Shown here one piece after another: positions 1 through 37,060 of a stretch of 37,060 nt of DNA. How positions within the stretch are numbered: the stretch's first letter is position 1; each line of letters opens with the position of its first letter. Origin of the DNA: a virus. Both the position numbers and the translations under genes were made by a program. The notes below the pieces were generated by a model that was not told where the DNA came from, did not search any database, and saw only the letters and a list, made by a program, of their open reading frames with translations. Location of the stretch: the IMG/VR virus record IMGVR_UViG_3300020448_000736, positions 1 to 37,060 of that record; one strand, 5' to 3'.

Positions 1-303
1 TATCAACACAAAAAACAAGAGAGACTAGCGTTTGAACAAGAGGCAATTGCTATTGCAAAAAGAGCAGGTTTAGTATTTGATTTTAATAAGATAGATACTA
101 AATTTTTTCCTGCTTTAGTAAAAGCAATATTTGATGACGCAGATAATGAAGACCATTTATTTGCATTAAAATTGGCTATGTTTGATATTGATGAAATAAA
201 AAACTCTAAAAATCAAGAATTAAAAAAAGATTTAAGACAAGCAAAAAATAAATTAGAAATAATTAAATCTGCTATTAAGATTTTTGAGGAAGAAAGTAAT
301 TAG
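1..303 (+). CDS. Unrecognised phage protein, C-terminal 100 residues (5' end outside window)
   Basis: The reading frame is open from base 1 to a TAG at 301-303, so only the C-terminal 100 residues are seen. The fragment is charged and mostly predicted helical; the last ~35 residues, rich in Lys, Glu, Ile and Leu, could form a coiled coil. I see no catalytic motif and do not recognise the family. It is the only rightward gene left of the leftward tailoring island, and its 3' end overlaps the convergent glycosyltransferase-like gene by 29 nt. It probably ends an upstream T4-like module, but that is inference. Confidence 0.7.
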   Translation, partial: YQHKKQERLAFEQEAIAIAKRAGLVFDFNKIDTKFFPALVKAIFDDADNEDHLFALKLAMFDIDEIKNSKNQELKKDLRQAKNKLEIIKSAIKIFEEESN

Positions 304-853
304 AATACCAACCTGTCCACCCCTCTTCTAAAACGTGGTGCATTTGACCTAAAGTACAAATACTATAATCTTTTGGTCTAACGTACATATAGTCTTTAAT
401 TGAGGGACATATATTAGGGTATGTTTCATAATTTATAATTTCGTGATAATAAAACTCATCACTACCTTTACTATATCTTTTTAAATAATAATCTTCATTA
501 GATTTAAATTTTTTCCATATATAAGATACATCACCTGTCCAAGATACGACAGACGAGTTTAAAGGTGTATGAGCTGGTTCTCTCCACCAACTATCATCTA
601 ATAAAGTAAAATTCTTTTTTATCATATTTTTTAGTTCACCAAATATAACTACATCTAAATCAAAATATAAGTTTTGACCGTCTCTGTAAATATCATACAT
701 TTGAAGTTTATTGTACCAGTTGCCATACAAATCGGAAGATACAACAACAAACTCATCATACTTTAAACCAGAATAGTTATCTATCATATGTTTTAAGTTC
801 TTAACGTGCCAGTTATTAAACTTATCACCAAATCTACAACATATTATTCTCAT
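275..853 (-). CDS. Small GT-A-like glycosyltransferase (DxD)
   Basis: This 192-residue protein shows a compact GT-A-like pattern: an N-terminal strand (MRIICCRFGD), a following Val-rich strand near residues 35-40, and a DxD motif, YFDLDVV, with D65 and D67, which in GT-A enzymes binds the metal and nucleotide sugar. It is shorter than most GT-A enzymes (about 250-300 residues) and may be a minimal catalytic domain. It is the last gene of the long leftward operon and overlaps the upstream gene by 4 nt (ATGA type). It belongs with the next two genes, which have the same strand-DxD pattern. The acceptor sugar or protein is unknown. Family call is by motif and context. Confidence 0.6.
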   Translation of the reverse strand: MRIICCRFGDKFNNWHVKNLKHMIDNYSGLKYDEFVVVSSDLYGNWYNKLQMYDIYRDGQNLYFDLDVVIFGELKNMIKKNFTLLDDSWWREPAHTPLNSSVVSWTGDVSYIWKKFKSNEDYYLKRYSKGSDEFYYHEIINYETYPNICPSIKDYMYVRPKDYSICTLGQMHHVLEEGWTGWYSNYFLPQKS

Positions 854-1578
854 ATCCAGTTTTCCTTAATAAAGTCTTCTTTATGGTCGTGTATTGTTTT
901 ACCTGGACCGGCAAAGTGTACTATCTTAATTTTTTTGTTTACATTACCCATTATAGCATAATCAACATTATACTTTTGACAATATCTCATTTGTAATTCT
1001 AAATTTTCTCTAGAATCATTTGTATATTTAAATAACCATTCGCCAGGCACCGTTTTAATATTTCTAACCGTGTTATAAACAAAATTCTGTTCGCCATAAT
1101 ATTTTTTATGTACAATACCTTCATTATAAAAATGAAGTTGCCAGTATTCTGGATTTAAAGAAAATTTATCCCACACATTCATTAATGTACCCGATTTAAA
1201 TTTATAAAATCCACCATTCTTTTTTAGTTTGCCGTCCCACCAAGCTTCATAAGTTAATAACTCTTTATTTTTTACAGGCCATTTTAATAATTCATCTACG
1301 TTACCTGTTATAACTTGGTCAATATCCATAATTATAATATCATCATCTGGTGTTTGATAAGCAAAATCAGGACTAAAAAATTTTAATTTATGCCAATGAT
1401 ATTTTATATTACTATGTGGATTTAATGGTAAAACCCAATCAGCTTCTACATTAGGGTCATCACTAATACATACACGTTGAAAGTTTACACTAGAGTTTCT
1501 TTTTAATGCTCTATAAAATTTACCAACATAGTCTGGTGTATATAAACCTTTGTGATAAACGGTACATACCTTAATCAT
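850..1578 (-). CDS. GT-A-like glycosyltransferase (DxD)
   Basis: The protein has 242 residues. It begins with a strand typical of GT-A folds (MIKVCTVYHKG), has a hydrophobic strand leading to a DID motif at residues 85-87 (IIIMDIDQV), and a late His (IVHFAGPGK, near 220-228) in the position where many GT-A enzymes have a metal-binding His. These features support a nucleotide-sugar transferase acting in the cytoplasm of the infected cell. It overlaps both neighbours (4 and 8 nt), so translation is probably coupled. Donor and acceptor cannot be read from the sequence. It resembles the 192-residue neighbour in overall plan, so the pair may be diverged duplicates. Confidence 0.65.
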   Translation of the reverse strand: MIKVCTVYHKGLYTPDYVGKFYRALKRNSSVNFQRVCISDDPNVEADWVLPLNPHSNIKYHWHKLKFFSPDFAYQTPDDDIIIMDIDQVITGNVDELLKWPVKNKELLTYEAWWDGKLKKNGGFYKFKSGTLMNVWDKFSLNPEYWQLHFYNEGIVHKKYYGEQNFVYNTVRNIKTVPGEWLFKYTNDSRENLELQMRYCQKYNVDYAIMGNVNKKIKIVHFAGPGKTIHDHKEDFIKENWI

Positions 1579-2398
1579 ATATGTTTCTCCAAACTATGTC
1601 AAATCTTTTGTTAATGGCGTGAATAAATTTAGTATCTTTTGGTATAAACAATTCTCTATCAAAGAAGTAGTGCCATTTATCATCTAACCATTGAACAGGT
1701 ACATTGTTTTGTTTTAATTTAAAACCAAAAAGAGTTTCATTATCATAACCAAAGTAATCTACAATTTTTTTAGGAAAAACAGACGTATCAAACTTTAGTT
1801 GTGTCATCTTAATCATATCTTGTTCAAAATTATTAAAGTATGCCAGTTTGTAAAGATGTTCTTTATTAACACCAATAATACCTGTATTAATAACATCACA
1901 CTCTGAGCTAAGACCACTATCTAATAACATTGCTTGAGTATTATAATATTTTGAGTTAGGACTTCTAATTGTTTGTGAAGTTTCGGTAGTTTTTTCAATT
2001 GGTAAAACTCTTTCATTATTATTAAGAACAGCTATGCCTTTTGATAAATCCCAAACGTCAAAAAAGTTCTCTTTAGTATTAGGTATTACATCAAAGTCAA
2101 GATATAATATCTCATCATATTTTGCAGAAAATTTATACATTAGATATATTTTATAAAAGTTAATGATATTGTAAGTTGTAAGAAATGGATATTTACTTTT
2201 CATTTCATCATAATAAGTAAGATACTTATTGACAAAAACAAAATCACAACCTATGCCGCCAGCATATAGTTGTTTACTTTGTAATAACTGACTATGATTT
2301 TTTAAAAATTGTTTTTTAGTGTTTAAGTTTGTTTCAATATTATCAACAAACTGGTCATCTGGTATCTCAAAGTGCATAGAAAAAATTAATCTTTTCAT
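1571..2398 (-). CDS. GT-A-like glycosyltransferase (DxD)
   Basis: This 275-residue protein is the longest of three consecutive GT-A-like enzymes. The DxD motif is DFD at residues 101-103 within EILYLDFDVIPN, the classic GT-A metal/nucleotide-sugar site. An Asn-Thr-Gly segment (CDVINTGIIGV, near 168-178) and a C-terminal His (KFIHAINKR) fit the acceptor and second metal-ligand regions of the fold. It overlaps the methyltransferase upstream by 4 nt and the next transferase by 8 nt. Three such enzymes in a row suggest assembly or decoration of a short glycan. Substrates are unknown. Confidence 0.7.
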   Translation of the reverse strand: MKRLIFSMHFEIPDDQFVDNIETNLNTKKQFLKNHSQLLQSKQLYAGGIGCDFVFVNKYLTYYDEMKSKYPFLTTYNIINFYKIYLMYKFSAKYDEILYLDFDVIPNTKENFFDVWDLSKGIAVLNNNERVLPIEKTTETSQTIRSPNSKYYNTQAMLLDSGLSSECDVINTGIIGVNKEHLYKLAYFNNFEQDMIKMTQLKFDTSVFPKKIVDYFGYDNETLFGFKLKQNNVPVQWLDDKWHYFFDRELFIPKDTKFIHAINKRFDIVWRNIYD

Positions 2399-3006
2399 AA
2401 CTTACCTATTAATAAAAATCTAGTGCCTCTTTCGTCTCTAATTCTATCTTCAACCATAACCTCTGCTTTTTCCGGTAGTTGATATTTAAACTCTTCAATA
2501 GATGACACACAATTTATATGCGTAGGTATATCATACATATTGTTTGATTGAAAAGCAAAGTAAGCAGGTCTAACTCTATCCCACCAAGGATTTTTATATT
2601 CAGGTGCAGGTCCCCATTGTTTCATAGGTTTCATATGTTCGCAAGAAGTATTGATAAACAAGTTTGCTTGTTTAAACTGGTCTCTAAAATTAGAAAAAAC
2701 ATCATCTGCTATAAACTCTATATTTTTATATTCATTAAATATTCTATGTTTTGCTATACTAATAACTTTAGGGTCTTTATCTATTAAAGTTATTTTGTCA
2801 ACATACTTAAACGCCGGTATCAAGATACTACCATACCAACCACCAAATATAACAATATGACTATTCTGGTCAACTAATTGTAAATCTTCAACGTGTTTAA
2901 TTAAAACTTGCTTTGATTTAAATTGATTAGGACTAACTGAATCAAGAAAGTCTTTATTCTCTCTTACTTCTTTCATCATTTTTTCAAGTGTATTTAATTC
3001 AATCAT
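2395..3006 (-). CDS. Class I SAM-dependent methyltransferase
   Basis: The 203-residue protein has the Rossmann-like start of class I methyltransferases: motif I IVIFGGWYGS (residues 51-60) for S-adenosylmethionine, an acidic strand end LIDKDP (about 74-79) that would hold the ribose hydroxyls, and a following IEFIADDVF segment at the adenine-binding position. The motif I Gly pattern (GGWYGS) is unusual, and the usual acidic first residue is not obvious. It sits between a carbamoyltransferase and three glycosyltransferases with 4-nt overlaps on both sides, so it probably methylates a sugar or a small intermediate, though a nucleic acid or protein target is not excluded. Confidence 0.7.
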   Translation of the reverse strand: MIELNTLEKMMKEVRENKDFLDSVSPNQFKSKQVLIKHVEDLQLVDQNSHIVIFGGWYGSILIPAFKYVDKITLIDKDPKVISIAKHRIFNEYKNIEFIADDVFSNFRDQFKQANLFINTSCEHMKPMKQWGPAPEYKNPWWDRVRPAYFAFQSNNMYDIPTHINCVSSIEEFKYQLPEKAEVMVEDRIRDERGTRFLLIGKL

Positions 3007-4469
3007 TTGTAAATTACCTTATCATTAATAACTAATATATCTATTGCAGTTTTTTTAAAAGTATCTAACGCTTGTGCTGGTGTTTCAACAATAGGTTCTT
3101 GACAATTAAAACTTGTATTTAATAGCATAGGTATACCTGTCTCTTTATAAAATGCTTTTATAATATCATAAAATTTTTGATTAAACTTTCTATTGACCGT
3201 TTGTATTCTTGCAGTACCATCAACGTGTGTTATACCTGGCACTTTATCTGATTTTACTTTACAGATACGAGACATAAAAGGACTTGGTAATCTTGTATCA
3301 AAATATTCTTGATATTGTTCTTCTAATACTGCTGGTGCAAATGGTCTAAAGTCTTCTCTCATTTTTATTGTTTTATTAATTACATCTTTTATATCTTTTC
3401 TTCTAGGGTCTGCTAATATACTTCTATTACCTAAAGCACGATTGCCACTTTCTGATTTATCTTGAAACCAACCTACTATTTTACCGTTAGCAATTTCTTT
3501 TGCAATCTTTTCATAGTCGGCGTATATAAAACCTGGAAAATTGTATTCTTGACCACCAAAAGTTTCTGATTTATGAATCACATTATTAATATTAGCATTA
3601 GCGTGTTGATAAACACCTATTGCTTGTCCTTCATCACCGACAGCAGGCGGCACATAAACATTTTCATACTGACTTAAAAACTCTTCATTCATATATCCGT
3701 TATATGCAACACCACCAGCGATACAAAGATTTTCGCAAGTTTTTAATGGATAGATATGCTCTCTAATTTTATCTATTGTGAATTGTTGCAGAGTGTAGGC
3801 TAGATTTTCTCTACCATATTTTGCAATATTAATCAGTTTATGTATATCGTAATTTTTCTCTCGGATATCGCCGGAGATTATCGTTTCAAACACATCATAG
3901 TAGTATTGACTAAAACTACCATAGCCGACTAACCCCATTAGTTTACTTGCGCCTAACGACCCAAATCCTGTGAGTTTAGACATCTGATTCCATAACCACC
4001 CTAAAGGCAACTCTTTTGACAAGTCTTTTATGTTTTCATCTTTATCAACAAAGATACATCTAAATTTAGCACCTATTCCGTCAATGGCAAGTATATCTGA
4101 TTTTTCAAAACCAGAATTAAAAAAAGCATATACAGCGTGAGACTGGTGGTGGTCACAATAATAAATGTCATCTTTAAACACAAAGTCATATAGTTTTTTA
4201 GGTACGAAATCAAGAAACTCTTTATCTAATATGTCTCTAATCTTTCTGATACCACCGATAGTATATGAAAATGCTAGTATGTCATTTGTTTTTTTAAAAT
4301 ACTCATTTACAAATTCATTATTTAAATCATAATTATTTGTATCTAGTTTTCCGTCTTTACGTTTTAAATTATGTTTAAATCTAGTGTATCTTTCCATTTG
4401 TTTATGCAGTTTACCATCATAAAAATTATGGTCGTGTAAATTTAAAGCAACAGCGTTTATATTATGCAT
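3003..4469 (-). CDS. NodU/CmcH-family O-carbamoyltransferase
   Basis: The 488-residue protein matches the carbamoyltransferase family, which moves the carbamoyl group of carbamoyl phosphate to a hydroxyl through an adenylate intermediate. An N-terminal Kae1-like domain carries the metal-binding His cluster YCDHHQSHA (H107, H108, H111) and AIDGIGAK (128-135); IAGGVAYNG lies near 250-258. A YrdC-like C-terminal domain holds SGNRALGNRSILADPR (341-356), MREDFRPFAPAVLEE and LLNTSFNCQEPIV (449-461). It is shorter than the usual 550-600 residues but the motifs are intact. Its place among glycosyltransferases and a methyltransferase suggests sugar carbamoylation, as in Nod factors and some polysaccharides. 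The acceptor is not known. Confidence 0.92.
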   Translation of the reverse strand: MHNINAVALNLHDHNFYDGKLHKQMERYTRFKHNLKRKDGKLDTNNYDLNNEFVNEYFKKTNDILAFSYTIGGIRKIRDILDKEFLDFVPKKLYDFVFKDDIYYCDHHQSHAVYAFFNSGFEKSDILAIDGIGAKFRCIFVDKDENIKDLSKELPLGWLWNQMSKLTGFGSLGASKLMGLVGYGSFSQYYYDVFETIISGDIREKNYDIHKLINIAKYGRENLAYTLQQFTIDKIREHIYPLKTCENLCIAGGVAYNGYMNEEFLSQYENVYVPPAVGDEGQAIGVYQHANANINNVIHKSETFGGQEYNFPGFIYADYEKIAKEIANGKIVGWFQDKSESGNRALGNRSILADPRRKDIKDVINKTIKMREDFRPFAPAVLEEQYQEYFDTRLPSPFMSRICKVKSDKVPGITHVDGTARIQTVNRKFNQKFYDIIKAFYKETGIPMLLNTSFNCQEPIVETPAQALDTFKKTAIDILVINDKVIYK

Positions 4470-5286
4470 TTAACACCTTCGCATATTTTCTAAAAGGGAA
4501 ATGTCCTTTTGGTGGAACCCATTCAGTACAAGTTTTACAATAGTTCTCATATTTAAATAATTGCCAGTTCATCATCTTATCTATGTTCTCTTGCGTTAAA
4601 TCAAAAGTTTTAGATAGTTCTTTATTATTAGCAAACTTTTTACTACAATGAACAATATGTCTTTTTTCAAAATCTATTACAGGCACCTGTGGAAAAGCTG
4701 CACACATTTTCCTATCTATCTCTTCGGCCTGTATAACATCTGTAAACTCCGGTGACCTACCATTAAATGCTTTCCACATTGTATTCTTATGATTTAATTT
4801 TTCTAATACTTCAGGATATTTGTCTTTGTATTTAAAGTAGTTTGGTGTTCTAACAACAACGTTAAAATTATTCTTATCATTTTCTGGTACATAATCAAAG
4901 TTACCTAATTTTTTTACTTTGTCCTCATACCAATCTAATATATTATGTTCAACATATAGTATATCCTCATCTTCTAATATATGTGGATATCTTTTACGTA
5001 TGAAAGAGTTAGACAATACTGATACAACAAAGTTATCATTCTTTTTAATCTCAGCGATAACTTCATCTAAATTTTTTATTAGACCTGGTTCACCGCCTAG
5101 TAAGTTAACTCTGACTTTATAGTTCTTTAGATACCCTAAAACCTTTCTTAAAAAATCCATATCAACGGTCAAGTTTCTCATTTCTAAAGTATAACTTGTA
5201 CAATAATGACAATCTTTATTGCACGACATTGATAGAAAGAAATCTATCGCTCTATAATTATCTTGTATTTCTTTAAAGGTTTTCAT
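4462..5286 (-). CDS. Radical SAM enzyme with C-terminal Cys-rich (SPASM-like) region
   Basis: The 274-residue protein has the radical SAM signature CNKDCHYC (C22, C26, C29), which binds a 4Fe-4S cluster and S-adenosylmethionine, followed by the SAM-contacting GGEP motif (64-67). More cysteines (MCAAFP near 194, HCSKKF near 214, and YCKTC near the C-terminus) suggest a second cluster of the SPASM or twitch kind. Such enzymes perform difficult radical chemistry on peptides, sugars or cofactors; the substrate here is unknown. It overlaps a 50-codon gene upstream by 4 nt and the carbamoyltransferase downstream by 8 nt. This is one of three CxxxCxxC radical SAM proteins in the window. Confidence 0.88.
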   Translation of the reverse strand: MKTFKEIQDNYRAIDFFLSMSCNKDCHYCTSYTLEMRNLTVDMDFLRKVLGYLKNYKVRVNLLGGEPGLIKNLDEVIAEIKKNDNFVVSVLSNSFIRKRYPHILEDEDILYVEHNILDWYEDKVKKLGNFDYVPENDKNNFNVVVRTPNYFKYKDKYPEVLEKLNHKNTMWKAFNGRSPEFTDVIQAEEIDRKMCAAFPQVPVIDFEKRHIVHCSKKFANNKELSKTFDLTQENIDKMMNWQLFKYENYCKTCTEWVPPKGHFPFRKYAKVLNA

Positions 5287-5435
5287 TTAAAATATTTTTC
5301 TAATTTTTCATAATACTTAATCAACGTATCTTTAGGTATAGGTGCGCCAAATAAATTTAATGTCTTACTTTTAACTACCTTTTTAATGTATAAAGGATTT
5401 TTCTTAAAGATTATAATGTTATTCTTATTTTTCAT
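5283..5435 (-). CDS. Small basic protein, 50 residues, unrecognised
   Basis: An ATG at 5435 opens a 50-codon frame ending in TGA at 5283-5285. It fills the only gap in the operon and overlaps both neighbours in the usual style: 11 nt with the gene upstream and 4 nt (ATGA) with the radical SAM gene downstream. The peptide is Lys-rich (about 14 Lys) and starts MKNKNNIIIFKKNPLY. There is no Cys and no recognised motif. The exact fit between neighbours is the main evidence that it is translated. It could act with the radical SAM enzyme or only couple translation; both are inference. Confidence 0.55.
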   Translation of the reverse strand: MKNKNNIIIFKKNPLYIKKVVKSKTLNLFGAPIPKDTLIKYYEKLEKYFK

Positions 5436-5727
5436 TTATCATTTTAAAAAAGAAAGTATTAAATGCTACTAATAATTTCTCTCTTGGTTTACCTGTTAAG
5501 TATGAAGATATATCAACCCATTCTGGCATTTGATAAGTCTTCTCGATTAAATAATGGTAGATATCTTCAACCTCTTTATCTACTAAACTTTCATCAAACA
5601 TATTGTCACCTAAAACTTTATGCATAATCTGACATAACTCAATAGGGCATTTATCAGTTATATCTGTCATATTACCTTGTTCGTCAATATGACTAAATTG
5701 AGTTAGTGATTTATTATGTTCTATCAT
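5425..5727 (-). CDS. Hypothetical protein, 100 residues
   Basis: This 100-residue acidic-to-neutral protein is predicted mostly helical, with a short beta-like start (FSHIDEQGNMTDITD). I do not recognise the family. It overlaps the aminotransferase gene upstream by 4 nt and the 50-codon gene downstream by 11 nt, so it is clearly part of the operon. The segment EVEDIYHYLIEKTYQMPEWVDI near residues 52-73 is the most distinctive stretch. No membrane segment or signal peptide is visible. A small accessory subunit for a neighbouring enzyme is possible, but nothing in the sequence proves it. Confidence 0.7.
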   Translation of the reverse strand: MIEHNKSLTQFSHIDEQGNMTDITDKCPIELCQIMHKVLGDNMFDESLVDKEVEDIYHYLIEKTYQMPEWVDISSYLTGKPREKLLVAFNTFFFKMINEK

Positions 5728-6764
5728 ATTAATAATAAGATAGTATTAATTACTTTATCTTGTTCCTCTCTTTTCATAAATGGATATAAAGGCAAAGTTA
5801 GTATTGAATCACAAACAATTCTTGTTATAAAATCATCATCTTTTCTATGTTCAATATTCTTATACATTATATTATCTGAAATAGGTTTATCATAATGTAT
5901 CTGACCTATTTTTTCTTTTACTCTATCTCTTACTTCTCTGTTTTGAAATCTAACTATATATTTGTGATAGTTATGATTTAGTCTATCAGGTGTCATTTGT
6001 ATGGTTACATAGTCTTTTAATTTGTCATCATAATATTTGGCAAGTTCTTGCCTTTTAGCAATATAGTATTTTAATTTTTTCAATCTAAAATTAATTACTT
6101 CAGCATTAAACAATAACATTTTAGAGTTATATCCTAATTGTTTATGTTCGCCGTGTTTTCGTAATCTCTTAAATATCTCTGTGTCACCATTTGTTAATAT
6201 AGCACCACCACCAGCGATACCAGCTACCACTTTATTTGCATTGAAACTAAATGTACTAATATCTCCTATCGTACCTGCCTTTACACCATTTAAACTTGAA
6301 CCTAATGATTGGCAAGCGTCTTCTATAAAGTGAATATTTTTATCTTTACAAAATTCTCTTATCTTACTAGTATCGGACATATTACCAAATAGATGAGGAT
6401 AAATTATTGCTTTTACTTTATCAGAGTACATTCTTTTTATACTATCTAAAGACATATGATAATCAGGCATACTAATATCACAAAATACAGGTGTTGCGCC
6501 GGCCATAGATATAACACTTGCAGTTGATATCCAAGAGAAGTTTGTAGTTAATACTTCATCGCCTGTACCTACACCAATCTTTAATAGTGAAAAAAATAAT
6601 GCGTCTGTTCCACTATTACAAACAACAACGTTTCTACCAAACATATCTGATAAGTTATCTTCAAGAAACTCTACATTAGATTCTTGATTTTTTCTCATAG
6701 ACTTATCAAATAATTCTTGATATTCTTTTGTAAAGATTTCGTATTCTTTATCCCAACCGTGCAT
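5724..6764 (-). CDS. DegT/DnrJ/EryC1/StrS-family PLP aminotransferase
   Basis: The 346-residue protein belongs to the sugar aminotransferase family that converts keto-sugar nucleotides to amino sugars with pyridoxal phosphate. Family marks are CNSGTDALFFSLL (cofactor phosphate loop, near 49-61), GDEVLTTNFSWISTA, the Asp/Gln pair in FIEDACQSLGS (near 145-155) and the Schiff-base Lys in STFSFNANKVVAGIAGGGAI (near 170-189). It is slightly shorter than the usual 370-400 residues. It shares one base with the Cys-rich gene upstream (TAATG) and overlaps the next gene by 4 nt. Together with the glycosyltransferases and carbamoyltransferase it suggests synthesis of an amino-sugar-containing glycan; a few members are dehydratases instead. 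Confidence 0.9.
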   Translation of the reverse strand: MHGWDKEYEIFTKEYQELFDKSMRKNQESNVEFLEDNLSDMFGRNVVVCNSGTDALFFSLLKIGVGTGDEVLTTNFSWISTASVISMAGATPVFCDISMPDYHMSLDSIKRMYSDKVKAIIYPHLFGNMSDTSKIREFCKDKNIHFIEDACQSLGSSLNGVKAGTIGDISTFSFNANKVVAGIAGGGAILTNGDTEIFKRLRKHGEHKQLGYNSKMLLFNAEVINFRLKKLKYYIAKRQELAKYYDDKLKDYVTIQMTPDRLNHNYHKYIVRFQNREVRDRVKEKIGQIHYDKPISDNIMYKNIEHRKDDDFITRIVCDSILTLPLYPFMKREEQDKVINTILLLI

Positions 6765-7129
6765 TATATTTTTCTCACTAAAGTTTTTTCACCTAGAGGC
6801 GTATCAGGTGTATAATAAGTTTCTTTTCTTACAACATCATCACTATCTTCTCTAACTTGACAAGTGTTAATACAAGCCCAAGGTAAGTCATCTATTTTTT
6901 GTAATCTTAAATTTTCTTCAAATTTTAACCATTCAGGTTGCATAATTATATCTTCAATACTTTCGTGTTCACTAACTTTACTTTGTTCTAAAAGTTTTTG
7001 AAATCTAGGGTCGTCCATAGTTCTATGAGAATCACAATAACAACAAGGTATTAAATGACCTCTATTAGTGTATGCTACGCTTTGTTCACCTGTAAAACAT
7101 TTAGCCCTTATAACAATTTTTTTAGTCAT
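6764..7129 (-). CDS. Stand-alone Cys-rich SPASM-like partner of the adjacent radical SAM protein
   Basis: The 121-residue protein has Cys at 11, 29, 30, 32, 86 and 90, with the pattern HLIPCCYCD followed much later by ACINTC. In radical SAM proteins with a SPASM domain, a similar Cys cluster after a Gly/Pro turn binds one or two auxiliary 4Fe-4S clusters. The upstream gene supplies the CxxxCxxC radical SAM barrel but no such tail. The two share one base (TAATG), so translation is coupled. I read the pair as a radical SAM/SPASM enzyme made as two polypeptides. It could also be a separate Fe-S or zinc-binding protein. Confidence 0.65.
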   Translation of the reverse strand: MTKKIVIRAKCFTGEQSVAYTNRGHLIPCCYCDSHRTMDDPRFQKLLEQSKVSEHESIEDIIMQPEWLKFEENLRLQKIDDLPWACINTCQVREDSDDVVRKETYYTPDTPLGEKTLVRKI

Positions 7130-7764
7130 TATTTTTTACTCATATTATATTTTTTACTAGGTCTTAATGGGTCGTTTTCAGAATTCCATCTTGACGATTG
7201 TAATAACATAAAGGTAACCCCTTCTTTTTTTGCTATCTCTTGAGCTTTTAATATGTTATCTTCATTATACTTAAATACTAGATATTGCCAAACAGGCAAT
7301 TGTTTTAAATACTTTTTAGATTCTATCATTAGATTAAAAAGTTTTTTACCATCTTGATTGATACGATAGATATGACTTTGTTCAGGTAAACCATCAATAC
7401 CAAATACCCATTTTGCTTCTGGATTTGCTTTAAACGCTTTCATATACCAATGATGAGGTTTTAAACTAGAGGCATTATGAATAATTGCCTCAATTTTATT
7501 TTTATAACAATACTCTAAAAATTGTATAAATTTTGGGTGATGAACCGGGTCAGACAATTGACCACAAAAGTTTATAGATTTAAAAAATTTAGTTAATTTA
7601 TAAAATTCCTCCATACTAATATCATAACCAGGCACTTTTTTACCTTTAATTCCATAATGCCTTTGTCTCTGACAATTAGGGCACTCTAAAGGGCAACGGT
7701 GACTAATATCAATATTTAATCTACGTCTTTTAAAAAAAGAGACTGCTGAGTAATTAGTTTTCAT
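7129..7764 (-). CDS. Radical SAM domain protein (split from its Cys-rich tail)
   Basis: The 211-residue protein carries CPLECPNC (C24, C28, C31), the radical SAM CxxxCxxC cluster motif, after a start strand NIDISHR. It is short for the family and ends after KKYNMSKK, with no auxiliary-cluster cysteines. The segment FCGQLSDPVHHPKF (near 71-84) occupies the place of the usual GGEP motif. The next gene, which shares one base with the stop codon, supplies a Cys-rich tail of the kind normally fused to such barrels. A run of six A just before the stop (AAA AAA TAA TG) could in principle allow a -1 slip giving a fusion, but coupled reinitiation is simpler. Substrate unknown. Confidence 0.82.
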   Translation of the reverse strand: MKTNYSAVSFFKRRRLNIDISHRCPLECPNCQRQRHYGIKGKKVPGYDISMEEFYKLTKFFKSINFCGQLSDPVHHPKFIQFLEYCYKNKIEAIIHNASSLKPHHWYMKAFKANPEAKWVFGIDGLPEQSHIYRINQDGKKLFNLMIESKKYLKQLPVWQYLVFKYNEDNILKAQEIAKKEGVTFMLLQSSRWNSENDPLRPSKKYNMSKK

Positions 7765-8639
7765 TTTACTTTACCTATCAAGTCAATTAATATCTTTGCA
7801 TTTTCTTTATACATTTCTTTTGTAGGGACAGGTCTTTTCATATAAACAGGTCCGCCATCTTTTATATTTTTATCTCTTAAATATTCTATATTTTTACCTA
7901 ACCATTTACATTCTTGTATAAGTCTTGGTGCTGGGTCATAATAGTTTTTTGTGTAAACGTAAGTGTTAAACAGACCTAGTAAATTATGAACAGGCGCAAA
8001 TATATTATTGTAGTCCATTATAATATAATCCTCGTCATATGTCAATATTCCGTGAGACTTAAAGCAGTTCGGACACTCTTTTATCCATCTATCAATCTCT
8101 TTATAATATACTTTATTTGTGCCTAAAAATAGATACTCAAATTGTACATCATTTTTTATTGGTTTATACTCTTCAAAATTAATCATTTTTTCATATTGAG
8201 CACCAACACCATTTGGATAAACATCATAATCGCATAAATCATAAACTTGTTTAGGTTTAAAATATTCTAATGCCAAAGGATATTCTTTGACGTGATTTTC
8301 AGAGTAAATTGCTATTAGTTTATTGTTAAATAATAAATGACCTGTCATTAATTGGTCAGTTGTGTAATAATCTTTATCTTTATATAATAACGTTAACATA
8401 CTTCTACCTAATATAAAAGTTATGTCATCTGATTCAGGTGTATAAAAGTCAAATATAATATTTGAACAAGTTTTATACTTTTCTGTTATTGCGTCTATAT
8501 AATGTTTTTTTGAAAAGTTATAATGTGTAATTATTACTACTTGAGCTTTAATGCCAATAGAGTTTAAATAACAACAATGTTCATAACTATAACAAAGTAA
8601 ACCATCGCCAGGTTTACTGGTCACCACTATATTAATCAT
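7761..8639 (-). CDS. GT-B-like glycosyltransferase (probable)
   Basis: This 292-residue protein looks like a GT-B glycosyltransferase. The N-terminal Rossmann-like half starts with MINIVVTSKPGDGLL and has an EHCCYLNSIGIKAQVV segment. The C-terminal half has YYDPAPRLIQECKWLGKNI (near 236-254), which resembles the E-containing donor-binding helix of GT4-type enzymes. The family resemblance is at motif level only, and the DxD of GT-A enzymes is absent. It lies between the nitroreductase-like gene (1 nt gap) and the radical SAM barrel gene (4 nt overlap). The role would be transfer of a sugar in the glycan assembled by this operon; donor and acceptor are unknown. Confidence 0.55.
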   Translation of the reverse strand: MINIVVTSKPGDGLLCYSYEHCCYLNSIGIKAQVVIITHYNFSKKHYIDAITEKYKTCSNIIFDFYTPESDDITFILGRSMLTLLYKDKDYYTTDQLMTGHLLFNNKLIAIYSENHVKEYPLALEYFKPKQVYDLCDYDVYPNGVGAQYEKMINFEEYKPIKNDVQFEYLFLGTNKVYYKEIDRWIKECPNCFKSHGILTYDEDYIIMDYNNIFAPVHNLLGLFNTYVYTKNYYDPAPRLIQECKWLGKNIEYLRDKNIKDGGPVYMKRPVPTKEMYKENAKILIDLIGKVK

Positions 8640-8640
8640 A

Positions 8641-9276
8641 CTATATCCAATTAATTATTTCTTCTATCTCCGGTTTATATTCTAAATCTGTTGGTGATTT
8701 GTGTCTATCATCAACGTCTTTTACTCCAAAAGTATAACCTAAACTCATACAGAATACAGGATAATCACCTTTTAAAAATGGTAAAATTCCTTCGTAATCT
8801 TTTTTATCTCTTTCAAAATCAGGAAAGCATAGTAAATAACTAACTGATAATTTATTTTCTAATGCTAAACCAGTTAATATACTTGCAAACATTCCTATTT
8901 CAAGAGAGTTAGGTATCTTAGCTTTTTTATATTGAGGGGTGCAACAAGTATATTCGTGTCCATATTTCATAGCCATTTTAACTTTTAAATTAGGGTTAGT
9001 CACCTCTCTAAAAGTAAACATAAAAAAATAAGGTGCGAATATATTATAGTTATTTGCTCCACCTTTTTTACCTTTTGATATATTCCAAAATTGTTTTTTA
9101 TATTCTAATTGTTCAGGTCCTAAAACGTGAACACGAAAAGGTAATAGATTTTGTTTTGACGGTGATAATTCAAAAGTTTTATTAACTAAACTTTTAATTA
9201 AATCTTTATCTGGTATGTTGGCTTCATCATATTGTCGGACTTGCCATCTTGTTTTATATATTTCCTCAATAGTCAT
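8641..9276 (-). CDS. Nitroreductase-family flavoprotein-like
   Basis: The protein (about 211 residues) has the plan of the nitroreductase family, FMN-dependent NAD(P)H oxidoreductases: RWQVRQYDEANIP near the start (FMN phosphate region), SPSKQNLLPFRVHVL (the APSxxNxQPW-like FMN segment) and a C-terminal half with LEIGMFASILTGLALEN and MSLGYTFGVK. An ATG two codons upstream, at 9282, lies inside the late promoter on this strand, so 9276 is the better start. It heads the 13-gene leftward operon. Substrate is not known; some relatives act on flavins or tailor natural products. Confidence 0.75.
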   Translation of the reverse strand: MTIEEIYKTRWQVRQYDEANIPDKDLIKSLVNKTFELSPSKQNLLPFRVHVLGPEQLEYKKQFWNISKGKKGGANNYNIFAPYFFMFTFREVTNPNLKVKMAMKYGHEYTCCTPQYKKAKIPNSLEIGMFASILTGLALENKLSVSYLLCFPDFERDKKDYEGILPFLKGDYPVFCMSLGYTFGVKDVDDRHKSPTDLEYKPEIEEIINWI

Positions 9277-9280
9277 ATAC

Positions 9281-9296
9281 ATATTTATATAAATAT
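9281..9296. promoter_or_regulatory. Divergent palindromic late-promoter pair
   Basis: A perfect 16-bp palindrome, ATATTTATATAAATAT, contains TATAAATA on both strands (plus 9288-9295; minus 9289-9282), overlapping by 2 bp. On each side exactly 5 nt separate TATAAATA from an ATG (9301 rightward, 9276 leftward). With T4-type late promoters the start of transcription falls about 5-6 nt after this motif, so both messages would start at or near the AUG. It would drive the 13-gene leftward operon and the rightward oxygenase trio. Confidence 0.75.
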
Positions 9297-9300
9297 CCGT

Positions 9301-10092
9301 ATGGTTATAAATGATGTAAAGAAGTTATTTGATAATACTGACCACGAACAAAAAGAATTAGGTTGGTACGAATTTGATTTAGCTGAAGTTGGTTTACCAT
9401 CAGCCGAAGAAATTTTATCAGGTGTAGAAAAGATAAAAGATAAAGTTGGTCTTCAAGGTTGGAGAACCAAAAATTTTACGAGTGATAGATATAAAGGTTT
9501 TGGTATTACACACAATCCTACATTTTTTGATAAAGATGAGAATATCTATCATCAAGTTTGGGGGTCAAACTTATGTGACCAATATTTTGGTAAAAAAGAT
9601 GGCACAGGCGACCACACTCAAATAAAAGACACATATTACGACACATTTGGATTTAGAAAAATTGATAATGTCATAAGTGATAATTTAAGTTCTTTACTAA
9701 ACAAATTTAATTTTCATATTAGTAGAAGTAGAGTGGCATACTTATATGGTTATGGTCAAGAACCTAATAATGAGGGTTGGCACGTAGATGAACCATCTTG
9801 TCAGTTATTGAGAGTTAATATACCCATACAAACAGGCAATGAATATGTGATACAATGGGATAATAAGACTTATCATTTAGAAGTTGGTAAAGCATATATT
9901 TGGAACACTAGAAAACCACACAGACCAGCATATATTAAAAAGGTTGAGACTAAAGAACCTAGAATTAATGTTGTTTTAGGATTAACACCTTGGTTAAACT
10001 ATGATGAAAAAAATGATAAATATAGTAAGAATAAATATTTTGGCAAACCTATAAAGGAAATAGTTGAGGAAAAATTATGGCTAAAAGAGTAA
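9301..10092 (+). CDS. 2-oxoglutarate/Fe(II)-dependent oxygenase-like protein
   Basis: From the ATG at 9301 the protein has 263 residues. It shows the facial triad of Fe(II)/2OG oxygenases on a cupin fold: HVD (H161, D163) in GWHVDEPS, a distal H207 in KPHRPAYI, and R221 in PRINVVLG for the 2-oxoglutarate carboxylate. The strand pattern resembles the aspartyl/asparaginyl beta-hydroxylase group. A longer frame to 9232 exists, but its first 23 codons cross the nitroreductase start and the late promoter, so 9301 is preferred. It has no Shine-Dalgarno and sits 5 nt from TATAAATA. It probably hydroxylates a sugar, lipid, amino acid or protein; which one is unknown. Confidence 0.78.
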   Translation: MVINDVKKLFDNTDHEQKELGWYEFDLAEVGLPSAEEILSGVEKIKDKVGLQGWRTKNFTSDRYKGFGITHNPTFFDKDENIYHQVWGSNLCDQYFGKKDGTGDHTQIKDTYYDTFGFRKIDNVISDNLSSLLNKFNFHISRSRVAYLYGYGQEPNNEGWHVDEPSCQLLRVNIPIQTGNEYVIQWDNKTYHLEVGKAYIWNTRKPHRPAYIKKVETKEPRINVVLGLTPWLNYDEKNDKYSKNKYFGKPIKEIVEEKLWLKE

Positions 10093-10373
10093 GATTAATA
10101 CAACAAAGACCTAATACGTCTGTTGACTGGCATAATGCGGCTGATGAGTTTAAATCACTCAAAGAAAGTTATGTGTCTGCTGGTAAATTAGACGACCAAG
10201 GCGGTGTTGTATCTGGAAGTGATTTAATAAAAACTTGGACTTTAGTTTTCCCTAATGAGGAAAATTACAATGAGTTTTTAGCTGAATCTGTGAGATTAAC
10301 TTATTATAATGATATGCAACTCTATAACGAAAAAAACGGTATTTCAGACAGCATAGACATTCAAGACGTTTAA
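10077..10373 (+). CDS. Hypothetical protein, 98 residues
   Basis: This 98-residue protein overlaps the oxygenase gene by 16 nt and has a good ribosome site (GAGG, about 8 nt upstream of the ATG). It begins with a basic stretch (MAKRVRLIQQRPNTSVDW) and contains TWTLVFPNEENYNEFL near residues 54-70. It looks like a small globular alpha-beta protein with no membrane segment. I do not recognise a family. It is followed one base after its stop by the next rightward gene, so the three form one transcription unit. Confidence 0.75.
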   Translation: MAKRVRLIQQRPNTSVDWHNAADEFKSLKESYVSAGKLDDQGGVVSGSDLIKTWTLVFPNEENYNEFLAESVRLTYYNDMQLYNEKNGISDSIDIQDV

Positions 10374-10374
10374 A

Positions 10375-10920
10375 ATGTTACCTGACAATATTGGTGAGTA
10401 TCAGGTGTTTGACAAGTTTAATGGTCAAAAGTTATTACCTGAATTAAGTTTATTATTAAATGAGTTTTCTGATACAAACGACAAACTTCACAAAAATTAC
10501 AAAGATATAAATTTCAATGACTTTGAAAACTATACTATAATAACTCATAAAAATAGTATAGTTTCTTTTTCTTCTATCTTACAAAGAGATATATGGAAGA
10601 AAAATACCGTACGTATATTCAATAGATTCTGGAGAAACAAAAAATTTAAATGGGTAAATCCTACTTTTGGTATATTATCTAAATTAACTTACAATCATCA
10701 AATCAAATATGCAAAAGATAATGGTTTTGATTTTGTGTTTTTATCTACTGAAAAAACACCTAAACATTTTACAAGATGGTTAGAACAGGCAAATGAATAT
10801 GATGGTGGTTGGATTTATTGTTTAGATAAAAAACGTGTTTGTAGTGGTAGTCCTGACAAATGCGTTCAATGGGTTATCTATAAAAAAATTAGTGATACTA
10901 ACGAGACTTTTCCTCTATAA
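10375..10920 (+). CDS. GNAT-like acetyltransferase (tentative)
   Basis: The 181-residue protein has NPTFGILSKLTYNHQIKYAK (near 95-114) followed by GFDFVFLSTEKTP (117-129), which resembles the acetyl-CoA loop-helix and the following beta strand of GNAT acetyltransferases. The N-terminal third (EYQVFDKFNGQKLLPEL) is not conserved in a way I recognise. The gene starts one base after the previous stop and its end overlaps the convergent desaturase gene by 23 nt, with no obvious terminator between. The GNAT reading is a fold-level guess; it could equally be another small transferase. Confidence 0.45.
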   Translation: MLPDNIGEYQVFDKFNGQKLLPELSLLLNEFSDTNDKLHKNYKDINFNDFENYTIITHKNSIVSFSSILQRDIWKKNTVRIFNRFWRNKKFKWVNPTFGILSKLTYNHQIKYAKDNGFDFVFLSTEKTPKHFTRWLEQANEYDGGWIYCLDKKRVCSGSPDKCVQWVIYKKISDTNETFPL

Positions 10921-11656
10921 ACGGTAAAAAGATAATACTAGGGTCAAACTCTTTTTTTGTTCTTGCAAAACTATATTTTCTAGTATTAACGTGGTGATTA
11001 TTATGCAATGCTTGACCCCAAGTAATATAACTTAAAAAAGGAATATTCATAGCATTATCTTTTGATTCCGTATTTTTATAACCAATAGTACCTAAATGAC
11101 AAACACTATTTACAAGTGCCTCTTGATGATATGAAAAAGCCGCTGGTATTGCCCAAAACCATAACATTAAATTAAAATCAATTAGACTCAATATAATAAA
11201 AGTAGACCACACAATATAAGTATAGTTTCTATTTAACCATAAATGAAAATTATCGTTTCTTAAATCTTTTACTATTTTTAAGTTTATACGACTTAATCTT
11301 TTTTTATGTATCCACCCAATATACGAATGAAAAAATCCGTGTTTAGGACTATGTGGGTCTTTATCTGTATCAGCGTTGCTGTGGTGCATACCTCTATGCA
11401 CGGCTGCCCACCATATCGGACTACCTTGTACACATAGACAAGATAAAAATAATAATGGTTTACGTAAATATTTTTTTAATTGTATTGCTCTATGACTTAC
11501 AACTCTATGTAATATAACTGCTGAACCTAAACCACAAAATAATACCCAACCAATAAACAAATATAACCAATTAGGTGATGTAAATAATATGCCTATAAGT
11601 GCTAGTAATTGCACAGGCCAAAATACAAACCATAAATTGATTTTACTTTTACTCAT
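10898..11656 (-). CDS. Fatty-acid (acyl-CoA / acyl-lipid delta-9-type) desaturase
   Basis: The 252-residue protein has the His boxes of membrane di-iron desaturases: HRVVSH (50-55), HRGMHH (87-92) and HNNHH (218-222), with a further H187 in SVCHLG. Hydrophobic segments near 10-45, 66-84 and 147-175 are the membrane spans. These enzymes put a double bond into an acyl chain, usually with ferredoxin or cytochrome b5 as electron donor. The length is typical of short bacterial delta-9 types. It shares one base with the radical SAM gene upstream and ends the second leftward operon. In a phage it would change host membrane fluidity or modify an acyl chain in a tailored product. Confidence 0.9.
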   Translation of the reverse strand: MSKSKINLWFVFWPVQLLALIGILFTSPNWLYLFIGWVLFCGLGSAVILHRVVSHRAIQLKKYLRKPLLFLSCLCVQGSPIWWAAVHRGMHHSNADTDKDPHSPKHGFFHSYIGWIHKKRLSRINLKIVKDLRNDNFHLWLNRNYTYIVWSTFIILSLIDFNLMLWFWAIPAAFSYHQEALVNSVCHLGTIGYKNTESKDNAMNIPFLSYITWGQALHNNHHVNTRKYSFARTKKEFDPSIIFLPFIEEKSR

Positions 11657-12495
11657 TAATAACCACCTTCATTTTCTTTTATGTGTTCTAAAAATGGGGA
11701 TATTTTAAAATCTGGTGTTAAACGACCTCTAACTGAATTTGTGTTATCATCAAAGCCATCATCAACACCTTCCCAATTTGTTATGTTAATCCTATATTTA
11801 TTATACTTATATGAAAAACTATATTGATTGTCTTCTAGTATAGCGCCTTGATTAAATTTACTAGTGATTAATTTTTTTAATTCATCAAAATTATAATTTT
11901 CATCTTTATCTATCATATAACGACCAACTTGACCTACGTTTCTAAACTCAAAAGAAGTGCCTGCTTTATAGTCAAGTGTATTCATACTATCTTTAATTTT
12001 ATCTATTACCTCTTCATTCATACCTTTTATTATAATGGTACCAACTGATATTCTTAATCTTAATTTTAATGCATTAAAAAGTGTATTCATCTTTTTTCTA
12101 GCACATTTCATATTATCTGTTATCTTATAGACCTCATCATTGTCCCAACCTGTCATACTTAAATAAACCGTCTTTAGTCCGGCGTCTTTTAATTTTGTTA
12201 GATAATCAAGACTTGATGTTCTTAAACCATTTGTTGCTATTGTTGTTCTATGACCTAGACTTGTAGCAACTTCTATTAACTCTGGCAAGTCTTTATGTAA
12301 AGTAGGTTCGCCACCTATAAATCTAAACTCTGTTGGTTTTTTAACTCTTTGAAAAAAATCTATTAATAGTATTTTAGGTATATCAGGCAAATCTCTGTTT
12401 GGTAAATAACAATTTGCACATTCCATATTACATCTATGAACAATATCACAATAGACGTTTTTAAAAGGGTTATTTTCTGGTTCGTATTTTATCAT
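11656..12495 (-). CDS. Radical SAM enzyme
   Basis: The 279-residue protein has CNMECANC (C22, C26, C29) for the SAM-bound 4Fe-4S cluster, then FIGGEPTL (59-66) and ATNGLR near 100. The layout is that of the MoaA/SPASM-type TIM barrel, but there is no Cys cluster in the C-terminal third, so no auxiliary cluster is expected. It overlaps the 2OG oxygenase gene upstream by 4 nt and shares one base with the desaturase gene downstream. Oxygenase, radical SAM and desaturase side by side suggest oxidative or radical tailoring of one product. The substrate is unknown. Confidence 0.85.
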   Translation of the reverse strand: MIKYEPENNPFKNVYCDIVHRCNMECANCYLPNRDLPDIPKILLIDFFQRVKKPTEFRFIGGEPTLHKDLPELIEVATSLGHRTTIATNGLRTSSLDYLTKLKDAGLKTVYLSMTGWDNDEVYKITDNMKCARKKMNTLFNALKLRLRISVGTIIIKGMNEEVIDKIKDSMNTLDYKAGTSFEFRNVGQVGRYMIDKDENYNFDELKKLITSKFNQGAILEDNQYSFSYKYNKYRINITNWEGVDDGFDDNTNSVRGRLTPDFKISPFLEHIKENEGGY

Positions 12496-13052
12496 ACAAG
12501 TTGATTACTTCTATACAGATTATTAATTCTACTAAAACTATCATACTCATCTTTAAAACTAATACTTAAAATGACTCGGTCGGACTCGGAAAGATTCTCT
12601 ACTCCGTGAGGCAAACTAGTATTTAAACACGCAGGTTGATTGAGAATAAATCTTTGTGTTTCAACTACATCATTATATTTTTTTGCTTGTACAGATATTT
12701 GTTTATCGCCGATTTTAATATTAGGATTATTATAATCTCCTTTTGACTCAAAAAATATTGTATGTTGTTTATCAGTAGTATCAATTGGTATATTAATCGC
12801 CACATTTCTTTTATCACTATGAGCAGATACATTTCCGCCAGCTATAGTTTTAAAAAATTTAATGTTATCTATTATATCTGGTTTTTTAAATTGATTTACA
12901 ATATAATCTACTTCTTTTAAGTCAACATATTTTGTATGTAAACTTGTTAGTTTAGTAGGACCGTAAAATGCCCATTCATTTTCATTCTTTAAAAAACAAT
13001 GATACAATTCTTCTCTATTAAATTTTAATTCTGGTATATAAAAATAGTTCAT
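12492..13052 (-). CDS. 2OG-Fe(II) oxygenase-like protein
   Basis: This 186-residue protein shows a compact cupin oxygenase plan with HSD (H78, D80) in SAHSDKRNVAINIP, a distal H149 in SLPHGVEN and R159 in SDRVILSISF. These are the iron and 2-oxoglutarate contacts of the family. It is short, close to the core fold, as in several phage and cyanobacterial members. It overlaps both neighbours by 4 nt. Together with the TauD-like protein upstream it gives two oxygenase-type proteins in one operon. The target is unknown; hydroxylation of an acyl or amino acid group is plausible. Confidence 0.72.
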   Translation of the reverse strand: MNYFYIPELKFNREELYHCFLKNENEWAFYGPTKLTSLHTKYVDLKEVDYIVNQFKKPDIIDNIKFFKTIAGGNVSAHSDKRNVAINIPIDTTDKQHTIFFESKGDYNNPNIKIGDKQISVQAKKYNDVVETQRFILNQPACLNTSLPHGVENLSESDRVILSISFKDEYDSFSRINNLYRSNQLV

Positions 13053-13846
13053 TTTAATTTTGAATAATCAAATGCTATTCTATGTAGCACTCTATCTTCC
13101 ATTTTTTCAAAGTAATGTCTTTTGTGAATACTTAACCATTGTTCACTTAATACAATATCACCATCTTGCCAATGATGGTCATATCTAAACTCATCTTTTA
13201 GTATATGATTTTTTAAAGTGTTAAATGTTTCATCATCTAAACCACCAAATACTTGTAAGAAAGGGAAGTATAATCCTGTTTTCTTAGCGTCATTAGTATG
13301 TACTAAATTAAACGGTCTATCTGTAGCGTGATGTTCTTTAAAAAATTTACTAGGACTATATGAGTCAACTTTATAACCCAATGTTATTTTAGTATTCTTA
13401 ATTTTTTCTTTAATATCTTCAGATAAATTGTTATAAGATTCTATATTATTAATCCAACTTGTAATACTACCTTTGGTGCCTTCAACACCATATAACCATA
13501 TCAATGGTTTTCTTTCATAATTACTGGCCTGGTTGGCGTGCCAATCTAAAGCTGAAGTATGACCAAATAATCCTTCTTCACCTCTATCATTTTTTTGACC
13601 GGTAACTCTTAACACACCATCTATTAGTGATATATCTTTTGCTCTATCAGTATTTGTGGACTGATATTCTCCAATAAAATTACAGAATCGTAATTGTTGT
13701 TCTGGTGATAAATTTTGATTTCTAATTACTACGACCATCTGACTTAAAACTAGGTCTGCTATTTTATGAGCAGTAGTTTCGTCAGCTTCAGATATATCTA
13801 TATCTTTAATTTCAACAGCCCAATCATTTAAGTATTCTATATTCAT
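13049..13846 (-). CDS. TauD/TfdA-like protein with HxN instead of HxD
   Basis: The 265-residue protein is TauD/TfdA-like from start to end: VVVIRNQNLSPEQQLRFCNFIGE (38-60), ALDWHANQAS (99-108), then SEQWLSIHKRHYF (234-246) with distal H241, and LHRIAFDYS with R256 for the cosubstrate carboxylate. TauD has WHTD at the first metal site; here the third position is Asn (N105, codon AAC), so one iron ligand is changed from Asp to Asn. Activity may be altered or lost. It is first in the four-gene leftward operon, with GGAG about 6 nt before the ATG and a late-promoter-like element upstream. Confidence 0.85.
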   Translation of the reverse strand: MNIEYLNDWAVEIKDIDISEADETTAHKIADLVLSQMVVVIRNQNLSPEQQLRFCNFIGEYQSTNTDRAKDISLIDGVLRVTGQKNDRGEEGLFGHTSALDWHANQASNYERKPLIWLYGVEGTKGSITSWINNIESYNNLSEDIKEKIKNTKITLGYKVDSYSPSKFFKEHHATDRPFNLVHTNDAKKTGLYFPFLQVFGGLDDETFNTLKNHILKDEFRYDHHWQDGDIVLSEQWLSIHKRHYFEKMEDRVLHRIAFDYSKLK

Positions 13847-13870
13847 TATATTTTCTCCAATTCATACTAG

Positions 13871-13878
13871 TATTTATC
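13871..13878 (-). promoter_or_regulatory. Late-promoter-like element (GATAAATA) for leftward TauD operon
   Basis: On the minus strand the sequence reads GATAAATACTAGT, one change from TATAAATA, 24 nt before the ATG at 13846, with GGAG between. It lies back to back with the rightward TATAAATA at 13880. By position it would drive the four-gene leftward operon. Confidence 0.5.
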
Positions 13879-13879
13879 A

Positions 13880-13887
13880 TATAAATA
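13880..13887 (+). promoter_or_regulatory. T4-type late promoter (TATAAATA) of structural block
   Basis: Exact TATAAATA, 23 nt before the ATG at 13911, with AAGGAG in between. This is the expected place for a gp55-type late sigma -10 element. Confidence 0.75.
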
Positions 13888-13910
13888 GTATAGTACAAGG
13901 AGAAATTGAT

Positions 13911-14111
13911 ATGATTACAATAGATGGTAAAGAGTATGATGAAACTAAATTTAGTCCTGATTTACAGAATTGTCTAGTGGTAAGACAAGAAATTCAGGTA
14001 AATGCTACAAGACATAAACTTGAGCTAGAGAAAATTGACGTTTTGACAAAATATTATAATAACAAGATAGTAGAATTATTAAAAAAAGAGACAGAATCAG
14101 AGAAGAAATAG
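13911..14111 (+). CDS. Small phage protein, DUF6447-like
   Basis: The 66-residue protein starts MITIDGKEYDETKFSPDLQN and continues as a long charged helix. This start pattern (ITIDGKxYD plus helix) is typical of a small protein family common in marine T4-like phages, which I know as DUF6447; its role is not established. The ATG follows a strong AAGGAG ribosome site and a TATAAATA late promoter, so it heads the rightward structural block. Its stop is immediately followed by the next ATG. A coiled-coil or scaffolding role is only a guess. Confidence 0.75.
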   Translation: MITIDGKEYDETKFSPDLQNCLVVRQEIQVNATRHKLELEKIDVLTKYYNNKIVELLKKETESEKK

Positions 14112-14444
14112 ATGGCTGCTATAGCTAATTTACAGATAGACCAAGGTGCTACATTTACCTCGGATGTAACCGTCAAAGACGCAAACGGAAATGCCTTTGA
14201 CTTAACAGGTTATACTGCTAGGGCTAAATTAGCAAAAGGCTATCAATCAACAAAAACAAGACAAGATATTACAACATCAATCGCTTCAGCAACTGAAGGG
14301 AAAGTTACCTTATCATTAACAGCAGACCAGACAACAGCCCTAGAAGACACTAGATACGTATATGATTTAGAGATAGTCAGCGGCGCTGTGGTCACCAGAG
14401 TTATTGAAGGTATTATCTCTGTTCGTCCTCAAGTAACCACATAA
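14112..14444 (+). CDS. Beta-rich structural protein (Ig-like / BppU-N-like)
   Basis: The 110-residue protein has an alternating beta pattern: FTSDVTVKDANGNAFDLTGYTARAKL, then KVTLSLTADQTTALEDTRYVYDLEI and VTRVIEGIISV. The LTGYTARAKL segment is common in phage tail or baseplate modules that resemble the N-terminal domain of BppU-type proteins and in Ig-like domains. It begins right after the stop of the small upstream gene. It is probably a virion protein that joins or decorates a tail fibre. Family level only. Confidence 0.65.
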   Translation: MAAIANLQIDQGATFTSDVTVKDANGNAFDLTGYTARAKLAKGYQSTKTRQDITTSIASATEGKVTLSLTADQTTALEDTRYVYDLEIVSGAVVTRVIEGIISVRPQVTT

Positions 14445-14461
14445 TTCTAACTACTTTTTGT

Positions 14462-14469
14462 TATAAATA
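14462..14469 (+). promoter_or_regulatory. T4-type late promoter (TATAAATA)
   Basis: Exact TATAAATA in the 45-nt gap after the Ig-like gene, 20 nt before the ATG at 14490, with GGGAG ribosome site. Confidence 0.75.
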
Positions 14470-14489
14470 TAGTAAGAAGAGGGAGAATA

Positions 14490-14738
14490 ATGCCTGATAT
14501 AACAGCTAAAATTAACGTAAATACAAGTGCCGGTCCACAAAAAGTTTCAGTAACCTTACCCTCGGCTCAGGCAGCTGGGAACGCCACTTTACAATTAAAA
14601 CTTTTAAGTGATGTTGATACAACAGAATTAAATGATGGTGCATTATTACAATATAGAGCTTCAGACGGTAAATTTGTAACCAGAACGGAGATAGTAACCA
14701 CAACCGGAACGCTCTTGTTTAATTGTGGTAACTTTTAA
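14490..14738 (+). CDS. Small tail-fibre-associated structural protein
   Basis: The 82-residue protein begins MPDITAKINVNTSAGPQKV and ends with ALLQYRASDGKFVTRTEIV. The phrase 'LLQYRASDGKFVTR' is a common feature of phage fibre proteins where a short beta segment precedes the fibre body. Its promoter, TATAAATA at 14462, and GGGAG ribosome site mark a fresh transcription start. It is 9 nt from the next fibre gene and may be a small partner or a trimer-joining piece of that fibre. No enzymatic motif. Confidence 0.65.
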   Translation: MPDITAKINVNTSAGPQKVSVTLPSAQAAGNATLQLKLLSDVDTTELNDGALLQYRASDGKFVTRTEIVTTTGTLLFNCGNF

Positions 14739-14747
14739 GGATAAAAA

Positions 14748-16457
14748 ATGGCAACTATAATTCAGATAAAAAGAAGTTCCGGGTCATCATCACCAGCTAC
14801 ACTTAAACAAGGTGAAATGGGTCTTACATTTGGTGCAGGTACTCAAGCAAATTTAGGTGATAGACTATTCATAGGAACAGGTTCAGTAGATTCAAATGGT
14901 AACGCAACTAGTATAGACGTTATCGGCGGTAAATATTTTGCAGATTTAAATGACCACTCTCACGGTACTTTAACTGCTAGTTCAACTATAATTGTTGACG
15001 CAAACAAAGCCATAGACGAAATGATTGTCGGTAATTCGGCAACAAATGGCGGACAAATTAAATTTAATGAAGGCACAAATAACGGTTCAAACTTTATAGG
15101 TTTGAAATCACCAAATAGTGTTGGTGCTACAACAACATTTACGTTACCTAATGGCGATGGTTCTGCCGGTCAGTTTATGAAAACTGATGGTGCAGGTAAT
15201 TTATCTTTTGAAACTATCTTTTCTAATATTGATTTAGCAGGTGATACTGGTACAGATACTTACAATACAAATGAGACTTTGACTTTTGCCGGTGGTGCAG
15301 GTATGCAAGCAGCGGTTACTGATAATACGGTAACTATAAACGCAACAGCATTAACTAATTCAAATTTATCAGGTAGTGCAGGTATAACAAATGCAAACAT
15401 AGCTAACCCTAATGTTACCGTTGGTTCTACTCAAATTGATTTAGGCGCTACACAAACAGATATTGCAGGATTAACTTCACTTGTTATTGATGACATTACT
15501 ATTAATGGTCAAACATTATCAACAAGTTCAGCAAACAAAGATATTAACATCAATCCACACGGAACAGGTACGGTAAAAGTTCCTAGTGGTTATGAAGATA
15601 GAAGTGGTTTTGATAGTCAATCATTAGCGAACAAAGCATATGTTGACCAAGTTGCTCAAGGTTTAGATACTAAACCATCTTGTAGAGCAGGTACTACTGC
15701 TGACTTATCAGCAACTTATAATAATGGTAGTTCAGGTGTTGGTGCAACTTTAACAGCAAGTTCAAATGGTGCTATAGTAATTGATGGTGTTTCACTTTCA
15801 GTTAATGACAGAGTTCTAGTTAAAAATCAAACAACAGCTTCTGAAAACGGTATCTATGTTGTTTCAACGCAAGGTGATGGTTCAACTGCCTTTGTATTAA
15901 CAAGAGCAACTCCTGAAGACCAACCATCAGAATTATCAGGTGGTGCTTTCGTATTCGTAGAAGAAGGTACTGCTAACGCAGATAACGGTTATGTATTTAC
16001 ACACACAGGTGCTCCAACTTTTGGAACAACTGCTTTAGATGTGGCACAATTCTCTGGCGCAGGTCAGATTGACGCCGGTGCTGCTTTAAGTAAAACAGGT
16101 AATAGACTTGATGTAGAAGTAGATAACTCTTCAATAGAGGTTAACGTTGACGCATTAAGAGTTAAAGCGTTAGGTATTACTAACTCAATGTTAGCAGGTA
16201 GTATTGCAAGTTCTAAATTAGCTGACCCATTATTTTTTACAGATGAATCTTCAACGCAAGGTTCAGTACCACTAGGTGGCACTTTAGAGTTTTTAGCAGG
16301 CGAAGGTATGAATACAAGTGCTTCAGGTAATACGTTAACAATAACAGGTGAATTAGCAAGTACATCAAATATTGGTGTTGCTAAATTTCATTCAGATAAT
16401 TTCACGGTAACTTCAGGTGAGGTTGAAGTTTCTACTATTGACGGAGGGTCTTTCTAG
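14748..16457 (+). CDS. Tail fibre / virion structural protein, 569 residues
   Basis: This low-complexity, Gly/Ser/Thr/Asn-rich protein is a long beta-structured fibre. The N-terminus (MATIIQIKRSSGSS, then LKQGEMGL and GDRLFIG) is the usual attachment module of marine T4-like fibre proteins. Near residues 290-330 it has LANKAYVDQVAQGLDTKPSC and NDRVLVKNQTTASENGIYVV (about 351-370), a module found in many phage fibres. The rest is beta-rich repeats such as NLSGSAGITNANIANPNV. It shares its last base (TAG to GTG) with the small basic gene. Likely role: tail or baseplate fibre; receptor not known. Confidence 0.82.
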   Translation: MATIIQIKRSSGSSSPATLKQGEMGLTFGAGTQANLGDRLFIGTGSVDSNGNATSIDVIGGKYFADLNDHSHGTLTASSTIIVDANKAIDEMIVGNSATNGGQIKFNEGTNNGSNFIGLKSPNSVGATTTFTLPNGDGSAGQFMKTDGAGNLSFETIFSNIDLAGDTGTDTYNTNETLTFAGGAGMQAAVTDNTVTINATALTNSNLSGSAGITNANIANPNVTVGSTQIDLGATQTDIAGLTSLVIDDITINGQTLSTSSANKDININPHGTGTVKVPSGYEDRSGFDSQSLANKAYVDQVAQGLDTKPSCRAGTTADLSATYNNGSSGVGATLTASSNGAIVIDGVSLSVNDRVLVKNQTTASENGIYVVSTQGDGSTAFVLTRATPEDQPSELSGGAFVFVEEGTANADNGYVFTHTGAPTFGTTALDVAQFSGAGQIDAGAALSKTGNRLDVEVDNSSIEVNVDALRVKALGITNSMLAGSIASSKLADPLFFTDESSTQGSVPLGGTLEFLAGEGMNTSASGNTLTITGELASTSNIGVAKFHSDNFTVTSGEVEVSTIDGGSF

Positions 16458-16672
16458 TGTTTAGTATTGTTAAGAAATGGTTTGAAAGTGTTTTAAAATC
16501 TTATGATAAACCTAAAAAGAAAAGTGTTGTTGTAAGAGTTGGTGATTTACAATACAAAACTAAAAAAGAATTAGAAATTATCGGTAGAAAAATCGGTATA
16601 GAATTAGATAGAAGATACACAAAACAAAAATTAATTAACAAAATTAAATTTAAAGCAAAGAATAGAAGATAA
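16457..16672 (+). CDS. Small basic protein with SAP-like helix motif (GTG start)
   Basis: The 71-residue protein starts with GTG at 16457, supported by GGAGGG at 16443-16448, 8 nt upstream. The N-terminal 22 residues are amphipathic and Lys-rich; residues about 31-66 (LQYKTKKELEIIGRKIGIEL, then DRRYTKQKLINKI) fit the helix-turn-helix of SAP or Rho-N-like motifs, which often bind nucleic acid. It lies between two fibre genes and overlaps both by one base. That position suggests a virion or assembly protein, so the nucleic-acid reading should be held lightly. Confidence 0.7.
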   Translation: MFSIVKKWFESVLKSYDKPKKKSVVVRVGDLQYKTKKELEIIGRKIGIELDRRYTKQKLINKIKFKAKNRR

Positions 16673-17103
16673 TGTCAACCGTAATTAAACCAAAACGTTC
16701 ATTTACACCATTACAGATACCAGCAGCTTCAGCTCTTGAAATTGGTGAATTATCTATGAACGCCGCTGATGGTAAGTTTTATACTAAAATGCAAAACGGC
16801 ACCGTTAAAGAATTAGGTGGTGCTGGTTCTGTAATTTTACAAGACGTTACCACTAACGGTAATATTACTACAAACGATATTATACTTAACGGTTCAGACC
16901 TTGTATTTGAAGGATATCTAGCAAACGCTTATGAAACAACTTTAAGAGTGGTTGAACCAACGGCAGATAATATTGTTAGACTACCAAACGTATCTGGTGA
17001 TGTTATCACAACTGGAAATTTAACAAAAGATGGTACTGCTTCAGGTGACCCTTTAGCAGCTGAAGGTGACGCAGTAGCATTTGCTATCGCATTAGGAGGA
17101 TAA
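16672..17103 (+). CDS. Tail-fibre-like structural protein, 143 residues
   Basis: The protein begins STVIKPKRSFTPLQIPAASA and continues with ALEIGELSMNAADGKFYTKM, the same 'attachment then GELSxNxxDGKxYxK' pattern seen at the N-termini of long phage fibres. It ends after about 140 residues with GDPLAAEGDAVAFAIALGG, so it is a short member, perhaps a fibre tip or a truncated fibre kept as a separate protein. The middle (VEPTADNIVRLPNVSGDVITTGN) is a common fibre beta module. It overlaps the small basic gene by one base and is followed one base later by the next virion gene. Confidence 0.7.
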   Translation: MSTVIKPKRSFTPLQIPAASALEIGELSMNAADGKFYTKMQNGTVKELGGAGSVILQDVTTNGNITTNDIILNGSDLVFEGYLANAYETTLRVVEPTADNIVRLPNVSGDVITTGNLTKDGTASGDPLAAEGDAVAFAIALGG

Positions 17104-17104
17104 T

Positions 17105-17434
17105 ATGGCAAGTTCGTTTATAAATGCAGGTGCAGCCCTAAATGTAGGTGATTCGGCAAGTGCTAACGTTTATACTTGTCCGGCAGGCACAAAAGCAGTT
17201 ATCCACGCTTGTATGATATCTAATTTAAATCCTTCAGGTACCTCAAAAGGGACAATAAAAATTACGACAGACGGTGGCACTACTTTTAGACACGTTTTAA
17301 AAGATGGTGAAGTACCACCGAATGACACTTTACAGATGGATAAACCTCTAAATTTAGAGGCTGGCGACATAATTAGAATATATGGTGATGTATCTAATAT
17401 GGAATGTTTTTTATCAATATTAGAATTAACATAA
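17105..17434 (+). CDS. Small beta-rich virion protein
   Basis: This 109-residue protein has a jelly-roll-like or Ig-like strand pattern: NVYTCPAGTKAVIHACMISNL, GTIKITTDGGTTFRHVL, LQMDKPLNLEAGDIIRIYG, MECFLSILEL. Such small beta sandwiches occur in phage fibres and virion decoration proteins. A GGAGG ribosome site sits upstream of the ATG. I cannot name a family with confidence. Context, between fibre genes, is the main support for a virion role. Confidence 0.65.
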   Translation: MASSFINAGAALNVGDSASANVYTCPAGTKAVIHACMISNLNPSGTSKGTIKITTDGGTTFRHVLKDGEVPPNDTLQMDKPLNLEAGDIIRIYGDVSNMECFLSILELT

Positions 17435-17441
17435 AAACTTT

Positions 17442-17449
17442 TATAAATA
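17442..17449 (+). promoter_or_regulatory. T4-type late promoter (TATAAATA)
   Basis: Exact TATAAATA in the 46-nt gap before the ATG at 17481 (31 nt spacing), followed by AGGAGA. Drives the 150-residue protein and probably the 1238-residue fibre. Confidence 0.75.
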
Positions 17450-17480
17450 TAGATAGAATTTAAGTTAGGAGAAGACCAGA

Positions 17481-17933
17481 ATGGCACTAGTAGTTAATAA
17501 GGTTTATAATGCTAAAGACGCAAATGGTAAAGTTATTACTAGTGAATATGCTCTCCACGGAATGAAGAGAGACTCTGATGGTCTTTTAACTTATACTAAA
17601 GTAAATTGGTATAGTGGTGATACTATTAATATGGACAATGGTGAGGGTACTGCCTATAACTCTGTTGGTTCATTTCAAAAGAATGAATTAGAGTATAATA
17701 CGGCAGACGGATTATATAATACAGGTCATAATATTAATGATATTCCTGTTGAATATAATTCTTCAAATGACCCACGACAAGCCAATACTAAATTTAGAAA
17801 CTATGAGCAACACGTATTTGATGAAAATAAGGCGACATACTTTATAAATGATGATGGTTACTTGGTGTTAAGAATTGGAAGTGAATATACGTATAACTCA
17901 AAAGACGGTGCAACAGCAAACTGGACCGTATAA
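17481..17933 (+). CDS. Hypothetical virion protein, 150 residues
   Basis: The 150-residue, Asn/Tyr/Gly-rich protein starts MALVVNKVYNAKDANGKVIT. The region DINNxx-like NINDIPVEYNSSNDPRQANT (near 84-103) and the C-terminal YLVLRIGSEYTYNSKDGATA look like beta-structured fibre material. A late promoter (TATAAATA, 17442) and GGAG ribosome site precede it. It is not recognised as a known family. Its position directly before the 1238-residue fibre suggests a small structural partner of that fibre. Confidence 0.65.
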   Translation: MALVVNKVYNAKDANGKVITSEYALHGMKRDSDGLLTYTKVNWYSGDTINMDNGEGTAYNSVGSFQKNELEYNTADGLYNTGHNINDIPVEYNSSNDPRQANTKFRNYEQHVFDENKATYFINDDGYLVLRIGSEYTYNSKDGATANWTV

Positions 17934-17953
17934 TTAAAATATAGGAACGAACA

Positions 17954-20900
17954 ATGGCAGATTTTGTACTAGGTAGACTAAAGTTTCACTTCAAAGGTGC
18001 TTGGACTACCGGAACCGCTTATATCAAAGATGACGTACTTACTTATGGTGGTAATGCGTTTGTATGTAAAGTAAACCATACAGCTTCAGCAGATTTTTAC
18101 ACAGATTTAAACCACGCAACTGCCAAATGGGCGAAAATGGCCGGCGGTTTTGAATACAAAGGAAATTGGGCGGCAACAACTCTTTATAAAATTGACGACA
18201 TTGTTACCTTTGGTGGTTCAACATACAGATGTTTAACAGGACATACTTCACAAGCAGACTTATATGACGACAATGCTAAGTGGCAAACATTTGCCGCTGG
18301 TTTAGCTTGGAGAGGTGATTGGGCAACTTCAACATCTTATAGAAATGATGACATAGTTAAATATGGTGCAAACACATATCTATGTACAACTCAACACACA
18401 TCTTCAGGCACAACTTTAGATGAAACTAAATTTACTTTATTTGTATCAGGATTAGAATTTGAAGACTCTTGGTCTTCAGCAACTTTATACCAATTAGGTG
18501 ACATAGTAACCTACGGCGGTTATAACTATGTTGCTGAAAGAGCAAACAACAACGTTATACCTTATAACAACTCTTCAGATTGGAAATTATTAACAACAGG
18601 ATTTAATAACACAGGTAATTGGTCAAACTCTACAGCATATAAAACTGGAGATACCGTCAATCACGGTGGTCATTATTACGTGGCTAAAATTGATGGCACA
18701 GGTCAAGAACCAACAGGTACAACTAACTCATATTGGGATTTAGTCGTTGAAGGTTTATATTGGAGAAATAACTGGACTTCATCTACTGCTTACAAAATTG
18801 GTGACGCAGTATCACACGGCTCATCTTCATACAGAGCAAAAACAAATCACACAGCGTCTGCTTCAAACAGACCAGATGTTTCAGGTCAAACTGATTGGGA
18901 CTTACTTGCAGAGGGAGATTCAAACGCAACTCTAACTACAAGAGGTGATATTTTAACTAGAGACGCAACTCAACGAGTTAGATTACCAATCGGCGCTGCT
19001 GGTACTTTCTTAAAATCAGATGGTACTGATATTGTATGGGCATTACCAAATGTAGCAAACAAAGTTTATTACGTATCAACTTCAGGTGTTGATAATACAG
19101 ATACAGGCAGAGGTACTTCTCCTGAATTACCTTGGAGAACAATTAAATATGCTTGTTCACAGGTAGCTTCAGACACAGCAAATTTCAAAACAATTAAAGT
19201 TTCAACAGGAACATATACTGAACAATTACCAATTACGGTAGCTAGAAAAACTGCTATCGTAGGTGATAACTTACGAAGTGTTACCGTTTCGCCAGATACA
19301 ACAACTGACAACGGTGCTGGTGCAGGTATTTCAAGTGATGGTTCAACACCAAATAACAGACAAACAATGTTTAGATTAAATGATTCTTGTACACTAACTG
19401 GTATGACATTTAGTGGTATGACAGGTCAATTACAAGGTTCGCCAAGTGCAGATGGTATTACAAGACCAACAACAGGTACAGGTGCAACAGCAACTGGTGT
19501 TGTTTGTGCTCTTGACCCAGGAACAGGTCCTACTGATACATCAACTCACATTCTTTACAGGTCACCTTTCGTACAAAACTGCTCATCAATAGGTACTAGA
19601 GCAGTCGGTATAAAAATTGATGGTTCTTTACACAATTCAGGTAATAAATCAATTCTTGCAAATGACTTTACACAGGTTATAGATAACGGTATAGGTGTTT
19701 GGTTATTGAATGGTGCAAAATCAGAATTAGTATCAGTATTCACTTATTACTGCCACGTAGGTTATCTAGTAGATTCAGGTGGTGTAATGCGTTCACTAAA
19801 CTCTAACAACTCTTATGGTGAAAAAGGTTCTGTTGCTTCAGGTGTTGACCCTAACGAAACACCGGTAACATCAACGGTAACTACAAGAGATAATGAGGCA
19901 ATCATTGGTAGAGCATTAGTATCAAACGCTGGTGTTTACAGATTAGAACAAGAATACGCAGGTGAAACTTATACGTCTGCTACAGAGACAATAACAGGTT
20001 CAGGCGCAAATGCTAACTTCACGGCAGATATAACTGATGGTGCAGTTAAACATATTGATACAACAACAAATGGTGATGGTCACTTCACTACAATTGGTGT
20101 TGCTCAAGGTGGTTCAACTACAACTATCAGATTAGCAGCCGCTGATACACAGGCAGATGATTTCTATAATGGTATGAGAATTACAATTACAAGTGGTACT
20201 GGTTCAGGTCAAACTGCTTACGTTGGTGACTATACTTCAGCAACAAAAACTGCTACCGTTTTCAAAGAAGATGGCACAGCAGGTTTTGACGTGTTTGGTC
20301 CGACAAGTGTTGCAGTTGCTCCTAACGCAACTACAAACTATGAGATTGAGCCAAGAGTAACCATCACAGGCGGTGGTTCTCCTACAAGAAATGCATTAGC
20401 AAGAGTTGTAATTGAAAATCAAAAAATTAAAAAGTTCTTAATCATTGATGGTGGTGCAGGTTATTCAACTGCTCCTTCGGTAACGGTAACTGACCCTAAC
20501 GCAACAACAATAGGAACAGGTACAGCTACAATCGGTGACGGAGTAATTTCAAGATGGACTTATGTAGCTGCAGGTTCAGGTTATAAACAAGAGAACACAG
20601 CAGGTACCGTAAGCGGTGATGGTTATGCAGATATTTTACCAGTAGGCGCAACGGTAAAAACTTCAGGTTTATCTGCTTCACCAAAAGCAGGTTCAAGTAT
20701 TGTATTTTCAAACGCTTCAAGTGTAAGTTATATTATCGTAACCGTTCTTTCACACGCAAACGGCGGTATAACAAATTTAGAAGTGTCGCCAAATATTTCA
20801 AAAGCAAATGCTCCAACACACGGAACAACTGCTACGATTAGACAAAATTATTCTAATATAAGATTAACAGGTCACGACTTCCTAGATATTGGTACAGGTG

Positions 20901-21670
20901 GTATTTCAACAACAAATTATCCTGACTTAAATGGTTACACACAATCACCAGACCAAGCAGATGAAGTTGATGATTTAGACAGAGGTAGAGTATTCTATAC
21001 TTCAACCGACCAAGATGGTAACTTTAGAGTTGGTGAATTGTTTAGAGTAGAACAATCAACAGGTAAGGCAACATTGAACGCAGAAGCTTTTGACCTTTCT
21101 GGATTAAGACAATTATCTCTAGGTTCTGTTGCATTAGGAAATTTTGGTGCAACCGTAAATGAATTCTCAACAGATGGTACTTTAGGTGATAATTCTGATA
21201 ATGCTCTCGTTACCGAGAAAGCTATTAGAACATTTGTTGAAAACCAATTAGGTGGTGGTCAAAACAACTTGACCGTTAACTCTGCTGTAATAGGTGAAAT
21301 AACAATATCAGGAGCAAATATATCCGCTTCAACAGGAAATACGGTAAACTTTACAACAATACCAACAACAAGTATTGACCCGACAGCAGCAACACACATT
21401 GTTAACAAAAATTATGTTGATAGTTCGGTAACTCCTAATTTACAAACATTATCTTTTGATAGAGATACAGGACAATTAAACAGAAAAGTAATAACTAACT
21501 TTAACGTTGTAAATCAATATGAAGATACATTATTTAATGCTGCTGAACAAAATGCAGGTTTTGATGTAATTAACGGCTCTGTTAGAATTGAAATTGACAA
21601 AGCAGGAAATTTAATTTATAGAACAACAGGAGACGCTGAGCAAGGTGTAGAAACTCCTAGCAACGAGTAA
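17954..21670 (+). CDS. Large tail fibre: six carbohydrate-binding-like modules plus beta-helix-like body
   Basis: The 1238-residue protein has six tandem modules of about 50 residues at roughly 13-62, 66-115, 118-166, 169-215, 218-266 and 269-319. Each has the pattern W-x4-tAY-x3-D-x-V-x-yGg-x2-Y (for example GNWAATTLYKIDDIVTFGG), like the CBM5/12 chitin-binding fold. Next come a phage fibre linker (TTRGDILTRDATQRVRLPIG) and a body starting VYYVSTSGVDNTDTGRGTSP, typical of right-handed beta-helix proteins. Low-complexity Gly/Thr repeats follow. The modules probably bind cell-surface polysaccharide, and the body might hold a lyase or only a scaffold; no catalytic residues are obvious. It may be the main adhesin of a tail fibre. 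Confidence 0.85.
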   Translation: MADFVLGRLKFHFKGAWTTGTAYIKDDVLTYGGNAFVCKVNHTASADFYTDLNHATAKWAKMAGGFEYKGNWAATTLYKIDDIVTFGGSTYRCLTGHTSQADLYDDNAKWQTFAAGLAWRGDWATSTSYRNDDIVKYGANTYLCTTQHTSSGTTLDETKFTLFVSGLEFEDSWSSATLYQLGDIVTYGGYNYVAERANNNVIPYNNSSDWKLLTTGFNNTGNWSNSTAYKTGDTVNHGGHYYVAKIDGTGQEPTGTTNSYWDLVVEGLYWRNNWTSSTAYKIGDAVSHGSSSYRAKTNHTASASNRPDVSGQTDWDLLAEGDSNATLTTRGDILTRDATQRVRLPIGAAGTFLKSDGTDIVWALPNVANKVYYVSTSGVDNTDTGRGTSPELPWRTIKYACSQVASDTANFKTIKVSTGTYTEQLPITVARKTAIVGDNLRSVTVSPDTTTDNGAGAGISSDGSTPNNRQTMFRLNDSCTLTGMTFSGMTGQLQGSPSADGITRPTTGTGATATGVVCALDPGTGPTDTSTHILYRSPFVQNCSSIGTRAVGIKIDGSLHNSGNKSILANDFTQVIDNGIGVWLLNGAKSELVSVFTYYCHVGYLVDSGGVMRSLNSNNSYGEKGSVASGVDPNETPVTSTVTTRDNEAIIGRALVSNAGVYRLEQEYAGETYTSATETITGSGANANFTADITDGAVKHIDTTTNGDGHFTTIGVAQGGSTTTIRLAAADTQADDFYNGMRITITSGTGSGQTAYVGDYTSATKTATVFKEDGTAGFDVFGPTSVAVAPNATTNYEIEPRVTITGGGSPTRNALARVVIENQKIKKFLIIDGGAGYSTAPSVTVTDPNATTIGTGTATIGDGVISRWTYVAAGSGYKQENTAGTVSGDGYADILPVGATVKTSGLSASPKAGSSIVFSNASSVSYIIVTVLSHANGGITNLEVSPNISKANAPTHGTTATIRQNYSNIRLTGHDFLDIGTGGISTTNYPDLNGYTQSPDQADEVDDLDRGRVFYTSTDQDGNFRVGELFRVEQSTGKATLNAEAFDLSGLRQLSLGSVALGNFGATVNEFSTDGTLGDNSDNALVTEKAIRTFVENQLGGGQNNLTVNSAVIGEITISGANISASTGNTVNFTTIPTTSIDPTAATHIVNKNYVDSSVTPNLQTLSFDRDTGQLNRKVITNFNVVNQYEDTLFNAAEQNAGFDVINGSVRIEIDKAGNLIYRTTGDAEQGVETPSNE
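17990..18910 (+). repeat. Six tandem ~150-bp protein-module repeats (CBM5/12-like)
   Basis: Within the 1238-residue fibre gene, six in-frame units of 47-52 codons recur with the pattern W-x4-tAY-x3-D-x-V-x-yGg. DNA identity between units is low while the protein pattern is kept, so this is an old, selected repeat and not recent slippage. Confidence 0.8.
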
Positions 21671-21677
21671 TTATAGA

Positions 21678-21685
21678 TATAAATA
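21678..21685 (+). promoter_or_regulatory. T4-type late promoter (TATAAATA) with very short leader
   Basis: Exact TATAAATA 9 nt before the ATG at 21695. The predicted transcript leader is only about 3-4 nt, too short for a Shine-Dalgarno. The intergenic gap is only 24 nt, so read-through from upstream may supply the translated message. Confidence 0.65.
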
Positions 21686-21694
21686 GGATATAAA

Positions 21695-24600
21695 ATGGCA
21701 ATAACTAGAACAAAAATCGGAAATTTATGGTTTAATTATCGTGGCGAATACGATAATTCTATCGCTTATAAAAAAGACGATATCGTATTATGGAATAATA
21801 CTGATTACTTAATGATTAGAGAATCCGATACAACTGGTAAGAGACCAGAACAAAATACTAACTATCATTATAACATTCAGGTAACAACTGACCCTAGCGA
21901 TTCAACATCAAAATTTCAAATAGACGCTGATGAAACTTCTACTATCGAGTGGGCTACTGCTCTTTATGTAAGAAGAGGTGATAAAATTACTTTTTATCAA
22001 AATAATAATAACAATGATGACCAACCTTTGGCATTATCAACAACTGCTACAAGTCAAACTTCAAATTATTTAACTGAAGGTGTTTCTTATTATCATAATG
22101 AGGAACAAGTTTCTCAATCAGACTATGTAACCACAGCAAAATTTAATCCTAAAACTGCTAGAAGAGTGGTCGTTGAGTTTACAAAAGATACACCAGATGA
22201 AATTTATTACTTCTCTGCTGGTACAGGCGGTGCGAGTTATGGTGCAAAAATTGTAGTCGCAGATTGGGACACTTGGAGACCTTTAAGAAATTCATTTAAG
22301 TGGAGAAATTTCCACGTAAATACAAGCGGTACGGTTTATTATGAAAATGATATTGTAAAAGTTAGACACGGAATTAATAATGACCAAGGTACAGATTACG
22401 AGGGTCAATCAAAGAAAGAAACTTTATCAACTTATATCTGTTTAAGACAACATACAACAGATGGCACAGAAAGATTTTTACCTTATAACAGAAATGTTGA
22501 CACTAATGCAAATATGTATTGGATGAAAATGGGTGCTGAATATGAATCAGATGATGAGAGATATGAAAATAACGGTGTAATTGAAACCGTAAATAATATT
22601 TCAGCTGCTGACTCTTCAAGATTGCACGGAGTATTTAGAAATGTATCTCCTAAATCTACATCAAACTCAGCCGCTAACGTACATCCAGGTATGTTTAAAA
22701 TTACCGTTCAAGGTAATGGTAACATTTTAGATACAGACAATTTCGCAGCTGCTGACTCATCAAGAACAGCAGGTAAATATACAAACGTAACCCAATCAGC
22801 AACAACTGGTGCAGGTACGGCTGCTACTTTTGATGTTACCGTAGATTCAACAGGTGCAGTTTCAAAAATAGAAATTATTAAAAGTAGAAATAAATCAACT
22901 ACACCAACAGGTGGTTCAGGTTATGTTGATGATGAACAATTAACTATTGCTGACGCTTCATTAGGTGGCGGTGGTGCTGCTGACTTTACTTTCTCTGTAA
23001 ACGGAGTAGGTACAGCAGGTGCGGCTACAATTGAAGTAGAAAGAGAAAATAGAGATTCACAAAGACATAGAAGATATTTTAATGACACAGGTATGATTTC
23101 AGGTGGTGAAAATAATGTTGTTGGTGATACTTTAACTTTTGACGGAGATATATTTGGTGGTGGTGCAGATTTAACTTGTCAAGTTGCAACAACTAGAAAA
23201 CAAACTAGAGGTATGGCAACAATTTATACAGGTAACCCACACGAATGTGTATCTTTAATTAACAATGGACCTTTAGGTGATGATAACAAATATTACAGAT
23301 TATCAGGTCAAAGAACATCAAGACATTGTGTAGATTGGCCAGTATTCCACGGCGGTACAGGTAATATGTGGACTTGGGGTAGTTCTTCAACAGGTCAAAA
23401 CGGAATGGACCAAACATTTATGACTGCTACTCAAATGCAATTTCCTCACTATGATTGGTGGAGAAGTACAGACAATGGTGGTACAGGTGTTCACTCAACA
23501 CCAGATGGCGAAGTTCCTAAAATTATTCAAATAGAAGGTGGTTATGAGTCAGGTATGGCTCTTATGAATTCAGGTGAATTATATCATTGGGGTTATGGTG
23601 GTCACGGTCAAAATGGTGACGCTTCAACTTCAAACCGAAGTTATGCTGTAAGAGTTGGTGGTACAGATACAAACGTTTACTTAGCTGCTAACGATTCAAA
23701 CCACGTATTTAGAAGTGTAAGAATTAAAAGATGTTTCATATCAAACTGGCAAGGTTATAATGACAACACTCACTCTTGTTATGCAATTGATGAAGATGGT
23801 GAATTATGGTCTTGGGGTTATAACGGATATGGACAATTAGGTACAGGTAATACAACTAACTATAACGTACCTCAAAAAATTGCAAAAGCTTCTAACTTTA
23901 ACAATAGTGAAATAGAAGCGTTTTGGACTTGTGGTGAATCTTATGTAATGTGTTTAGCATATACTAAAGAGAAAAAATTATACGCTTGGGGTTATAACAA
24001 TAACGGACAATTAGGTATTGGTAATACTTCAAATCAAAATACTCCTCAAGAGGTAACAACGGTAACTTTTGATGGCACAGGTGTTGGTGAAATTAAAAAA
24101 GTTCAAATGTTATCAAGAAGTTCTAGTTTATCAGCAGGTATCTTAACTGAAAGAGGAACAATTTATATGGCAGGTTATAATAACCAAGGTCACTTTGGAA
24201 ATGGTAACACTACAAACTTAAACACTTGGACAATAGCGTCAAATGGTCCAGGTAATGCTTCAAATGCAGATTGTGAAAACTTTTGGTGGGGTGGTAATGG
24301 TGACTATGCTCAACAATGGGTTGAAGACTCACTAGGTAATATTTTATGTGCTGGTTACAATAACCATTATTCATTAGGTGATGGTTCAAATACAACTAGA
24401 AACGGATTTGTAACCCCTAAATTTCAATTAGGTTCAGACACAACAAGAGATTTTAAAAATGTTAAAATGATTTCTTTCTATCCTCATTATAATGATTTAA
24501 GTACAAAAATATTAACTTGGGACGGAATGTTATATGCTACTGGCGATAACAGATATGGTCAATGTGGTTTTGGTTGGACTTCAACTAACGGAACAGCAGA

Positions 24601-24856
24601 TAGAGATTCAGAAAACCAAAAAGAACACTTTAATAATGGCTATTTTATGCCAATGAGATTGCCTTCTTCAATGCAAGGTAAAGTCGAAGATGTTAGAGGT
24701 TGTGGTTATGGAAACAACTCTGACAACGTGTATGCTTTTTGGGAATACAAAACTTATGACAATAGATATTATCTAAATGGTTATGGTGGAAGTTATATAA
24801 TGGGAAATACTAACGGTGGTCAAAGAGATATCCCTAGTCCACCAATTTTAGGATAA
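21695..24856 (+). CDS. Tail fibre with N-terminal CBM-like module, degenerate cupredoxin-like domain and RCC1 beta-propeller
   Basis: In 1053 residues the order is: CBM-like module near 14-45 (YRGEYDNSIAYKKDDIVLWN), a domain near 60-180 that aligns with the copper domain of the next fibre but has lost its ligands (YYFSAGTGGASYG where the other has YYCSQHSGMG), Asn/Gly-rich linkers, and seven RCC1-type repeats starting near 555, 626, 702, 760, 820, 881 and 943. These read like GELWSWGYNGYGQLGTGNTT. Seven blades would close a propeller. In RCC1 proteins the propeller is a protein or ligand recognition surface; here it is probably the receptor-binding end. A late promoter lies only 9 nt before the ATG. 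Confidence 0.83.
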   Translation: MAITRTKIGNLWFNYRGEYDNSIAYKKDDIVLWNNTDYLMIRESDTTGKRPEQNTNYHYNIQVTTDPSDSTSKFQIDADETSTIEWATALYVRRGDKITFYQNNNNNDDQPLALSTTATSQTSNYLTEGVSYYHNEEQVSQSDYVTTAKFNPKTARRVVVEFTKDTPDEIYYFSAGTGGASYGAKIVVADWDTWRPLRNSFKWRNFHVNTSGTVYYENDIVKVRHGINNDQGTDYEGQSKKETLSTYICLRQHTTDGTERFLPYNRNVDTNANMYWMKMGAEYESDDERYENNGVIETVNNISAADSSRLHGVFRNVSPKSTSNSAANVHPGMFKITVQGNGNILDTDNFAAADSSRTAGKYTNVTQSATTGAGTAATFDVTVDSTGAVSKIEIIKSRNKSTTPTGGSGYVDDEQLTIADASLGGGGAADFTFSVNGVGTAGAATIEVERENRDSQRHRRYFNDTGMISGGENNVVGDTLTFDGDIFGGGADLTCQVATTRKQTRGMATIYTGNPHECVSLINNGPLGDDNKYYRLSGQRTSRHCVDWPVFHGGTGNMWTWGSSSTGQNGMDQTFMTATQMQFPHYDWWRSTDNGGTGVHSTPDGEVPKIIQIEGGYESGMALMNSGELYHWGYGGHGQNGDASTSNRSYAVRVGGTDTNVYLAANDSNHVFRSVRIKRCFISNWQGYNDNTHSCYAIDEDGELWSWGYNGYGQLGTGNTTNYNVPQKIAKASNFNNSEIEAFWTCGESYVMCLAYTKEKKLYAWGYNNNGQLGIGNTSNQNTPQEVTTVTFDGTGVGEIKKVQMLSRSSSLSAGILTERGTIYMAGYNNQGHFGNGNTTNLNTWTIASNGPGNASNADCENFWWGGNGDYAQQWVEDSLGNILCAGYNNHYSLGDGSNTTRNGFVTPKFQLGSDTTRDFKNVKMISFYPHYNDLSTKILTWDGMLYATGDNRYGQCGFGWTSTNGTADRDSENQKEHFNNGYFMPMRLPSSMQGKVEDVRGCGYGNNSDNVYAFWEYKTYDNRYYLNGYGGSYIMGNTNGGQRDIPSPPILG
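23355..24620 (+). repeat. RCC1-type repeat array, seven units
   Basis: Seven in-frame units of about 58-76 codons in the 1053-residue fibre gene share the core L-x-x-W/A-G-x-N-x-x-G-Q-L-G-x-G-N-T. Seven is the blade number of a closed RCC1 propeller. Confidence 0.8.
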
Positions 24857-24859
24857 ATA
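24852..24859 (+). promoter_or_regulatory. Late-promoter variant (GATAAATA)
   Basis: GATAAATA, overlapping the stop of the previous fibre gene, 19 nt before the ATG at 24879 with a weak purine-rich GAGAGAT ribosome region. One base from the consensus; probably a weaker late promoter. Confidence 0.5.
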
Positions 24860-24878
24860 ATAAGAGAGATAAAAAACT

Positions 24879-27800
24879 ATGGCAAAAATTAATTTAGGAA
24901 GAGTTAAATTCGCATTTCAAGGCGATTGGAATAATAATACAAATTATCGTAAAGATGATGTTTGTTGGTTTAATAACTCTTTATGGATTTGTACTAACCC
25001 TTACTTATCAAATGGTTACGACAATATGGCGCCAGGTGATAAGAACACAGGTTATTTCTGGACAAGAACATTCTCAAATGACCCGGATAGACGTAGAGGT
25101 TATCACATTATGGAAGATGACTTCCAAAGAAGTAATGAAACAGGTAATCCTGTAATCAATACTTCAAGATATGGTAATGATGAAAATACGCAAGAGTCAA
25201 CTAGAAACGGTCAAAGATTTGGCCAAGCAGATTACTTTAACAATAACTCAAATAACGGTGGTTATTTTTTAGATTATCAATCACACTTATTAGAAGATAA
25301 TGAAACTTACGCAATGGGTGACCCAGGTAATTTTATGGGTTATGGTGAGTTAAATACAAACAAAATTCAATTCTACCAAAATTATGTACCGGTAGAGAAT
25401 AACTTTCACGTAGAAATTCAAACTTCACCAGCAAATAAATTTAAAATTGATAATAGAATTGCAAGCTCAACTTTAGGAAGAAATACTTTTGGTGGCGAAG
25501 GCGGTGGTTTTAGAACATTTACACACTTTAAAGAAGGTTTTAAATATAGATTTAATCAAAGACACGAAACTAATAAAAATTTTCCATTAGGATTTTCAAC
25601 AACTGCTGATGGTATACATAACTCATCACCAGGAACATCACTAGCTGCTGATGAAGACGGACCATATTTTGTTGTAGGTACAACTACAGCAGGAGATACT
25701 GGAGTTTTCTATCCTTTATATCTATCAGCTGCAGGTGCAAATGCTGAAGATACAAGATTAGGTGGTGCAGGTTCAAGTGCTACTTTAAACTTTTCAGAAA
25801 TTACAAGAGGACCTAATAACGAATTAGTTTCAAATGAAAGTGGCACAAACTTTTATTTACCAGATATGATTGACTCAACTGCTGTTGATGAAAGAATATT
25901 TGAGGTTGCAGTAGTAGATGGTAACCCTAGTGACCACCCATATTACAATACAGGTTCTACAAAAAAATATTCTATCAATGGTTCAACTGCTACAGCAGAT
26001 GTAACCTTAAATTTAGTAGAGGGTAAAACTTATAGATTTGACCAATCAGACTCTTCAAACTTAACTCACCCTTTAAGATTTTCTACAACTGCTAATGGTA
26101 CTCACGCTTCAGGCTCAGAGTTCACAACAGGAGTAAGAACGGTGGGAACACCAGGTAAAAAAGGTGCATTTACAGAAATTAAAGTTAGAAAAGGTACTGC
26201 TAAATTATACTACTATTGCTCACAACACTCTGGTATGGGTTGGTCAGCAGACACAATTACACCAAGTTCAAGAGCAAGAAGTTTTGTACCTTCAAATACA
26301 CCAATGTACAAAGGTGCTAACAAAAACGGTTTAGTTAGATACTTCTTAAATAACAAACAGGTAACTGAAACACAATATAAAGAAACTTTTGCTGATACAA
26401 TACCAAATGAGGGTAATTCTTATACTGGTGATATGCCAGCATATACTACTGAAGATGGTTCTACAAGAGGTGGTCAGGTTTATTCTTGGAAGAAAAATCA
26501 AGATAGACAAGTTGAAATTTATATTCCTGTAGGTTTCTATAAACAAAGAAGTCAAAAAATTTATCCTTTCTGTTTAGACTCAGCGGCAACAAAAGCAGAT
26601 ATGTATTCTGATTTAGGTTGGGATGTAGAAGAGTCTTGGAGAGGTTACAAACATTGGGATAGATTACAAACAGGTATTAAATTTTGTGGTAAATATAATC
26701 CAGCTCACCACTACAGCTACAATGATATTGTAATTTACAGACCAGAAAAAAGATTATCAGATGGTGAAATATCACCTCAAGGTCCAACAGGTATTTACAG
26801 ATGTATTAGAGATTCAAAAGGTAGACCTCCTCATTATGGTCCTCAAGATGTTACCGTGTCGCCTTTAAGAACAAAATCTACAACAACAAGTGGTAAATTA
26901 ATTAGAAAAGAATATCAAGAATATCCAGCACACATACAATCATATTGGAATGATTGGGAATCTTTTGGTAGACAAGTTAACCAAGCTGAAGAGGCAAACG
27001 CTTGGTATGGTAACAAAGGTCCTATTCATTGGCCGTATAAACACTATACAGCAACATCTATGAATGATGATAACGTTTACAGACACATTGATAAAAACGG
27101 TGTATTATGGGGTATTAACTATCCTCAAACTGGTTTTCAACAAGATGGTTCTTATTACGCTTCATATTACGAAGAAATAAATTTAAGATGGAGAGATTGG
27201 TGGAGAAGTGAAGATTTAAACTATACAGGTTACAATGAAAATAGAGGCAGACATAGAAGTACGGTTAGAAAACCTTTAACAACACCTAGATGTGTTCAAA
27301 TTCAAGAAGGTAGACAAGGTGCTTCATTACTATTTGATAACGGAGAAGTTTACACAAACGGTGAAAACTCAAATGGTGAAATGGGAGTAGGTCACGAGCA
27401 AGGTGATAACTACGGATTTATGAGAGTTTTAGGTTTAGAAGATGTTAAAATTATTAAAATGGCAGAAAGACAATGGTCAAACAACACCCACCACAAAATG
27501 GCACTAGATGATTCAGGTTGTGTATGGGTTTGGGGTTATAATGGTTACGGCGAGATTGGTGATGGTAGAACACAAAATAAACCAGCACCTTATAGAATAC
27601 CAGCAAAATATTTTGACAACGAAAAAATTATAGACATTGCTTGTACAGACCAAAGTTCTTATGTAAGAACAGCTAGTGATACTTTGTATTCTTTTGGTAG
27701 AAATGGTAATGGACAATTAGGTGATAATACTACAACAGACAAATACAGACCTGTTAAAATGGCAAATTGGGATCCAAGTGCAAACAATGGTATCGCAGTA

Positions 27801-28505
27801 TGGCAAATATCTGGTCAAGGAAATAACGTTTGGGTTACTTTACTAGACGGAAACGGTTATACTTGGTTTACAGGTCATAATGACTATGGTAATTCAGGTG
27901 CAGGTAACACATCAAATTTAAGTCAATTAACTAAAATTGAAACAGCACCTAACGGTGACTTTGTTGATTTATGGACTATGTATTGGAATGGTTATAAGTC
28001 TTGTTTTGGTAGACACAAAGACGGAACAATGTATGGTTGGGGTTATTCAGGTAGTTATTACAACCTTGGTACAGGTCAAACTGGTAACCAAACATCACCA
28101 ACGCAAGTTCAAAACGTAAAAAATTGTAAAGAAATTTCTATATCTTGTAGTTATTCAGATTACGGTAGAAGTTTTTGGGTAGAAGATAGTGGATTGGCTT
28201 GGTGTTATGGTCAAGATTCTAGAAATGCAATGCTTCATCCGGTTGCAGGTAGTAATTACCAACAAGACGGTTCAAATTACTATCCATTTAGATGGTGGAC
28301 ACCTGCTGGTGCAAGAGTTAGAAATATGCACATAACAACAGATGACCAAGGTTCAAGTTCATATGCAGGTGGTTATAGATTTACAGATGAACACGGAAAA
28401 ATTTATCATTGGGGAAGAAATAACTGGTGTACTGGTCACAACTGGTGGACACACGGTTGGACTTCAACAGGTGGTTATGCATATAACCAGGGACACGGAA
28501 GATAA
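24879..28505 (+). CDS. Tail fibre with cupredoxin-like copper domain and RCC1 beta-propeller
   Basis: In 1208 residues the order is: CBM-like module near 14-45 (FQGDWNNNTNYRKDDVCWFN); a first cupredoxin-like domain near 186-280 without ligands; a second near 370-455 with H397 (NLTHPLRFS) and C447, H450, M453 (YYCSQHSGMG), the four type-1 copper ligands with amicyanin-like C-x2-H-x2-M spacing; a Tyr/Trp-rich region; and RCC1-type repeats near 740, 821, 880, 934, 992, 1049, 1104 and 1173 (VWVWGYNGYGEIGDGRTQN). The propeller is probably the receptor-facing part. The copper site could stabilise the fibre, bind metal, or be a relic of a domain spread among marine proteins. A GATAAATA promoter variant precedes the gene. 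Confidence 0.83.
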   Translation: MAKINLGRVKFAFQGDWNNNTNYRKDDVCWFNNSLWICTNPYLSNGYDNMAPGDKNTGYFWTRTFSNDPDRRRGYHIMEDDFQRSNETGNPVINTSRYGNDENTQESTRNGQRFGQADYFNNNSNNGGYFLDYQSHLLEDNETYAMGDPGNFMGYGELNTNKIQFYQNYVPVENNFHVEIQTSPANKFKIDNRIASSTLGRNTFGGEGGGFRTFTHFKEGFKYRFNQRHETNKNFPLGFSTTADGIHNSSPGTSLAADEDGPYFVVGTTTAGDTGVFYPLYLSAAGANAEDTRLGGAGSSATLNFSEITRGPNNELVSNESGTNFYLPDMIDSTAVDERIFEVAVVDGNPSDHPYYNTGSTKKYSINGSTATADVTLNLVEGKTYRFDQSDSSNLTHPLRFSTTANGTHASGSEFTTGVRTVGTPGKKGAFTEIKVRKGTAKLYYYCSQHSGMGWSADTITPSSRARSFVPSNTPMYKGANKNGLVRYFLNNKQVTETQYKETFADTIPNEGNSYTGDMPAYTTEDGSTRGGQVYSWKKNQDRQVEIYIPVGFYKQRSQKIYPFCLDSAATKADMYSDLGWDVEESWRGYKHWDRLQTGIKFCGKYNPAHHYSYNDIVIYRPEKRLSDGEISPQGPTGIYRCIRDSKGRPPHYGPQDVTVSPLRTKSTTTSGKLIRKEYQEYPAHIQSYWNDWESFGRQVNQAEEANAWYGNKGPIHWPYKHYTATSMNDDNVYRHIDKNGVLWGINYPQTGFQQDGSYYASYYEEINLRWRDWWRSEDLNYTGYNENRGRHRSTVRKPLTTPRCVQIQEGRQGASLLFDNGEVYTNGENSNGEMGVGHEQGDNYGFMRVLGLEDVKIIKMAERQWSNNTHHKMALDDSGCVWVWGYNGYGEIGDGRTQNKPAPYRIPAKYFDNEKIIDIACTDQSSYVRTASDTLYSFGRNGNGQLGDNTTTDKYRPVKMANWDPSANNGIAVWQISGQGNNVWVTLLDGNGYTWFTGHNDYGNSGAGNTSNLSQLTKIETAPNGDFVDLWTMYWNGYKSCFGRHKDGTMYGWGYSGSYYNLGTGQTGNQTSPTQVQNVKNCKEISISCSYSDYGRSFWVEDSGLAWCYGQDSRNAMLHPVAGSNYQQDGSNYYPFRWWTPAGARVRNMHITTDDQGSSSYAGGYRFTDEHGKIYHWGRNNWCTGHNWWTHGWTSTGGYAYNQGHGR
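27095..28485 (+). repeat. RCC1-type repeat array, seven to eight units
   Basis: The C-terminal third of the 1208-residue fibre gene has units near codons 740 (weak), 821, 880, 934, 992, 1049, 1104 and 1173 with the same core as the preceding fibre, for example TLYSFGRNGNGQLGDNTTTD. Confidence 0.75.
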
Positions 28506-28513
28506 TATAAATA
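28506..28513 (+). promoter_or_regulatory. T4-type late promoter (TATAAATA)
   Basis: Exact TATAAATA just after the stop of the copper-domain fibre gene, 27 nt before the ATG at 28541, with a strong AAAGGAGA ribosome site. Confidence 0.75.
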
Positions 28514-28540
28514 GTATTAATACTAAAGGAGAAAACTAAA

Positions 28541-28960
28541 ATGGCAAAGAAAGTGTTTAAAGTCAAAGAAATCGCTCTTGAAGCTGATTATGTGGCACCA
28601 GTCGTATCAAGCGGTAATGGTCCTCTTTCACTTCAGACTATGGATAGTTATGCTTTCTTTTCTTATGACGATTCGGAAGTTACCGTTGACGCTAGTGGTA
28701 CTAATGCAAGTAAATATGGTGTTAAAGTTCTTGACGCTTCAGACGCTGATGATTTAGCGGATATGAAAGCATTGAGACACACGGTATCAATTGCAATGGA
28801 AGTCGCAAGAAAAGTAGAAGATTTTGAAGCAGAATATCCAAAAGTTGTGGTTTATGACGCAATAATTAATGATGTTTCAGCAGTTAAAACAGCAATTGAA
28901 ACATTAAAAACAGATGTAAACGCTATATACGCAAACTACGGTTTACCGGCTATAGCATAA
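28541..28960 (+). CDS. Hypothetical virion-associated protein, 139 residues
   Basis: The 139-residue protein begins MAKKVFKVKEIALEADYVAP and has two parts: a beta-rich start (TMDSYAFFSYDDSEVTVDAS) and a helical second half (about 72-135) that could form a coiled coil. No family recognised. It has a full late promoter (TATAAATA, 28506) and the best ribosome site of the block (AAAGGAGA), so it may be made in quantity. It lies between two RCC1 fibres; a chaperone, joining or capping protein for those fibres is possible but unproven. Confidence 0.7.
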   Translation: MAKKVFKVKEIALEADYVAPVVSSGNGPLSLQTMDSYAFFSYDDSEVTVDASGTNASKYGVKVLDASDADDLADMKALRHTVSIAMEVARKVEDFEAEYPKVVVYDAIINDVSAVKTAIETLKTDVNAIYANYGLPAIA

Positions 28961-28982
28961 TAAAATAAAAGGTTAAACAAAG

Positions 28983-31226
28983 ATGGCTTTTGAATTAAAC
29001 GAATTTAAACTTAAATGGCAAGGTCCTTGGAGAGATAGAACAGCTTACTCCAAGAATGATATTGTTATGTGGAAAGGAAAATCTTATAGATGTATAAGAG
29101 ATTGTCCTGTAGCATATACATTATCAGGTGATTTCCTAGTTAACACATCTAACTATTCAATGGACCCAATGAGATTAGTCCAAAAGTCTTTTAGACCTGA
29201 CAATCCAAAATACTGGCAATTGTTTTTACGTTCAACAGATGATATTACAGAATGGGAATTTTGGAGACAATATGAACCAGGCGAAATGTGTTCAGTTGGT
29301 AGAAAAATTTATCAATGTATAAAAAGAACAAGACGTTATAATACTTGGGTTGAAGAACATAGAGGTGAGCCAAGTGAATATTGGATAAAAATTTACGAAT
29401 CACCATTTGCATATCCAGACAGAAATAGAACCGTATCGTACACTAACAGGACTCCTTTAGGTTGGAAGTACAATATGGGTAGAAATGCTAATGAAATGTG
29501 TACTCACTATTCATTAGGTGTTATAATGTCAAACGGAGACGCAATGCGTTGGGGTGGTAATGATGATACCGGAATGATGGGGAATGGTGACGGAACAAGT
29601 GGCTCAGGTAGAACAGGTAGACCACATATGACAGGTTTTACAAATATTGACTGGAGAACATCAACAGATAATAAAGATGTTGCAAAAGGCCACGAATTTA
29701 CAGGTCATATGGTAACACCAGACGCTGAAGCTCCGAAATGTATTCAATGGTGTACAGGTCATAACTTTAGTGTTTGGCTAATGAATAACGGTGAAGTTTA
29801 TACTTCAGGTTACAATGGTCATTATCAATTAGGTTATAACGAGGGTAGTTCAACAAACTCAACAAATAGAAATTATACAAACAGAGTATCAGCAAGTGAT
29901 ACGGTTGATTGGTTAGGAGATACAATACGTTCTTTTAACGATACAAAAATGGTAAAAGTTGGTACAACTTCTCAAGGACACCAATCAAGTGGTAAAGCAA
30001 TTTGGTCATTAGGTGAAGATGGTTCAGTTTGGATTTGGGGTTATAACAACCAAGGTCAAGCAGGTTTTGGTAATCCTAGTATCAATAACTCAACAGATAC
30101 TAACGGTGGTTCGCCTTACTCATTTTCATTTTATTCAGGAAATATAAGAAGACCAATTAAAATTCCTCAACAATTCTTTAACAACAAAAGAATTATTGAT
30201 ATGTGGGGCTCAGGTAACGAAGAAATGTATTGGCACGCCCTTGATGAAGACGGTTACTTATGGGCTTGGGGACAAGACGTTTACGGTTGCCTAGGAGTTG
30301 GTATGAATTCTCATACTTCTCAAGGTACTTATTACTACACAATTCCAAGAAGAGTTGAAATTAATTGGAATCAATATGGTGGTATGAAACTAATTCAACA
30401 TTGGTCTTATGACGGACAAGGTCACGCAGGTACTTGGGTACTAGATGGCGAAGGCTATATGTGGTACACAGGTTACTTAACAAACGGACAAGTTCCAGGT
30501 ATGTATGGTATTGGTGATAACAATACTGCTTATCAAGCTGAGTTTAGAAGAGGTGATTTTCACTTAAACGGTGATGTTGATGAATTCTGGTGTGGTGGTG
30601 ATGAAAACAAATGGATGTACATTAGACAAAAATCAACAGGTATGTTATGGGTAAATGATGGTAACTACGGAACATATGGTACTAGAGGTTCAAGAGTACA
30701 ACAAGGTTACTGGTATCAATCAGGCGGAATTCACGGAATGTTTTCTCATTTAAGAGGACCAAAATACGTAAGATATATTCAAGGTCAAAACTCTAATAGA
30801 GGTGATGGTTCATACATTTATGACTCACCTGGTATATTAGATGAAGATGGTGGACTCTGGTATGGTAATAATTACGGTTATAGATACTTTCCTTCATTAT
30901 CAAATGATAATCCTGATAATAATGATGACGGTTATCAAATGGATATGTCTCAAGGTTTTGAATCTAATGCTGAAAACAGACATAGAAAAAGAAGAGCTGT
31001 ACAACCTTGTAATAGTAAAATTGTGGACTTTGGTTCATACGGTTATCCAACGGTGATGAATTATTACTTTAGAGACCAAAATGGTAAATTATATACATCA
31101 GGTTATCAACCAAATAACCAAACATATATGTTTTCAATGATGCCCTACCGTTATCAGTCAGCAACTGGTTCATCTTGGGGAAGTAATAACTATCGTGCTC
31201 ATATGGCTTCATCGCCAGGTGATTAA
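28983..31226 (+). CDS. Tail fibre with CBM-like module and RCC1 beta-propeller
   Basis: The third RCC1 fibre has 747 residues. A CBM-like module opens it (WQGPWRDRTAYSKNDIVMWK, near 13-32), and a second related segment lies near 85-120 (YEPGEMCSVGRKIYQCIKRT). RCC1-type repeats begin near 185, 270, 347, 424, 491, 553, 623 and 701 (SVWIWGYNNQGQAGFGNPS, YLWAWGQDVYGCLGVGMN). The last ones are weak. There is no cupredoxin-like domain, which explains most of the shorter length. Three fibres with the same ends but different middles suggest duplication and shuffling. Probably a receptor-binding fibre. Confidence 0.83.
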   Translation: MAFELNEFKLKWQGPWRDRTAYSKNDIVMWKGKSYRCIRDCPVAYTLSGDFLVNTSNYSMDPMRLVQKSFRPDNPKYWQLFLRSTDDITEWEFWRQYEPGEMCSVGRKIYQCIKRTRRYNTWVEEHRGEPSEYWIKIYESPFAYPDRNRTVSYTNRTPLGWKYNMGRNANEMCTHYSLGVIMSNGDAMRWGGNDDTGMMGNGDGTSGSGRTGRPHMTGFTNIDWRTSTDNKDVAKGHEFTGHMVTPDAEAPKCIQWCTGHNFSVWLMNNGEVYTSGYNGHYQLGYNEGSSTNSTNRNYTNRVSASDTVDWLGDTIRSFNDTKMVKVGTTSQGHQSSGKAIWSLGEDGSVWIWGYNNQGQAGFGNPSINNSTDTNGGSPYSFSFYSGNIRRPIKIPQQFFNNKRIIDMWGSGNEEMYWHALDEDGYLWAWGQDVYGCLGVGMNSHTSQGTYYYTIPRRVEINWNQYGGMKLIQHWSYDGQGHAGTWVLDGEGYMWYTGYLTNGQVPGMYGIGDNNTAYQAEFRRGDFHLNGDVDEFWCGGDENKWMYIRQKSTGMLWVNDGNYGTYGTRGSRVQQGYWYQSGGIHGMFSHLRGPKYVRYIQGQNSNRGDGSYIYDSPGILDEDGGLWYGNNYGYRYFPSLSNDNPDNNDDGYQMDMSQGFESNAENRHRKRRAVQPCNSKIVDFGSYGYPTVMNYYFRDQNGKLYTSGYQPNNQTYMFSMMPYRYQSATGSSWGSNNYRAHMASSPGD
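29530..31130 (+). repeat. RCC1-type repeat array, seven to eight units (divergent)
   Basis: Most of the 747-residue fibre gene is made of units near codons 185, 270, 347, 424, 491, 553, 623 and 701. Spacing (60-85 codons) is larger and less regular than in the other two fibres; the last three units are weak. Confidence 0.7.
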
Positions 31227-31246
31227 TAAATAGTTTTTGACTATTT
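31225..31246 (+). promoter_or_regulatory. Late-promoter variant (AATAAATA) overlapping an AT-rich hairpin
   Basis: AATAAATA (31225-31232) stands before the unknown gene of the bilin operon (ATG 31263, GGAG upstream). The same bases can pair: AAATAG (31228-31233) with CTATTT (31241-31246), loop TTTTTGA, followed by T-rich sequence. It may be a weak promoter, a weak terminator of the fibre block, or both. Confidence 0.3.
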
Positions 31247-31262
31247 TTATTATGGAGTTAAA

Positions 31263-32009
31263 ATGTACAAAACGAAACAAAACTATTTAAAATTTCAATC
31301 TCACGATATATTCGGCGATAAATTTCAATCATATCCAAAAGAAATGCAGGCAACATACTGGTATCAAGTATGGTGGATTATCAATCATTTTGAAACAATG
31401 ATGAATGGTGTTGATTTTGAACATCACAATCAAAGAAATATATTAAGAGACAAGTGGGAAAAATTATGGCCGTTTCAAATTAGAAACTATACACTTGGTG
31501 GTGCACCTGCTATGCCTAAAATGCCTCACACAACAGACTTAATTCATAAGTTAGGTGAAGATTATAATTTTAATACACCGGCAATGTTGCTTAATAGAAC
31601 ATTTTGGAAAAAAGATTGGTTTTCTTATCAAGTTATATATGGTACAACCGTTGATTTGTTTAAACAAGTATTAAAAGTTAGTGATGAAGATATAGAAGCA
31701 TTTTTAAAACCATTAGCAGATTATAAACCAAAAGATTATATACTACCAAGAATACGTGTTGTTAGTGGATTTGTATCATTAGCTGATTACTTTATGAAAA
31801 CTAAAGATATGTGGATACAAACAAAAGAGTTTGGTGACTGGAGAGAAAAAGATAATTTAAGAAAAATAGAAGAATTTAAAAAGTATGGCGAAGTTTCAGA
31901 TGAAATACCTGAGGACTATCCTTTAGATAAAACAAAAATATTAGATACACGAAAATTAAATAATAGATGGAAAAGAGAAAAACCTTTTTTAGAAAATGAG
32001 TATGATTAA
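31263..32009 (+). CDS. Unrecognised protein, first gene of the bilin operon
   Basis: The 248-residue protein is rich in aromatic residues (YWYQVWWIINHFETMMNGV near 33-51; WEKLWPFQIRNYTLGGAPAM near 65-84). It has no signal peptide, no clear membrane span and no motif that I recognise. Predicted structure is mainly helical with a charged C-terminal tail. Its stop shares one base with the heme oxygenase start (TAATG), so the two are translationally coupled. The ribosome site is GGAG. It may be a partner of heme or bilin metabolism, or a virion protein that happens to precede those genes; the sequence does not decide. Confidence 0.75.
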   Translation: MYKTKQNYLKFQSHDIFGDKFQSYPKEMQATYWYQVWWIINHFETMMNGVDFEHHNQRNILRDKWEKLWPFQIRNYTLGGAPAMPKMPHTTDLIHKLGEDYNFNTPAMLLNRTFWKKDWFSYQVIYGTTVDLFKQVLKVSDEDIEAFLKPLADYKPKDYILPRIRVVSGFVSLADYFMKTKDMWIQTKEFGDWREKDNLRKIEEFKKYGEVSDEIPEDYPLDKTKILDTRKLNNRWKREKPFLENEYD

Positions 32010-32611
32010 TGGAGCAAGAGAAAAAATATAGAATAAAAGAGTTAACTTGGGAATATCATAAAAATGCTGAAAGACAGCAGTTTGTGAAATTACTTTTATC
32101 AGGTACTATTGATGAAAAACTATATGCAACATACTTATATAATCAATTAAAGTGTTATTCTAAATTAGAACAATATTGTTTAGAAAGTTCTTTGTTTTTA
32201 GATACTTTAAATCTACCAAGAGCTGAACATATATTTTATGATTACAGAGCGTTATGGGGAGATATAGGTAGTCCGCCAATAGAAACTGAAAGTACAAAAG
32301 CGTATGTTGAACATTTAGATACTATCAGAGGTGAAAATGAAAAACTATATGCTCACGTATATGTTAGACATTTAGGTGATTTATCAGGTGGTCAGATGAT
32401 TAAAAGAAAAACTCCTGGACCTAATAGATACTATATATTTAAACACGGTGAGGCAAAAGAATATAAAAGAATTGTTAAAGAAAGAGTTGAAAGTTATTTA
32501 AATTTATATGAGGTAAACGTGTTGCCAGAAGCAATCTTTTGCTTTGAAAGTGCAACAAAACTATTTAAGGAAATGTATGATTTGGGAAAGACTAATCAAG
32601 TGGCAAAATGA
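32009..32611 (+). CDS. hemO: Heme oxygenase (biliverdin-forming)
   Basis: The 200-residue protein has the full pattern of heme oxygenases: the proximal heme ligand H17 in TWEYHKNAER, a helical body (FVKLLLSGTIDEKLYATYLY), and the distal-helix Gly motif HLGDLSGGQM (121-130), which lets O2 bind heme. It opens heme to biliverdin, CO and iron using electrons from ferredoxin. Length is typical of bacterial and phage forms. It is coupled to the unknown gene upstream and overlaps the bilin reductase by 35 nt, so biliverdin would pass straight to the next enzyme. Host ferredoxin would be the electron source. The gene symbol follows the name used for such phage genes; ho1 is also used. Confidence 0.93.
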   Translation: MEQEKKYRIKELTWEYHKNAERQQFVKLLLSGTIDEKLYATYLYNQLKCYSKLEQYCLESSLFLDTLNLPRAEHIFYDYRALWGDIGSPPIETESTKAYVEHLDTIRGENEKLYAHVYVRHLGDLSGGQMIKRKTPGPNRYYIFKHGEAKEYKRIVKERVESYLNLYEVNVLPEAIFCFESATKLFKEMYDLGKTNQVAK

Positions 32612-33281
32612 GACTATTGAAGTCTTAAATAAAAATCTGGTTGAATACAAAGAACCGGGTATGGAAAGATTCAACAATGAAAAATTAGGTTGGGTCAATA
32701 GAACCTGGAATAACAGATATATTAGAAGAGCACATTTAGATGTTGTTGATGTAAGGGAATCAAAAGGACTATGGATGGCACATCTATGTCTTTTTCCTAT
32801 GTTAACAAATGGTGGACCGATTTATGGTTTTGATATTATAGCAGGTGAAAAGAAAGTCACCGGTGCCTTTCACGATTTTAGTCCTCTATTACAAAAAGAC
32901 CACCCATTAACAAAATGGTTTATAGAAGAAAATAAGTGGTTTAAACCGAGTAAAGAGAGAGAGTTACCAGATTGGGCGAAGGCTATCTTTTCGGGAGGTA
33001 TGATAGCCGCTGGTAATGTAAGAGAAGAAGATGAATTAAATAAAATTTGCACAATGGCAGTTTCTAATTTAAATAATTATATAGATAAAATTAGAAATCA
33101 CGAAGGCGAAGCAGATATAAAAGAAGTAATTAAAGCACAAAATTACTATTCTGAACATCAACAAAAGAATCCACACACGCCTAGAGTTATGCAATCTCTT
33201 GGTTTGCCTGAAGAGGATATTAAATTATTCTGTTCGGACAACCTATTTCCGTTTGTTTCAGAAAACCAACCCTACTTGTAA
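32577..33281 (+). CDS. pcyX: Ferredoxin-dependent bilin reductase, PcyA/PcyX type
   Basis: From the ATG at 32577 (AAGGA about 5 nt upstream) the protein has 234 residues; a longer frame to 32544 has no such site. It matches the HY2/PcyA/PebS family: AHLDVVDV (H53, D55), WMAHLCLFP (H69), PIYGFDIIAG (D86) and TGAFHDFSP. In Synechocystis PcyA the matching residues are H74, E76, H88 and D105, so the catalytic His/Asp pair is kept while E76 is Asp. E76 serves reduction of the 18-vinyl group, so the product may be phycoerythrobilin, as reported for the phage enzyme PcyX, not phycocyanobilin. The subfamily name is inferred from this residue and from the hemO context. Confidence 0.88.
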   Translation: MIWERLIKWQNETIEVLNKNLVEYKEPGMERFNNEKLGWVNRTWNNRYIRRAHLDVVDVRESKGLWMAHLCLFPMLTNGGPIYGFDIIAGEKKVTGAFHDFSPLLQKDHPLTKWFIEENKWFKPSKERELPDWAKAIFSGGMIAAGNVREEDELNKICTMAVSNLNNYIDKIRNHEGEADIKEVIKAQNYYSEHQQKNPHTPRVMQSLGLPEEDIKLFCSDNLFPFVSENQPYL

Positions 33282-33288
33282 TAACTAT

Positions 33289-33296
33289 TATAAATA
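33289..33296 (+). promoter_or_regulatory. T4-type late promoter (TATAAATA) of neck/terminase module
   Basis: Exact TATAAATA 21 nt before the gp13 ATG at 33318, with AAAAGGG ribosome site. Sets the neck and terminase genes apart from the bilin operon. Confidence 0.75.
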
Positions 33297-33317
33297 TACC
33301 AGAAAAGGGTATAACAA

Positions 33318-34124
33318 ATGGCAGAACCAGCTACAAGAGAAAATTTAAAACAATATGCTTTAAGAGCATTAGGTAAGCCTGTAATTGAGATTAACGTAGA
33401 TGATGACCAACTTGAAGATAGAATTGATGAGGCAATACAATACTTTGCTCAATACCATTATGATGGTGTTAAAAGAACATATTTAAAATATCAATACACA
33501 CAAGCAGATAAAGATAGAATGACAAGTGATTCAACTGAATCTGCTACAGCCGGTTCTGTAACCAATAGCTGGAAAGAGGGTCAAAATTTTCTTGCAATAC
33601 CAAATTCAATTATTTCTATAATCAATATATTTCCGTTTTCAAACAAAGGTAATTTAAATTTATTTGATGTTAGATACCAATTAAGATTAAATGACTTGTA
33701 CGATTTTTCTTCAACAAGTGTGATTAATTATGATGTTGTATTAAGACATTTAGACTTTTTAGACCATATTTTAGTAGGTGAAAAACCTATGAGATTTAAT
33801 CAACACGAAAATAAATTATATGTTGATATGGATTGGAAAAATGATTTAGCAGTAGGTGAATATTTGGTGATTGAATGTTATAGAAGATTAGACCCAGCAA
33901 CAAATACAGATGTTTTTAATGATATCTTCTTAAAGAGATACGTAACCGCTTTATTTAAAAAACAATGGGGTGCCAACTTATCAAAATTTGGTGGTGTTCA
34001 AATGATAGGTGGTGTAACCTTAAATGGCCAACAAATATTTCAAGAAGCTTGCGATAGCATAGAAAAATTAGAATTAGAAATAAGAAGTTCATATGAATTA
34101 AATCCAGCAATGTTTATAGGATAG
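33318..34124 (+). CDS. 13: T4 gp13-like neck (head completion) protein
   Basis: The 268-residue protein matches gp13 of T4-like phages from its start (ATRENLKQYALRALGKPVIE, then INVDDDQLEDRIDEAIQYFA). gp13 and gp14 form the neck that closes the filled head and receives the tail. It is a little shorter than T4 gp13 (about 309). TATAAATA at 33289 and AAAGGG upstream support the start. It is followed by gp14 after four bases, and the T4 order gp13-14-15-16-17 strongly supports the call. Confidence 0.9.
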   Translation: MAEPATRENLKQYALRALGKPVIEINVDDDQLEDRIDEAIQYFAQYHYDGVKRTYLKYQYTQADKDRMTSDSTESATAGSVTNSWKEGQNFLAIPNSIISIINIFPFSNKGNLNLFDVRYQLRLNDLYDFSSTSVINYDVVLRHLDFLDHILVGEKPMRFNQHENKLYVDMDWKNDLAVGEYLVIECYRRLDPATNTDVFNDIFLKRYVTALFKKQWGANLSKFGGVQMIGGVTLNGQQIFQEACDSIEKLELEIRSSYELNPAMFIG

Positions 34125-34128
34125 TGTT

Positions 34129-34950
34129 ATGGCAATCAATCACTACTTTCAAGGCGGTAAAGGTATCGGAAATACTGCCGAAAAAAGACTACACGAAGAC
34201 CTAATCATTGAGGGATTAAAAATATACGGTCAAGACGTATATTACCTACCAAGAACATTAGTCAATAGAGATTTAGTTTTAGGCGAAGATACTACAAGTC
34301 GTTTTGATGACTCGTATATGATTGAAATGTATTTTGAAACTACCGAAGGCTTTGCAGGTGAACAAGAATTAATTAACAAATTTGGTTTAGAAATAAGAGA
34401 AGATACAACATTAGTTGTTTCTAAACGTAGATTTGAGGAACACGTTGCTAGTAAGGCAAATTTAATTGCAGTTGGCAGACCAAACGAAGGTGATATAATA
34501 TATTTACCTTTAATGAATTCATTTTTTGAAATTACTTTTGTTGAAGACCAAGAGCCGTTCTTTCAATTAGGTAACTTACCAGTTTACAAATTGAGAGTAT
34601 CAAGATTTGAATACTCTAGTGAAGAAATTAATACAGGTCAAGAAATACTTGACCAAGCTGAAGATAAGTTTTCATTAAATACTTTAAATCACAAAGTTGG
34701 TTTAGAGTCTGGTCAAGTCGCATTAACAGGTGATGGTTCAATTGAATTAGAAGATTACTTTGATTACGCTACTGGTCAAAAGGCATTATTGATGTTAGAA
34801 ACTTTTGAAGGCACAGAAACAATACAACAACAATCGCCTTATGCAAGTAACCTAGATATGAATACAGCGGCTGGTTATGATACGGTCGGAACAGCAGATG
34901 ACATATTAGATTTTACAGAAAGAAATCCTTTTGGTGAGGTAGATGAATAA
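34129..34950 (+). CDS. 14: T4 gp14-like neck protein
   Basis: The 273-residue protein starts MAINHYFQGGKGIGNTAEKR and continues LHEDLIIEGLKIYGQDVYYL, the hallmark of gp14 in marine T4-like phages. With gp13 it forms the portal-proximal neck ring that joins head and tail. The length is near T4 gp14 (256). The C-terminal third is variable and acidic. Its last base is the first of the gp15 start (TAATG), so the neck and tail-terminator proteins are made in step. Confidence 0.9.
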   Translation: MAINHYFQGGKGIGNTAEKRLHEDLIIEGLKIYGQDVYYLPRTLVNRDLVLGEDTTSRFDDSYMIEMYFETTEGFAGEQELINKFGLEIREDTTLVVSKRRFEEHVASKANLIAVGRPNEGDIIYLPLMNSFFEITFVEDQEPFFQLGNLPVYKLRVSRFEYSSEEINTGQEILDQAEDKFSLNTLNHKVGLESGQVALTGDGSIELEDYFDYATGQKALLMLETFEGTETIQQQSPYASNLDMNTAAGYDTVGTADDILDFTERNPFGEVDE

Positions 34951-35759
34951 TGTTTGGTTCTCATTTTTATAACGAAGGTATTAGAAGACTAACAATTGGT
35001 TTTGGTCAATTGTTTAATAATATCATAGTACAAAATAAATCATCAACTGGTGCAGTCACCAAAAGATACAGAGTGCCTTTAGCATATGCACCTAAAGAAA
35101 AATTTTTAGTTAGATTAGATGAACAATCTAATTTAGATAATAGACAATTTGCACAAAAACTTCCTAGAATGGGTTTTGAAATGACAGGTTTGTCTTATGA
35201 CCCTAGTAGGAAAATAAATAAAATGCAAAAGTTTAGACAAGTTAAGACCGGTGAAGACGGTAAAGTTTTAAACTTTAATTATACACCTGTGCCGTATAAC
35301 GTAAATTATACCCTTAACATTTTCACAGCAACGGCAGAGAATGGATTAATTATTGTAGAACAAATTTTACCGTTCTTCCAACCCGATTTTACGGTGACCG
35401 TTAATATGGTTCCTGATTTAGGTATAAAAAGAGACGTACCTATTGTATTAAATGATGTTAATTATGAAGATAGTTATGATGGCACATTTACTACAAGAAG
35501 AGCAGTAATTTATACTTTAAATTTTACAGCAAAAACATATCTATTCGGACCAATGAGTAATCAGAAAGTCATTAAAGAGGTACAAGATGACCTATATACT
35601 GATACAAATACAGGCGCAGATAAAACTAGAGAGGAGAGGATTATAATTACTCCTAATCCATCAACAGCCGACGCTGATGATGATTTTGGTTTTACTACAC
35701 AAATTTTAAATTTTAGTGATGGTAAGAAATATAATCCGAAGACAGATACAGATGAGTAA
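34950..35759 (+). CDS. 15: T4 gp15-like tail-sheath stabiliser (tail terminator)
   Basis: The 269-residue protein begins MFGSHFYNEGIRRLTIGFGQ and includes RYRVPLAYAPKEKFLVRLDE (about 43-62), typical of gp15, which caps the top of the tail tube and sheath and binds the neck. Length matches T4 gp15 (272). It overlaps gp14 by one base and the small terminase gene by 8 nt. Nothing unusual is seen. Confidence 0.9.
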   Translation: MFGSHFYNEGIRRLTIGFGQLFNNIIVQNKSSTGAVTKRYRVPLAYAPKEKFLVRLDEQSNLDNRQFAQKLPRMGFEMTGLSYDPSRKINKMQKFRQVKTGEDGKVLNFNYTPVPYNVNYTLNIFTATAENGLIIVEQILPFFQPDFTVTVNMVPDLGIKRDVPIVLNDVNYEDSYDGTFTTRRAVIYTLNFTAKTYLFGPMSNQKVIKEVQDDLYTDTNTGADKTREERIIITPNPSTADADDDFGFTTQILNFSDGKKYNPKTDTDE

Positions 35760-36228
35760 ACTTGAAGATAATGTAAATGAAATTTTAGGTATAGAAAAGA
35801 AAAAAGAAGTTGCTATAAAAGACTTTGAACAACCAGCACCTGTGCCTAGAAAAATTGATGAAACAAAAACAGATATAGATAATGATTATTCTCATAGTAG
35901 AGATAATTATTACAATCTAATTGACAAAGGCAATGAAGCGATTGAAGGCATATTAGAAATTGCCAAAGAGGGTCAACACCCTAGAGCATATGAAGTTGCA
36001 GGTCAATTAATAGGTCAAGTTGCAACAACCGTTGACAAACTACAAGACTTACAAAAAAAATTAAAAGATTTAAAAGAAGTGCCTAATAAAACAAGTGCTA
36101 ATATTAAAAATGCATTGTTTGTAGGTTCTACAGCAGAATTACAAAAGATGTTAAATAGAAAAAAAGAAGATGAAATTATTGAAGGCGAAAGCGGACAACC
36201 AAAAAAAGATAATACTGGAGATAAGTAA
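35752..36228 (+). CDS. 16: T4 gp16-like small terminase subunit
   Basis: The start at 35752 gives 158 residues, close to T4 gp16 (164); a longer frame to 35716 lies inside gp15. As in gp16, there is an acidic N-terminal part (IDNDYSHSRDNYYNLIDKG), a central coiled-coil helix pair (AYEVAGQLIGQVATTVDKLQ, DLQKKLKDLKEV) that forms the oligomer, and a C-terminal NIKNALFVGSTAELQKML segment matching NIQNATVFMGSPTELMDEI of T4. It regulates the large terminase during DNA packaging. Overlaps gp15 by 8 nt. Confidence 0.88.
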   Translation: MSKLEDNVNEILGIEKKKEVAIKDFEQPAPVPRKIDETKTDIDNDYSHSRDNYYNLIDKGNEAIEGILEIAKEGQHPRAYEVAGQLIGQVATTVDKLQDLQKKLKDLKEVPNKTSANIKNALFVGSTAELQKMLNRKKEDEIIEGESGQPKKDNTGDK

Positions 36229-36247
36229 AATCCATTATATCAAATCT

Positions 36248-36457
36248 ATGACACCTTTGCCAGAATTATTAAATGGTGAAGAGTTGCAAAATCCAATAGA
36301 AGTAAAAAAACATACAATATCTTTGCAACCAAGAAAAGGTGTAGGTGGTGTGCCATATGCAGAAAAACAATATTCTGTTTGGCGTGGTTCGCAGAGGGTA
36401 CAAGCCGCATTAAAACTAGGTTATACACATATAGAAGGAATAATAATAAATGAATGA
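36248..36457 (+). CDS. ParB-like small protein between the terminase genes
   Basis: The ATG at 36248 gives 69 residues; a longer frame starts at 36170 inside gp16. The segment QYSVWRGSQRVQAALKLGYTHIEGIIIN (about 41-68) resembles the ParB/sulfiredoxin-like core, where V-x-x-G-x-x-R-x-x-A-A-x-x-x-G-x-x-x-I is the nucleotide-binding signature. The rest of the domain is missing or reduced. It overlaps the large terminase start by 8 nt, which supports its being translated. Ribosome-site evidence is weak for the 36248 start. It may act in packaging or DNA metabolism, but the role is unknown. Confidence 0.6.
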   Translation: MTPLPELLNGEELQNPIEVKKHTISLQPRKGVGGVPYAEKQYSVWRGSQRVQAALKLGYTHIEGIIINE

Positions 36458-37060
36458 CGCATATCTAGGTAATCCTAATTTAAAGAAAGTAAATACACCA
36501 GTTGAGTTTACTAAAGAACAGATATTAGAATTTGAAAAATGTTCTAAAGACCCTATTTACTTTATGAAAAACTATATACAAATAGTTTCTCTTGATTTAG
36601 GTTTAATACCTTTTAAGATGTATGATTTTCAAGAACATATTGTTAGAACAATACACGATAACAGATTCACCATATGTAAACTACCGAGACAATCAGGTAA
36701 ATCAACAACCGTGGTTTCTTATCTTTTACATTATGCGTTATTTAATCCTAATTCTAATATCGCTATACTTGCCAATAAATCATCTACTGCTAGAGATATA
36801 TTAAGTAGAGTACAATTAGCATATGAAAATTTACCGAAATGGTTACAACAAGGCGTTATAAACTGGAACAAAGGTAATATTGAATTAGAAAACAAATCAA
36901 CCATAGTGGCGGCTGCAACATCTTCAAGTGCAATACGAGGTGGTTCTTATAATATTATATTTCTTGATGAGTTTGCTTTCGTGCCTGCTAATATAGCAGA
37001 AATGTTTTTTAGCTCTGTATATCCTACAATATCATCTGGTACTAAAACAAAATTAATTAT
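36450..37060 (+). CDS. 17: T4 gp17-like large terminase, N-terminal part (3' end outside window)
   Basis: The ATG at 36450 opens a frame that runs past the window end; 203 complete codons are seen. The ATPase has an adenine-binding segment (FKMYDFQEHIV, near 55-65), Walker A PRQSGKST (79-86, catalytic K84) and Walker B NIIFLDEFAFV (168-178) with the following Glu. The C-terminal nuclease domain is not in the window. Walker A comes about 80 residues earlier than in T4 gp17 (610 residues), so the N-terminus is shorter. It drives DNA into the head and cuts it. Overlaps the ParB-like gene by 8 nt. Confidence 0.92.
   Translation, partial: MNDAYLGNPNLKKVNTPVEFTKEQILEFEKCSKDPIYFMKNYIQIVSLDLGLIPFKMYDFQEHIVRTIHDNRFTICKLPRQSGKSTTVVSYLLHYALFNPNSNIAILANKSSTARDILSRVQLAYENLPKWLQQGVINWNKGNIELENKSTIVAAATSSSAIRGGSYNIIFLDEFAFVPANIAEMFFSSVYPTISSGTKTKLI

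Follow-up and report, generated by a model that had tools for sequence, protein, structure and literature searches.

RCC1-like proteins are already known as components of phage virions, even three in a row (W70, phAPEC6). In the Escherichia phage W70 (Vequintavirinae), three consecutive RCC1-like genes (W70_237-239) encode proteins that were all detected in virions and that the authors interpreted as DNA-encapsulating (PMC11370258). The jumbo phage phAPEC6 carries eleven RCC1-like genes, several with products detected in virions (PMC7247149), and RCC1-like proteins were also found in virions of the jumbo phage GAP32 (PMC5259590). Packaging or DNA condensation has been suggested as the role of these virion proteins in all three phages (PMC11370258, PMC7247149, PMC5259590). 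RCC1-repeat genes also adjoin tail-fibre genes in Kyanoviridae cyanophages, namely S-SRM01, which has three, and BUCT-ZZ01. In the phages of SAR11 (pelagimyophages), a host-recognition cluster or island has been defined between the baseplate and neck genes; it was described as nonsyntenic, and the text makes no mention of RCC1 or propellers (PMC7029224). Our search of the open literature found no paper describing an RCC1 set in pelagimyophages.

Here we analysed a 37-kb linear virus fragment (37,060 nucleotides, hereafter the window). T4-type neck and sheath genes occupy its right end, with matches to the phrog_211 head-tail adaptor, the T4 neck protein and gp15. The isolates nearest by gp15 are the Pelagibacter phages Mosig (71%) and HTVC008M (55%), both ahead of all cyanophages, thus the window phage is probably a T4-like marine phage related to the SAR11 phages, with SAR11 as its predicted host. 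An initial annotation had reported three large consecutive genes at 21695-31226, and the coordinates proved exact: the three open reading frames (g1, g2 and g3; Table 1) encode 1053, 1208 and 747 aa, all on the plus strand. A fourth, small gene (g139), overlooked by that annotation, separates g2 from g3. The fibre gene g0 precedes the trio and a heme oxygenase/pcyA pair (32009-33281) comes after it, with the neck genes gp13/14/15 further downstream at 33-36 kb. The trio has both fibre-type domains and a location among tail and baseplate genes, after g0 and before gp13-15, and its genomic place is that of the pelagimyophage host-recognition cluster (PMC7029224). Unlike that cluster as described, however, the RCC1 block is strictly syntenic within its own lineage.

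Table 1. Features of the RCC1 locus in the window (breakpoints of the exchanged block are approximate).
Feature	Position	Strand	Description
g0 C-terminal part	21250-21670	+	last ~140 codons of fibre gene g0 (17954-21670), upstream of g1; varies with the cassette type, whereas the remaining g0 does not
g1	21695-24856	+	1053 aa; CBM5/12-like module 1-~60, beta-domain 60-195, second CBM-like segment ~196-285, spacer, predicted RCC1 propeller ~541-1053
g2	24879-28505	+	1208 aa; from the N-terminus, a CBM5/12-like module, two or more mutually related beta-domains (~150-300, 336-470), another CBM-like segment (~591-690) and a predicted RCC1 propeller ~715-1208
g139	28541-28960	+	139 aa; small partner, constantly between g2 and g3; no family match
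g3	28983-31226	+	747 aa; CBM5/12-like module, second CBM-like segment ~86-145, predicted degenerate RCC1 propeller ~155-747; no middle beta-domain
g248	31263-32009	+	fast-evolving; closes the exchanged block on the right; no counterpart recognised in more distantly related groups
Exchanged block, types A vs C	21250-32100	+	exchanged as a unit

In the phage Mosig, g0, heme oxygenase and pcyA occur in matching order; next to g0, however, it carries an Ig/Gly-rich gene and a single small gene, and its genome has no RCC1 gene. A 136-aa gene of Mosig was considered as a homologue of g139, but the g139 profile does not find it. The gene adjoining heme oxygenase is a homologue of pcyA (phycocyanobilin:ferredoxin oxidoreductase) by position and by the Mosig annotation; this pair, also present in Mosig, places bilin synthesis genes in a phage that probably infects the non-photosynthetic SAR11. 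At the other end of the window (275-13846), most genes run on the minus strand. Among the products encoded there are a carbamoyltransferase, a DegT-type aminotransferase, a fatty-acid desaturase and a TauD-type dioxygenase; in types B and C (see below), close relatives have different genes at this site.

The C-terminal RCC1-type domain reported for all three proteins was significant by Pfam, g3 being the more degenerate. PF25390 matched g1, g2 and g3 with E=3e-65, 1e-38 and 1.5e-17, and PF00415 with E=5e-28, 8e-24 and 4e-5, respectively. All three exceeded the curated PF00415 cut-off; for PF25390 (cut-off 150 bits) only g1 did (221 bits, vs 134 for g2 and 65 for g3). Every one of 14 g3 orthologues matched RCC1. 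Among PDB profiles, UVR8 was matched by g1 (1e-60) and g2 (1e-39), and RCC1/SRM1 by g3 (2e-6), and the three propeller regions aligned with one another in hhalign over ~460-470 columns (E 6e-95, 2e-50 and 4e-43). Eight repeat units could be discerned by eye in each protein; with an independent repeat profile, derived from a different phage, 4-6 units were recognised in g1 and, for the most part, 4-5 in both g2 and g3, which indicates that the C-terminal units are degenerate. By sequence, the C-termini of g1-g3 are thus predicted RCC1-type propellers, and may adopt the seven-bladed fold. The repeat family is, by sequence profile, common to eukaryotic RCC1 and UVR8, but those are cellular proteins that lack fibre modules. 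phrog_4219, the virion RCC1-like family to which the W70 proteins are assigned, was the best-matching family for g1 (E 1e-37) and g3 (7e-7) and was also matched by g2 (3e-17). No match to g3 was found among 50,697 phage records. A cellular origin of the RCC1 genes was also considered; the scan of genome contigs gave one distant RCC1 protein, from a Wolfebacteria MAG.

At the N-terminus, the carbohydrate-binding-like module proposed to be common to the three proteins was recovered as ~40 CBM5/12-like residues (hhalign 8e-8 to 8e-20), which also match the six CBM5/12 modules of g0. PF02839 (CBM5/12) was strong in g0 (E 3e-32) and below the cut-off in g3 (E 6e-4); g1 and g2 gave no PF02839 match, and their modules were detected by profile to g0 or g3. 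Profile comparison and reading of the sequences suggest a second, more degenerate CBM-like segment ahead of each propeller. The middles had been described as swapped. They do differ, and g3 lacks the beta-domain, but those of g1 and g2 are homologous: g1 60-195 aligns with g2 336-470 (E 5e-14), and within g2, 150-300 aligns with 336-470 (E 2e-16). One copy is present in g1, at least two in g2 and none in g3, so that the middles differ, as judged by these alignments, through copy number and insertion and not through unrelated swaps. Distant relatives have compact forms of g1 (863-908 aa) and g2 (882-923 aa), which also align through their middles. The beta-domain at g2 336-470 is common to many marine T4-like tail fibres, and g2 335-463 matches tail-fibre PHROGs.

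This fibre-fused architecture separates g1-g3 from the described phage proteins. The three W70 proteins, although likewise encoded in a row, are about 40 kDa each, too short for a long fibre-type N-terminal part, and Pfam RCC1 is barely detectable in the W70 genome, unlike in g1-g3. Those of phAPEC6 and GAP32 are also encoded by multiple genes, but they are short (30-42 kDa for those listed), present in many copies and not described as fibre fusions. The RCC1 proteins of S-SRM01 and BUCT-ZZ01 measure 344-407 and 700 aa and form a clade separate from g1-g3.

Relatives were collected by each of g1, g2 and g3 and, against bias, also by g0. Among g0-anchored contigs with a g0 identity of at least roughly 45%, g1 directly followed g0 wherever the sequence could be read. 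The order g1-g2-g139-g3 was found in every contig long enough, that is in about 27 loci (some of them near-duplicates) with g1 identities from 100% to ~40%, and no spanning contig had lost or duplicated g1, g2 or g3. With the g139 profile, the small gene was detected at 29 of the g0-anchored loci; every one of these has the trio, and g0-anchored loci without the trio gave no match. Loci with 35-38% g0 identity and several g0 copies had no RCC1 gene in the stretch read. In the distant relatives L123-L130 and L133, at least two long g0 paralogues are present and RCC1 genes are lacking nearby; this slot apparently holds a different fibre design there. In one further relative (L132, about 5038-13179), the trio is followed by homologues of the window genes 14112-14444 and 14748-16457, which are upstream of the trio in the window, thus the order of the block and its neighbours can differ.

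A tree of the propellers, for which proteins of S-SRM01 and BUCT-ZZ01 served as outgroup, showed g1, g2 and g3 as three clades (support 100/99, 100/99 and 100/100), within which the deeper lineages branch in similar order. The duplications are thus older than the whole sampled radiation, and g1-g3 are ancient paralogues, each monophyletic across divergent relatives; the tree rules out swapping between them. It is conceivable, at perhaps one chance in five, that each product forms a fibre or spike independent of the other two and recognises a receptor of its own, the three being co-inherited since all are needed or useful and never entering a mixed complex. Indeed, an N-terminal attachment module and a complete propeller are present in every one of the three; the fact that no contig lacks a member and that g139 is kept between g2 and g3 is, however, easier to understand if the products act together.

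Close relatives could be sorted into three types, A (the window), B and C. Their flanking genes (g0, heme oxygenase, pcyA and gp13-15) are about 84-99% identical regardless of type. The genes g1-g2-g139-g3-g248 are mostly 76-98% identical within types (g248 down to 62%), but 65-80% between types, with g139 at 42-60% and g248 at 40-55%; the neighbouring heme oxygenase gene reaches 85-92%. Between A and C, pS was 0.27 in g0 vs 0.48-0.53 in g1-g3, and within type C, pS of g1-g3 (0.16-0.23) was lower than that of all scored genes outside the block (0.26-0.51). Nucleotide identity of A to C drops at ~21,250, within the g0 C-terminus, and rises again at ~32,000-32,250. The tree of g0 residues 1-1050 left A and C together in an unresolved group with B apart (100), whereas those of g1 and g2 joined A and B (99/100 and 96) with C apart on a long branch; the g3 tree supports the same deep C clade. 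All together, these results argue strongly that a block of ~11 kb has a genealogy separate from its surroundings and has been exchanged as a unit; it extends from the last ~140 codons of g0 (~21.2 kb) as far as the heme-oxygenase gene (~32.1 kb). The C-terminus of g0 (residues ~1101-1238) tracks the cassette, with A-C identities of 58-84% vs 91-97% for the remaining g0. Such tracking would be expected if this part touched the cassette products, but it could also merely mark where the crossovers fell. A second variable stretch, comprising two small genes (17105-17933) in which B stands apart from A and C, is separate from the RCC1 block.

The exchange of the whole block bears on the proposal that the trio is a host-range switching set, namely three alternative adhesins used or swapped singly. 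Paralogous adhesin-like genes in tandem within a variable island would suit such a set. Yet the paralogues are one-to-one in all spanning contigs and unmixed, and no reverse transcriptase (PF00078) was found in 13 relatives of 45-122 kb, possibly fragments, so that a diversity-generating retroelement is unlikely and retroelement-driven diversification of g1-g3 is disfavoured. One-at-a-time switching was therefore dropped from our interpretation as very improbable; host-range switching, if any, would involve the whole block and not single members.

A comparison of the blade loops for diversifying selection had also been proposed. To locate replacements along the repeat, we compared 13-15 non-overlapping close pairs per gene over 24 repeat units, with anchors set by eye beforehand and 2000 randomisations. 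Replacements depended on repeat phase beyond any randomisation: positions -18 to -13 before the conserved glycine were hot (0.092 replacements per site and pair, p=0.0005) and positions -11 to -6 cold (0.026). Synonymous changes were flat at the hot positions (0.076 vs 0.076 expected); the overall synonymous profile was also somewhat uneven (p=0.0005), thus we put weight on the contrast between hot and cold positions. The hot stretch aligns with the GWRHT-like loop of UVR8, which makes up the dimer face of that protein; in RCC1, the equivalent loops face Ran. This concentration of replacements is the pattern that a ligand-binding face would show; as to its cause, ordinary loop tolerance is an alternative, since loops accept change for reasons besides ligand binding.

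Between types, pN was 0.15-0.24 in g1-g3 and 0.04-0.09 in the neck genes, roughly a two- to fivefold difference, with pS being comparable. This difference speaks against g1-g3 being DNA-condensing or internal head proteins, as was suggested for the phAPEC6 and W70 proteins (PMC7247149, PMC11370258) and as PHROG implies by placing the family under DNA metabolism. The label in PHROG is a name acquired by transfer; in g1-g3, the propellers are joined to fibre modules (in g2 also to a T4-like tail-fibre domain), and the genes lie in the host-recognition island. We consider such a role for g1-g3 highly unlikely, slightly more so even than the singly used adhesins.

We rather favour, with reasonable though not high confidence, that g1-g3, together with g139, encode a composite host-recognition apparatus of a T4-like marine phage, probably one infecting SAR11. 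The sequence evidence for paralogy, linkage and block exchange is strong; from it we infer that the products of g1-g3 are located in the virion, dock there, assemble jointly and bind receptors. Fibre-type N-termini and RCC1 C-termini in all three proteins, a place beside the neck genes in the host-recognition cluster, the fixed order, the three unmixed ancient clades, the genealogy and breakpoints of the block and the hot-phase replacements all argue for this reading, as does, by analogy, the presence of RCC1-like proteins in W70, phAPEC6 and GAP32 virions (PMC11370258, PMC7247149, PMC5259590). Against it, block exchange could stem from linkage alone, and the close relatives Mosig and HTVC008M do without RCC1. 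Being inherited and exchanged as one block, the three genes most likely specify one composite device, not three interchangeable spares. The earlier idea of a modular receptor-recognition set on the tail therefore holds as far as the island, the fibre N-termini, the fast amino-acid change and the cassette recombination support it, and its mixed-fibre version fits the strict co-inheritance.

A scenario may be proposed in which an ancestral fibre protein, made of a CBM-like module, a beta-domain, a second CBM-like module and an RCC1 propeller, was encoded by a gene that underwent two or more ancient duplications. Its three descendants would have diverged in length and middle domains and become co-dependent, with g139 as a small partner. 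Their products would probably dock via the N-terminal fibre modules onto the baseplate or g0, with the propellers facing outward and loops on one propeller face contacting the host surface. The ligand might then change through point changes in the loops or through recombination replacing the whole ~11 kb block. More tentatively, the three propellers may form one hetero-oligomeric tip that offers three distinct binding faces and is perhaps organised by g139, so that host choice would depend on a matched set inherited and exchanged only as a block.

What is new here is the long, fibre-fused RCC1 form, the ancient trio with its small partner g139 and the exchange as a block. SAR11 cells are among the most abundant in the sea, and host recognition by their large phages is largely unknown. 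The four genes g1-g2-g139-g3 form a well delimited unit that is strictly conserved and, in close relatives, comes in three or more exchangeable types; it lends itself to direct tests. Its block-wise inheritance supports a multi-protein receptor-binding apparatus that is swapped whole, and suggests for the puzzling RCC1-like phage virion proteins labelled as DNA condensation proteins a possible role as outward-facing adhesins.

Follow-up and report, generated by a model that had tools for sequence, protein, structure and literature searches.

A tail fiber of a marine T4-like phage carries a domain predicted to be a cupredoxin with a complete type-1 (blue) copper ligand set, and modeling together with sequence comparison indicates that this blue-copper-type module is real and recurrent in marine phage fibers, representing a new lineage and a new setting of the cupredoxin superfamily. 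The fiber is encoded in the window, i.e., the whole stretch of 37,060 nucleotides analyzed here (IMG/VR record IMGVR_UViG_3300020448_000736), which is part of such a phage. The reading we favor, with somewhat better than even confidence, is that the domain is a cupredoxin with an intact copper site that serves as an extracellular fiber building block, becomes loaded with copper after lysis, and is stabilized by the metal.

The tail-fiber setting proposed in the initial annotation is well founded. The C-terminal half of the 1208-aa protein is an RCC1-type propeller, ahead of which the cupredoxin domain sits in the N-terminal half, and homologues are annotated as tail fibers. Since fiber residues 343–463 match the PHROG tail fiber families 30742, 27200, and 693, phage members of the domain family are already grouped in PHROG, where these families are named tail fiber or unknown and have no copper or cupredoxin annotation. 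The fiber genes (14748–31226) are followed by those for a head–tail adaptor, head closure, and a tail sheath stabilizer, and the neighbors of the ORF are fibers, neck proteins, and the sheath stabilizer (Table 1). Four large fiber ORFs form a run at 17954–31226, one with six CBM_5_12-type repeats and three with RCC1 propellers. Elsewhere in the window, a sugar-modification-like cluster lies mainly on the minus strand (275–13846) and comprises glycosyltransferases, a Nol-like carbamoyltransferase, an aminotransferase, three radical SAM proteins, and a dioxygenase, and within the virion gene run a PHROG "ferredoxin oxidoreductase" match was recorded at 32544–33281 (E 8e-20).

Table 1. Features of the fiber region, in coordinates of the window
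Feature	Position	Strand	Evidence
Tail fiber ORF, 1208 aa, containing the cupredoxin domain	24879–28505	+	RCC1 and RCC1-like domain matches; PHROG tail fiber families
Cupredoxin domain, residues 340–465	25896–26273	+	AF2 pLDDT 93.1; 50 of the 50 VIA matches listed are cupredoxin-fold
His397, predicted first Cu ligand, directly ahead of a strand	26067–26069	+	Translation, model, alignments
Cys447, predicted Cu ligand, end residue of the next-to-last strand	26217–26219	+	Translation, model, alignments
His450, predicted Cu ligand, in a loop	26226–26228	+	Translation, model, alignments
Met453, predicted axial Cu ligand	26235–26237	+	Translation, model, column conservation
RCC1-like beta-propeller, residues 798–1117	27270–28229	+	PF25390, E 1e-38; PF00415, E 8e-24
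Diverged ligand-less copy in the 1208-aa fiber	25398–25856	+	47% identity over 36 aa; 41.7 bits; Phe at the His position (NFPLGFST); CxxHxxM absent
Weak ligand-less relative (DDQPLALST) in the preceding fiber ORF (21695–24856)	21884–22096	+	E 0.003, 15.5 bits; suggestive only

Translation of the fiber ORF placed H397, C447, H450, and M453 exactly where the initial annotation had put them. The domain that it claimed for residues 372–456 also stood, but the limits did not, as the first strands had been missed. The CxxHxxM motif occurs only once in the fiber, His397 and Cys447 are ∼50 residues apart, and when the entire protein sequence was shuffled 20,000 times at constant composition, a His lying 38 to 58 residues ahead of a CxxHxxM motif arose 47 times (∼0.2%). 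When the domain aligned with 31 relatives was given to AF2, the resulting model (pLDDT 93.1, pTM 0.86) showed, in its own numbering, H58 ahead of strand E60–63, C108 at the end of E104–108, and both H111 and M114 ahead of E116–121. The four residues are thus predicted to stand in the canonical order and topological place of type-1 copper ligands, and translation, model topology, alignments, and conservation agree on the complete layout with a short, amicyanin-like CxxHxxM loop that had been suggested at the outset. This loop by itself does not define the amicyanin family, and amicyanin was matched only weakly, in the Foldseek listing and in a family-profile search of the PDB; on so weak a match, the domain is not filed as an amicyanin.

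Whether the fold was that of a cupredoxin had been set beforehand as the test that could refute the proposal, and the predicted fold is a cupredoxin one, i.e., a Greek-key beta-sandwich of ∼8 strands with cupredoxin topology. All 50 VIA matches listed were cupredoxin-fold proteins, with moderate Z values. The best was the N-terminal cupredoxin domain of the three-domain nitrite reductase 2dv6 (Z 8.1, 2.9 Å, 98 residues aligned), and further matches included rusticyanin (Z 7.3), small laccases, and the Nitrosopumilus purple cupredoxin (Z 6.4). Although 2dv6 and rusticyanin are the best structural matches, they share only 13 to 15% identity with the fiber domain and, unlike it, are redox proteins (enzymes or carriers) whose partners are known. 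A Foldseek search of the model against the PDB returned nothing below E 0.001, and its listing mixed Ig-like with cupredoxin chains. In BFVD, the model matched Pithovirus and Marseillevirus "beta-sandwich proteins" (A0A481Z6J5 and A0A481YWX9, E 1e-8 to 3e-6), and some giant virus proteins may therefore share the fold.

At the sequence level, the window domain by itself had no above-chance match in Pfam, NCBIfam, or the PDB by phmmer. For the plastocyanin/azurin family (PF00127 Copper-bind, which includes amicyanin and pseudoazurin), neither the fiber nor the domain reached the Pfam cut-off, and one of 32 relatives matched at E 0.06; since this curated cut-off was tested and missed, we do not file the domain as PF00127. 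Profile comparison reached further. When a profile built from the viral copies was compared by hhalign with one built from 30 PF00127-type proteins, the two aligned at P 2e-5 and a probability of 77%, with the Cys and both His ligands in matching columns. After all four ligand positions had been masked, the probability was down to 7.6%, and much of the signal is therefore the site itself. In addition, two marine bacterial sequences bridge the families. One, L119, reached 30.2 bits against PF00127, for which the cut-off is 21.2, and also matched the phage-domain profile at 29.6 bits, every ligand being aligned, while the other, L107, matched the phage profile strongly (102.6 bits) and PF00127 around its threshold (20.4 to 24.0 bits). 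A profile of the family plus bridges, which contains L119, retrieved the nitrite reductase NirK (E 3e-5) and plastocyanin and pseudoazurin (E ∼0.007) from the PDB. PDB matches obtained with another profile, A1, were antibodies aligned around "YYC" and were dismissed as chance. By these comparisons, bridging sequences and profile matches connect the domain by homology with the plastocyanin/azurin superfamily, a relationship that is not detectable from the window sequence by itself.

We also analyzed how the ligands are conserved. Among 226 distinct full-span copies, the four positions read HCHM in 213, HSGY in 9, NSNL in 2, and DCHL in 1, and in the remaining copy, gp7 of phage P-HM1, the Met is shifted by one residue. 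Cys, His, and Met are thus absent together in 11 of the 226, His397 and Met453 are both missing from the DCHL copy, and, the Met shift in P-HM1 gp7 apart, no aligned copy had lost one ligand alone. The four ligand columns fall within the nine most conserved of 109 (mean identity 37%), and dN/dS among the closest relatives of the window domain was 0.09 to 0.29. Since the ligands are kept or lost mostly as a unit among the 226 copies, the alignment points to a working metal site.

The same data bear on whether the domain is instead an ordinary Ig-like or carbohydrate-binding beta-sandwich that bears the motif by chance. Such a sandwich would fit the weak matches to CBM_4_9 that 9 of 32 relatives gave and the Ig folds among the Foldseek matches, but the VIA listing contained cupredoxins only, L119 provides a bridge to PF00127, and the PDB profile search retrieved blue-copper proteins. 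Because all four residues are kept in 213 of the 226 distinct full-span relatives, the chance motif is largely refuted, and we regard this explanation as extremely improbable.

Copies without the site nevertheless exist, and they count against the favored reading in that the module persists when the ligands are gone. In L030, the rest of the domain is kept (EGQTYRFDQSDSSN, EYTTGVTT, GTPG), but N, S, N, and L occupy the four ligand places. The copy in phage P-TIM40 is also without CxxHxxM; when this copper-less copy was used as the query, 54 of the 64 copies fetched lacked the motif, so the ligand frequencies given above depend on the query. Ligand-bearing and ligand-less copies also occur together in the 1208-aa fiber, although AF2 modeled the diverged copy with low confidence (pLDDT 36). 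A large copper-less subfamily (L310, L304, L318, L328, and relatives), located at the N-terminus of phage proteins, has "YYYSSGGGTYG" in place of YYYCxxHxxMG.

One rival to copper as the occupant is that the site is real but holds zinc, iron, or no metal, with the residues kept for loop packing. The existence of the copper-less sister copies fits this view, as does the very low level of free copper in the cytoplasm, since the fiber is probably made in the apo form. However, the exact type-1 layout His...Cys-x2-His-x2-Met, Met included, is present in 213 of 226 copies, Met is not favored in zinc sites, and packing alone would permit single substitutions, whereas Cys, His, and Met are mostly lost as a block. 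We consider a non-copper site unlikely, if still worth weighing. Under the favored copper-loaded reading, in which copper binding by the domain is inferred from the conserved ligands, the fiber would be made copper-free in the host cytoplasm, and each domain would take up one copper ion after lysis; we place loading at that stage because the cytoplasm holds little free copper. The metal would then tie the Cys–His–Met loop to the strand behind His397, and the module, projecting from the virion and stabilized by the bound metal, may help to present the fiber surface to the host.

The initial annotation had regarded such a domain as unexpected in a phage adhesin while suggesting the use of a widespread marine domain; the latter proved correct, and the domain is no exception, since hundreds of marine phages carry it. 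Relatives were found in at least 593 IMG/VR stretches and in 74 phage isolate records, the names of which nearly all give Synechococcus, Prochlorococcus, SAR11, or OM43 as host. The isolates are cyanophages, pelagiphages, and methylophages, and secreted adhesins of marine microbes also carry the domain. Among the annotated proteins that contain it are tail fibers and further structural proteins of the virion, as well as P-HM1 gp7, a baseplate wedge protein. In small phage proteins of ∼240 to 280 aa (L204:1320–2066, L048:7617–8342, and L230:2497–3333), an N-terminal "WNG...KHPQ" is conserved and the cupredoxin is the last domain. Marine bacterial and archaeal single-cell and MAG contigs also carry the domain, in some cases within RTX, laminin-G, FG-GAP, or cadherin-like proteins; copies in the first three kinds we count in favor of an extracellular module. 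Bacterial counts are upper bounds, however, because some of the "cell genome" loci are phage genes, e.g., L100 and L109, which have T7 fiber domains. A poorly resolved tree of phage and cell copies required 16 label changes, at least two of them forced by supported branches, and gives no direction of transfer. On sequence grounds, the domain forms a family shared, with and without the metal site, among marine phage fibers and secreted adhesins.

This distribution informs two functional alternatives. Type-1 copper sites elsewhere carry electrons, and the fiber could likewise trigger a step of infection by sensing or exchanging electrons in the periplasm or at the cell surface. Yet the analysis turned up no redox partner and none is known, fibers of the same kinds also contain ligand-less copies, and the cell-encoded copies examined were adhesin-like proteins without redox enzyme domains. 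We found no evidence for either the redox or the sensing role envisaged initially, and such a role appears very improbable.

The other alternative is metal-mediated docking, in which a copper-loaded or copper-seeking domain acts in adsorption, e.g., at a copper or metallophore receptor of the host outer membrane. In T7-like fibers, those of pelagiphages among them, the domain is located close to the C-terminus, the end that usually binds receptors; examples are the PF03906 fibers L100 and L109 and the fibers of Baldr (residues 610–708 of 759) and HTVC028P (621–716 of 767). Metal in phage fibers has a precedent in the "Ferrojan horse" proposal, which deals with tail-borne iron and is relayed by PMC10892097 citing Bonnain 2016. 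However, that proposal, as relayed there, concerns another metal, whereas here the predicted site lies inside a single cupredoxin domain and a receptor link is unsupported; moreover, in PMC10892097, tonB/feoB mutants did not lose their sensitivity to phages predicted to use an iron route. Docking to host copper receptors by analogy with iron is thus possible but unsupported. In the window fiber, the domain precedes the propeller and belongs to the N-terminal half; other carriers include a wedge protein of the baseplate and small proteins (e.g., L204); and one module in phages of hosts as unlike as Prochlorococcus and SAR11 argues against a single receptor. We therefore hold docking to be unlikely. 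That fiber copper in marine phages forms part of host recognition, with the module binding a copper-handling surface protein of the host or responding to surface copper, seems to us more doubtful still.

Compared with known systems, the fiber domain resembles the PF00127 family in fold and in how its four ligands are ordered and placed, and amicyanin in its short loop. It differs in scoring below Pfam detection, in the ∼50-residue spacing of His397 and Cys447, and in having Pro after the first His (HPLRF), where the PF00127 proteins fetched mostly have Asn. The roles known for cupredoxins are those of electron carrier and oxidase domain, but unlike the soluble carriers of PF00127, this domain is built into a 1208-aa virion fiber. 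Cyanophages carry plastocyanin (petE), of the same superfamily, as a metabolic gene; petE is a stand-alone electron carrier gene, whereas the fiber domain is part of a virion protein. In the open-licence PMC literature, we found no paper joining cupredoxin or plastocyanin-like with tail fiber. The sole cupredoxin/cyanophage match there concerned Borgs, and the paper on the OM43 phage Melnitz names tail fibers and mentions copper for EM grids only.

A complete predicted site is kept in virion fibers of abundant marine phage groups, infecting Prochlorococcus, Synechococcus, SAR11, and OM43, in the form of a domain that Pfam does not contain. Because this domain is present in hundreds of marine phages, copper in phage fibers may be common in the sea. 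The natural copper-less sister copies, from which Cys, His, and Met have gone together, offer ready controls for the role of the metal. If the sites are filled, virions would make up a reservoir of copper bound to protein, and the metal could influence fiber stability or adsorption; if the host-recognition reading were true, copper supply would shape phage adsorption in the ocean.

Follow-up and report, generated by a model that had tools for sequence, protein, structure and literature searches.

A putative heme-oxygenase-like pseudoenzyme heads a predicted heme-to-phycoerythrobilin operon in a T4-like pelagiphage

What would a marine phage make from heme, and what part would be played by an additional gene placed at the head of its heme-degrading operon? 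These questions are raised by a 37,060-nucleotide stretch of viral DNA (IMG/VR record IMGVR_UViG_3300020448_000736, hereafter the window), in which a heme oxygenase gene and a bilin reductase gene are preceded by a gene, here called U, that an earlier note had left unrecognised. We found the three genes arranged as that note had described (Table 1). The stop codon of U and the start codon of hemO have one base in common in a TAATG junction at 32007, and the reductase begins with an ATG at 32577, which gives a 35-nt overlap with hemO. The order tail fibre-U-hemO-ferredoxin-dependent bilin reductase (FDBR)-gp13 was seen again in dozens of contigs, and dN/dS was well below 1 for each gene of the operon (about 0.16-0.44 for U, 0.04-0.14 for hemO, and 0.02-0.07 for pcyX). 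Because the block recurs so widely and each of its genes gives such a ratio, the locus is not a product of chance; U is under purifying selection that is weaker than that on hemO or pcyX.

Table 1. Features of the operon and its flanks (window positions)
Feature	Coordinates	Strand	Description
tf: RCC1-repeat-like tail-fibre-region protein, 747 aa	28983..31226	+	constant neighbour upstream of U/X
late-promoter-like ATAAATA	31226..31232	+	31 nt 5' of U start codon; consensus match only
U	31263..32009	+	248 aa; putative pseudo-heme-oxygenase, HO-like fold
hemO	32009..32611	+	heme oxygenase, 200 aa; H17, GDLSGGQ
pcyX	32577..33281	+	ferredoxin-dependent bilin reductase, 234 aa; D55/H69/D86; predicted phycoerythrobilin synthase
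late-promoter-like ATAAATA	33290..33296	+	ahead of gp13; consensus match only
T4 gp13-type neck protein	33318..34124	+	81% identity to pelagiphage Mosig

Since gp13, gp14, a tail-sheath stabiliser, and terminase subunits adjoin pcyX downstream, the phage is T4-like, as the earlier note had also concluded. Judged by the neck gene gp13, it belongs with the pelagimyophages: in addition to its resemblance to Mosig, the protein is 62% identical to that of HTVC008M and at most 48% identical to those of the cyanophages listed. A SAR11 host is therefore likely. Elsewhere in the window, positions 275-13846 of the minus strand hold a cluster of carbamoyltransferase, radical-SAM, DegT-type aminotransferase, nitroreductase-like, fatty-acid desaturase, and TauD-type dioxygenase genes, which resembles a region of Mosig that bears annotations for 'molybdenum cofactor biosynthesis' (MoaA-like) and carbamoyltransferase genes. 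The RCC1-repeat-like protein upstream of U matched nothing in 50,697 phage records and always adjoins U or its counterpart X (described below) in IMG/VR.

We identify the product of the middle gene, from its sequence, as a heme oxygenase (HemO). It matches Pfam Heme_oxygenase (1.4e-19) as well as heme oxygenases in the PDB, and it has both the proximal histidine H17 and the distal-helix motif GDLSGGQ (G123-Q129), which is kept in 79 of 84 relatives. The reductase, in turn, is assigned to PcyX. It is a member of the FDBR family (Pfam Fe_bilin_red, 2.7e-16) and is identical to PcyX_EBK42635 (PDB 5owg) at 225 of 234 positions over its full length (96.2%). H53, D55, H69, and D86 are all kept; the residue equivalent to D55 is a glutamate in PcyA (PcyA Glu76), including the cyanophage PcyA proteins, which are only 23-30% identical to the window reductase. 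In a FastTree tree of the kind that the earlier note had proposed, built from 22 FDBRs with PebS, PebA, PebB, and HY2 left out, the reductase fell in the PcyX part, away from the cyanophage and Synechocystis PcyA proteins. According to PMC11480375, PcyX makes phycoerythrobilin, and Asp55 is its specific catalytic residue. Given the identity to 5owg and the presence of this PcyX-specific aspartate, phycoerythrobilin is the expected product. The 'pink or blue' bilin of the earlier note thus narrows, by homology, to the pink one.

In the proposed pathway, HemO would open host heme to give biliverdin IX-alpha, CO, and Fe(II). PcyX would then use four electrons supplied by ferredoxin to reduce the biliverdin to phycoerythrobilin. 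Such an electron donor is plausible, since both Mosig and a 109-kb U-bearing contig encode a [2Fe-2S] ferredoxin. As to expression, T4 late promoters have ATAAATA as their core. The window contains 15 such sites where 29 would be expected, and on the plus strand many of them lie 16-38 nt before an open reading frame, including those ahead of U and gp13; this rarity, along with the positions in front of genes, fits a T4-like late promoter that is avoided elsewhere. Because one copy stands before U and the next before gp13, U-hemO-pcyX looks like a late transcription unit of its own, as far as a consensus match, rather than a mapped promoter, can indicate. The three genes would then form a translationally coupled, late-expressed operon of a T4-like pelagiphage.

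The earlier note was right in naming hemO plus pcyX as known from uncultured oceanic phages, as this cassette has been described in uncultured marine viruses and in pelagiphage Mosig EXVC030M (Wegner et al. 2024, PMC11480375). The window locus is like that of Mosig in both enzymes, in gene order, in the overlap, and in the position before gp13, with identities of 84% for PcyX and 65% for HemO. The two differ upstream, where Mosig has 2OG-Fe(II) oxygenase genes in place of U. Mosig (L088) carries four of these and a ferrochelatase annotation just 5' of hemO (10599-14454), and the region ahead of hemO/gp13 seems to be a hot spot for genes of metabolism. In contigs L055, L063, and L066, another gene lies between hemO and pcyX. 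The ho1/pcyA/pebS sets of cyanophages are also phage-encoded heme-to-bilin enzymes; in contrast to cyanophages, the pelagiphage-like records yielded no psbA. The main text of PMC11480375 makes no mention of a pseudo-heme-oxygenase gene before hemO.

U is a family new to the searched libraries and phage records, and the hemO-pcyX pair that it precedes is already in the literature. No relatives of U were found in Pfam, NCBIfam, PHROG, PDB sequences, the 50,697 phage records, or one scan of GTDB genome contigs; relatives were found in about 36 IMG/VR contigs. hemO follows directly in all 34 distinct U genes from IMG/VR with downstream sequence. Members are 218-257 aa long and have many invariant aromatic residues, a single invariant histidine (H14), and no conserved cysteine. 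GDLSGGQ is absent from every member, and the proximal histidine is likewise missing: the equivalent position is Tyr8 in U and Leu8 in other members, and is not conserved. Tyr8 falls at the proximal-His site both in the structural register of the start (U1 = HO-1 residue 18) and in that of the profile. A further candidate, a 2OG-Fe(II) oxygenase, was suggested by the genes of this kind that fill the slot in Mosig; we rejected it since U is predicted to be all-helical and is without such a motif.

The tie between U and heme oxygenase runs through X, a gene that occupies the same slot in a sister lineage of 21 contigs (L229-L249) found by a tail-fibre alignment search. These loci read tail fibre-X-hemO-FDBR-gp13, usually with an AlaS-like ORF of about 408 aa before gp13, and all 16 distinct X genes directly precede hemO. 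The ORF reads as AlaS on inspection of its translation, so that the lineage is mostly like the hemO-pcyA/X-valaS cassette described in PMC11480375; the window phage is unlike it in having no AlaS in the window. A 279-aa X was also found in the U slot of contig L185, in the gp13 neighbourhood. It matched the pelagiphage heme oxygenase profile (42.9 bits, 9e-12), and, when 3660 ORFs were searched with the U profile, it scored highest of all proteins outside the U family (14.4 bits, E 0.003; the best reversed decoy reached 9.7). With hhalign, X matched pelagiphage heme oxygenase at 98.7% (2e-16); its proximal histidine is replaced by an invariant arginine and its GDLSGGQ by SEI..N (example coordinates of an X gene are L203:4995-5834). 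X alone had no heme oxygenase match in the PDB or Pfam, and its kinship rests on the pelagiphage profile, by which we identify it as a clear paralogue of pelagiphage heme oxygenase.

U and X, in turn, were matched by hhalign at 90-91% (E about 1e-6) over only about 70 residues; the best P among 222 other profiles or sequences compared with U was 0.006. The first single X sequence had given a weak link to U, which became clear once the X family had been assembled through the tail-fibre search. A direct comparison of U with the heme oxygenase profile was not significant (P about 0.09), and the sequence-profile tie of U to the heme-oxygenase-like superfamily therefore runs by way of U-X and X-heme oxygenase. 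AlphaFold2 modelled U and a family member 42% identical to it with moderate pLDDT (74 and 73). Foldseek of U gave no significant match in the PDB or BFVD; the top VIA-align entries for the two models were of the HO/TenA/HDO fold in 50 of 50 cases for U and 49 of 50 for the other member. The alignments had Z of 8.5-11.8 over about 160 residues, mostly at 3.2-3.9 Å, values to be read with the moderate pLDDT and with the tool's own caution that a Z of 11 for a helical protein may reflect a common arrangement.

Because profile, synteny, and predicted fold point the same way, we conclude that U is most likely a decayed paralogue of heme oxygenase, unable to perform heme oxygenase chemistry. It would have arisen by duplication of a heme oxygenase followed by decay, with loss of the proximal histidine and the GDLSGGQ distal helix. 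The gene described as unrecognised in the earlier note is indeed without a database family, but it has relatives and most likely a place in the heme-oxygenase-like superfamily. Plasmodium PfHO (PDB 8zld) offers a parallel in that it is an inactive, divergent heme oxygenase scaffold without the key active-site residues and illustrates that such a scaffold can persist for another role (PMC11634067), as proposed for U. PfHO appears in the structural match lists of U, with no close sequence relation shown; it is essential for apicoplast gene expression, whereas U and X stand in a bilin operon.

We weighed other readings of U. An active enzyme of the heme-oxygenase-like superfamily other than heme oxygenase (TenA-type, PqqC-type, or a heme-oxygenase-like diiron oxidase) would fit the structural searches, where TenA, UndA, PqqC, PolF, AetD, and HrmI are among the best matches, tied with heme oxygenases. 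We nevertheless consider it improbable, since no Glu/Asp/His ligand set for two irons is conserved in U, H14 being the only invariant histidine, and no conserved cysteine could serve as the TenA-C nucleophile, a residue that TenA-E types also do without. As a decayed paralogue, U most likely acts without heme oxygenase catalysis; it might, for instance, bind heme or bilin, or form a complex with HemO or PcyX. Two readings then compete, and one of them makes U a non-catalytic partner in the pathway. It draws on the strict adjacency to hemO, on translational coupling, and on distances in the X clade that follow heme oxygenase (r 0.92). The heme oxygenase scaffold has an affinity for tetrapyrroles. 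U is dispensable for the chemistry itself, given that U and X are missing at 61 hemO loci of other lineages that keep hemO-pcyX. In a more specific form, which we put forward tentatively as possible rather than probable, U and X would be fast-diverging dead paralogues that serve the pathway as a dedicated subunit: they would capture heme for HemO or accept bilin from PcyX, in place of a lyase or carrier, in hosts without phycobiliproteins. The other reading places U in the upstream tail-fibre/adhesin module, as an assembly factor or accessory virion protein that merely abuts the bilin genes. Across 20 contigs, U distances correlate with those of the tail fibre (r 0.89-0.93) versus 0.61 for heme oxygenase, 0.34 for FDBR, and 0.66 for gp13; moreover, wherever the upstream flank can be seen, U or X is accompanied by the tail fibre, and every tail-fibre locus has U or X, as opposed to those 61 heme oxygenase loci. 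Recombination within the conserved hemO could, however, be all that lies behind this co-variation. In the sister clade X follows heme oxygenase and not the tail fibre (r 0.51), X is itself a heme oxygenase paralogue, U/X overlaps or abuts hemO, and a late-promoter-like element parts it from the tail-fibre gene, all of which leads us to regard a tail role as rather unlikely.

As to the use of the bilin, phycobiliprotein, CpeT lyase, phytochrome PHY, and psbA were all absent from 8 related records, which are mostly fragments. This absence, for all but psbA, would suit a reading in which iron is the point of the operon: HemO would supply Fe(II) to phage Fe(II)/2OG oxygenases and to ribonucleotide reductase, with PcyX doing no more than disposing of biliverdin. 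In Mosig, which has the same hemO-pcyX, 2OG-Fe(II) oxygenase genes are numerous, with four located in the 4 kb preceding hemO, and rubrerythrin, ferrochelatase, and an NrdAB-type reductase are encoded as well. Genes of the TauD, radical-SAM, and fatty-acid-desaturase types occur in the window itself, and PMC11480375 takes up iron supply too. Against this, PF13640 oxygenases are few in U-bearing contigs, and PcyX has a whole active site and the strongest constraint in the operon, which points to a value of the bilin product in its own right. An iron-centred purpose is thus conceivable, short of likely. Our preferred account as a whole, a late, coupled operon that converts heme to phycoerythrobilin and is headed by a heme-oxygenase-like pseudoenzyme, seems to us reasonably likely.

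The locus bears on the puzzle of phages of non-photosynthetic SAR11 bacteria making a pink antenna pigment, a co-occurrence that published work has called 'enigmatic'. Should U, the conserved putative pseudo-heme-oxygenase that leads the operon, prove to bind heme or bilin, it would point to how the pigment is captured and used; if U instead serves the tail module, it would be an enzyme scaffold recycled for another task.
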